DNA from: Pleodorina starrii
Lineage: Eukaryota > Chlorophyta > Chlorophyceae > Chlamydomonadales > Volvocaceae
DNA: 64,000 nucleotides
Direction of reading: 5' to 3'
Assembly (NCBI GenBank): GCA_030267565.1
Contig: BRXU01000009.1
Span: 3,492,315 to 3,556,314 of the forward strand
Shown here: in pieces, positions 1 through 64,000 of the stretch
Layout of the letters: each line of letters begins with the position of its first letter
Position numbering within the stretch: the stretch's first letter is position 1
Made by a program: the position numbers and the translations under genes
Notes under the pieces: model-generated
What the model saw: the letters and a program-made list of their open reading frames with translations, nothing else
What the model was told of the DNA's origin: nothing
The model's database searches: none

Positions 1-3000
1 GAAGCAGGCGGGAGTGGCGGTGTCCGACCACATCGCAGGTGCGACGCCGCTCGCTGACCTTGGCGGCCCATTTTACACCCCTGCCATTCCCTCCTCGCCA
101 GCTTGCCGCCTTACCCACAGGGCCCATCTTGTCCCGTGCCGCTGCTGCCGCTGTTGCCGTTGCCGTTGCGGTCACCTGTCGTTGGGGCCAATTGCAGGGG
201 CCGCTGGGTCAGCGCCGTCCGCAATCATATGCCAGGTATGCTACACAGAGGCGGAGCCGTCGGAGGCGACCACCATGGACTGCGGGCACACGTTCTGCAA
301 TGACTGCTGGCGGCAACACTTCCAGGTCCAGATCGGCGAGGGGCAGGCGCGAACCATCCGGTAGGGCAGCGTGTTCCGAGGGAAAGGGAGGGGGCACACG
401 AAAGCAGGCTGGAGGGGCAGGACAGGGAAAGTGTGCGGTACAAGAGCGCTGGCGTGCGCTGCGCTGGCCGGGGATGTACTACAACCCTTATGTGGCACTC
501 CGTAAATGGTGGATTGCGCATGTGGCGACGCGTCAACTGTGTTCACACTAGTGACACTCTCGTAAGGCTCAACCCTTCAGTGGAGGACCCAACATGGCGC
601 CAGGGTCCAATGTTGCAGCCAGGGCTAAGTGTTTGAAACGGCCAGCACGGGTAGAAGGTGCTGAAAACGCTGTTAGGCTGGTGCGCTGGCGCTCGGGTAG
701 CCACGTTACAAATAGCTTGCCGCACACATGCTGCGGCGACCCCGCTTGACACATTCTCTTGGTCATTGGGCACCAAACGCATGCCTTTATCCATCGCGAG
801 GGCGTGAGGGGCGTGCCTTGCAAGTGAACCGTCCGGGGAGCGTGGACTGCCGTGAACAGCGCGTTCTCTACAACCAACTCATCACCAATTTGCCGTTGTT
901 TTGGACACCGTTTCCGGGTTTGGGCCAAACAGCTGCGACGCCTCTCCCTCTTCTCTCGGGACCCTGGCGCGCAATCCCCGCGTCGCTATCTTCGGGCCGT
1001 TGGCAATTCCGAACGCATAACACCACGGCCGCCCGCCACCGTGCTCGCCGCACCTCATCACTGCCGCCCGCCACCCTTGCCGCCTGCAGGTGCATGTCCC
1101 ACCGTTGCGGTGTGGTATGCGACGAGGAGAAGGTCTGCGCGCTATTGAAGGGCGACCGCGGGGCGGGGAGCAGCGGAGCCGGCGGCAGCGGCGGCGGCGC
1201 GAGCACCAGCGGCGGTGCGCCCAGCACGAGCAGGGGCGCGCCCAGCACCAGCGGCGGAGGCGGCCGTGGGGGCGGCGAGGCGGCGGAGGCACTAGAGAAG
1301 TACACGCGGAGCCTGGCATTGTCGTACGTGGAGGACAATGCCCGCGTTCAGTTTTGCCCCAGCGTGCCGTGGTGTGGCCACGCGATCCAAGTAAGGTTGG
1401 CGGGGATGTCCCGGGTCGCGAGGCGGTGGTGGGGAAGGGTGGAGGGTCCCAATGGGTCGTCGTGTGATGAGTTCTGCGATCTGGGTCGGCGTCTGGGGTC
1501 TGGGTTGGGGCCTGGGGGGCAAGAATCCGGCTGTTTGGGCGGGCTCAGGCTTGCTCGCATCTTGCAATCAAACAGGACCCTCATGTCGCTTGCCGTAACG
1601 GCTGGCAGCAAGGCGGCTGTATGCATGATGGCGCCACGATGGGTGGGACTAAGTACAACTAGAATTTTGGGGTCAGAAGCGCAGCTAGGCTTGTGATGGG
1701 CGGTTGTTAAGCCGGAGGAGCCAGGAGGCCACGGGTTTATTCCCTCCTGGCGGAAGGCAAAAGGCGGCGATGACTTTGCACGCCACCGCTGTAAGGGGTG
1801 ATTGAGCAAATGACGGAGCACCTCGTGGGCGTACCAGCGCCAAGTAATGGACTTCAGGGATTGCCGGGGCTTTGTGGGACGGTGGCCTCCTGTTGACGTC
1901 TCTCCTTGCAGTCTTTCGCAGAGCTGTACGGCTCCCGTCAGGATGCGTTGTTATACAATTGAGAGGTTCCAAGCGGGGTCTTGCGGCGGCGAGATGGGAG
2001 CAAAGGGCCTCACGGCCCGGTCTGCCTCCTCCAGACCTTTTACCCCTCTGTTGAGCCGTTGACCCTTGACCGTCGGCAATGGATCCTGGGCCCCCCATGG
2101 CGGCGACTCGATTCCCCGGCGCCGTTGGGGATGAGTCGTTTTACAGCCTGCATTACGCGCGACGCCTGCAGCTGAGCACATGGGGCATGACGTTTGCGCG
2201 GGCGCCGCCTCTTGACTGGTCCAGCCGCCGCTCCAAGGAGTCTCCGCCAGCGGTGACCAGGAGGGAGGAGGGCGTGAAGCCAGGCATGCAGCTAGAGCTG
2301 CCGGCAGCTCCTCCCTTCCACCCACTGAGCACCACCGCGCGCTTCGCGCCGTGTGTCGCTCGCTCGCACGCCCGGCCGGCCCCATTCCAGGGGGCACTGC
2401 GTAACCGTGCTATGCGCCACGCTGCTGTCCTGGCATTCCCCGCAGGTGGACGGGGACCCCTTTGTGGAGCCCGAGTGCGCGTGCGGGAAGGTCTTCTGCT
2501 TCAAGTGTCTCAAGGATCCGCACACGCCCTGCACGTGCAAAATGTGGGTTTGGGTCGGGACGCTCGGGGTCCCAGCAGGTGGGAGGGAGGGCGCACATGC
2601 CGTCCCTCGCCGGGTGTTTGTGTACAAACGGCTCGGAATCGGGGCTTGGCTTCTTTGGGCTTGGTTTTTTTGGACTTCCCGGTTGAACTGAGGCCCACAT
2701 CCGGAACTGCCTGCCGCGCAGGTGGGACGAGTGGGACGAGAAAATCCACGGCGACAGCGAGACCCGCAACTGGTTCATGGCCAACACCAAGCCGTGCCCC
2801 AAGTGCCAGAAGCCTGTGGAGAAGAACGGCGGCTGCAATCTGGTCATGTGCAAGTGCGGGCAGGTAGATGCGGTCTTTTTGCTTCGTCGTGGCACGGTAT
2901 GATGCCGGTTGCCGTACGTCTTGAGGCGTGGAACACGCTCGCGAGCCTTGCACCCGGTCCTCGGCCCCGATCACAGCCAACAGACCCCTCCCGAGGGGTT

Positions 3001-4719
3001 TCCGAAGCGTTTGTGATCACTGCTTTTACGGAGACCAGGCAGCGGCCGAAACCCAGAGCCGCAGGTCTCACCGCAGAAGGTAACGGTGAAACTGAGCCTG
3101 ACCCGCGTTCCCGTCGCCACGCGCGGGCCTGCGGCGTTTCCGTCGTGGTCACGCCCAATTGTCCTCCGCAGGCCTTTTGCTGGTTGTGCGGCGCGGCCAC
3201 GGGGACTGCGCACACGTGGCAGAAGATCGAGGGGCACAGCTGCGGGCGGTGGAAGGACGAGATGGACCGCAAGATCGACGCGGCGTCTCGCAACCACCAG
3301 CGCTACATGCACTACTTCGAGCGCTACAAGCTGCACATGGACAGCTACAGCAAGGAGGGCGTCAAGCGGTGAGTCCGGGAGGGCGGCGGGTGGGGGGGCG
3401 CGGGGCGGGGGGGCGCGGGGCGGTGGCGGCGCGCGTTTCCCGACGGGCGCATGCCCTGTGCCTCGGCATGTCGAGCCTCGGCGAGCCGCCCTGCCCTGCC
3501 CTGCCCTGGCGCCTACACGGCACCCCACGGACGTTCCGCACCCCGTCTTCTTCCTCCCTCGCTCCCTCGCCCCTCCTTTCCCACCACCCCAAATCCCACC
3601 CCCGCAAATGCAGCCATTTCACACCCCACACCCCTCCCATCCACATGACCTTCCCAAAACCCACTTGCAGCGCTGACCTGCTGAAGCGCATCGGTGAGAT
3701 GGTGGAGACGGGCATCGAGGCGCGCGACTACACCTGGCTGGTGCGGGCCCTGGACCAGCTCAAGGTGGCGCGCGGGGTGCTGTCCAACAGCTACGCCTTC
3801 GCCTACTTCTTCTTCGGAGGTCAGTTCCGGGTTCCCCCAACGAGGCCGTCAGTCCCGGGGGCGTCAGCGCCGGTCTGGCAGTGCGCCCATCGGCCAATGC
3901 GTCAGTGCTGTCGGTTGCGCGGCAGGGAGCGCGCGACGCGACGGCGTCGGCGTCGGCGCCAGCACACCGCGCGATGTGGCATATTCCATGTCCCTCTCAC
4001 TGCCCCACCTTGCCGATTGTGGATCTGCCGTCTTTCGCGGCGCGTCCCGTATTACCGCAGGCGAGATGTACAAGGACAACTTCACGCCCGAGGACAACAC
4101 CCGCAACCAGATCCTGTTTGAGGACTACCAGCAGCGCCTGGAGAGCGAGGTGCGGACCAAAGGAGGGGGATGGCGTTCGGGGAGAGGTGACAAGTTGATT
4201 GGACTGCATCTGGGTTGAGGGTTACAGGCAGCGTAAGCACAGTCCTTGGGGTCCAACCGCACACACAACGACACTTTCGAACTTCCACTAGCTTGATTGA
4301 CCTTGCCAGACGATTTGGCATGCTTCGTACTGCGTCCTTGGGCTGACAATACACCCCGCGTATTAGGTATTACATAACCACCAACTCGGAAGGCTGTGAC
4401 GCGGCTCGCCGAGGCGGGCGCTGGAGCCAGCTCCGCTGCCTGCGCGGACATGGGCTTGTTGCGGTTAACTGTGGCGCCTTACTGTGCCGCGCCGCGCCGC
4501 GCCGCGCAGGTGGAGCGCCTGTCGGGCCTGGTGGAGGAGTGCAGCGAGTCGCTCACGATTGACTCGGACGCGCGCGTGCGGGTCATCAACTCGACGGTCT
4601 CGATCGAGAGCCGCATCGTCAAGTTCTTCGAGATGATCGAGACGGATCTGTACGGCAAGCTTCAGAGCTGCTCGGCGCAGATCGCGGTGTACCGGTCCAA
4701 GCGGAACCTCGTGGCTTAG
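1..4719 (+). CDS. ARI: Ariadne-type RBR E3 ubiquitin-protein ligase, 5'-partial, nine exons
   Basis: The inferred exons are <1-38, 198-360, 1090-1390, 2446-2543, 2722-2863, 3172-3368, 3671-3819, 4061-4149 and 4510-4719 (TAG at 4717). Every junction is GT..AG and all phases agree, giving 461 residues; the N terminus lies upstream of the window. Seen: RING1 from residue 24 (CQVC, then CGHTFCNDCW); an IBR (WCGHAIQ, then CACGKVFCFKC); and RING2 (CPKC, then NGGCNLVMCKCG, then FCWLCG). Cys238 (codon 2834-2836) sits where RBR ligases carry the cysteine that accepts ubiquitin from the E2 before transfer to substrate. The helical C-terminal half (YMHYFERY, VARGVLSNSYAFAYFF, final SIESRIVKFFEMIETDL) matches the Ariadne domain, which in this family autoinhibits RING2. 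A Gly/Ser-rich insert (about 1160-1285) separates RING1 from the IBR. The donor at 2544 (GTGGGT) is weak, and four CCGCG repeats abut the last acceptor. The family call is secure; exon 1 is less certain. Substrates cannot be inferred. Confidence 0.9.
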
Positions 4720-6641
4720 TAACACAATAGGGAGGGAGGCGGGGGCGCGGGGAAGAGGAGGAGTGTCAATGGGAGCAGGAGCGGGGCAGGAGGGCAGGGA
4801 GAAGGAGACGGGCGCGGGAGCCGGCCGGCAGGTCGACCCGTAACGCCAAGGCAGGGTGGCTGGCAAGCGCTTAATTATCCAGCGCGGCTGCGGCCGCTGG
4901 TTGGCTGGCTGAGGGATGAGGGTGGATGCGGCAGATGTCGCTGGATAGGGGGAAGTGCAGGGCGAGAGCCGCATGATGGCTTTCTTTGTGTGTGGATTGT
5001 AGTACGGTCCGCGGCAGCAGGGGTGGAGGGCGCCCTGTCACGGGCTCGCGCAGCTGCCCCGGCTGCGGAGCGCCGTGTTGCCGTATGGGCTGGGGGGTTA
5101 TTGTTGCTCATGGGGCCGCCCGCCGAAGAAGGTGTGGGGCGCGTTACCGGGATTCATAAGGCGAAGAAGATGCCGGCCGAATGGGCTCGGTCGCGGCATC
5201 CGTAAGCCCGGGAGGGGCAGGGGGCAGGGGATTAGGTTACAGGAAGAGAAACCGAGAACATTTGCCTTGAAGCCCAGGACACGACATGTGTGCATTCAGG
5301 CATCCCAGGATGCGAGAGCAGTTGTGGCGCTGTCACAGGGGATCGGGAGGGCGGCAGCGATGGCAGTGTACAGGTGGGTTGCTGGGTTCGTCAAGGCAAC
5401 GGGTGCGCCAATGCTAGGCCGTCCCTCTTCCCCGCCCCACCCGCCCCGTCTGGAGGATGATGTAGTTCGGATTTGGCTGGCGTGGAAGTTTCGGGCTACG
5501 TTACGTCAACGTAAAAGTTATGAGACCGTAGTTTGTGAGAGACGGTGTGGAACGTTTTGGCGCGGTGCCACGTCCCTTCGTCTTTCGTCCTTCCTATTGG
5601 GCCGCTTGATCCTGTTGGAATCGTGGCCGGGCGACGAACAGGTGGCGCGACCCGTGGGTACCGCCGGGAATCGAGCCAGAGCTGAGAAGGAACCGCCCGA
5701 ACCGCGCGCTGCGGGCCAGTGGGTCTTGGCTTCAGCCAGCTGTTATGTCGCACAGGATGCAGTATCGGTCGGTGTGTCCTTCCACGCTTTGAATCGCTCG
5801 ATCTGGCTATCGGCTCGCAACGCTTTCAACGTACACCTCACGACCCGAACCAATCGTTTGTTTGCGTACTGTACGGGCTGTTCGTTATATTCGGTGTACT
5901 CGTTTTTATCTCCGCCCGCAGCGCTGCACGCTGGACCCTGTGTGCGCACTGGGCAGCTCTGGGCTGCGGGGAATACCGACGGCTCAATTGTTAGCAGGCT
6001 TCCTTTTAGGCGACGGCTGGAGAAGAGGCATCGGCTCATATGATACGGGTACAGTGGCACTGTGGCAGGCACGCTCGAGATGGCTGCAGGACTGGCTGGC
6101 TGATTGGGGTCCGCGCTGCGAAGGGCTTCGTTGGGCTTTGTTAGGCTGACGAGAGCCTGATGAGGATGACTGATTGACGCGGCTCTCCTGAGCTTGCCGA
6201 GGTGTCGGACACGGGGGATAAACAGCCGAGTCGGCAGGGCTCGACTCTCACTCGACTCGTTGGGTATGAGGGCAGTGCAGAGGGCGTGTTGGGGGGGAGC
6301 GCCACGCCGCGCTGGCCGGTGCGACAGCCGACCGACTTAGTAGGCAGGGGGGTTCATACCTGGGGTCGCGTGTTGGGGCGCACGGGGGTATTTCTTCCAC
6401 GGGGGGTTAGGGCCGTCGGACGGATAGGCGGCAGGTGTTTGGCGGAAACAGTTGAGGCAGGCCGCTATGATATGCCGGACGCCGGCGTGGCGCTGTCACT
6501 GATGCACATGCATGTTGACGCGATGCGCCCCTGCTCCGTGGGGTCGCTCACGACATCTCTTCATACGGTGTTGCTGCTCACAGTAGCAGCTTCCCGGCTT
6601 GCAACACCGGTATCTGCATGTGTAACGATACCGGTAACCCC
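4720..6641. other. Intergenic region, no gene supported
   Basis: This is GC-rich sequence downstream of the ligase stop codon and presumably holds its 3' UTR. I see no TGTAA-type polyadenylation signal of the kind used by volvocine algae close to the stop; the first TGTAA I notice is near 6621. Open frames here, including one of 322 codons at 5075-6043, have Arg/Gly/Pro-rich low-complexity translations without recognisable domains and look like chance open frames in GC-rich DNA. I see no tRNA or rRNA. Confidence 0.6.
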
Positions 6642-6946
6642 TGGGCCCATGACCGACCTCTGGGCCCATGACCAACCCATGGGCCCATGACCGACCTCTG
6701 GGCCCATGACCGACCCCTGGGCCCATGACCGACATATGGGCCCATGATCGACATATGGGCCCATGACCGACCTCTGGGCCCATGACCGACCCCTGGGCCC
6801 ATGATCGACATATGGGCCCATGACCGACCTCTGGGCCCATGATCGACCCCTGGGCCCTTGACCGACCCCTGGGCCCATGACCGACCCATGGGCCCATGAC
6901 CGACCCATGGGCCCATGACCGACCTCTGGGCCCATGACCGACCTCT
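6642..6946. repeat. Minisatellite, 16 copies of a 19-bp unit
   Basis: The core GGGCCCATGACCGACC recurs exactly every 19 bp (GGGCCC at 6643, 6662, 6681 and so on to 6928). Variation is confined mainly to the last bases of the unit (CTC, CCC, CAT, ATAT) and to ACC/ATC in the middle. Each unit holds the GGGCCC palindrome, often extended to ATGGGCCCAT. The minus-strand translation is a Gly-Pro-His/Arg-Ser-Trp repeat that simply follows the DNA period and is unlikely to be a protein. It ends within 3 bp of the start of the large satellite. Confidence 0.95.
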
Positions 6947-6948
6947 TA

Positions 6949-9900
6949 TACCGCCACTACGGTCAAGACCGTGCTCAGCATGCTCGAGCGTGCTCTGCCA
7001 CGCCAGTGCAGATTTAGCCTGCCAAAATGCAGTGATAAAGTTTCTATAGCTGTCTCTAGCAACGCAGAGCACGGTGTCAAAGTGGGCGCTTCCCTGTGGC
7101 GCGCGCGCCGGCAATTGTGCTGGTCGACTGCATGGGACCTGTCGTACGCCTGAGTGGCGGCTACTCAGGCGTACGACAGGTCCCACTCGCACTAAAGGAT
7201 TTGTTTTGCTCGTGATACTGTTTCCGTTGAACTTTCTTTGACAAAACCATAACTTTTACCTTTATTCGTTTTTCTTTGGCAATGTTAGGCGGTTGGCAAT
7301 TGTGCTGGTCGATTGCATGGGACCTGTCGTACGCGTGAGTGGCGGCCTCTCAGGCGTACGACAGCTCCCACTCGCACTAAAGGATTTGTTTTGCTCGGCC
7401 TTGGTGTGTGATACTGTTTCCTTTGAACTTTCTTGACACCGTAACTACGGTCATGACCGTGCTCGAGCACGGTCCCCAATAAATACCGCCACTACGGTCA
7501 AGACCGTGCTCAGCATGCTCGAGCGTGCTCAGCCACGCCAGTGCAGATTTAGCCTGCCAAAATGCAGTGGTAAAGTTTCTATAGCTGTGTCTAGCAACGC
7601 AGAGCACGGTGTCAAAGTGGGCGCTTCCCTGTGGCGCGCGCGCCGGCAATAATTGTGCTGGTCGACTGCATGGGACCTGTCGGACGCCTGAGTGGCGGCC
7701 ACTCAGGCGTACGACAGGTCCCACTCGCACTAAAGGATTTGTTTTGCTCGTGATACTGTTTCCTTTGAACTTTCTTTGACAAAACCACAACTTTTACCTT
7801 TATTCGTTTTTCTTTGGCAATGTTAGGCGGTTGGCAATTGAGCTGGTCGACTGCATGGGACATGTCGTACGCCTGAGTGGCGGCCACTCAGGCGTACGAC
7901 AGGTCCCACTCGCACTAAAGGATATGTTTTGCTCGTGATACTGTTTCCGTTGAAATTTCTTTGACAAAACCACAACTTTTACCTTTATTCGTTTTTCTTT
8001 GGCAATGTTAGGCGGTTGGCAATTGTGCTGGTCGACTGCATGGGACCTGTCGTACGCCTGAGTGGCGGCCACTCAGGCGTACGACAGGTCCCACTCGCAC
8101 TAAAGGATTTGTTTTGCTCGTGATACTGTTTCCTTTGAACTTTCTTTGACAAAACCATAACGTTTACCTTTATTCGTTTTTCTTTGGCAATGTTAGGCGG
8201 TTGGCTATTGTGCTGGTCGATTGCATGGGACCTGTCGTACGCCTGAGTGGCGGCCTCTCAGGCGTATGTACGACAGGTCCCACTCGCACTAAAGGATTTG
8301 TTTTGCTCGGCCTTGGTGTGTGATACTGTTTCCTTTGAACTTTCTTGACACCGTAACTACGGTCATGACCGTGCTCGAGCACGGTCCCCAATAAATACCG
8401 CCACTACGGTCAAGACCGTGCTCAGCATGCTCGAGCGTGCTCAGCCACGCCAGTGCAGATTTAGCCTGCCAAAATGCAGTGGTAAAGTTTCTATAGCTGT
8501 GTCTAGCCACGCAGAGCACGGTGTCAAAGTGGGCGCTTCCCTGTGGCGCGCGCGCCGGCAATAATTGTGCTGGTCGACTGCATGGGACCTGTCGTACGCC
8601 TGAGTGGCGGCCACTCAGGCGTACGACAGGTCCCACTCGCACTAAAGGATTTGTTTTGCTCGTGATACTGTTTCCGTTGAACTTTCTTTGACAAAACCAT
8701 AACTTTTATTCGTTTATCTTTGGCAATGTTAGGCGGTTGGCAATTGTGCTGGTCGACTGCATGGGACCTGTCGTACACCTGAGTGGCGGCCACTCAGGCG
8801 TACGACAGGTCCCACTCGCACTAAAGGATTTGTTTTGCTCGGCCTTGGTGTGTGATACTGTTTCCTTTGAACTTTCTTGACACCGTAACTACGGTCATGA
8901 CCGTGCTCGAGCACGGTCCCCAATAAATACCGCCACTACGGTCAAGACCGTGCTCAGCATGCTCGAGCGTGCTCAGCCACGCCAGTGCAGATTTAGCCTG
9001 CCAAAATGCAGTGGTAAAGTTTCTATAGCTGTGTCTAGCAACGCAGAGCACGGTGTCAAAGTGGGCGCTTCCCTGTGGCGCGCGCGCCGGCAATAATTGT
9101 GCTGGTCGACTGCATGGGACCTGTCGTACGCGTGAGTGGCGGCCTCTCAGGCGTACGACAGGTCCCACTCGCACTAAAGGATTTGTTTTGCTCGTGATAC
9201 TGTTTCCGTTGAACTTTCTTTGACAAAACCATAACTTTTATTCGTTTATCTTTGGCAATGTTAGGCGGTTGGCAATTGTGCTGGTCGACTGCATGGGACC
9301 TGTCGTACACCTGAGTGGCGGCCACTCAGGCGTACGACAGGTCCCACTCGCACTAAAGGATTTGTTTTGCTCGGCCTTGGTGTGTGATACTGTTTCCTTT
9401 GAACTTTCTTGACACCGTAACTACGGTCATGACCGTGCTCGAGCACGGTCCCCAATAAATACCGCCACTACGGTCAAGACCGTGCTCAGCATGCTCGAGC
9501 GTGCTCAGCCACGCCAGTGCAGATTTAGCCTGCCAAAATGCAGTGGTAAAGTTTCTATAGCTGTGTCTAGCAACGCAGAGCACGGTGTCAAAGTGGGCGC
9601 TTCCCTGTGGCGCGCGCGCCGGCAATAATTGTGCTGGTCGACTGCATGGGACCTGTCGTACGCCTGAGTGGCGGCTACTCAGGCGTACGACAGGTCCCAC
9701 TCGCACTAAAGGATATGTTTTGCTCGTGATACTGTTTCCGTTGAACTTTCTTTGACAAAACCACAACTTTTACCTTTATTCGTTTTTCTTTGGCAATGTT
9801 AGGCGGTTGGCAATTGTGCTGGTCGACTGCATGGGACCTGTCGTACGCCTGAGTGGCGGCCACTCAGGCGTACGACAGGTCCCACTCGCACTAAAGGATT

Positions 9901-12900
9901 TGTTTTGCTCGTGATACTGTTTCCTTTGAACTTTCTTTGACAAAACCATAACGTTTACCTTTGGCAATGGTAACGTAACGTAACGTTTACCTTTGGCAAT
10001 GGTACCTCGTTTTTCTTTGGCAATGTTAGGCGGTTGGCTATTGTGCTGGTCGATTGCATGGGACCTGTCGTACGCGTGAGTGGCGGCCTCTCAGGCGTAC
10101 GACAGGTCCCACTCGCACTAAAGGATTTGTTTTGCTCGTGATACTGTTTCCGTTGAACTTTCTTTGACAAAACCATAACTTTTATTCGTTTATCTTTGGC
10201 AATGTTAGGCGGTTGGCAATTGTGCTGGTCGACTGCATGGGACCTGTCGTACACCTGAGTGGCGGCCACTCAGGCGTACGACAGGTCCCACTCGCACTAA
10301 AGGATTTGTTTTGCTCGGCCTTGGTGTGTGATACTGTTTCCTTTGAACTTTCTTGACACCGTAACTACGGTCATGACCGTGCTCGAGCACGGTCCCCAAT
10401 AAATACCGCCACTACGGTCAAGACCGTGCTCAGCATGCTCGAGCGTGCTCAGCCACGCCAGTGCAGATTTAGCCTGCCAAAATGCAGTGGTAAAGTTTCT
10501 ATAGCTGTGTCTAGCAACGCAGAGCACGGTGTCAAAGTGGGCGCTTCCCTGTGGCGCGCGCGCCGCAATAATTGTGCTGGTCGACTGCATGGGACCTGTC
10601 GTACGCCTGAGTGGCGGCCACTCAGGCGTACGACAGGTCCCACTCGCACTAAAGGATTTGTTTTGCTCGTGATACTGTTTCCGTTGAACTTTCTTTGACA
10701 AAACCATAACTTTTATTCGTTTATCTTTGGCAATGTTAGGCGGTTGGCAATTGTGCTGGTCGACTGCATGGGACCTGTCGTACACCTGAGTGGCGGCCAC
10801 TCAGGCGTACGACAGGTCCCACTCGCACTTAAGGATTTGTTTTGCTCGGCCTTGGTGTGTGATACTGTTTCCTTTGAACTTTCTTGACACCGTAACTACG
10901 GTCATGACCGTGCTCGAGCACGGTCCCCAATAAATACCGCCACTACGGTCAAGACCGTGCTCAGCATGCTCGAGCGTGCTCAGCCACGCCAGTGCAGATT
11001 TAGCCTGCCAAAATGCAGTGGTAAAGTTTCTATAGCTGTGTCTAGCCACGCAGAGCACGGTGTCAAAGTGGGCGCTTCCCTGTGGCGCGCGCGCCGGCAA
11101 TAATTGTGCTGGTCGACTGCATGGGACCTGTCGTACGCCTGAGTGGCGGCTACTCAGGCGTACGACAGGTCCCACTCGCACTAAAGGATATGTTTTGCTC
11201 GTGATACTGTTTCCGTTGAACTTTCTTTGACAAAACCACAACTTTTACCTTTATTCGTTTTTCTTTGGCAATGTTAGGCGGTTGGCAATTGTGCTGGTCG
11301 ACTGCATGGGACCTGTCGTACGCCTGAGTGGCGGCCACTCAGGCGTACGACAGGTCCCACTCGCACTAAAGGATTTGTTTTGCTCGTGATACTGTTTCCT
11401 TTGAACTTTCTTTGACAAAACCATAACGTTTACCTTTGGCAATGGTAACGTAACGTAACGTTTACCTTTGGCAATGGTACCTCGTTTTTCTTTGGCAATG
11501 TTAGGCGGTTGGCTATTGTGCTGGTCGATTGCATGGGACCTGTCGTACGCGTGAGTGGCGGCCTCTCAGGCGTACGACAGGTCCCACTCGCACTAAAGGA
11601 TTTGTTTTGCTCGTGATACTGTTTCCGTTGAACTTTCTTTGACAAAACCATAACTTTTATTCGTTTATCTTTGGCAATGTTAGGCGGTTGGCAATTGTGC
11701 TGGTCGACTGCATGGGACCTGTCGTACACCTGAGTGGCGGCCACTCAGGCGTACGACAGGTCCCACTCGCACTAAAGGATTTGTTTTGCTCGGCCTTGGT
11801 GTGTGATACTGTTTCCTTTGAACTTTCTTGACACCGTAACTACGGTCATGACCGTGCTCGAGCACGGTCCCCAATAAATACCGCCACTACGGTCAAGACC
11901 GTGCTCAGCATGCTCGAGCGTGCTCAGCCACGCCAGTGCAGATTTAGCCTGCCAAAATGCAGTGGTAAAGTTTCTATAGCTGTGTCTAGCAACGCAGAGC
12001 ACGGTGTCAAAGTGGGCGCTTCCCTGTGGCGCGCGCGCCGGCAATAATTGTGCTGGTCGACTGCATGGGACCTGTCGTACGCCTGAGTGGCGGCTACTCA
12101 GGCGTACGACAGGTCCCACTCGCACTAAAGGATATGTTTTGCTCGTGATCGCACTAAAGGATTTGTTTTGCTCGTGATACTGTTTCCTTTGAACTTTCTT
12201 TGACAAAACCATAACGTTTACCTTTGGCAATGGTAACGTAACGTAACGTTTACCTTTGGCAATGGTACCTCGTTTTTCTTTGGCAATGTTAGGCGGTTGG
12301 CTATTGTGCTGGTCGATTGCATGGGACCTGTCGTACGCGTGAGTGGCGGCCTCTCAGGCGTACGACAGGTCCCACTCGCACTAAAGGATTTGTTTTGCTC
12401 GTGATACTGTTTCCGTTGAACTTTCTTTGACAAAACCATAACTTTTATTCGTTTATCTTTGGCAATGTTAGGCGGTTGGCAATTGTGCTGGTCGACTGCA
12501 TGGGACCTGTCGTACACCTGAGTGGCGGCCACTCAGGCGTACGACAGGTCCCACTCGCACTAAAGGATTTGTTTTGCTCGGCCTTGGTGTGTGATACTGT
12601 TTCCTTTGAACTTTCTTGACACCGTAACTACGGTCATGACCGTGCTCGAGCACGGTCCCCAATAAATACCGCCACTACGGTCAAGACCGTGCTCAGCATG
12701 CTCGAGCGTGCTCAGCCACGCCAGTGCAGATTTAGCCTGCCAAAATGCAGTGGTAAAGTTTCTATAGCTGTGTCTAGCAACGCAGAGCACGGTGTCAAAG
12801 TGGGCGCTTCCCTGTGGCGCGCGCGCCGGCAATAATTGTGCTGGTCGACTGCATGGGACCTGTCGTACGCCTGAGTGGCGGCTACTCAGGCGTACGACAG

Positions 12901-13412
12901 GTCCCACTCGCACTAAAGGATATGTTTTGCTCGTGATACTGTTTCCGTTGAACTTTCTTTGACAAAACCACAACTTTTACCTTTATTCGTTTTTCTTTGG
13001 CAATGTTAGGCGGTTGGCAATTGTGCTGGTCGACTGCATGGGACCTGTCGTACGCCTGAGTGGCGGCCACTCAGGCGTACGACAGGTCCCACTCGCACTA
13101 AAGGATTTGTTTTGCTCGTGATACTGTTTCCTTTGAACTTTCTTTGACAAAACCATAACGTTTACCTTTGGCAATGGTAACGTAACGTAACGTTTACCTT
13201 TGGCAATGGTACCTCGTTTTTCTTTGGCAATGTTAGGCGGTTGGCTATTGTGCTGGTCGATTGCATGGGACCTGTCGTACGCGTGAGTGGCGGCCTCTCA
13301 GGCGTACGACAGGTCCCACTCGCACTAAAGGATTTGTTTTGCTCGTGATACTGTTTCCGTTGAACTTTCTTTGACAAAACCATAACTTTTATTCGTTTAT
13401 CTTTGGCAATGT
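6949..13412 (+). repeat. Satellite array, outer segment (L/S modular units)
   Basis: The array starts abruptly inside a unit at the sequence TACCGCCACTACGGTCAAG. L modules can be indexed by the string CCCCAATAAATACCG, with anchor points near 7479, 8391, 8923, 9455, 10399, 10930, 11874 and 12662. Spacings are 912, 532, 532, 944, 531, 944 and 788 bp, so one L module is followed by one or several S modules of about 185 bp. Four places (about 9951-10010, 11425-11485, 12212-12272 and 13157-13217) carry a local duplication around AACGTAACGTAACG. I did not see this duplication in the rest of the array. The retrotransposon interrupts a unit at TTAGGC/GGTTGG. Confidence 0.95.
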
Positions 13413-13417
13413 TAGGC
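13413..13417. repeat. Target-site duplication TAGGC (downstream flank of left element)
   Basis: TAGGC directly precedes the LTR at 13418 and recurs at 19599-19603 directly after the other LTR. A 5-bp duplication is usual for Ty3/gypsy integrases. Removing one copy and the element restores the normal satellite string GTTAGGCGGTTGG. Confidence 0.95.
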
Positions 13418-13699
13418 TGTTGTAGTGAGATACGTAGGTAAATACCTTTGTCTCAGGCCGGCACTGCCCCGGCCACGGTATTTACTACCGTGCTCAGAAT
13501 CGAATCAGAACTTAACGTCCAGTCATCGTTCTTTCTGTGAGCAAAGACGGCTTCGAGATTCGTGATTGTCGTACAGATTCTAGAATACTCGTTCAAGAGA
13601 TATTCTATACTATTCGGAAGGTTCTGTTATCGGTAATTCGATAATCATAATCATATTCAATAATTCGTATAAGTACTGTGTAGCCATCACGCTACAACA
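13418..13699 (-). repeat. 3' LTR of left element
   Basis: 282 bp, bounded by the inverted termini TGTTGTAG and CTACAACA. In element sense the first third is AT-rich (contains TATAGAATATC). Near the other end lie two adjacent hairpins: CACGGTA/TACCGTG around a 5-nt loop, and GGCCGG/CCGGCC around a 7-nt loop. These are candidate structures for the R/U5 part. The pol stop codon (13687-13689) lies inside this LTR. Confidence 0.95.
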
Positions 13700-16600
13700 G
13701 CTGCCTCCTCCCCCGAGGAACCAGCGTCCGCGCTGTGTTCCGGGCGAGTTTTCCAATATTCGTTCACCAATTCGTCTGGAACGTCCTTCGAATCAAGCCA
13801 CGTGTTGTGTTCGTCACCGTAGCCTTGCCACTGTACCAGGAAGCGATACAAAGTCCGTCGGCGTAACTTCCGTTCTTCGTGTTTCACAATATTCGAAATA
13901 ACCCAAACGGGTCGGGAAGTTTCACCATCGATTTCCAAAGGCGGAGGTGGATTCGTAGGTCCATTCGACACGTCAGTACGATAAGGACGTAGCAGAGACA
14001 CATGGAAGACATCGTGGAATCGATATTCAGGAGGCAACTTCAGTCGAAACGCAACGGGATTGATGCGTTCTGTGATCGTAAAAGGTCCAATGAATTTCGG
14101 CATCAATTTTCGTGTTCCTGCTTGCAAAGAAAGGTTTCGAGTGCTCAACAGGACTTGTTGTCCAACAGAGAGAGTGATTTTTCGACGGTTTCGACTCTCC
14201 TGTGCCAAAGCGCGATCTTGAGCAGCTTCGTAAAATCGTTTCGCAAGTTTCAACCGATCGTGTAGTGTATCAACGTAATCTTTTGCGACGGGAACGGCAT
14301 CACCCAGTTCCAACTGCAAAGGAGTTCGAGGATGGAAACCGTAGTTCAAGAAGAAGGGGGAATGTCCCGTCGTGCGATTCTTCAAATTGTTAATCGAGAA
14401 CTCAGCAGCGTCGAGATGCTGATCCCATTCGTGCGGATCATGCGTCGCATAGTGTCGTAGCATGTCGCCGAGAACGCGATTAATTCGCTCCGTCTGTCCA
14501 TCGGATTCGGGGTGAAAAGCCGTACTGGTATGCTGTTTCGCACCAGCGCGTTTCAACAATGCAGGCAGGAAATGCCCTTTAAATCGTGGGTCGCGGTCGG
14601 AAATAATCGTTTTCGGCATTCCATGAAGTCGTACCACGTTATGGAACATCAAATCCGCAGTTTGTATCGCGGTTGCGGTCGTACGGCACGGAGCTAAATG
14701 CACCATTTTCGTGAGGCGATCGGCAAAGACGAGGATCGCATCAAAATGCCGTTTCGTCTTCGGAAGTCCCACAACGAAATCCATGGACACACTGTCCCAA
14801 GGCATTTCAGGAATCGGCAGAGGTCGTAATTCCCCAAACGGCAAACCGGATGCAGGTTTAGTCCGTTGGCAAGTATCGCACTTCGCAACGAAGTCGGTCA
14901 CATCAGCTCGAAGGGTTGGCCACCAGAAATTTCGTTGGACGAGTTCGATAGTTCGGTCACGACCTGGATGGCCAGACAACGTGTCAGCATGGGCTCGAGC
15001 GATGATTTCGTGCTTCAATGCAGGATCGTTAGGAACAACGATTCGCCATTGGTTCTCCTCCTCCTCCAAAACGTAAAATCCGCCAGGATGTGTGATCAGT
15101 GGACGAGTGTTTTTCGGGTTTTGGAAGTAAGCGTCACGCTGCGTGGCTTCAGCCAGTCGAGTGAGGAGGGGCGAATCAGAGGAAGGTTCGACCGCACAGA
15201 GAATCGTGGCCAGACTCGGGTGCCGGGATAAAGCGTCGGCAACAACGTTCAATTTGCCAGGGCGATAAACCCAGTCGAAATTGAACTGTTCGAGAAATTT
15301 GATCCATCGGGCCTGTCGTCGACTGATATGCGTCTGCGTCTTCAAGTATGTCAGGGGGTGATGGTCAGTCACCAGAGTGAAGGGAATGTTACTCTGCAAG
15401 TAACAACGCCACTCACGTAGTGCGTTCACAACGCCAAGAAGTTCTTGTTCGCCAGTCGCATAATTTCGTTCAGCCGGAGAAAATTTGCGGCTCGTGAAGG
15501 CAACGGGACGTCCGTCCTGAAGCAGGACAGCGCCAGTGCCGTTCAAAGAGGCATCGGAAACCACTTCGAAAGGTCGTTCGAAATCAGGGTATGACAAAAG
15601 GACGTCAGTCGACAGGCGGTTCTTGATGGATTCAAAAGCAGCCAACGCCTGTGGTGGCCACTGGTCCGGGAGGCGCGAATTGGAGAAAAGATCCGTGAGC
15701 GGCGCGGCCAGAGAAGCAAAATTTCGGATAAATCGGCGAAAGTAATTCGCAAGGCCAACAAAGGCCCGCAACTCGCTCAGGTCTTTGGGTAACGGCCATG
15801 TTCGAATCGCTTCCACCTTTTTCGGATCCATTCGAATTCCGTCTGCACAAACCACGTGACCAAGGTATTTCACTTCAGATCGCCAAAATTCGCATTTCGA
15901 TAATTTGGCTTTCAAGTCGTGCTTACGGAGAGTTTCGAGCACCAATCGTAGATGATTCGCATGCTCCTCTGGTGTTTTCGAGTAGATGAGAATGTCATCC
16001 AGGTAGACGGTTACGAATCGATGCATGTAGGGTGCGAAAATTCGGTTCATCGTCGCTTGGAACGTTGCGGGAGCGTTCGAAAGACCAAAAGGCAGCACCA
16101 ACCATTCGAAATGTCCGAGCGGCGTGTTAAAAGCCGTTTTCGGAACGTCGTCGGGATGAATTCGCAGTTGGTGGTAACCAGAGGCCAAATCAAGTGCCGT
16201 AAAAAGACGTGCGCCCGACAAACGATCAAGCGTGTCATCGATTCGAGGCAGAGGATAGCGGTTCTTAATCGTGATTCGGTTCAGGGCTCGATAATCGATA
16301 CACATTCGAAGCTCTCCAGTCTTCTTGGTCACGAAAAGGATCGGCGCACCGTAGGGCGAAGTGGAGGGTTGGATCATCCCTTTCGCCAAAAGTTCTTTCA
16401 CTTGTTTTTCGACCTCTTCCTTTTCCAGGAGAGACAACCGATATTGTGGTCGGAAAACAGGTTGCGCGTCAGGTTCGAGCGGGATAGTATGATGCACACC
16501 ACGGTCGGGTGGCAACCCGGTAATGGGGGCAAAAACGTCCGCGTAATCGTGAAGAATTGTCGAGAGTTCGCGATTCGCTTCGATATCGGGTGGAAGATTG

Positions 16601-17727
16601 ATTTCGGGTTCGAGCGAATTAACCTGTGGAACGGGGCTGGGGAAAGATGCGGTCTGAGAATCGAGAGGGCGGACAACCACCAGCAACCCGCGAGAACCGG
16701 GTGACTCGCACAGGTCTCGCAATGCGCGTTCCGCGGATACCACAGACGTGCGCTTAGGCGCTTTTTCGAGAAAATTCGTTTCGATAGGAATCGGATCGTC
16801 GGTCGGAATGGGAGGTGCTTGTAAAGCGCGCAGCACAAACTGCCCACCGTTCGGCCGTTGGAGGGTTAGCTCGCCACGCGCGGGCCTTAATCGCGCGTCG
16901 AAGCGAGACAAGAAGTTCGAGCCAAGGATTACGTCAGCGGAGACAGTCATGCTTGGAAGGACGAGCAGACGTACGTCGGTTCCAAAACGGTCGAGGCGCA
17001 ATCGAGCACGACATTCGCCAAGAATGGGGCTAGTCGACTGATCCGCTAAGCGTACCGGCGCGAAAGGAGTAGGCAAGAGTCGTAATCCGAGCTTGGTAGC
17101 CAGGGTCTGGGAGATGAAACAATGCGTAGCGCCTGTGTCTGGAAGAACTCGTATCGCCGTGGCGCCAAGTCGACCCGCAAAAAGGTTCAGCTGCGCATTA
17201 CCATCAGTAACGGCGCATTTCGGTTCGACGGGTTGACCTTTCGGAGGATCCCACCAGAGTTCATGGCTAGTCGTTTCACGTGTCGGGTCGGGAAAATCGA
17301 GTCGTTTCGATTTGTACAGCTGAGTCCCCTCCGGCAGGGTCATAAGTCGTGTCATGCCATGAAGAAGGCTACGAACGTTTCGCAGATCAGCCGGAACAAG
17401 GATGCACGCTGAGATGCTCGGATCGAATGCCTTGCAGGTTCGATAGTGTCGTAAGAAAGACGCAAGAAGATGAACGGGAGGGTTCATCCAGATGGTGTGG
17501 CCGGAACAATCGAAAGTCAGGAAAGAGCGGGTCGGAGAAGCGAAAACCTTACAAATCGAGTTACTGCCGTCATCGTTGGCAGCGGCGTCCAAGGTAAACG
17601 TTCGTCCAATGCGCTCCTCAAGCTTCGCAATAAGGTCAAGGTCAATCATGCGCGAGTCGTAATCGGGAGCTAGTTTCGAAACGTTCGACCCAGTACGTCC
17701 GCCACACAAAAACGACTGGGCAACTCC
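13687..17727 (-). CDS. pol: Pol polyprotein: Dam-like domain, protease, RT, RNase H, integrase, chromodomain
   Basis: The open frame begins right after the gag amber codon; residues here are counted from the codon at 17709, and the first AUG is residue 21 (17649). It is in frame with the second gag frame, so readthrough would give Gag-Pol. Domains: about 21-155 resembles phage-type DNA N6-adenine methyltransferases (LDAAAN 40-45, IWMNPPV 73-79, CILVPAD 102-108). The aspartyl protease has DTGA 191-194 and [12 protein letters not shown] 261-272. RT has YPLPRIDD 485-492 and YLDD 569-572. RNase H has D719, E754/E756, D782 and D825. Integrase has the zinc motif H907/H914/C944/C947 and the DD35E triad D977, D1038, E1074, then GPF 1208-1210. 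The chromodomain spans about 1265-1320 ([15 protein letters not shown]). All catalytic residues are present. The last codons run into the 3' LTR. Confidence 0.95.
13704..13714 (-). promoter_or_regulatory. Polypurine tract (plus-strand primer) of left element
   Basis: In element sense this is GGGGGAGGAGG, followed by CAGC and then the LTR start. It is the only purine run next to the 3' LTR and lies inside the pol coding frame (Ser-Gly-Glu-Glu). The 4-nt gap before the LTR matches the 4-nt gap between the 5' LTR and the PBS. Confidence 0.7.
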
Positions 17728-18384
17728 CTACTTCGGGTGCGGGATTCCCGGGCACGCGGCCTTAATGTGCTTAGCCTGCTGCCCGCACTTAAAGCATCGT
17801 CCCTGGTCCATCCATTCGAACTTCGCCTTGTTCGTCAAAAACGTTCCGGGAACTAGGGGGTTCGGGACGTTCGACGGTTCGTTGGGCTTCTCTTCCGCCA
17901 TCCGAAAGGCCCACTGCATCGCTTTCGACATGACACGCCCAGGCCGCGCCGGAGTCGCCTCGTCAGTGCGCGCCTGGTTCGCAGCGGTCGAGTCGCGGTT
18001 GTGGCCCTGACGGTCCTGTCGAGATCGCTTGTTGACAGCTTCAACCCACGACGAGGTCGATGGTCGTTTGCCGTTGTCGTTGGCGTCCTGCCGGGAGTTT
18101 CGGGAACGTTTCCTAGACCCAGAGGCTGCATAATGCAAAGCAGCACGCGACTGGCCCTGGGCCCGTGCCTTAAGCTTCTTTTCTTCGCCAATGGCATAGT
18201 CGACAAGGTCGGTCAAGTTCGCGAATTCGTTGCCATTGCTATCGACACGGCACTGAGCTTGCAGTTCGCGAATCAGGCCCTTACGAAACATCTTCACCAA
18301 GGCCTGCGAGTCAGTAAATTTCGCACGGCGAGCGATTTCCCGAAAACGAGCATTGTATTCGGCAACACCCTTCGCCGGATCCAT
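17728..18384 (-). CDS. gag: Gag, C-terminal frame (capsid end and zinc knuckle)
   Basis: 218 codons from the ATG at 18384. It overlaps the upstream gag frame in the +1 register and ends at TAG (17728-17730), in frame with pol. The opening (AEYNARFREIARR) reads as the middle of a retrotransposon capsid rather than a protein start, so this is the continuation of gag after a frame break. A basic stretch follows (residues 80-130). A CCHC knuckle lies near the end (C197, C200, H206, C211) with five instead of the usual four residues before the histidine; it should bind element RNA. Whether it is translated alone, by frameshift or not at all cannot be told. Confidence 0.8.
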   Translation of the reverse strand: MDPAKGVAEYNARFREIARRAKFTDSQALVKMFRKGLIRELQAQCRVDSNGNEFANLTDLVDYAIGEEKKLKARAQGQSRAALHYAASGSRKRSRNSRQDANDNGKRPSTSSWVEAVNKRSRQDRQGHNRDSTAANQARTDEATPARPGRVMSKAMQWAFRMAEEKPNEPSNVPNPLVPGTFLTNKAKFEWMDQGRCFKCGQQAKHIKAACPGIPHPK

Positions 18385-19081
18385 TCCGGTTCAGAAAATC
18401 GCGGAGGAGTTCGGTCAGATCGAACGGCTTGCCGGACTGCTTCTGCTCCCTTCGCCAGTCAGCCAGCCAGTCCTGAGCACCGGGCGGGTACTCTTTCACC
18501 GCCGGTCGGAACTGCCAAACGGAATCTTCGAGCTGGTTCGGAATGAATCGCACAGCCCACTCCTGGAAATCGTTCACAAAGTTGTCCAGGGATCCGTCCT
18601 TCGATGGCTGCGGGGGTTCGTTTTTCAAGTGAGGTCGCAGTTCAGTCCGGTTCGAAACTCCATTCATAGCAAAACGATCAACATCAGAATCGTTTCGAGT
18701 GCTTACCGACGGCACTGGGGGTCGCGATCCTGATGCGCTCGCGTTGGCCAAATCGGCCTGCGCGCGAACCAGTTCGAGTTCGGCCTGCTTCAGCTTCAGA
18801 TTCAGCTCGCTGAAACGCAGTTGAAGCTGAATCTGAGCAGCAATATCGGGGTTCGAAGGTCCAGTCGCCGCCTCGGCGCCGGTCGGAGTCGGAGTCGGCG
18901 TGGTCCGAGCAGGCGGCGGCTGCTGCCGTTGCTGCTGTTGCCGCTGTTGCTGCTGGGCCGTGTTCGCAGGGTTCGAAAGGTTCGTAGGGTTCGTAGGGTT
19001 CGTAGGGTTCACGTTGTTCGTGTTGCCATCTACGGTCATAGGATCGTTCGGCAAAGTGTTCGTCTCTGTCGGGTCGGTCAT
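18311..19081 (-). CDS. gag: Gag, N-terminal frame (coiled coil and capsid start)
   Basis: 256 codons from the ATG at 19081, 235 nt inside the 5' LTR. Seen: a Thr/Asn/Pro-rich start with NPT repeats, a Gln/Arg run (residues 44-53), a Pro/Thr stretch, and a predicted coiled coil (about 80-112). A capsid-like segment follows (NFVNDFQEWAVRFI to FDLTELLRDFLNR) of the kind that forms Ty3-type particles. The last ~20 codons after FLNR are out of register: the capsid sequence continues in the overlapping frame starting at 18384. Either a one-base insertion near 18385 broke gag or a +1 shift is used. The same break occurs in the mirrored copy. Confidence 0.8.
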   Translation of the reverse strand: MTDPTETNTLPNDPMTVDGNTNNVNPTNPTNPTNLSNPANTAQQQQRQQQQRQQPPPARTTPTPTPTGAEAATGPSNPDIAAQIQLQLRFSELNLKLKQAELELVRAQADLANASASGSRPPVPSVSTRNDSDVDRFAMNGVSNRTELRPHLKNEPPQPSKDGSLDNFVNDFQEWAVRFIPNQLEDSVWQFRPAVKEYPPGAQDWLADWRREQKQSGKPFDLTELLRDFLNRNGSGEGCCRIQCSFSGNRSPCEIY

Positions 19082-19297
19082 AGCTGAACGTTAGCGTATT
19101 GCAAACCTGAGATGCAGAGTCGTGCGAGTAACTCGCGGATGAGCACTGCGTCAGTCAGACGGCTTGCTGGCAAGTCACTCAGCATGAACCACTCTGAACC
19201 GAAGCCGTAGCGACCTAACGCGTGGAGCACCGCCGACGACTTGAGACTAGCAAGTCGTGCGGCTCGTTCGTCTGGTGTAAAGTCGAAGCGAGTCAGT

Positions 19298-19312
19298 GTT
19301 GCTGAGACACCA
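19298..19312 (-). promoter_or_regulatory. Putative primer binding site of left element
   Basis: In element sense TGGTGTCTCAGCAAC starts 4 nt after the 5' LTR. The initial TGG pairs with a tRNA CCA end, as expected for minus-strand priming. I cannot name the tRNA. The remaining leader to the gag ATG (19082-19297) shows no frame or motif that I recognise. Confidence 0.6.
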
Positions 19313-19316
19313 AAGA

Positions 19317-19598
19317 TGTTGTAGTGAGATACGTAGGTAAATACCTTTGTCTCAGGCCGGCACTGCCCCGGCCACGGTATTTACTACCGTGCTCAGAATC
19401 GAATCAGAACTTAACGCCCAGTCATCGTTCTTTCTGTGAGCAAAGACGGCTTCGAGATTCGTGATTGTCGTACAGATTCTAGAATACTCGTTCAAGAGAT
19501 ATTCTATACTATTCGGAAGGTTCTGTTATCGGTAATTCGATAATCATAATCATATTCAATAATTCGTATAAGTACTGTGTAGCCATCACGCTACAACA
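19317..19598 (-). repeat. 5' LTR of left element
   Basis: 282 bp with the same TGTTGTAG/CTACAACA ends as the 3' LTR and one visible base difference from it. It should hold the element promoter. The junction with the satellite is ACA/TAGGC. Confidence 0.95.
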
Positions 19599-19603
19599 TA
19601 GGC
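19599..19603. repeat. Target-site duplication TAGGC (upstream flank of left element)
   Basis: This is the second copy of the 5-bp duplication at 13413-13417. After it the satellite resumes with GGTTGGCAATTGTGC. Confidence 0.95.
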
Positions 19604-22600
19604 GGTTGGCAATTGTGCTGGTCGACTGCATGGGACCTGTCGTACACCTGAGTGGCGGCCACTCAGGCGTACGACAGGTCCCACTCGCACTAAAGGATTT
19701 GTTTTGCTCGGCCTTGGTGTGTGATACTGTTTCCTTTGAACTTTCTTGACACCGTAACTACGGTCATGACCGTGCTCGAGCACGGTCCCCAATAAATACC
19801 GCCACTACGGTCAAGACCGTGCTCAGCATGCTCGAGCGTGCTCAGCCACGCCAGTGCAGATTTAGCCTGCCAAAATGCAGTGGTAAAGTTTCTATAGCTG
19901 TGTCTAGCAACGCAGAGCACGGTGTCAAAGTGGGCGCTTCCCTGTGGCGCGCGCGCCGGCAATAATTGTGCTGGTCGACTGCATGGGACCTGTCGTACGC
20001 CTGAGTGGCGGCTACTCAGGCGTACGACAGGTCCCACTCGCACTAAAGGATATGTTTTGCTCGTGATACTGTTTCCGTTGAACTTTCTTTGACAAAACCA
20101 CAACTTTTATTCGTTTTTCTTTGGCAATGTTAGGCGGTTGGCAATTGTGCTGGTCGAATGCATGGGACATGTCGTACGCCTGAGTGGCGGCCTCTCAGGC
20201 GTACGACAGCTCCCACTCGCACTGAAGGATTTGTTTTGCTCGGCCTTGGTGTGTGATACTGTTTCCTTTGAACTTTCTTGACACCGTAACTTCGGTCATG
20301 ACCGTGCTCGAGCACGGTCCCCAATAAATACCGCCACTACGGTCAAGACCGTGCTCAGCATGCTCGAGCGTGCTCAGCCACGCCAGTGCAGATTTAGCCT
20401 GCCAAAATGCAGTGGTAAAGTTTCTATAGCTGTGTCTAGCAACGCAGAGCACGGTGTCAAAGTGGGCGCTTCCCTGTGGCGCGCGCGCCGGCAATAATTG
20501 TGCTGGTCGACTGCATGCATGGGACCTGTCGTACGCGTGAGTGGCGGCCACTCAGGCGTACGACAGGTCCCACTCGCACTAAAGGATTTGTTTTGCTCGT
20601 GATACTGTTTCCGTTGAACTTTCTTTGACAAAACCATAACTTTTATTCGTTTATCTTTGGCAATGTTAGGCGGTTGGCAATTGTGCTGGTCGACTGCATG
20701 GGACCTGTCGTACACCTGAGTGGCGGCCACTCAGGCGTACGACAGGTCCCACTCGCACTAAAGGATTTGTTTTGCTCGGCCTTGGTGTGTGATACTGTTT
20801 CCTTTGAACTTTCTTGACACCGTAACTACGGTCATGACCGTGCTCGAGCACGGTCCCCAATAAATACCGCCACTACGGTCAAGACCGTGCTCAGCATGCT
20901 CGAGCGTGCTCAGCCACGCCAGTGCAGATTTAGCCTGCCAAAATGCAGTGGTAAAGTTTCTATAGCTGTGTCTAGCAACGCAGAGCACGGTGTCAAAGTG
21001 GGCGCTTCCCTGTGGCGCGCGCGCCGGCAGGGAAGCGGTCATAATTGTGCTGGTCGACTGCATGGGACCTGTCGTACGCCTGAGTGGCGGCTACTCAGGC
21101 GTACGACAGGTCCCACTCGCACTAAAGGATATGTTTTGCTCGTGATACTGTTTCCGTTGAACTTTCTTTGACAAAACCACAACTTTTACCTTTATTCGTT
21201 TTTCTTTGGCAATGTTAGGCGGTTGGCAATTGTGCTGGTCGACTGCATGGGACCTGTCGTACGCCTGAGTGGCGGCCACTCAGGCGTACGACAGGTCCCA
21301 CTCGCACTAAAGGATTTGTTTTGCTCGTGATACTGTTTCCTTTGAACTTTCTTTGACAAAACCATAACGTTTACCTTTATTCGTTTTTCTTTGGCAATGT
21401 TAGGCGGTTGGCTATTGTGCTGGTCGATTGCATGGGACCTGTCGTACGCGTGAGTGGCGGCCTCTCAGGCGTACGACAGGTCCCACTCGCACTAAAGGAT
21501 TTGTTTTGCTCGTGATACTGTTTCCGTTGAACTTTCTTTGACAAAACCATAACTTTTATTCGTTTATCTTTGGCAATGTTAGGCGGTTGGCAATTGTGCT
21601 GGTCGACTGCATGGGACCTGTCGTACACCTGAGTGGCGGCCACTCAGGCGTACGACAGGTCCCACTCGCACTTAAGGATTTGTTTTGCTCGGCCTTGGTG
21701 TGTGATACTGTTTCCTTTGAACTTTCTTGACACCGTAACTACGGTCATGACCGTGCTCGAGCACGGTCCCCAATAAATACCGCCACTACGGTCAAGACCG
21801 TGCTCAGCATGCTCGAGCGTGCTCAGCCACGCCAGTGCAGATTTAGCCTGCCAAAATGCAGTGGTAAAGTTTCTATAGCTGTGTCTAGCAACGCAGAGCA
21901 CGGTGTCAAAGTGGGCGCTTCCCTGTGGCGCGCGCGCCGGCAATAATTGTGCTGGTCGACTGCATGGGACCTGTCGTACGCCTGAGTGGCGGCTACTCAG
22001 GCGTACGACAGGTCCCACTCGCACTAAAGGATATGTTTTGCTCGTGATACTGTTTCCGTTGAACTTTCTTTGACAAAACCACAACTTTTACCTTTATTCG
22101 TTTTTCTTTGGCAATGTTAGGCGGTTGGCAATTGTGCTGGTCGACTGCATGGGACCTGTCGTACGCCTGAGTGGCGGCCACTCAGGCGTACGACAGGTCC
22201 CACTCGCACTAAAGGATTTGTTTTGCTCGTGATACTGTTTCCTTTGAACTTTCTTTGACAAAACCATAACGTTTACCTTTATTCGTTTTTCTTTGGCAAT
22301 GTTAGGCGGTTGGCTATTGTGCTGGTCGATTGCATGGGACCTGTCGTACGCGTGAGTGGCGGCCTCTCAGGCGTACGACAGGTCCCACTCGCACTAAAGG
22401 ATTTGTTTTGCTCGTGATACTGTTTCCGTTGAACTTTCTTTGACAAAACCATAACTTTTATTCGTTTATCTTTGGCAATGTTAGGCGGTTGGCAATTGTG
22501 CTGGTCGACTGCATGGGACCTGTCGTACACCTGAGTGGCGGCCACTCAGGCGTACGACAGGTCCCACTCGCACTAAAGGATTTGTTTTGCTCGGCCTTGG

Positions 22601-25600
22601 TGTGTGATACTGTTTCCTTTGAACTTTCTTGACACCGTAACTACGGTCATGACCGTGCTCGAGCACGGTCCCCAATAAATACCGCCACTACGGTCAAGAC
22701 CGTGCTCAGCATGCTCGAGCGTGCTCAGCCACGCCAGTGCAGATTTAGCCTGCCAAAATGCAGTGGTAAAGTTTCTATAGCTGTGTCTAGCAACGCAGAG
22801 CACGGTGTCAAAGTGGGCGCTTCCCTGTGGCGCGCGCGCCGGCAATAATTGTGCTGGTCGACTGCATGGGACCTGTCGTACGCCTGAGTGGCGGCTACTC
22901 AGGCGTACGACAGGTCCCACTCGCACTAAAGGATATGTTTTGCTCGTGATACTGTTTCCGTTGAACTTTCTTTGACAAAACCACAACTTTTATTCGTTTT
23001 TCTTTGGCAATGTTAGGCGGTTGGCAATTGTGCTGGTCGAATGCATGGGACATGTCGTACGCCTGAGTGGCGGCCTCTCAGGCGTACGACAGCTCCCACT
23101 CGCACTGAAGGATTTGTTTTGCTCGGCCTTGGTGTGTGATACTGTTTCCTTTGAACTTTCTTGACACCGTAACTACGGTCATGACTGTGCTCGAGCAAGG
23201 TCCCCAATAAATACCGCCACTACGGTCAAGACCGTGCTCAGCATGCTCGAGCGTGCTCAGCCACGCCAGTGCAGATTTAGCCTGCCAAAATGCAGTGGTA
23301 AAGTTTCTATAGCTGTGTCTAGCAACGCAGAGCACGGTGTCAAAGTGGGCGCTTCCCTGTGGCGCGCGCGCCGGCAATAATTGTGCTGGTCGACTGCATG
23401 CATGGGACCTGTCGTACGCCTGAGTGGCGGCCACTCAGCCGTACGACAGGTCCCACTCGCACTAAAGGATTTGTTTTGCTCGTGATACTGTTTCCGTTGA
23501 ACTTTCTTTGACAAAACCATAACTTTTACCTTTATTCGTTTTTCTTTGGCAATGCTAGGCGGTTGGCAATTTTGCTGGTCGAATGCATGGGACATGTCGT
23601 ACGCCTGAGTGGCGGCCTCTCAGGCGTACGACAGAGCACGGTGTCAAAGTGGGCGCTTCCCTGTGGCGCGCGCGCCGGCAATTGTGCAGGTCGACTGCAT
23701 GGGACCTGTCGTACGCCTGAGTGGCGGCCACTCAGGCGTACGACAGGTCCTACTCGCACTAAAGGATTTGTTTTGCTCGTGATACTGTTTCCGTTGAACT
23801 TTCTTTGACAAAACCATAACTTTTACCTTTATTCGTTTTTCTTTGGCAATGCTAGGCGGTTGGCAATTTTGCTGGTCGAATGCATGGGACATGTCGTACG
23901 CCTGAGTGGCGGCCTCTCAGGCGTACGACAGCTCCCACTCGCACTAAAGGATTTGTTTTGCTCGGCCTTGGTGTGTGATACTGTTTCCTTTGAACTTTCT
24001 TGACACCGTAACTACGGTCATGACCGTGCTCGAGCAAGGTCCCCAATAAATACCGCCACTACGGTCAAGACCGTGCTCAGCATGCTCGAGCGTGCTCAGC
24101 GCCAGTGCAGATTTAGCCTGCCAAAATGCAGTGGTAAAGTTTCTATAGCTGTGTCTAGCCACGCAGAGCACGGTGTCAAAGTGGGCGCTTCCCTGTGGCG
24201 CGCGCGCCGGCAATTGTGCAGGTCGACTGCATGGGACCTGTCGTACGCCTGAGTGGCGGCCACTCAGGCGTACGACAGGTCCCACTCGCACTAAAGGATT
24301 TGTTTTGCTCGTGATACTGTTTCCGTTGAACTTTCTTTGACAAAACCATAACTTTTACCTTTATTCGTTTTTCTTTGGCAATGCTAGGCGGTTGGCAATT
24401 TTGCTGGTCGAATGCATGGGACATGTCGTACGCCTGAGTGGCGGCCTCTCAGGCGTACGACAGCTCCCACTCGCACTAAAGGATTTGTTTTGCTCGGCCT
24501 TGGTGTGTGATACTGTTTCCTTTGAACTTTCTTGACACCGTAACTACGGTCATGACCGTGCTCGAGCACGGTCCCCAATAAATACCGCCACTACGGTCAA
24601 GACCGTGCTCAGCATGCTCGAGCGTGCTCAGCCACGCCAGTGCAGATTTAGCCTGCCAAAATGCAGTGGTAAAGTTTCTATAGCTGTGTCTAGCCACGCA
24701 GAGCACGGTGTCAAAGTGGGCGCTTCCCTGTGGCGCGCGCGCCGGCAATTGTGCAGGTCGACTGCATGGGACCTGTCGTACGCCTGAGTGGCGGCCAATC
24801 AGGCGTACGACAGGTCCCACTCGCACTAAAGGATTTGTTTTGCTCGTGATACTGTTTCCGTTGAACTTTCTTTGACAAAACCATAACTTTTACCTTTATT
24901 CGTTTTTCTTTGGCAATGTTAGGCGGTTGGCAATTGTGCTGGTCGATTGCATGGGACCTGTCGTACGCGTGAGTGGCGGCCTCTCAGGCGTACGACAGCT
25001 CCCACTCGCACTAAAGGATTTGTTTTGCTCGGCCTTGGTGTGTGATACTGTTTCCTTTGAACTTTCTTGACACCGTAACTACGGTCATGACCGTGCTCGA
25101 GCAAGGTCCCCAATAAATACCGCCACTACGGTCAAGACCGTGCTCAGCATGCTCGAGCGTGCTCAGCCACGCCAGTGCAGATTTAGCCTGCCAAAATGCA
25201 GTGGTAAAGTTTCTATAGCTGTGTCTAGCCACGCAGAGCACGGTGTCAAAGTGGGCGCTTCCCTGTGGCGCGCGCGCCGGCAATAATTGTGCAGGTCGAC
25301 TGCATGGGACCTGTCGTACGCCTGAGTGGCGGCCACTCAGGCGTACGACAGGTCCCACTCGCACTAAAGGATTTGTTTTGCTCGTGATACTGTTTCCGTT
25401 GAACTTTCTTTGACAAAACCATAACTTTTACCTTTATTCGTTTTTCTTTGGCAATGCTAGGCGGTTGGCAATTTTGCTGGTCGAATGCATGGGACATGTC
25501 GTACGCCTGAGTGGCGGCCTCTCAGGCGTACGACAGCTCCCACTCGCACTAAAGGATTTGTTTTGCTCGGCCTTGGTGTGTGATACTGTTTCCTTTGAAC

Positions 25601-28600
25601 TTTCTTGACACCGTAACTACGGTCATGACCGTGCTCGAGCAAGGTCCCCAATAAATACCGCCACTACGGTCAAGACCGTGCTCAGCATGCTCGAGCGTGC
25701 TCAGCCACGCCAGTGCAGATTTAGCCTGCCAAAATGCAGTGGTAAAGCTTCTATAGCTGTGTCTAGCAACGCAGAGCACGGTGTCAAAGTGGGCGCTTCC
25801 CTGTGGCGCGCGCGCCGGCAATTGTGCAGGTCGACTGCATGGGACCTGTCGTATGCCTGAGTGGCGGCCACTCAGGCGTACGACAGGTCCCACTCGCACT
25901 AAAGGATTTGTTTTGCTCGTGATACTGTTTCCGTTGAACTTTCTTTGACAAAACCATAACTTTTACCTTTATTCGTTTTTCTTTGGCAATGTTAGGCGGT
26001 TGGCAATTGTGCTGGTCGATTGCATGGGACCTGTCGTACGCGTGAGTGGCGGCCTCTCAGGCGTACGACAGCTCCCACTCGCACTAAAGGATTTGTTTTG
26101 CTCGGCCTTGGTGTGTGATACTGTTTCCTTTGAACTTTCTTGACACCGTAACTACGGTCATGACCGTGCTCGAGCACGGTCCCCAATAAATACCGCCACT
26201 ACGGTCAAGACCGTGCTCAGCATGCTCGAGCGTGCTCAGCCACGCCAGTGCAGATTTAGCCTGCCAAAATGCAGTGGTAAAGTTTCTATAGCTGTGTCAA
26301 CGCAGAGCACGGTGTCAAAGTGGGCGCTTCCCTGTGGCGCGCGCGCACGCCGGCAATTGTGCTGGTCGACTGCATGGGACCTGTCGTACGCCTGAGTGGC
26401 GGCCACTCAGGCGTACGACAGGTCCCACTCGCACTAAAGGATTTGTTTTGCTCGTGATACTGTTTCCGTTGAACTTTCTTTGACAAAACCATAACTTTTA
26501 CCTTTATTCGTTTTTCTTTGGCAATGTTAGGCGGTTGGCAATTGTGCTGGTCGATTGCATGGGACCTGTCGTACGCGTGAGTGGCGGCCTCTCAGGCGTA
26601 CGACAGCTCCCACTCGCACTAAAGGATTTGTTTTGCTCGGCCTTGGTGTGTGATACTGTTTCCTTTGAACTTTCTTGACACCGTAACTACGGTCATGACC
26701 GTGCTCGAGCACGGTCCCCAATAAATACCGCCACTACGGTCAAGACCGTGCTCAGCATGCTCGAGCGTGCTCAGCCACGCCAGTGCAGATTTAGCCTGCC
26801 AAAATGCAGTGGTAAAGTTTCTATAGCTGTGTCAACGCAGAGCACGGTGTCAAAGTGGGCGCTTCCCTGTGGCGCGCGCGCGCGCCGGCAATTGTGCTGG
26901 TCGACTGCATGCATGGGACCTGTCGTACGCCTGAGTGGCGGCCACTCAGGCGTACGACAGGTCCCACTCGCACTAAAGGATTTGTTTTGCTCGTGATACT
27001 GTTTCCGTTGAACTTTCTTTGACAAAACCATAACTTTTACCTTTATTCGTTTTTCTTTGGCAATGTTAGGCGGTTGGCAATTGTGCTGGTCGATTGCATG
27101 GGACCTGTCGTACGCGTGAGTGGCGGCCTCTCAGGCGTACGACAGCTCCCACTCGCACTAAAGGATTTGTTTTGCTCGGCCTTGGTGTGTGATACTGTTT
27201 CCTTTGAACTTTCTTGACACCGTAACTACGGTCATGACCGTGCTCGAGCACGGTCCCCAATAAATACCGCCACTACGGTCAAGACCGTGCTCAGCATGCT
27301 CGAGCGTGCTCAGCCACGCCAGTGCAGATTTAGCCTGCCAAAATGCAGTGGTAAAGTTTCTATAGCTGTGTCTAGCCACGCAGAGCACGGTGTCAAAGTG
27401 GGCGCTTCCCTGTGGCGCGCGCGCCGGCAATAATTGTGCTGGTCGACTGCATGGGACCTGTCGTACGCCTGAGTGGCGGCCACTCAGGCGTACGACAGGT
27501 CCCACTCGCACTAAAGGATTTGTTTTGCTCGTGATACTGTTTCCGTTGAACTTTCTTTGACAAAACCATAACTTTTACCTTTATTCGTTTTTCTTTGGCA
27601 ATGCTAGGCGGTTGGCAATTTTGCTGGTCGAATGCATGGGACATGTCGTACGCCTGAGTGGCGGCCTCTCAGGCGTACGACAGCTCCCACTCGCACTAAA
27701 GGATTTGTTTTGCTCGGCCTTGGTGTGTGATACTGTTTCCTTTGAACTTTCTTGACACCGTAACTACGGTCATGACCGTGCTCGAGCAAGGTCCCCAATA
27801 AATACCGCCACTACGGTCAAGACCGTGCTCAGCATGCTCGAGCGTGCTCAGCCACGCCAGTGCAGATTTAGCCTGCCCAAATGCAGTGGTAAAGTTTCTA
27901 TAGCTGTGTCAACGCAGAGCACGGTGTCAAAGTGGGCGCTTCCCTGTGGCGCGCGCGCCGGCAATTGTGCTAGTCGACTGCATGGGACCTGTCGTACGCC
28001 TGAGTGGCGGCCACTCAGGCGTACGACAGGTCCCACTCGCACTAAAGGATTTGTTTTGCTCGTGATACTGTTTCCGTTGAACTTTCTTTGACAAAACCAT
28101 AACTTTTACCTTTATTCGTTTTTCTTTGGCAATGTTAGGCGGTTGGCAATTGTGCTGGTCGATTGCATGGGACCTGTCGTACGCGTGAGTGGCGGCCTCT
28201 CAGGCGTACGACAGCTCCCACTCGCACTAAAGGATTTGTTTTGCTCGGCCTTGGTGTGTGATACTGTTTCCTTTGAACTTTCTTGACACCGTAACTACGG
28301 TCATGACCGTGCTCGAGCACGGTCCCCAATAAATACCGCCACTACGGTCAAGACCGTGCTCAGCATGCTCGAGCGTGCTCAGCCACGCCAGTGCAGATTT
28401 AGCCTGCCAAAATGCAGTGGTAAAGTTTCTATAGCTGTGTCAACGCAGAGCACGGTGTCAAAGTGGGCGCTTCCCTGTGGCGCGCGCGCCGGCAATAATT
28501 GTGCTGGTCGACTGCATGCATGGGACCTGTCGTACGCCTGAGTGGCGGCCACTCAGGCGTACGACAGGTCCCACTCGCACTAAAGGATTTGTTTTGCTCG

Positions 28601-31173
28601 TGATACTGTTTCCGTTGAACTTTCTTTGACAAAACCATAACTTTTACCTTTATTCGTTTTTCTTTGGCAATGTTAGGCGGTTGGCAATTGTGCTGGTCGA
28701 TTGCATGGGACCTGTCGTACGCGTGAGTGGCGGCCTCTCAGGCGTACGACAGGTCCCACTCGCACTAAAGGATTTGTTTTGCTCGGCCTTGGTGTGTGAT
28801 ACTGTTTCCTTTGAACTTTCTTGACACCGTAACTACGGTCATGACCGTGCTCGAGCACGGTCCCCAATAAATACCGCCACTACGGTCAAGACCGTGCTCA
28901 GCATGCTCGAGCGTGCTCAGCCACGCCAGTGCAGATTTAGCCTGCCAAAATGCAGTGGTAAAGTTTCTATAGCTGTGTCTAGCAACGCAGAGCACGGTGT
29001 CAAAGTGGGCGCTTCCCTGTGGCGCGCGCGCCGGCAATAATTGTGCTGGTCGACTGCATGGGACCTGTCGTACGCCTGAGTGGCGGCCACTCAGGCGTAC
29101 GACAGGTCCCACTCGCACTAAAGGATTTGTTTTGCTCGTGATACTGTTTCCGTTGAACTTTCTTTGACAAAACCATAACTTTTACCTTTATTCGTTTTTC
29201 TTTGGCAATGCTAGGCGGTTGGCAATTGTGCTGGTCGACTGCATGGGACCTGTCGTACGCCTGAGTGGCGGCCACTCAGGCGTACGACAGGTCCCACTCG
29301 CACTAAAGGATTTGTTTTGCTTGTGATACTGTTTCCGTTGAACTTTCTTTGACAAAACCATAACTTTTACCTTTATTCGTTTTTCTTTGGCAATGTTAGG
29401 CGGTTGGCAATTGTGCTGGTCGATTGCATGGGACCTGTCGTACGCGTGAGTGGCTACCTCTCAGGCGTACGACAGCTCCCACTCGCACTAAAGGATTTGT
29501 TTTGCTCGGCCTTGGTGTGTGATACTGTTTCCTTTGAACTTTCTTGACACCGTAACTACGGTCATGACCGTGCTCGAGCAAGGTCCCCAATAAATACCGC
29601 CACTACGGTCAAGACCGTGCTCAGCATGCTCGAGCGTGCTCAGCCACGCCAGTGCAGATTTAGCCTGCCAAAATGCAGTGGTAAAGTTTCTATAGCTGTG
29701 TCAACGCAGAGCACGGTGTCAAAGTGGGCGCTTCCCTGTGGCGCGCGCGCCGGCAATTGTGCTGGTCGACTGCATGGGACCTGTCGTACGCCTGAGTGGC
29801 GGCCACTCAGGCGTACGACAGGTCCCACTCGCACTAAAGGATTTGTTTTGCTCGTGATACTGTTTCCGTTGAACTTTCTTTGACAAAACCATAACTTTTA
29901 CCTTTATTCGTTTTTCTTTGGCAATGTTAGGCGGTTGGCAATTGTGCTGGTCGACTGCATGGGACCTGTCGTACGCCTGAGTGGCGGCCTCTCAGGCGTA
30001 CGACAGGTCCCACTCGCACTAAAGGATTTGTTTTGCTCGGCCTTGGTGTGTGATACTGTTTCCTTTGAACTTTCTTGACACCGTAACTACGGTCATGACC
30101 GTGCTCGAGCACGGTCCCCAATAAATACCGCCACTACGGTCAAGACCGTGCTCAGCATGCTCGAGCGTGCTCAGCCACGCCAGTGCAGATTTAGCCTGCC
30201 AAAATGCAGTGGTAAAGTTTCTATAGCTGTGTCTAGCAACGCAGAGCACGGTGTCAAAGTGGGCGCTTCCCTGTGGCGCGCGCGCCGGCAATAATTGTGC
30301 TGGTCGACTGCATGGGACCTGTCGTACGCCTGAGTGGCGGCCACTCAGGCGTACGACAGGTCCCACTCGCACTAAAGGATTTGTTTTGCTCGTGATACTG
30401 TTTCCGTTGAACTTTCTTTGACAAAACCATAACTTTTACCTTGATTCGTTTTTCTTTGGCAATGTTAGGCGGTTGGCAATTGAGCTGGTCGACTGCATGG
30501 GACATGTCGTACGCCTGAGTGGCGGCCTCTCAGGCGTACGACAGGTCCCACTCGCACTAAAGGATTTGTTTTGCTCGGCCTTGGTGTGTGATACTGTTTC
30601 CTTTGAACTTTCTTGACACCGTAACTACGGTCATGACCGTGCTCGAGCACGGTCCCCAATAAATACCGCCACTACGGTCAAGACCGTGCTCAGCATGCTC
30701 GAGCGTGCTCAGCCACGCCAGTGCAGATTTAGCCTGCCAAAATGCAGTGGTAAAGCTTCTATAGCTGTGTCTAGCCACGCAGAGCACGGTGTCAAAGTGG
30801 GCGCTTCCCTGTGGCGCGCGCGCCGGCAATAATTGTGCTGGTCGACTGCATGGGACCTGTCGTACGCCTGAGTGGCGGCCACTCAGGCGTACGACAGGTC
30901 CCACTCGCACTAAAGGATTTGTTTTGCTCGTGATACTGTTTCCGTTGAACTTTCTTTGACAAAACCATAACTTTTACCTTTATTCGTTTTTCTTTGGCAA
31001 TGTTAGGCGGTTGGCAATTGTGCTGGTCGATTGCATGGGACATGTCGTACGCCTGAGTGGCGGCCTCTCAGGCGTACGACAGGTCCCACTCGCACTAAAG
31101 GATTTGTTTTGCTCGGCCTTGGTGTGTGATACTGTTTCCTTTGAACTTTCTTGACACCGTAACTACGGTCATG

Positions 31174-31191
31174 ACCGTGCTCGAGCACGGT
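31174..31191. repeat. 18-bp perfect palindrome of the L module (representative)
   Basis: ACCGTGCTCGAGCACGGT is its own reverse complement. It lies in nearly every L module, between an AACTACGGTCATG segment and CCCCAATAAATACCG. The following ~60 bp add further short inverted motifs (GCATGC, CTCGAG, GAGC/GCTC). Confidence 0.9.
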
Positions 31192-31382
31192 CCCCAATAA
31201 ATACCGCCACTACGGTCAAGACCGTGCTCAGCATGCTCGAGCGTGCTCAGCCACGCCAGTGCAGATTTAGCCTGCCAAAATGCAGTGGCAAAGTTTCTAT
31301 AGCTGTGTCAACGCAGAGCACGGTGTCAAAGTGGGCGCTTCCCTGTGGCGCGCGCGCCGGCAATTGTGCTGGTCGACTGCAT

Positions 31383-31433
31383 GGGACCTGTCGTACGCCT
31401 GAGTGGCGGCCACTCAGGCGTACGACAGGTCCC
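31383..31433. repeat. 51-nt hairpin of the satellite core (representative copy)
   Basis: Two 25-nt arms starting GGGACCTGTCGTACG are perfectly complementary around a single central G. The same hairpin, with small variants, is present once in each L and once in each S module, so the window has well over a hundred copies. Common variants (GTACACC, GTACGCGTGAG, CCTCTCAGG) break one or two pairs, which argues against strong selection for perfect pairing. Confidence 0.9.
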
Positions 31434-34400
31434 ACTCGCACTAAAGGATTTGTTTTGCTCGTGATACTGTTTCCGTTGAACTTTCTTTGACAAAACCATA
31501 ACTTTTACCTTTATTCGTTTTTCTTTGGCAATGTTAGGCGGTTGGCAATTGTGCTGGTCGATTGCATGGGACATGTCGTACGCCTGAGTGGCGGCCTCTC
31601 AGGCGTACGACAGGTCCCACTCGCACTAAAGGATTTGTTTTGCTCGGCCTTGGTGTGTGATACTGTTTCCTTTGAACTTTCTTGACACCGTAACTACGGT
31701 CATGACCGTGCTCGAGCACGGTCCCCAATAAATACCGCCACTACGGTCAAGACCGTGCTCAGCATGCTCGAGCGTGCTCAGCCACGCCAGTGCAGATTTA
31801 GCCTGCCAAAATGCAGTGGTAAAGTTTCTATAGCTGTGTCTAGCAACGCAGAGCACGGTGTCAAAGTGGGCGCTTCCCTGTGGCGCGCGCGCCGGCAATA
31901 ATTGTGCTGGTCGACTGCATGGGACCTGTCGTACGCCTGAGTGGCGGCCACTCAGGCGTACGACAGGTCCCACTCGCACTAAAGGATTTGTTTTGCTCGT
32001 GATACTGTTTCCGTTGAACTTTCTTTGACAAAACCATAACTTTTACCTTATTCGTTTTTCTTTGGCAATGTTAGGCGGTTGGCAATTGTGCTGGTCGACT
32101 GCATGGGACCTGTCGTACGCCTGAGTGGCGGCCTCTCAGGCGTACGACAGGTCCCACTCGCACTAAAGGATTTGTTTTGCTCGGCCTTGGTGTGTGATAC
32201 TGTTTCCTTTGAACTTTCTTGACACCGTAACTACGGTCATGACCGTGCTCGAGCACGGTCCCCAATAAATACCGCCACTACGGTCAAGACCGTGCTCAGC
32301 ATGCTCGAGCGTGCTCAGCCACGCCAGTGCAGATTTAGCCTGCCAAAATGCAGTGGTAAAGTTTCTATAGCTGTGTCTAGCAACGCAGAGCACGGTGTCA
32401 AAGTGGGCGCTTCCCTGTGGCGCGCGCGCCGGCAATTGTGCTGGTCGACTGCATGGGACCTGTCGTACGCCTGAGTGGCGGCCACTCAGGCGTACGACAG
32501 GTCCCACTCGCACTAAAGGATTTGTTTTGCTCGTGATACTGTTTCCGTTGAACTTTCTTTGACAAAACCATAACTTTTACCTTTATTCGTTTTTCTTTGG
32601 CAATGTTAGGCGGTTGGCAATTGAGCTGGTCGACTGCATGGGACATGTCGTACGCCTGAGTGGCGGCCTCTCAGGCGTACGACAGGTCCCACTCGCACTA
32701 AAGGATTTGTTTTGCTCGGCCTTGGTGTGTGATACTGTTTCCTTTGAACTTTCTTGACACCGTAACTACGGTCATGACCGTGCTCGAGCACGGTCCCCAA
32801 TAAATACCGCCACTACGGTCAAGACCGTGCTCAGCATGCTCGAGCGTGCTCAGCCACGCCAGTGCAGATTTAGCCTGCCAAAATGCAGTGGTAAAGTTTC
32901 TATAGCTGTGTCTAGCAACGCAGAGCACGGTGTCAAAGTGGGCGCTTCCCTGTGGCGCGCGCGCCGGCAATTGTGCTGGTCGACTGCATGGGACCTGTCG
33001 TACGCCTGAGTGGCGGCCACTCAGGCGTACGACAGGTCCCACTCGCACTAAAGGATTTGTTTTGCTCGTGATACTGTTTCCGTTGAACTTTCTTTGACAA
33101 AACCATAACTTTTACCTTTATTCGTTTTTCTTTGGCAATGTTAGGCGGTTGGCAATTGTGCTGGTCGATTGCATGGGACCTGTCGTACGCCTGAGTGGCG
33201 GCCTCTCAGGCGTACGACAGGTCCCACTCGCACTAAAGGATTTGTTTTGCTCGGCCTTGGTGTGTGATACTGTTTCCTTTGAACTTTCTTGACACCGTAA
33301 CTACGGTCATGACCGTGCTCGAGCACGGTCCCCAATAAATACCGCCACTACGGTCAAGACCGTGCTCAGCATGCTCGAGCGTGCTCAGCCACGCCAGTGC
33401 AGATTTAGCCTGCCAAAATGCAGTGGTAAAGTTTCTATAGCTGTGTCTAGCAACGCAGAGCACGGTGTCAAAGTGGGCGCTTCCCTGTGGCGCGCGCGCC
33501 GGCAATAATTGTGCTGGTCGACTGCATGGGACCTGTCGTACGCCTGAGTGGCGGCCACTCAGGCGTACGACAGGTCCCACTCGCACTAAAGGATTTGTTT
33601 TGCTCGTGATACTGTTTCCGTTGAACTTTCTTTGACAAAACCATAACTTTTACCTTTATTCGTTTTTCTTTGGCAATGCTAGGCGGTTGGCAATTGTGCT
33701 GGTCGAATGCATGGGACATGTCGTACGCCTGAGTGGCGGCCTCTCAGGCGTACGACAGGTCCCACTCGCACTAAAGGATTTGTTTTGCTCGGCCTTGGTG
33801 TGTGATACTGTTTCCTTTGAACTTTCTTGACACCGTAACTACGGTCATGACCGTGCTCGAGCACGGTCCCCAATAAATACCGCCACTACGGTCAAGACCG
33901 TGCTCAGCATGCTCGAGCGTGCTCAGCCACGCCAGTGCAGATTTAGCCTGCCAAAATGCAGTGGTAAAGTTTCTATAGCTGTGTCTAGCAACGCAGAGCA
34001 CGGTGTCAAAGTGGGCGCTTCCCTGTGGCGCGCGCGCCGGCAATAATTGTGCTGGTCGACTGCATGGGACCTGTCGTACGCCTGAGTGGCGGCCACTCAG
34101 GCGTACGACAGGTCCCACTCGCACTAAAGGATTTGTTTTGCTCGTGATACTGTTTCCGTTGAACTTTCTTTGACAAAACCATAACTTTTACCTTTATTCG
34201 TTTTTCTTTGGCAATGTTAGGCGGTTGGCAATTGTGCTGGTCGACTGCATGGGACCTGTCGTACGCCTGAGTGGCGGCCTCTCAGGCGTACGACAGGTCC
34301 CACTCGCACTAAAGGATTTGTTTTGCTCGGCCTTGGTGTGTGATACTGTTTCCTTTGAACTTTCTTGACACCGTAACTACGGTCATGACCGTGCTCGAGC

Positions 34401-37400
34401 ACGGTCCCCAATAAATACCGCCACTACGGTCAAGACCGTGCTCAGCATGCTCGAGCGTGCTCAGCCACGCCAGTGCAGATTTAGCCTGCCAAAATGCAGT
34501 GGTAAAGTTTCTATAGCTGTGTCTAGCAACGCAGAGCACGGTGTCAAAGTGGGCGCTTCCCTGTGGCGCGCGCGCCGGCAATTGTGCTGGTCGACTGCAT
34601 GGGACCTGTCGTACGCCTGAGTGGCGGCCACTCAGGCGTACGACAGGTCCCACTCGCACTAAAGGATTTGTTTTGCTCGTGATACTGTTTCCGTTGAACT
34701 TTCTTTGACAAAACCATAACTTTTACCTTTATTCGTTTTTCTTTGGCAATGTTAGGCGGTTGGCAATTGTGCTGGTCGACTGCATGGGACCTGTCGTACG
34801 CCTGAGTGGCGGCCACTCAGGCGTACGACAGGTCCCACTCGCACTAAAGGATTTGTTTTGCTCGGCCTTGGTGTGTGATACTGTTTCCTTTGAACTTTCT
34901 TGACACCGTAACTACGGTCATGACCGTGCTCGAGCACGGTCCCCAATAAATACCGCCACTACGGTCAAGACCGTGCTCAGCATGCTCGAGCGTGCTCAGC
35001 CACGCCAGTGCAGATTTAGCCTGCCAAAATGCAGTGGTAAAGTTTCTATAGCTGTGTCTAGCAACGCAGAGCACGGTGTCAAAGTGGGCGCTTCCCTGTG
35101 GCGCGCGCGCCGGCAATAATTGTGCTGGTCGACTGCATGGGACCTGTCGTACGCCTGAGTGGCGGCCACTCAGGCGTACGACAGGTCCCACTCGCACTAA
35201 AGGATTTGTTTTGCTCGTGATACTGTTTCCGTTGAACTTTCTTTGACAAAACCATAACTTTTATTCGTTTATCTTTGGCAATGTTAGGCGGTTGGCAATT
35301 GTGCTGGTCGACTGCATGGGACCTGTCGTACACCTGAGTGGCGGCCACTCAGGCGTACGACAGGTCCCACTCGCACTAAAGGATTTGTTTTGCTCGGCCT
35401 TGGTGTGTGATACTGTTTCCTTTGAACTTTCTTGACACCGTAACTACGGTCATGACCGTGCTCGAGCACGGTCCCCAATAAATACCGCCACTACGGTCAA
35501 GACCGTGCTCAGCATGCTCGAGCGTGCTCAGCCACGCCAGTGCAGATTTAGCCTGCCAAAATGCAGTGGTAAAGTTTCTATAGCTGTGTCTAGCAACGCA
35601 GAGCACGGTGTCAAAGTGGGCGCTTCCCTGTGGCGCGCGCGCCGGCAATACTGGTGCTGGACGACTGCATGGGACCTGTCGTACGCCTGAGTGGCGGCCA
35701 CTCAGGCGTACGACAGGTCCCACTCGCACTAAAGGATTTGTTTTGCTCGTGATACTGTTTCCGTTGAACTTTCTTTGACAAAACCATAACTTTTACCTTT
35801 ATTCGTTTTTCTTTGGCAATGTTAGGCGGTTGGCAATTGTGCTGGTCGATTGCATGGGACCTGTCGTACGCCTGAGTGGCGGCCTCTCAGGCGTACGACA
35901 GGTCCCACTCGCACTAAAGGATTTGTTTTGCTCGGCCTTGGTGTGTGATACTGTTTCCTTTGAACTTTCTTGACACCGTAACTACGGTCATGACCGTGCT
36001 CGAGCACGGTCCCCAATAAATACCGCCACTACGGTCAAGACCGTGCTCAGCATGCTCGAGCGTGCTCAGCCACGCCAGTGCAGATTTAGCCTGCCAAAAT
36101 GCAGTGGTAAAGTTTCTATAGCTGTGTCTAGCAACGCAGAGCACGGTGTCAAAGTGGGCGCTTCCCTGTGGCGCGCGCGCCGGCAATATTGGTGCTGGTC
36201 GACTGCATGGGACCTGTCGTACGCCTGAGTGGCGGCCACTCAGGCGTACGACAGGTCCCACTCGCACTAAAGGATTTGTTTTGCTCGTGATACTGTTTCC
36301 GTTGAACTTTCTTTGACAAAACCATAACTTTTATTCGTTTATCTTTGGCAATGTTAGGCGGTTGGCAATTGTGCTGGTCGACTGCATGGGACCTGTCGTA
36401 CACCTGAGTGGCGGCCACTCAGGCGTACGACAGGTCCCACTCGCACTAAAGGATTTGTTTTGCTCGGCCTTGGTGTGTGATACTGTTTCCTTTGAACTTT
36501 CTTGACACCGTAACTACGGTCATGACCGTGCTCGAGCACGGTCCCCAATAAATACCGCCACTACGGTCAAGACCGTGCTCAGCATGCTCGAGCGTGCTCA
36601 GCCACGCCAGTGCAGATTTAGCCTGCCAAAATGCAGTGGTAAAGTTTCTATAGCTGTGTCTAGCAACGCAGAGCACGGTGTCAAAGTGGGCGCTTCCCTG
36701 TGGCGCGCGCGCCGGCAACAATTGTGCTGGTCGACTGCATGGGACCTGTCGTACGCCTGAGTGGCGGCCACTCAGGCGTACGACAGGTCCCACTCGCACT
36801 AAAGGATTTGTTTTGCTCGTGATACTGTTTCCGTTGAACTTTCTTTGACAAAACCATAACTTTTATTCGTTTATCTTTGGCAATGTTAGGCGGTTGGCAA
36901 TTGTGCTGGTCGACTGCATGGGACCTGTCGTACACCTGAGTGGCGGCCACTCAGGCGTACGACAGGTCCCACTCGCACTAAAGGATTTGTTTTGCTCGGC
37001 CTTGGTGTGTGATACTGTTTCCTTTGAACTTTCTTGACACCGTAACTACGGTCATGACCGTGCTCGAGCACGGTCCCCAATAAATACCGCCACTACGGTC
37101 AAGACCGTGCTCAGCATGCTCGAGCGTGCTCAGCCACGCCAGTGCAGATTTAGCCTGCCAAAATGCAGTGGTAAAGTTTCTATAGCTGTGTCTAGCAACG
37201 CAGAGCACGGTGTCAAAGTGGGCGCTTCCCTGTGGCGCGCGCGCCGGCAATAATTGTGCTGGTCGACTGCATGGGACCTGTCGTACGCCTGAGTGGCGGC
37301 CACTCAGGCGTACGACAGGTCCCACTCGCACTAAAGGATTTGTTTTGCTCGTGATACTGTTTCCGTTGAACTTTCTTTGACAAAACCATAACTTTTACCT

Positions 37401-38780
37401 TATTCGTTTTTCTTTGGCAATGTTAGGCGGTTGGCAATTGTGCTGGTCGACTGCATGGGACCTGTCGTACGCCTGAGTGGCGGCCACTCAGGCGTACGAC
37501 AGGTCCCACTCGCACTAAAGGATTTGTTTTGCTCGGCCTTGGTGTGTGATACTGTTTCCTTTGAACTTTCTTGACACCGTAACTACGGTCATGACCGTGC
37601 TCGAGCACGGTCCCCAATAAATACCGCCACTACGGTCAAGACCGTGCTCAGCATGCTCGAGCGTGCTCAGCCACGCCAGTGCAGATTTAGCCTGCCAAAA
37701 TGCAGTGGTAAAGTTTCTATAGCTGTGTCTAGCAACGCAGAGCACGGTGTCAAAGTGGGCGCTTCCCTGTGGCGCGCGCGCCGGCATTGGTGCGGGTCGA
37801 CTGCATGGGACCTGTCGTACGCCTGAGTGGCGGCCACTCAGGCGTACGACAGGTCCCACTCGCACTAAAGGATTTGTTTTGCTCGTGATACTGTTTCCGT
37901 TGAACTTTCTTTGACAAAACCATAACTTTTATTCGTTTTTCTTTGGCAATGTTAGGCGGTTGGCAATTGTGCTGGTCGACTGCATGGGACCTGTCGTACG
38001 CCTGAGTGGCGGCCACTCAGGCGTACGACAGGTCCCACTCGCACTAAAGGATTTGTTTTGCTCGGCCTTGGTGTGTGATACTGTTTCCTTTGAACTTTCT
38101 TGACACCGTAACTACGGTCATGACCGTGCTCGAGCACGGTCCCCAATAAATACCGCCACTACGGTCAAGACCGTGCTCAGCATGCTCGAGCGTGCTCAGC
38201 CACGCCAGTGCAGATTTAGCCTGCCAAAATGCAGTGGTAAAGTTTCTATAGCTGTGTCTAGCAACGCAGAGCACGGTGTCAAAGTGGGCGCTTCCCTGTG
38301 GCGCGCGCGCCGGCAATAATTGTGCTGGTCGACTGCATGGGACCTGTCGTACGCCTGAGTGGCGGCCACTCAGGCGTACGACAGGTCCCACTCGCACTAA
38401 AGGATTTGTTTTGCTCGTGATACTGTTTCCGTTGAACTTTCTTTGACAAAACCATAACTTTCTTATTCGTTTATCTTTGGCAATGTTAGGCGGTTGGCAA
38501 TTGTGCTGGTCGACTGCATGGGACCTGTCGTACGCCTGAGTGGCGGCCACTCAGGCGTACGTCAGGTCCCACTCGCACTAAAGGATTTGTTTTGCTCGGC
38601 TGGTGATACTGTTTCCTTTGAACTTTCTGGACACCGTAATCTACGGTCTTGACCGTGCCGAGCACGCGGTCCCCATAAATACCGCCACTACGGGTCAAGA
38701 CCGAGCTCAGCATGCTCGAGCGTGCTCAGCCACGCCTAGTGCAGATTTAGCCTGCCTAAATGCAGTGGATAAAGTTTAAT

Positions 38781-38796
38781 ACATCGTCGTGTCGTG
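38781..38796. other. 16-mer barcode-like tag, left side of adapter (artefact)
   Basis: ACATCGTCGTGTCGTG is not part of any satellite unit and is the exact reverse complement of 38846-38861. From memory it matches a standard PacBio 16-nt barcode (I believe bc1020). Satellite sequence stops immediately before it, at AAAGTTTAAT. Confidence 0.9.
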
Positions 38797-38845
38797 ATTC
38801 TCTCTCTTTTCCTCCTACTCCCCCGTTGTTGTTGTTGAGAGAGAT
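38797..38845. other. PacBio SMRTbell hairpin adapter left in the assembly (artefact)
   Basis: The segment reads ATT, then CTCTCTCTTTTCCTCCT, a slightly corrupted C/T stretch, then GTTGTTGTTGTTGAGAGAGA and T. That is the SMRTbell adapter as I remember it, with a few single-base errors (an extra T at 38798-38799, and an A plus extra Cs at 38817-38824). The AT-CTCTCTC and GAGAGAG-AT ends pair as the adapter stem. It is flanked by identical 16-mers in inverse orientation and then by the same satellite position in inverse orientation, exactly as in an unsplit polymerase read. Confidence 0.95.
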
Positions 38846-38861
38846 CACGACACGACGATGT
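38846..38861. other. 16-mer barcode-like tag, right side of adapter (artefact)
   Basis: CACGACACGACGATGT follows the adapter directly and precedes the satellite, which resumes at TAGAAACTTTACC on the opposite strand. Confidence 0.9.
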
Positions 38862-41800
38862 TAGAAACTTTACCACTGCATTTTGGCAGGCTAAATCTGC
38901 ACTGGCGTGGCTGAGCACGCTCGAGCATGCTGAGCACGGTCTTGACCGTAGTGGCGGTATTTATTGGGGACCGTGCTCGAGCACGGTCATGACCGTAGTT
39001 ACGGTGTCAAGAAAATTCAAAGGAAACAGTATCACACACCAAGGCCGAGCAAAACAAATCCTTTAGTGCGAGTGGGACCTGTCGTAAGCCTGAGAGGCCG
39101 CCACTCAGGCGTACGACAGGTCCCATGCAGTCGACCAGCACAATTGCCAACCGCCTAACATTGCCCAACAACAACGAATAAAGAAAGTTATGGTTTTGTC
39201 AAAGAAAGTTCAACGGAAACAGTATCACGAGCAAAACAAATCCTTTAGTGCGAGTGGGACCTGTCGTACGCCTGAGTGGCCGCCACTCAGGCGTACGACA
39301 GGTCCCATGCAGTCGACCAGCACAATTGCCGGCGCGCGCGCCACAGGGAAGCGCCCACTTTGACACCGTGCTCTGCGTTGCTAGACACAGCTATAGAAGC
39401 TTTACCACTGCATTTTGGCAGGCTAAATCTGCACTGGCGTGGCTGAGCACGCTCGAGCATGCTGAGCACGGTCTTGACCGTAGTGGCGGTATTTATTGGG
39501 GACCGTGCTCGAGCACGGTCATGACCGTAGTTACGGTGTCAAGAAAGTTCAAAGGAAACAGTATCACACACCAAGGCCGAGCAAAACAAATCCTTTAGTG
39601 CGAGTGGGACCTGTCGTACGCCTGAGAGGCCGCCACTCAGGCGTACGACATGGCCCATGCAATCGACCAGCACAATTGCCAACCGCCTAACATTGCCAAA
39701 GAAAAACGAATAAGGTAAAGTTATGGTTTTGTCAAGAAAGTTCAACGGAAACAGTATCACGAGCAAAACAAATCCTTTAGTGCGAGTGGGACCTGTCGTA
39801 CGCCTGAGTGGCCGCCACTCAGGCGTACGACAGGTCCCATGCAGTCGACCAGCACAATTGCCGGCGCGCGCGCCACAGGGAAGCGCCCACTTTGACACCG
39901 TGCTCTGCGTTGCTAGACACAGCTATAGAAACTTTACCACTGCATTTTGGCAGGCTAAATCTGCACTGGCGTGGCTGAGCACGCTCGAGCATGCTGAGCA
40001 CGGTCTTGACCGTAGTGGCGGTATTTATTGGGGACCGTGCTCGAGCACGGTCATGACCGTAGTTACGGTGTCAAGAAAGTTCAAAGGAAACAGTATCACA
40101 CACCAAGGCCGAGCAAAACAAATCCTTTAGTGCGAGTGGGACCTGTCGTACGCCTGAGAGGCCGCCACTCAGGCGTACGACAGGTCCCATGCAATCGACC
40201 AGCACAATTGCCAACCGCCTAACATTGCCAAAGAAAAACGAATAAAGGTAAAAGTTATGGTTTTGTCAAAGAAAGTTCAACGGAAACAGTATCACGAGCA
40301 AAACAAATCCTTTAGTGCGAGTGGGACCTGTCGTACGCCTGAGTGGCCGCCACTCAGGCGTACGACAGGTCCCATGCAGTCGACCAGCACAATTGCCGGC
40401 GCGCGCGCCACAGGGAAGCGCCCACTTTGACACCGTGCTCTGCGTTGCTAGACACAGCTATAGAAACTTTACCACTGCATTTTGGCAGGCTAAATCTGCA
40501 CTGGCGTGGCTGAGCACGCTCGAGCATGCTGAGCACGGTCTTGACCGTAGTGGCGGTATTTATTGGGGACCGTGCTCGAGCACGGTCATGACCGTAGTTA
40601 CGGTGTCAAGAAAGTTCAAAGGAAACAGTATCACACACCAAGGCCGAGCAAAACAAATCCTTTAGTGCGAGTGGGACCTGTCGTACGCCTGAGAGGCCGC
40701 CACTCACGCGTACGACAGGTCCCATGCAATCGACCAGCACAATTGCCAACCGCCTAACATTGCCAAAGAAAAACGAATAAAGGTAAAAGTTATGGTTTTG
40801 TCAAAGAAAGTTCAACGGAAACAGTATCACGAGCAAAACAAATCCTTTAGTGCGAGTGGGACCTGTCGTACGCCTGAGTGGCCGCCACTCAGGCGTACGA
40901 CAGGTCCCATGCAGTCGACCAGCACAATTGCCGGCGCGCGCGCCACAGGGAAGCGCCCACTTTGACACCGTGCTCTGCGTTGCTAGACACAGCTATAGAA
41001 GCTTTACCACTGCATTTTGGCAGGCTAAATCTGCACTGGCGTGGCTGAGCACGCTCGAGCATGCTGAGCACGGTCTTGACCGTAGTGGCGGTATTTATTG
41101 GGGACCGTGCTCGAGCACGGTCATGACCGTAGTTACGGTGTCAAGAAAGTTCAAAGGAAACAGTATCACACACCAAGGCCGAGCAAAACAAATCCTTTAG
41201 TGCGAGTGGGACCTGTCGTACGCCTGAGAGGCCGCCACTCAGGCGTACGACATGGCCCATGCAATCGACCAGCACAATTGCCAACCGCCTAACATTGCCA
41301 AAGAAAAACGAATAAAGGTAAAAGTTATGGTTTTGTCAAAGAAAGTTCAACGGAAACAGTATCACGAGCAAAACAAATCCTTTAGTGCGAGTGGGACCTG
41401 TCGTACGCCTGAGTGGCCGCCACTCAGGCGTACGACAGGTCCCATGCAGTCGACCAGCACAATTGCCGGCGCGCGCGCCACAGGGAAGCGCCCACTTTGA
41501 CACCGTGCTCTGCGTTGCTAGACACAGCTATAGAAACTTTACCACTGCATTTTGGCAGGCTAAATCTGCACTGGCGTGGCTGAGCACGCTCGAGCATGCT
41601 GAGCACGGTCTTGACCGTAGTGGCGGTATTTATTGGGGACCGTGCTCGAGCACGGTCATGACCGTAGTTACGGTGTCAAGAAAGTTCAAAGGAAACAGTA
41701 TCACACACCAAGGCCGAGCAAAACAAATCCTTTAGTGCGAGTGGGACCTGTCGTACGCCTGAGAGGCCGCCACTCAGGCGTACGACATGGCCCATGCAAT

Positions 41801-44800
41801 CGACCAGCACAATTGCCAACCGCCTAACATTGCCAAACAAAACGAATAAAGGTAAAAGTTATGGTTTTGTCAAAGAAAGTTCAACGGAAACAGTATCACG
41901 AGCAAAACAAATCCTTTAGTGCGAGTGGGACCTGTCGTACGCCTGAGTGGCCGCCACACAGGCGTACGACAGGTCCCATGCCGTCGACCAGCACAAATTC
42001 CGGCGCGCGCGCCACAGGGAAGCGCCCACTTTGACACCGTGCTCTGCGTTGCTAGACACAGCTATAGAAACTTTACCACTGCATTTTGGCAGGCTAAATC
42101 TGCACTGGCGTGGCTGAGCACGCTCGAGCATGCTGAGCACGGTCTTGACCGTAGTGGCGGTATTTATTGGGGACCGTGCTCGAGCACGGTCATGACCGTA
42201 GTTACGGTGTCAAGAAAGTTCAAAGGAAACAGTATCACACACCAAGGCCGAGCAAAACAAATCCTTTAGTGCGAGTGGGACCTGTCGTACGCCTGAGAGG
42301 CCGCCACTCAGGCGTACGACAGGTCCCATGCAATCGACCAGCACAATTGCCAACCGCCTAACATTGCCAAAGATAAACGAATAAAGGTAAAAGTTATGGT
42401 TTTGTCAAAGAAAGTTCAACGGAAACAGTATCACGAGCAAAACAAATCCTTTAGTGCGAGTGGGACCTGTCGTACGCCTGAGTGGCCGCCACTCAGGCGT
42501 ACGACAGGTCCCATGCAGTCGACCAGCACAATTGCCGGCGCGCGCGCCACAGGGAAGCGCCCACTTTGACACCGTGCTCTGCGTTGCTAGACACAGCTAT
42601 AGAAGCTTTACCACTGCATTTTGGCAGGCTAAATCTGCACTGGCGTGGCTGAGCACGCTCGAGCATGCTGAGCACGGTCTTGACCGTAGTGGCGGTATTT
42701 ATTGGGGACCGTGCTCGAGCACGGTCATGACCGTAGTTACGGTGTCAAGAAAGTTCAAAGGAAACAGTATCACACACCAAGGCCGAGCAAAACAAATCCT
42801 TTAGTGCGAGTGGGACCTGTCGTACGCCTGAGAGGCCGCCACTCAGGCGTACGACAGGTCCCATGCAATCGACCAGCACAATTGCCAACCGCCTAACATT
42901 GCCAAAGAAAAACGAATAAAGGTAAAAGTTATGGTTTTGTCAAAGAAAGTTCAACGGAAACAGTATCACGAGCAAAACAAATCCTTTAGTGCGAGTGGGA
43001 CCTGTCGTACGCCTGAGTGGCCGCCACTCAGGCGTACGACAGGTCCCATGCAGTCGACCAGCACAATTGCCGGCGCGCGCGCCACAGGGAAGCGCCCACT
43101 TTGACACCGTGCTCTGCGTTGCTAGACACAGCTATAGAAACTTTACCACTGCATTTTGGCAGGCTAAATCTGCACTGGCGTGGCTGAGCACGCTCGAGCA
43201 TGCTGAGCACGGTCTTGACCGTAGTGGCGGTATTTATTGGGGACCGTGCTCGAGCACGGTCATGACCGTAGTTACGGTGTCAAGAAAGTTCAAAGGAAAC
43301 AGTATCACACACCAAGGCCGAGCAAAACAAATCCTTTAGTGCGAGTGGGACCTGTCGTACGCCTGAGAGGCCGCCACTCAGGCGTACGACATGTCCCATG
43401 CAATCGACCAGCACAATTGCCAACCGCCTAACATTGCCAAAGAAAAACGAATAAAGGTAAAAGTTATGGTTTTGTCAAAGAAAGTTCAACGGAAACAGTA
43501 TCACGAGCAAAACAAATCCTTTAGTGCGAGTGGGACCTGTCGTACGCCTGAGTGGCCGCCACTCAGGCGTACGACAGGTCCCATGCAGTCGACCAGCACA
43601 ATTGCCGGCGCGCGCGCCACAGGGAAGCGCCCACTTTGACACCGTGCTCTGCGTTGCTAGACACAGCTATAGAAACTTTACCACTGCATTTTGGCAGGCT
43701 AAATCTGCACTGGCGTGGCTGAGCACGCTCGAGCATGCTGAGCACGGTCTTGACCGTAGTGGCGGTATTTATTGGGGACCGTGCTCGAGCACGGTCATGA
43801 CCGTAGTTACGGTGTCAAGAAAGTTCAAAGGAAACAGTATCACACACCAAGGCCGAGCAAAACAAATCCTTTAGTGCGAGTGGGACCTGTCGTACGCCTG
43901 AGAGGCCGCCACTCAGGCGTACGACATGTCCCATGCAATCGACCAGCACAATTGCCAACCGCCTAACATTGCCAAAGAAAACGAATAAGGTAAAAGTTAT
44001 GGTTTTGTCAAAGAAAGTTCAACGGAAACAGTATCACGAGCAAAACAAATCCTTTAGTGCGAGTGGGACCTGTCGTACGCCTGAGTGGCCGCCACTCAGG
44101 CGTACGACAGGTCCCATGCAGTCGACCAGCACAATTGCCGGCGCGCGCGCCACAGGGAAGCGCCCACTTTGACACCGTGCTCTGCGTTGCTAGACACAGC
44201 TATAGAAGCTTTACCACTGCATTTTGGCAGGCTAAATCTGCACTGGCGTGGCTGAGCACGCTCGAGCATGCTGAGCACGGTCTTGACCGTAGTGGCGGTA
44301 TTTATTGGGGACCGTGCTCGAGCACGGTCATGACCGTAGTTACGGTGTCAAGAAAGTTCAAAGGAAACAGTATCACACACCAAGGCCGAGCAAAACAAAT
44401 CCTTTAGTGCGAGTGGGACCTGTCGTACGCCTGAGAGGCCGCCACTCAGGCGTACGACAGGTCCCATGCAATCGACCAGCACAATTGCCAACCGCCTAAC
44501 ATTGCCAAAGAAAAACGAATAAAGGTAAAAGTTATGGTTTTGTCAAAGAAAGTTCAACGGAAACAGTATCACGAGCAAAACAAATCCTTTAGTGCGAGTG
44601 GGACCTGTCGTACGCCTGAGTGGCCGCCACTCAGGCGTACGACAGGTCCCATGCAGTCGACCAGCACAATTGCCGGCGCGCGCGCCACAGGGAAGCGCCC
44701 ACTTTGACACCGTGCTCTGCGTTGCTAGACACAGCTATAGAAACTTTACCACTGCATTTTGGCAGGCTAAATCTGCACTGGCGTGGCTGAGCACGCTCGA

Positions 44801-47800
44801 GCATGCTGAGCACGGTCTTGACCGTAGTGGCGGTATTTATTGGGGACCGTGCTCGAGCACGGTCATGACCGTAGTTACGGTGTCAAGAAAGTTCAAAGGA
44901 AACAGTATCACACACCAAGGCCGAGCAAAACAAATCCTTTAGTGCGAGTGGGACCTGTCGTACGCCTGAGAGGCCGCCACTCAGGCGTACGACATGGCCC
45001 ATGCAATCGACCAGCACAATTGCCAACCGCCTAACATTGCCAAAGAAAAACGAATAAAGGTAAAAGTTATGGTTTTGTCAAAGAAAGTTCAACGGAAACA
45101 GTATCACGAGCAAAACAAATCCTTTAGTGCGAGTGGGACCTGTCGTACGCCTGAGTGGCCGCCACTCAGGCGTACGACAGGTCCCATGCAGTCGACCAGC
45201 ACAATTGCCGGCGCGCGCGCCACAGGGAAGCGCCCACTTTGACACCGTGCTCTGCGTTGCTAGACACAGCTATAGAAACTTTACCACTGCATTTTGGCAG
45301 GCTAAATCTGCACTGGCGTGGCTGAGCACGCTCGAGCATGCTGAGCACGGTCTTGACCGTAGTGGCGGTATTTATTGGGGACCGTGCTCGAGCACGGTCA
45401 TGACCGTAGTTACGGTGTCAAGAAAGTTCAAAGGAAACAGTATCACACACCAAGGCCGAGCAAAACAAATCCTTTAGTGCGAGTGGGACCTGTCGTACGC
45501 CTGAGAGGCCGCCACTCAGGCGTACGACAGGTCCCATGCAGTCGACCAGCACAATTGCCAACCGCCTAACATTGCCAAAGAAAAACGAATAAAGGTAAAA
45601 GTTATGGTTTTGTCAAAGAAAGTTCAACGGAAACAGTATCACGAGCAAAACAAATCCTTTAGTGCGAGTGGGACCTGTCGTACGCCTGAGTGGCCGCCAC
45701 TCAGGCGTACGACAGGTCCCATGCAGTCGACCAGCACAATTGCCGGCGCGCGCGCCACAGGGAAGCGCCCACTTTGACACCGTGCTCTGCGTTGCTAGAC
45801 ACAGCTATAGAAACTTTACCACTGCATTTTGGCAGGCTAAATCTGCACTGGCGTGGCTGAGCACGCTCGAGCATGCTGAGCACGGTCTTGACCGTAGTGG
45901 CGGTATTTATTGGGGACCGTGCTCGAGCACGGTCATGACCGTAGTTACGGTGTCAAGAAAGTTCAAAGGAAACAGTATCACACACCAAGGCCGAGCAAAA
46001 CAAATCCTTTAGTGCGAGTGGGACCTGTCGTACGCCTGAGAGGCCGCCACTCAGGCGTACGACATGTCCCATGCAATCGACCAGCACAATTGCCAACCGC
46101 CTAACATTGCCAAAGAAAAACGAATAAAGGTAAAAGTTATGGTTTTGTCAAAGAAAGTTCAACGGAAACAGTATCACGAGCAAAACAAATCCTTTAGTGC
46201 GAGTGGGACCTGTCGTACGCCTGAGTGGCCGCCACTCAGGCGTACGACAGGTCCCATGCAGTCGACCAGCACAATTGCCGGCGCGCGCGCCACAGGGAAG
46301 CGCCCACTTTGACACCGTGCTCTGCGTTGCTAGACACAGCTATAGAAACTTTACCACTGCATTTTGGCAGGCTAAATCTGCACTGGCGTGGCTGAGCACG
46401 CTCGAGCATGCTGAGCACGGTCTTGACCGTAGTGGCGGTATTTATTGGGGACCGTGCTCGAGCACGGTCATGACCGTAGTTACGGTGTCAAGAAAGTTCA
46501 AAGGAAACAGTATCACACACCAAGGCCGAGCAAAACAAATCCTTTAGTGCGAGTGGGACCTGTCGTACGCCTGAGAGGCCGCCACTCAGGCGTACGACAT
46601 GTCCCATGCAATCGACCAGCACAATTGCCAACCGCCTAACATTGCCAAAGAAAAACGAATAAAGGTAAAAGTTATGGTTTTGTCAAAGAAAGTTCAACGG
46701 AAACAGTATCACGAGCAAAACAAATCCTTTAGTGCGAGTGGGACCTGTCGTACGCCTGAGTGGCCGCCACTCAGGCGTACGACAGGTCCCATGCAGTCGA
46801 CCAGCACAATTGCCGGCGCGCGCGCCACAGGGAAGCGCCCACTTTGACACCGTGCTCTGCGTTGCTAGACACAGCTATAGAAACTTTACCACTGCATTTT
46901 GGCAGGCTAAATCTGCACTGGCGTGGCTGAGCACGCTCGAGCATGCTGAGCACGGTCTTGACCGTAGTGGCGGTATTTATTGGGGACCGTGCTCGAGCAC
47001 GGTCATGACCGTAGTTACGGTGTCAAGAAAGTTCAAAGGAAACAGTATCACACACCAAGGCCGAGCAAAACAAATCCTTTAGTGCGAGTGGGACCTGTCG
47101 TACGCCTGAGAGGCCGCCACTCAGGCGTACGACATGTCCCATGCAATCGACCAGCACAATTGCCAACCGCCTAACATTGCCAAAGAAAAACGAATAAAGG
47201 TAAAAGTTATGGTTTTGTCAAAGAAAGTTCAACGGAAACAGTATCACGAGCAAAACAAATCCTTTAGTGCGAGTGGGACCTGTCGTACGCCTGAGTGGCC
47301 GCCACTCAGGCGTACGACAGGTCCCATGCAGTCGACCAGCACAATTGCCGGCGCGCGCGCCACAGGGAAGCGCCCACTTTGACACCGTGCTCTGCGTTGC
47401 TAGACACAGCTATAGAAACTTTACCACTGCATTTTGGCAGGCTAAATCTGCACTGGCGTGGCTGAGCACGCTCGAGCATGCTGAGCACGGTCTTGACCGT
47501 AGTGGCGGTATTTATTGGGGACCGTGCTCGAGCACGGTCATGACCGTAGTTACGGTGTCAAGAAAGTTCAAAGGAAACAGTATCACACACCAAGGCCGAG
47601 CAAAACAAATCCTTTAGTGCGAGTGGGACCTGTCGTACGCCTGAGAGGCCGCCACTCAGGCGTACGACAGGTCCCATGCAGTCGACCAGCACAATTGCCA
47701 ACCGCCTAACATTGCCAAAGAAAAACGAATAAAGGTAAAGTTATGGTTTTGTCAAAGAAAGTTCAACGGAAACAGTATCACGAGCAAAACAAATCCTTTA

Positions 47801-50800
47801 GTGCGAGTGGGACCTGTCGTACGCCTGAGTGGCCGCCACTCAGGCGTACGACAGGTCCCATGCAGTCGACCAGCACAATTGCCGGCGCGCGCGCCACAGG
47901 GAAGCGCCCACTTTGACACCGTGCTCTGCGTTGACACAGCTATAGAAACTTTGCCACTGCATTTTGGCAGGCTAAATCTGCACTGGCGTGGCTGAGCACG
48001 CTCGAGCATGCTGAGCACGGTCTTGACCGTAGTGGCGGTATTTATTGGGGACCTTGCTCGAGCACGGTCATGACCGTAGTTACGGTGTCAAGAAAGTTCA
48101 AAGGAAACAGTATCACACGCCAAGGCCGAGAAAAAACAAATCCTTTAGTGCGAGTGGGACCTGTCGTACGCCTGAGAGGCCGCCACTCAGGCGTACGACA
48201 TGGCCCATGCAATCGACCAGCACAATTGCCGGCACGCGCGCCACAGGGAAGCGCCCACTTTGACACCGTGCTCTGCGTTGACACAGCTATAGAAACTTTA
48301 CCACTGCATTTTGGCAGGCTAAATCTGCACTGGCGTGGCTGAGCACGCTCGAGCACGCTGAGCACGGTCTTGACCGTAGTGGCGGCACAATTGCCAACCG
48401 CCTAACATTGCCAAAGAAAAACGAATAAAGGTAAAAGTTATGGTTTTGTCAAAGAAAGTTCAACGGAAACAGTATCACGAGCAAAACAAATCCTTTAGTG
48501 CGAGTGGGACCTGTCGTACGCCTGAGTGGCCGCCACTCAGGCGTACGACAGGTCCCATGCAGTCGACCAGCACAATTATTGCCGGCGCGCGCGCCACAGG
48601 GAAGCGCCCACTTTGACACCGTGCTCTGCGTTGCTAGACACAGCTATAGAAACTTTACCACTGCATTTTGGCAGGCTAAATCTGCACTGGCGTGGCTGAG
48701 CACGCTCGAGCATGCTGAGCACGGTCTTGACCGTAGTGGCGGTATTTATTGGGGACCGTGCTCGAGCACGGTCATGACCGTAGTTACGGTGTCAAGAAAG
48801 TTCAAAGGAAACAGTATCACACACCAAGGCCGAGCAAAACAAATCCTTTAGTGCGAGTGGGACCTGTCGTACGCCTGAGTGGCCGCCACTCAGGTGTACG
48901 ACAGGTCCCATGCAGTCGACCAGCACAATTGCCAACCGCCTAACATTGCCAAAGATAAACGAATAAAAGTTATGGTTTTGTCAAAGAAAGTTCAACGGAA
49001 ACAGTATCACGAGCAAAACAAATCCTTTAGTGCGAGTGGGACCTGTCGTACGCCTGAGTGGCCGCCACTCAGGCGTACGACAGGTCCCATGCAGTCGACC
49101 AGCACAATTATTGCCGGCGCGCGCGCCACAGGGAAGCGCCCACTTTGACACCGTGCTCTGCGTTGCTAGACACAGCTATAGAAACTTTACCACTGCATTT
49201 TGGCAGGCTAAATCTGCACTGGCGTGGCTGAGCACGCTCGAGCATGCTGAGCACGGTCTTGACCGTAGTGGCGGTATTTATTGGGGACCGTGCTCGAGCA
49301 CGGTCATGACCGTAGTTACGGTGTCAAGAAAGTTCAAAGGAAACAGTATCACACACCAAGGCCGAGCAAAACAAATCCTTTAGTGCGAGTGGGACCTGTC
49401 GTACGCCTGAGAGGCCGCCACTCAGGCGTACGACAGGTCCCATGCAGTCGACCAGCACAATTGCCAACCGCCTAACATTGCCAAAGATAAACGAATAAAA
49501 GTTATGGTTTTGTCAAAGAAAGTTCAACGGAAACAGTATCACGAGCAAAACAAATCCTTTAGTGCGAGTGGGACCTGTCGTACGCCTGAGTGGCCGCCAC
49601 TCAGGCGTACGACAGGTCCCATGCAGTCGACCAGCACAATTGCCGGCGCGCGCGCCACAGGGAAGCGCCCACTTTGACACCGTGCTCTGCGTTGCTAGAC
49701 ACAGCTATAGAAACTTTACCACTGCATTTTGGCAGGCTAAATCTGCACTGGCGTGGCTGAGCACGCTCGAGCATGCTGAGCACGGTCTTGACCGTAGTGG
49801 CGGTATTTATTGGGGACCGTGCTCGAGCACGGTCATGACCGTAGTTACGGTGTCAAGAAAGTTCAAAGGAAACAGTATCACACACCAAGGCCGAGCAAAA
49901 CAAATCCTTTAGTGCGAGTGGGACCTGTCGTACGCCTGAGTGGCCGCCACTCAGGCGTACGACAGGTCCCATGCAGTCGACCAGCACAATTGCCAACCGC
50001 CTAACATTGCCAAAGATAAACGAATAAAAGTTATGGTTTTGTCAAAGAAAGTTCAACGGAAACAGTATCACGAGCAAAACAAATCCTTTAGTGCGAGTGG
50101 GACCTGTCGTACGCCTGAGTGGCCGCCACTCAGGCGTACGACAGGTCCCATGCAGTCGACCAGCACAATTATTGCCGGCGCGCGCGCCACAGGGAAGCGC
50201 CCACTTTGACACCGTGCTCTGCGTTGCTAGACACAGCTATAGAAACTTTACCACTGCATTTTGGCAGGCTAAATCTGCACTGGCGTGGCTGAGCACGCTC
50301 GAGCATGCTGAGCACGGTCTTGACCGTAGTGGCGGTATTTATTGGGGACCGTGCTCGAGCACGGTCATGACCGTAGTTACGGTGTCAAGAAAGTTCAAAG
50401 GAAACAGTATCACACACCAAGGCCGAGCAAAACAAATCCTTTAGTGCGAGTGGGACCTGTCGTACGCCTGAGTGGCCGCCACTCAGGTGTACGACAGGTC
50501 CCATGCAGTCGACCAGCACAATTGCCAACCGCCTAACATTGCCAAAGATAAACGAAATTAGGTAATGTTATTGTTTTGTCAAAGAAAGTTCAACGGAAAC
50601 AGTATCACGAGCAAAACAAATCCTTTAGTGCGAGTGGGACCTGTCGTACGCCTGAGTGGCCGCCACTCAGGCGTACGACAGGTCCCATGCAGTCGACCAG
50701 CACAATTATTGCCGGCGCGCGCGCCACAGGGAAGCGCCCACTTTGACACCGTGCTCTGCGTTGCTAGACACAGCTATAGAAACTTTACCACTGCATTTTG

Positions 50801-53800
50801 GCAGGCTAAATCTGCACTGGCGTGGCTGAGCACGCTCGAGCATGCTGAGCACGGTCTTGACCGTAGTGGCGGTATTTATTGGGGACCGTGCTCGAGCACG
50901 GTCATGACCGTAGTTACGGTGTCAAGAAAGTTCAAAGGAAACAGTATCACACACCAAGGCCGAGCAAAACAAATCCTTTAGTGCGAGTGGGACCTGTCGT
51001 ACGCCTGAGTGGCCGCCACTCAGGTGTACGACAGGTCCCATGCAGTCGACCAGCACAATTGCCAACCGCCTAACATTGCCAAAGATAAACGAATAAAAGT
51101 TATGGTTTTGTCAAAGAAAGTTCAACGGAAACAGTATCACGAGCAAAACAAATCCTTTAGTGCGAGTGGGACCTGTCGTACGCCTGAGTGGCCGCCACTC
51201 AGGCGTACGACAGGTCCCATGCAGTCGACCAGCACAATTGCCGGCGCGCGCGCCACAGGGAAGCGCCCACTTTGACACCGTGCTCTGCGTTGCTAGACAC
51301 AGCTATAGAAACTTTACCACTGCATTTTGGCAGGCTAAATCTGCACTGGCGTGGCTGAGCACGCTCGAGCATGCTGAGCACGGTCTTGACCGTAGTGGCG
51401 GTATTTATTGGGGACCGTGCTCGAGCACGGTCATGACCGTAGTTACGGTGTCAAGAAAGTTCAAAGGAAACAGTATCACACACCAAGGCCGAGCAAAACA
51501 AATCCTTTAGTGCGAGTGGGACCTGTCGTACGCCTGAGTGGCCGCCACTCAGGTGTACGACAGGTCCCATGCAGTCGACCAGCACAATTGCCAACCGCCT
51601 AACATTGCCAAAGATAAACGAATAAAAGTTATGGTTTTGTCAAAGAAAGTTCAACGGAAACAGTATCACGAGCAAAACAAATCCTTTAGTGCGAGTGGGA
51701 CCTGTCGTACGCCAGAGTGGCCGCCACACAGGCGTACGACAGGTCCCATGCAGTCGACCAGCACAAATATTTCCGGCGCGCGCGCCACAGGGAAGCGCCC
51801 ACTTTGACACCGTGCTCTGCGTTGCTAGACACAGCTATAGAAACTTTACCACTGCATTTTGGCAGGCTAAATCTGCACTGGCGTGGCTGAGCACGCTCGA
51901 GCATGCTGAGCACGGTCTTGACCGTAGTGGCGGTATTTATTGGGGACCGTGCTCGAGCACGGTCATGACCGTAGTTACGGTGTCAAGAAAGTTCAAAGGA
52001 AACAGTATCACACACCAAGGCCGAGCAAAACAAATCCTTTAGTGCGAGTGGGACCTGTCGTACGCCTGAGTGGCCGCCACTCAGGTGTACGACAGGTCCC
52101 ATGCAGTCGACCAGCACAATTGCCAACCGCCTAACATTGCCAAAGATAAACGAATAAAAGTTATGGTTTTGTCAAAGAAAGTTCAACGGAAACAGTATCA
52201 CGAGCAAAACAAATCCTTTAGTGCGAGTGGGACCTGTCGTACGCCTGAGTGGCCGCCACTCAGGCGTACGACAGGTCCCATGCAGTCGACCAGCACAATT
52301 ATTGCCGGCGCGCGCGCCACAGGGAAGCGCCCACTTTGACACCGTGCTCTGCGTTGCTAGACACAGCTATAGAAACTTTACCACTGCATTTTGGCAGGCT
52401 AAATCTGCACTGGCGTGGCTGAGCACGCTCGAGCATGCTGAGCACGGTCTTGACCGTAGTGGCGGTATTTATTGGGGACCGTGCTCGAGCACGGTCATGA
52501 CCGTAGTTACGGTGTCAAGAAAGTTCAAAGGAAACAGTATCACACACCAAGGCCGAGCAAAACAAATCCTTTAGTGCGAGTGGGACCTGTCGTACGCCTG
52601 AGTGGCCGCCACTCAGGCGAACGACAGGTCCCATGCAGTCGACCAGCACAATTGCCAACCGCCTAACATTGCCAAAGATAAACGAATAAGAACGTTATGG
52701 TTTTGTCAAAGAAAGTTCAACGGAAACAGTATCACGAGCAAAACAAATCCTTTAGTGCGAGTGGGACCTGTCGTACGCCTGAGTGGCCGCCACTCAGGCG
52801 TACGACAGGTCCCAAGCAGTCGACCAGCACCAATGCCGGCGCGCGCGCCACAGGGAAGCGCCCACTTTGACACCGTGCTCTGCGTTGCTAGACACAGCTA
52901 TAGAAACTTTACCACTGCATTTTGGCAGGCTAAATCTGCACTGGCGTGGCTGAGCACGCTCGAGCATGCTGAGCACGGTCTTGACCGTAGTGGCGGTATT
53001 TATTGGGGACCGTGCTCGAGCACGGTCATGACCGTAGTTACGGTGTCAAGAAAGTTCAAAGGAAACAGTATCACACACCAAGGCCGAGCAAAACAAATCC
53101 TTTAGTGCGAGTGGGACCTGTCGTACGCCTGAGTGGCCGCCACTCAGGTGTACGACAGGTCCCATGCAGTCGACCAGCACAATTGCCAACCGCCTAACAT
53201 TGCCAAAGATAAACGAATAAAAGTTATGGTTTTGTCAAAGAAAGTTCAACGGAAACAGTATCACGAGCAAAACAAATCCTTTAGTGCGAGTGGGACCTGT
53301 CGTACGCCTGAGTGGCCGCCACTCAGGCGTACGACAGGTCCCATGCAGTCGACCAGCACAATTATTGCCGGCGCGCGCGCCACAGGGAAGCGCCCACTTT
53401 GACACCGTGCTCTGCGTTGCTAGACACAGCTATAGAAACTTTACCACTGCATTTTGGCAGGCTAAATCTGCACTGGCGTGGCTGAGCACGCTCGAGCATG
53501 CTGAGCACGGTCTTGACCGTAGTGGCGGTATTTATTGGGGACCGTGCTCGAGCACGGTCATGACCGTAGTTACGGTGTCAAGAAAGTTCAAAGGAAACAG
53601 TATCACACACCAAGGCCGAGCAAAACAAATCCTTTAGTGCGAGTGGGACCTGTCGTACGCCTGAGTGGCCGCCACTCAGGTGTACGACAGGTCCCATGCA
53701 GTCGACCAGCACAATTGCCAACCGCCTAACATTGCCAAAGATAAACGAATAAAAGTTATGGTTTTGTCAAAGAAAGTTCAACGGAAACAGTATCACGAGC

Positions 53801-56800
53801 AAAACAAATCCTTTAGTGCGAGTGGGACCTGTCGTACGCCTGAGTGGCCGCCACTCAGGCGTACGACAGGTCCCATGCAGTCGACCAGCACAATTGCCAA
53901 CCGCCTAACATTGCCAAAGAAAAACGAATAAAGGTAAAAGTTGTGGTTTTGTCAAAGAAAGTTCAACGGAAACAGTATCACGAGCAAAACATATCCTTTA
54001 GTGCGAGTGGGACCTGTCGTACGCCTGAGTAGCCGCCACTCAGGCGTACGACAGGTCCCATGCAGTCGACCAGCACAATTATTGCCGGCGCGCGCGCCAC
54101 AGGGAAGCGCCCACTTTGACACCGTGCTCTGCGTTGCTAGACACAGCTATAGAAACTTTACCACTGCATTTTGGCAGGCTAAATCTGCACTGGCGTGGCT
54201 GAGCACGCTCGAGCATGCTGAGCACGGTCTTGACCGTAGTGGCGGTATTTATTGGGGACCGTGCTCGAGCACGGTCATGACCGTAGTTACGGTGTCAAGA
54301 AAGTTCAAAGGAAACAGTATCACACACCAAGGCCGAGCAAAACAAATCCTTTAGTGCGAGTGGGACCTGTCGTACGCCTGAGTGGCCGCCACTCAGGTGT
54401 ACGACAGGTCCCATGCAGTCGACCAGCACAATTGCCAACCGCCTAACATTGCCAAAGAAAAACGAATAAAAGTTATGGTTTTGTCAAAGAAAGTTCAACG
54501 GAAACAGTATCACGAGCAAAACAAATCCTTTAGTGCGAGTGGGACCTGTCGTACGCCTGAGTGGCCGCCACTCAGGCGTACGACAGGTCCCATGCAGTCG
54601 ACCAGCACAATTATTGCCGGCGCGCGCGCCACAGGGAAGCGCCCACTTTGACACCGTGCTCTGCGTTGCTAGACACAGCTATAGAAACTTTACCACTGCA
54701 TTTTGGCAGGCTAAATCTGCACTGGCGTGGCTGAGCACGCTCGAGCATGCTGAGCACGGTCTTGACCGTAGTGGCGGTATTTATTGGGGACCGTGCTCGA
54801 GCACGGTCATGACCGTAGTTACGGTGTCAAGAAAGTTCAAAGGAAACAGTATCACACACCAAGGCCGAGCAAAACAAATCCTTTAGTGCGAGTGGGACCT
54901 GTCGTACGCCTGAGTGGCCGCCACTCAGGTGTACGACAGGTCCCATGCAGTCGACCAGCACAATTGCCAACCGCCTAACATTGCCAAAGATAAACGAATA
55001 AAAGTTATGGTTTTGTCAAAGAAAGTTCAACGGAAACAGTATCACGAGCAAAACAAATCCTTTAGTGCGAGTGGGACCTGTCGTACGCCTGAGAGGCCGC
55101 CACTCACGCGTACGACAGGTCCCATGCAATCGACCAGCACAATAGCCAACCGCCTAACATTGCCAAAGAAAAACGAATCAAAGGTAAACGTTCATGCCAA
55201 AGGTAATTTGTCAAAGAAAGTTCAAAGGAAACAGTATCACGAGCAAAACAAATCCTTTAGTGCGAGTGGGACCTGTCGTACGCCTGAGTGGCCGCCACTC
55301 AGGCGTACGACAGGTCCCATGCAGTCGACCAGCACAATTGCCAACCGCCTAACATTGCCAAAGAAAAACGAATAAAGGTAAAAGTTATGGTTTTGTCAAA
55401 GAAAGTTCAACGGAAACAGTATCACGAGCAAAACAAATCCTTTAGTGCGAGTGGGACCTGTCGTACGCCTGAGTGGCCGCCACTCAGGCGTACGACAGGT
55501 CCCATGCAGTCGACCAGCACAATTATTGCCGGCGCGCGCGCCACAGGGAAGCGCCCACTTTGACACCGTGCTCTGCGTTGCTAGACACAGCTATAGAAAC
55601 TTTACCACTGCATTTTGGCAGGCTAAATCTGCACTGGCGTGGCTGAGCACGCTCGAGCATGCTGAGCACGGTCTTGACCGTAGTGGCGGTATTTATTGGG
55701 GACCGTGCTCGAGCACGGTCATGACCGTAGTTACGGTGTCAAGAAAGTTCAAAGGAAACAGTATCACACACCAAGGCCGAGCAAAACAAATCCTTTAGTG
55801 CGAGTGGGACCTGTCGTACGCCTGAGTGGCCGCCACTCAGGTGTACGACAGGTCCCATGCAGTCGACCAGCACAATTGCCAACCGCCTAACATTGCCAAA
55901 GATAAACGAATAAAAGTTATGGTTTTGTCAAAGAAAGTTCAACGGAAACAGTATCACGAGCAAAACAAATCCTTTAGTGCGAGTGGGACCTGTCGTACGC
56001 CTGAGAGGCCGCCACTCACGCGTACGACAGGTCCCATGCAATCGACCAGCACAATAGCCAACCGCCTAACATTGCCAAAGAAAAACGAATAAAGGTAAAC
56101 GTTATGGTTTTGTCAAAGAAAGTTCAAAGGAAACAGTATCACGAGCAAAACAAATCCTTTAGTGCGAGTGGGACCTGTCGTACGCCTGAGTGGCCGCCAC
56201 TCAGGCGTACGACAGGTCCCATGCAGTCGACCAGCACAATTGCCAACCGCCTAACATTGCCAAAGAAAAACGAATAAAGGTAAAAGTTGTGGTTTTGTCA
56301 AAGAAAGTTCAACGGAAACAGTATCACGAGCAAAACATATCCTTTAGTGCGAGTGGGACCTGTCGTACGCCTGAGTAGCCGCCACTCAGGCGTACGACAG
56401 GTCCCATGCAGTCGACCAGCACAATTATTGCCGGCGCGCGCGCCACAGGGAAGCGCCCACTTTGACACCGTGCTCTGCGTTGCTAGACACAGCTATAGAA
56501 ACTTTACCACTGCATTTTGGCAGGCTAAATCTGCACTGGCGTGGCTGAGCACGCTCGAGCATGCTGAGCACGGTCTTGACCGTAGTGGCGGTATTTATTG
56601 GGGACCGTGCTCGAGCACGGTCATGACCGTAGTTACGGTGTCAAGAAAGTTCAAAGGAAACAGTATCACACACCAAGGCCGAGCAAAACAAATCCTTTAG
56701 TGCGAGTGGGACCTGTCGTACGCCTGAGTGGCCGCCACTCAGGTGTACGACAGGTCCCATGCAGTCGACCAGCACAATTGCCAACCGCCTAACATTGCCA

Positions 56801-57850
56801 AAGATAAACGAATAAAAGTTATGGTTTTGTCAAAGAAAGTTCAACGGAAACAGTATCACGAGCAAAACAAATCCTTTAGTGCGAGTGGGACCTGTCGTAC
56901 GCCTGAGTGGCCGCCACTCAGGCGTACGACAGGTCCCATGCAGTCGACCAGCACAATTATTGCCGGCGCGCGCGCCACAGGGAAGCGCCCACTTTGACAC
57001 CGTGCTCTGCGTTGCTAGACACAGCTATAGAAACTTTACCACTGCATTTTGGCAGGCTAAATCTGCACTGGCGTGGCTGAGCACGCTCGAGCATGCTGAG
57101 CACGGTCTTGACCGTAGTGGCGGTATTTATTGGGGACCGTGCTCGAGCACGGTCATGACCGTAGTTACGGTGTCAAGAAAGTTCAAAGGAAACAGTATCA
57201 CACACCAAGGCCGAGCAAAACAAATCCTTTAGTGCGAGTGGGACCTGTCGTACGCCTGAGTGGCCGCCACTCAGGTGTACGACAGGTCCCATGCAGTCGA
57301 CCAGCACAATTGCCAACCGCCTAACATTGCCAAAGATAAACGAATAAAAGTTATGGTTTTGTCAAAGAAAGTTCAACGGAAACAGTATCACGAGCAAAAC
57401 AAATCCTTTAGTGCGAGTGGGACCTGTCGTACGCCTGAGTGGCCGCCACTCAGGCGTACGACAGGTCCCATGCAGTCGACCAGCACAATTATTGCCGGCG
57501 CGCGCGCCACAGGGAAGCGCCCACTTTGACACCGTGCTCTGCGTTGCTAGACACAGCTATAGAAACTTTACCACTGCATTTTGGCAGGCTAAATCTGCAC
57601 TGGCGTGGCTGAGCACGCTCGAGCATGCTGAGCACGGTCTTGACCGTAGTGGCGGTATTTATTGGGGACCGTGCTCGAGCACGGTCATGACCGTAGTTAC
57701 GGTGTCAAGAAAGTTCAAAGGAAACAGTATCACACACCAAGGCCGAGCAAAACAAATCCTTTAGTGCGAGTGGGACCTGTCGTACGCCTGAGTGGCCGCC
57801 ACTCAGGTGTACGACAGGTCCCATGCAGTCGACCAGCACAATTGCCAACC
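38862..57850 (-). repeat. Satellite array in inverse orientation, probably a read-through mirror of 19604-38780
   Basis: There are again 34 L modules (anchors 38964, 39496, 40028 and so on to 57662). Counting from the retrotransposon, the long intervals are the 3rd, 4th, 6th and 16th (902, 912, 717, 704 bp), the same places as in the left arm. Unit signatures do not mirror exactly: GTACACC-type units fill 48.7-57.8 kb and GGCCTCTCAGG-type units 39-48.7 kb. That fits consensus building from mis-placed reads. It should not be used as independent evidence of array size or orientation. Confidence 0.85.
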
Positions 57851-57855
57851 GCCTA
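57851..57855. repeat. Target-site duplication, reads GCCTA on this strand
   Basis: This is the reverse complement of TAGGC, directly before the LTR at 57856 and at the same unit position as in the left copy. The partner copy lies beyond the window. Confidence 0.9.
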
Positions 57856-58137
57856 TGTTGTAGCGTGATGGCTACACAGTACTTATACGAATTATTGAAT
57901 ATGATTATGATTATCGAATTACCGATAACAGAACCTTCCGAATAGTATAGAATATCTCTTGAACGAGTATTCTAGAATCTGTACGACAATCACGAATCTC
58001 GAAGCCGTCTTTGCTCACAGAAAGAACGATGACTGGGCGTTAAGTTCTGATTCGATTCTGAGCACGGTAGTAAATACCGTGGCCGGGGCAGTGCCGGCCT
58101 GAGACAAAGGTATTTACCTACGTATCTCACTACAACA
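57856..58137 (+). repeat. 5' LTR of right copy
   Basis: 282 bp from TGTTGTAG to CTACAACA. It carries GGGCGTTAAG, the 5'-LTR form of the single mismatch seen between the LTRs. Confidence 0.95.
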
Positions 58138-58141
58138 TCTT

Positions 58142-58156
58142 TGGTGTCTCAGCAAC
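58142..58156 (+). promoter_or_regulatory. Putative primer binding site of right copy
   Basis: TGGTGTCTCAGCAAC, 4 nt after the LTR, as in the left copy. Confidence 0.6.
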
Positions 58157-58372
58157 ACTGACTCGCTTCGACTTTACACCAGACGAACGAGCCGCACGAC
58201 TTGCTAGTCTCAAGTCGTCGGCGGTGCTCCACGCGTTAGGTCGCTACGGCTTCGGTTCAGAGTGGTTCATGCTGAGTGACTTGCCAGCAAGCCGTCTGAC
58301 TGACGCAGTGCTCATCCGCGAGTTACTCGCACGACTCTGCATCTCAGGTTTGCAATACGCTAACGTTCAGCT

Positions 58373-59143
58373 ATGACCGACCCGACAGAGACGAACACTT
58401 TGCCGAACGATCCTATGACCGTAGATGGCAACACGAACAACGTGAACCCTACGAACCCTACGAACCCTACGAACCTTTCGAACCCTGCGAACACGGCCCA
58501 GCAGCAACAGCGGCAACAGCAGCAACGGCAGCAGCCGCCGCCTGCTCGGACCACGCCGACTCCGACTCCGACCGGCGCCGAGGCGGCGACTGGACCTTCG
58601 AACCCCGATATTGCTGCTCAGATTCAGCTTCAACTGCGTTTCAGCGAGCTGAATCTGAAGCTGAAGCAGGCCGAACTCGAACTGGTTCGCGCGCAGGCCG
58701 ATTTGGCCAACGCGAGCGCATCAGGATCGCGACCCCCAGTGCCGTCGGTAAGCACTCGAAACGATTCTGATGTTGATCGTTTTGCTATGAATGGAGTTTC
58801 GAACCGGACTGAACTGCGACCTCACTTGAAAAACGAACCCCCGCAGCCATCGAAGGACGGATCCCTGGACAACTTTGTGAACGATTTCCAGGAGTGGGCT
58901 GTGCGATTCATTCCGAACCAGCTCGAAGATTCCGTTTGGCAGTTCCGACCGGCGGTGAAAGAGTACCCGCCCGGTGCTCAGGACTGGCTGGCTGACTGGC
59001 GAAGGGAGCAGAAGCAGTCCGGCAAGCCGTTCGATCTGACCGAACTCCTCCGCGATTTTCTGAACCGGAATGGATCCGGCGAAGGGTGTTGCCGAATACA
59101 ATGCTCGTTTTCGGGAAATCGCTCGCCGTGCGAAATTTACTGA
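58373..59143 (+). CDS. gag: Gag, N-terminal frame, right copy
   Basis: 256 codons, identical in translation to the left copy: Asn/Pro/Thr-rich start, Gln/Arg run, coiled coil, capsid start. The frame leaves the capsid sequence near 59069 and stops about 25 codons later. Confidence 0.8.
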   Translation: MTDPTETNTLPNDPMTVDGNTNNVNPTNPTNPTNLSNPANTAQQQQRQQQQRQQPPPARTTPTPTPTGAEAATGPSNPDIAAQIQLQLRFSELNLKLKQAELELVRAQADLANASASGSRPPVPSVSTRNDSDVDRFAMNGVSNRTELRPHLKNEPPQPSKDGSLDNFVNDFQEWAVRFIPNQLEDSVWQFRPAVKEYPPGAQDWLADWRREQKQSGKPFDLTELLRDFLNRNGSGEGCCRIQCSFSGNRSPCEIY

Positions 59144-59726
59144 CTCGCAGGCCTTGGTGAAGATGTTTCGTAAGGGCCTGATTCGCGAACTGCAAGCTCA
59201 GTGCCGTGTCGATAGCAATGGCAACGAATTCGCGAACTTGACCGACCTTGTCGACTATGCCATTGGCGAAGAAAAGAAGCTTAAGGCACGGGCCCAGGGC
59301 CAGTCGCGTGCTGCTTTGCATTATGCAGCCTCTGGGTCTAGGAAACGTTCCCGAAACTCCCGGCAGGACGCCAACGACAACGGCAAACGACCATCGACCT
59401 CGTCGTGGGTTGAAGCTGTCAACAAGCGATCTCGACAGGACCGTCAGGGCCACAACCGCGACTCGACCGCTGCGAACCAGGCGCGCACTGACGAGGCGAC
59501 TCCGGCGCGGCCTGGGCGTGTCATGTCGAAAGCGATGCAGTGGGCCTTTCGGATGGCGGAAGAGAAGCCCAACGAACCGTCGAACGTCCCGAACCCCCTA
59601 GTTCCCGGAACGTTTTTGACGAACAAGGCGAAGTTCGAATGGATGGACCAGGGACGATGCTTTAAGTGCGGGCAGCAGGCTAAGCACATTAAGGCCGCGT
59701 GCCCGGGAATCCCGCACCCGAAGTAG
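59070..59726 (+). CDS. gag: Gag, C-terminal frame, right copy
   Basis: 218 codons in the +1 register relative to the upstream frame, ending at the TAG at 59724-59726. It holds the capsid end, a basic linker and the variant zinc knuckle CFKCGQQAKHIKAAC. It is identical in translation to the left copy. Confidence 0.8.
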   Translation: MDPAKGVAEYNARFREIARRAKFTDSQALVKMFRKGLIRELQAQCRVDSNGNEFANLTDLVDYAIGEEKKLKARAQGQSRAALHYAASGSRKRSRNSRQDANDNGKRPSTSSWVEAVNKRSRQDRQGHNRDSTAANQARTDEATPARPGRVMSKAMQWAFRMAEEKPNEPSNVPNPLVPGTFLTNKAKFEWMDQGRCFKCGQQAKHIKAACPGIPHPK

Positions 59727-62700
59727 GGAGTTGCCCAGTCGTTTTTGTGTGGCGGACGTACTGGGTCGAACGTTTCGAAACTAGCTCCCGATTACGACTC
59801 GCGCATGATTGACCTTGACCTTATTGCGAAGCTTGAGGAGCGCATTGGACGAACGTTTACCTTGGACGCCGCTGCCAACGATGACGGCAGTAACTCGATT
59901 TGTAAGGTTTTCGCTTCTCCGACCCGCTCTTTCCTGACTTTCGATTGTTCCGGCCACACCATCTGGATGAACCCTCCCGTTCATCTTCTTGCGTCTTTCT
60001 TACGACACTATCGAACCTGCAAGGCATTCGATCCGAGCATCTCAGCGTGCATCCTTGTTCCGGCTGATCTGCGAAACGTTCGTAGCCTTCTTCATGGCAT
60101 GACACGACTTATGACCCTGCCGGAGGGGACTCAGCTGTACAAATCGAAACGACTCGATTTTCCCGACCCGACACGTGAAACGACTAGCCATGAACTCTGG
60201 TGGGATCCTCCGAAAGGTCAACCCGTCGAACCGAAATGCGCCGTTACTGATGGTAATGCGCAGCTGAACCTTTTTGCGGGTCGACTTGGCGCCACGGCGA
60301 TACGAGTTCTTCCAGACACAGGCGCTACGCATTGTTTCATCTCCCAGACCCTGGCTACCAAGCTCGGATTACGACTCTTGCCTACTCCTTTCGCGCCGGT
60401 ACGCTTAGCGGATCAGTCGACTAGCCCCATTCTTGGCGAATGTCGTGCTCGATTGCGCCTCGACCGTTTTGGAACCGACGTACGTCTGCTCGTCCTTCCA
60501 AGCATGACTGTCTCCGCTGACGTAATCCTTGGCTCGAACTTCTTGTCTCGCTTCGACGCGCGATTAAGGCCCGCGCGTGGCGAGCTAACCCTCCAACGGC
60601 CGAACGGTGGGCAGTTTGTGCTGCGCGCTTTACAAGCACCTCCCATTCCGACCGACGATCCGATTCCTATCGAAACGAATTTTCTCGAAAAAGCGCCTAA
60701 GCGCACGTCTGTGGTATCCGCGGAACGCGCATTGCGAGACCTGTGCGAGTCACCCGGTTCTCGCGGGTTGCTGGTGGTTGTCCGCCCTCTCGATTCTCAG
60801 ACCGCATCTTTCCCCAGCCCCGTTCCACAGGTTAATTCGCTCGAACCCGAAATCAATCTTCCACCCGATATCGAAGCGAATCGCGAACTCTCGACAATTC
60901 TTCACGATTACGCGGACGTTTTTGCCCCCATTACCGGGTTGCCACCCGACCGTGGTGTGCATCATACTATCCCGCTCGAACCTGACGCGCAACCTGTTTT
61001 CCGACCACAATATCGGTTGTCTCTCCTGGAAAAGGAAGAGGTCGAAAAACAAGTGAAAGAACTTTTGGCGAAAGGGATGATCCAACCCTCCACTTCGCCC
61101 TACGGTGCGCCGATCCTTTTCGTGACCAAGAAGACTGGAGAGCTTCGAATGTGTATCGATTATCGAGCCCTGAACCGAATCACGATTAAGAACCGCTATC
61201 CTCTGCCTCGAATCGATGACACGCTTGATCGTTTGTCGGGCGCACGTCTTTTTACGGCACTTGATTTGGCCTCTGGTTACCACCAACTGCGAATTCATCC
61301 CGACGACGTTCCGAAAACGGCTTTTAACACGCCGCTCGGACATTTCGAATGGTTGGTGCTGCCTTTTGGTCTTTCGAACGCTCCCGCAACGTTCCAAGCG
61401 ACGATGAACCGAATTTTCGCACCCTACATGCATCGATTCGTAACCGTCTACCTGGATGACATTCTCATCTACTCGAAAACACCAGAGGAGCATGCGAATC
61501 ATCTACGATTGGTGCTCGAAACTCTCCGTAAGCACGACTTGAAAGCCAAATTATCGAAATGCGAATTTTGGCGATCTGAAGTGAAATACCTTGGTCACGT
61601 GGTTTGTGCAGACGGAATTCGAATGGATCCGAAAAAGGTGGAAGCGATTCGAACATGGCCGTTACCCAAAGACCTGAGCGAGTTGCGGGCCTTTGTTGGC
61701 CTTGCGAATTACTTTCGCCGATTTATCCGAAATTTTGCTTCTCTGGCCGCGCCGCTCACGGATCTTTTCTCCAATTCGCGCCTCCCGGACCAGTGGCCAC
61801 CACAGGCGTTGGCTGCTTTTGAATCCATCAAGAACCGCCTGTCGACTGACGTCCTTTTGTCATACCCTGATTTCGAACGACCTTTCGAAGTGGTTTCCGA
61901 TGCCTCTTTGAACGGCACTGGCGCTGTCCTGCTTCAGGACGGACGTCCCGTTGCCTTCACGAGCCGCAAATTTTCTCCGGCTGAACGAAATTATGCGACT
62001 GGCGAACAAGAACTTCTTGGCGTTGTGAACGCACTACGTGAGTGGCGTTGTTACTTGCAGAGTAACATTCCCTTCACTCTGGTGACTGACCATCACCCCC
62101 TGACATACTTGAAGACGCAGACGCATATCAGTCGACGACAGGCCCGATGGATCAAATTTCTCGAACAGTTCAATTTCGACTGGGTTTATCGCCCTGGCAA
62201 ATTGAACGTTGTTGCCGACGCTTTATCCCGGCACCCGAGTCTGGCCACGATTCTCTGTGCGGTCGAACCTTCCTCTGATTCGCCCCTCCTCACTCGACTG
62301 GCTGAAGCCACGCAGCGTGACGCTTACTTCCAAAACCCGAAAAACACTCGTCCACTGATCACACATCCTGGCGGATTTTACGTTTTGGAGGAGGAGGAGA
62401 ACCAATGGCGAATCGTTGTTCCTAACGATCCTGCATTGAAGCACGAAATCATCGCTCGAGCCCATGCTGACACGTTGTCTGGCCATCCAGGTCGTGACCG
62501 AACTATCGAACTCGTCCAACGAAATTTCTGGTGGCCAACCCTTCGAGCTGATGTGACCGACTTCGTTGCGAAGTGCGATACTTGCCAACGGACTAAACCT
62601 GCATCCGGTTTGCCGTTTGGGGAATTACGACCTCTGCCGATTCCTGAAATGCCTTGGGACAGTGTGTCCATGGATTTCGTTGTGGGACTTCCGAAGACGA

Positions 62701-63767
62701 AACGGCATTTTGATGCGATCCTCGTCTTTGCCGATCGCCTCACGAAAATGGTGCATTTAGCTCCGTGCCGTACGACCGCAACCGCGATACAAACTGCGGA
62801 TTTGATGTTCCATAACGTGGTACGACTTCATGGAATGCCGAAAACGATTATTTCCGACCGCGACCCACGATTTAAAGGGCATTTCCTGCCTGCATTGTTG
62901 AAACGCGCTGGTGCGAAACAGCATACCAGTACGGCTTTTCACCCCGAATCCGATGGACAGACGGAGCGAATTAATCGCGTTCTCGGCGACATGCTACGAC
63001 ACTATGCGACGCATGATCCGCACGAATGGGATCAGCATCTCGACGCTGCTGAGTTCTCGATTAACAATTTGAAGAATCGCACGACGGGACATTCCCCCTT
63101 CTTCTTGAACTACGGTTTCCATCCTCGAACTCCTTTGCAGTTGGAACTGGGTGATGCCGTTCCCGTCGCAAAAGATTACGTTGATACACTACACGATCGG
63201 TTGAAACTTGCGAAACGATTTTACGAAGCTGCTCAAGATCGCGCTTTGGCACAGGAGAGTCGAAACCGTCGAAAAATCACTCTCTCTGTTGGACAACAAG
63301 TCCTGTTGAGCACTCGAAACCTTTCTTTGCAAGCAGGAACACGAAAATTGATGCCGAAATTCATTGGACCTTTTACGATCACAGAACGCATCAATCCCGT
63401 TGCGTTTCGACTGAAGTTGCCTCCTGAATATCGATTCCACGATGTCTTCCATGTGTCTCTGCTACGTCCTTATCGTACTGACGTGTCGAATGGACCTACG
63501 AATCCACCTCCGCCTTTGGAAATCGATGGTGAAACTTCCCGACCCGTTTGGGTTATTTCGAATATTGTGAAACACGAAGAACGGAAGTTACGCCGACGGA
63601 CTTTGTATCGCTTCCTGGTACAGTGGCAAGGCTACGGTGACGAACACAACACGTGGCTTGATTCGAAGGACGTTCCAGACGAATTGGTGAACGAATATTG
63701 GAAAACTCGCCCGGAACACAGCGCGGACGCTGGTTCCTCGGGGGAGGAGGCAGCTGTTGTAGCGTGA
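59727..63767 (+). CDS. pol: Pol polyprotein, right copy
   Basis: Same open frame as the left copy with the same intact catalytic motifs: DTGA, YLDD, the RNase H acidic residues, HHCC, DD35E and chromodomain. The frame is open from the codon after the gag amber; the first AUG is at 59805. The stop at 63765-63767 lies 11 bp inside the 3' LTR. Confidence 0.93.
63740..63750 (+). promoter_or_regulatory. Polypurine tract of right copy
   Basis: GGGGGAGGAGG, four bases before the 3' LTR and inside the end of pol, as in the left copy. Confidence 0.7.
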
Positions 63768-64000
63768 TGGCTACACAGTACTTATACGAATTATTGAATA
63801 TGATTATGATTATCGAATTACCGATAACAGAACCTTCCGAATAGTATAGAATATCTCTTGAACGAGTATTCTAGAATCTGTACGACAATCACGAATCTCG
63901 AAGCCGTCTTTGCTCACAGAAAGAACGATGACTGGACGTTAAGTTCTGATTCGATTCTGAGCACGGTAGTAAATACCGTGGCCGGGGCAGTGCCGGCCTG
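63755..64000 (+). repeat. 3' LTR of right copy, truncated by window end
   Basis: 246 of 282 bp are present. It carries GGACGTTAAG, the same 3'-LTR variant as the left element. Confidence 0.95.

Follow-up and report, generated by a model that had tools for sequence, protein, structure and literature searches.

Palindrome at the end of the contig

The end of contig C9 raises the question of whether its giant palindrome, in which a satellite array turns round at a short central element and a retrotransposon appears at both outer ends, belongs to the genome or was made on the way to the assembly. The window, by which we mean the whole stretch of 64,000 bases that was analysed (C9:3492315-3556314), ends with the last base of the contig (3,556,314 bases in length), so the right arm of the palindrome is a terminal tail. 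The large features are as follows.

13418..19598, minus strand: LTR retrotransposon with reverse transcriptase, RNase H, integrase and chromo domains
13454..38780, plus strand: left palindrome arm (25,327 bases), continuous with the remainder of contig C9; contains the LTR retrotransposon and then the satellite array
38862..64000, minus strand: right arm (25,139 bases), mirrored copy of the left arm up to the last contig base; putative artefact
57856..64000, plus strand: second retrotransposon copy, mirrored (outer 6,559 bases identical to the left arm), with 36 bases lost at the contig end; putative artefact

The palindrome reported in the preliminary description is real as sequence, with 13454-38780 mirroring 64000-38862. 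The two arms differ in length by 188 bases, and their global alignment (25,478 columns) contains 24,772 matches, 216 substitutions and 79 indel events. The alignment has no difference at all across the left-arm stretch from 13454 to 20000, and the outermost 6,559 bases (13454-20012 vs 64000-57442) show unbroken identity. This identical stretch comprises the retrotransposon, its junction with the array and 414 bases of array beyond. The mirror ends at 13454 and 64000, 36 bases inside the LTR; the assembler may have broken the contig at this repeat boundary.

An adapter and a barcode at the centre

The centre of the palindrome (38781-38861) is laid out as an inverse 16-mer, a core and a 16-mer, in agreement with the preliminary description, and can be divided into three features.

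38781..38796, minus strand: inverse copy of PacBio barcode BC1020, exact reverse complement of 38846-38861
38797..38845, plus strand: PacBio SMRTbell blunt adapter core, by alignment (45 bases expected, 49 present)
38846..38861, plus strand: PacBio barcode BC1020, sequence CACGACACGACGATGT, identical to the published barcode

Each 16-mer occurs once within the window and is the exact reverse complement of the other. Judged by its sequence, the whole element is an untrimmed barcoded SMRTbell hairpin adapter, consisting of inverse BC1020, the 45-base PacBio blunt adapter and BC1020. The sequence of this adapter is printed in two papers (PMC8864876; PMC10172123, there as UniVec NGB00972.1 Pacific Biosciences Blunt Adapter). 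The 16-mer CACGACACGACGATGT is listed as BC1020_Forward in a table of PMC7962047, and is also present, without a name, in barcoded primers of PMC11069185 and PMC12005355. The preliminary description had taken the layout for that of a barcoded SMRTbell end, and the published adapter and barcode sequences bear this out.

The whole construct has 77 bases, of which 76 were matched in the alignment; the element shows one substitution and contains four additional bases. The adapter core accounts for both kinds of change (44/45 adapter bases present), and BC1020 is exact on both sides, once as the known barcode and once as its reverse complement. The longest exact run, of 39 bases, starts at 38823 and covers half of the adapter plus the barcode. 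The best local score of the adapter was 39.5 at the central site and 15.0 elsewhere in the window, and three mononucleotide shuffles of the window gave maxima of 15.5, 16.5 and 14.5. The element and the reference (UniVec NGB00972.1 with BC1020) thus have the adapter core, the barcode and their order in common, and differ by the four inserted bases and the one substitution, which would be expected of an uncorrected long read.

In the primers of PMC11069185 and PMC12005355 a five-base pad precedes the barcode, whereas here the barcode abuts the adapter without a pad. A barcoded adapter would therefore fit better than a barcoded PCR primer. The order of inverse barcode, adapter and barcode without a pad is what we take to be the layout of a barcoded SMRTbell adapter. 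In the barcoded-adapter design a T overhang and an A tail lie between barcode and insert; a T is found after the barcode at 38862, and the left side reads T, not A, at 38780, within a stretch that is rich in errors (see below).

We then searched the genome (136,057,477 bases in 95 contigs) for further copies. An exact search with the 16-mer returned the two copies at 38781-38861 and no other, and the 21-base right part and the 19-base left part of the adapter, each with at most one mismatch allowed, were found at a single place in the whole genome, the central site. An ungapped search of the whole genome with the 41-base core and up to three mismatches gave no match; it missed even the central site, where the insertions break up an ungapped match. 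A few extra bases can thus hide an adapter from a gapless search with the whole core, while short pieces still detect it.

Mirrored arms

On either side of the adapter the satellite breaks off at the same point of its unit (AAAGTTT / AAACTTT), as the preliminary description had noted. All 43 satellite anchors to the left of the adapter are in one orientation and all 35 to the right in the opposite one. Units were counted with an anchor that is found once per unit, with two adjacent right-arm pieces (357 and 347 bases) merged into one, and each arm has 33 units between its first and last anchor. In both arms, the units of odd length (outside 525-545 bases) are those with zero-based ordinals 2, 3, 5 and 15. 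Under random placement such a match of ordinals would arise by chance once in 40,920, a value that depends on the merging of the two pieces. Two of the odd units are unequal between the arms (836 vs 717 bases, and 723 vs 704, the latter being the merged pieces).

The retrotransposon has identical LTRs of 282 bases (13418-13699 and 19317-19598) and a 5-base target duplication, TAGGC; the open frames of the mirrored copy lie at 58373-59143 and 59745-63767. Six other copies of the element, which were the best listed after 40 of the 137 candidates for related copies had been scored, were compared letter by letter and showed 53-59 mismatches in 4,387 sites each, that is over 1%. As the two arms are identical here and the six other copies compared are more than 1% different, both arms represent the same locus. 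The element is inserted in the satellite array, and related copies at about 99% identity are found on many contigs. These copies point to recent activity of the retrotransposon.

Origin of the fold-back

What follows the adapter in the contig has almost certainly arisen by mis-assembly and does not reflect biology. We consider it highly probable (about 0.96) that a SMRTbell adapter was missed, and that a read which had turned back at the hairpin extended contig C9 over its own sequence. A SMRTbell is a closed hairpin, and the sequence beyond the adapter is therefore the opposite strand of the same fragment. Past the adapter the insert does continue as its own reverse complement, the retrotransposon and its junction being identical and the number of units and the order of the odd ones being mirrored.

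Our data show the identity of the adapter, the mirroring of the arms and the contig end; the course of events is our reconstruction. A fragment from a barcoded PacBio library, with one end in the satellite array, would have been closed by a SMRTbell hairpin with BC1020, and the polymerase would have read this fragment, passed round the hairpin and returned along the opposite strand. The read software would then have failed to recognise and cut the adapter. Such a fused read would have been taken into the assembly where contig C9 ends, within an array that the assembler could not cross, and the contig would have been extended back over its own sequence to 64000. One particular read was probably responsible for the fold-back.

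Similar events are known from the literature. Missed adapters are put at about 1% of early PacBio reads in PMC3504050, and palindromic reads due to a missed SMRTbell adapter are called potentially harmful to assembly in PMC6218980. Among the assembly errors described in PMC8864876 is Type D, in which adapter sequence lies within a contig and is flanked by an inverted duplication, and our case is an instance of this type. Here, in contrast, the duplicated part forms the last 25 kb of a contig and lies in a satellite array, and the data studied in PMC8864876 were HiFi data. The artificial palindromes of whole-genome amplification (PMC6218980) likewise involve an inverted duplication at read level that misleads assembly. 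Those palindromes arise by amplification, however, and missed SMRTbell adapters are named in that paper as a separate source of the same structure.

Fine variants and alternative explanations

The preliminary description went further and held that the sequence to the right is probably the same molecule read back. The retrotransposon and the mirrored count and order of units agree with this, whereas the fine variants of the satellite do not. When the 29 regular units were paired by mirror position, their mean edit distance was 11.7, as compared to 12.0 for shuffled pairs, and 1574 of 5000 shuffles were as good or better. BLAST alignment of the inner array gave 98.37% identity in the mirror register vs 98.51% when shifted about one unit, and among 62 aligned units of the array (19599-57855) the two arms carry different blocks of unit variants. 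The satellite variants themselves come as linked flavours (for example a 6-base together with a 3-base indel), in blocks that differ between the arms.

Since the fine variants of the regular units fail to mirror, the right arm does not repeat the left one base for base. Agreement in fine variants would be expected of raw passes of one molecule, but a repeat consensus need not keep it. In our reading, the gross structure probably comes from one fused read, and the local letters were probably replaced by a consensus of array reads that were placed at random.

Read-like noise is found at the very centre, as seen from the following feature.

38601..38780, plus strand: error-rich stretch adjoining the adapter, from 60-base tiles compared with the nearest array sequence outside the centre

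The tiles at 38601 and 38661 have 5 edits each per 60 bases, as compared to at most 1 in 40 control tiles, and a right-side tile at 39162 also has 5. The last 60 bases before the adapter were compared with the right arm only. The final unit before the adapter, in the left arm, has 26 private differences (17 substitutions and 9 indel columns), while none of the other 61 aligned units has more than 6. This noise fits low coverage at the contig end.

The differences between the arms, in fine variants and by 188 bases in length, could also be explained if the adapter is real and two different molecules are involved, the right arm having been mis-joined from another copy of the array or from the other homologue. 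We regard this as very unlikely, because a hairpin adapter closes one molecule and is followed by the opposite strand of that molecule. A second molecule would also have to share the retrotransposon, the junction and the 414 array bases letter for letter, when six other copies of the element differ by more than 1%, and to match in having 33 units with the odd ones at the same ordinals.

Still less probable is a real head-to-head inverted array with two copies of the retrotransposon, into whose centre an adapter-bearing read came by chance. Satellite arrays can contain inversions and the palindrome is present in the assembly, but this reading requires a fragment end placed precisely at the centre of symmetry, and the inverted part reaches the contig end, so that no unique sequence lies beyond it. 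The same satellite also forms a large array on another contig (C6:4738767-4796526), where 87 of 87 anchors are in one orientation, and inversion is therefore not habitual for the satellite there; nor is any of the 43 anchors to the left of the adapter inverted. The units of the C6 array are mostly near 539 bases in length, rather than 532-535. We had also considered a subtelomeric satellite, and dropped the idea because the C6 array, at 4.74-4.80 Mb in a contig of 5.31 Mb, shows that the satellite also occurs away from contig ends.

Inverted repeats with a perfect stem of 16 bases and a spacer are common in nature. That the central element is one of these and resembles an adapter by accident is nevertheless practically negligible as an explanation, given 76 of 77 bases matching a specific synthetic construct with an exact published barcode, a score of 39.5 against 14.5-16.5 elsewhere in the window or in the three shuffles, and a single copy in spite of its place within a satellite.

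Consequences for the assembly and other repeats

With the missed adapter as the preferred explanation, our analysis supports the earlier view that the palindrome, the inverted array and the second retrotransposon are assembly artefacts. Contig C9 should be cut after 38780 and the sequence beyond discarded. About 25 kb of the contig, including one apparent copy of the retrotransposon and the whole inverted array, should not be counted in studies of repeats, copy number or palindromes.

Two other kinds of repeats were observed. Arrays of TTTTAGGG, a Chlamydomonas-type telomere repeat, are found, among the matches listed, at the start of one contig (C2:3-362) and in the interior of another (C1, near 2.70, 3.59, 7.52 and 9.40 Mb), with at least 229 matches in forward and at least 254 in reverse orientation. 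The window itself also contains a minisatellite at 6637-6946, with 16 copies of a 19-base unit.
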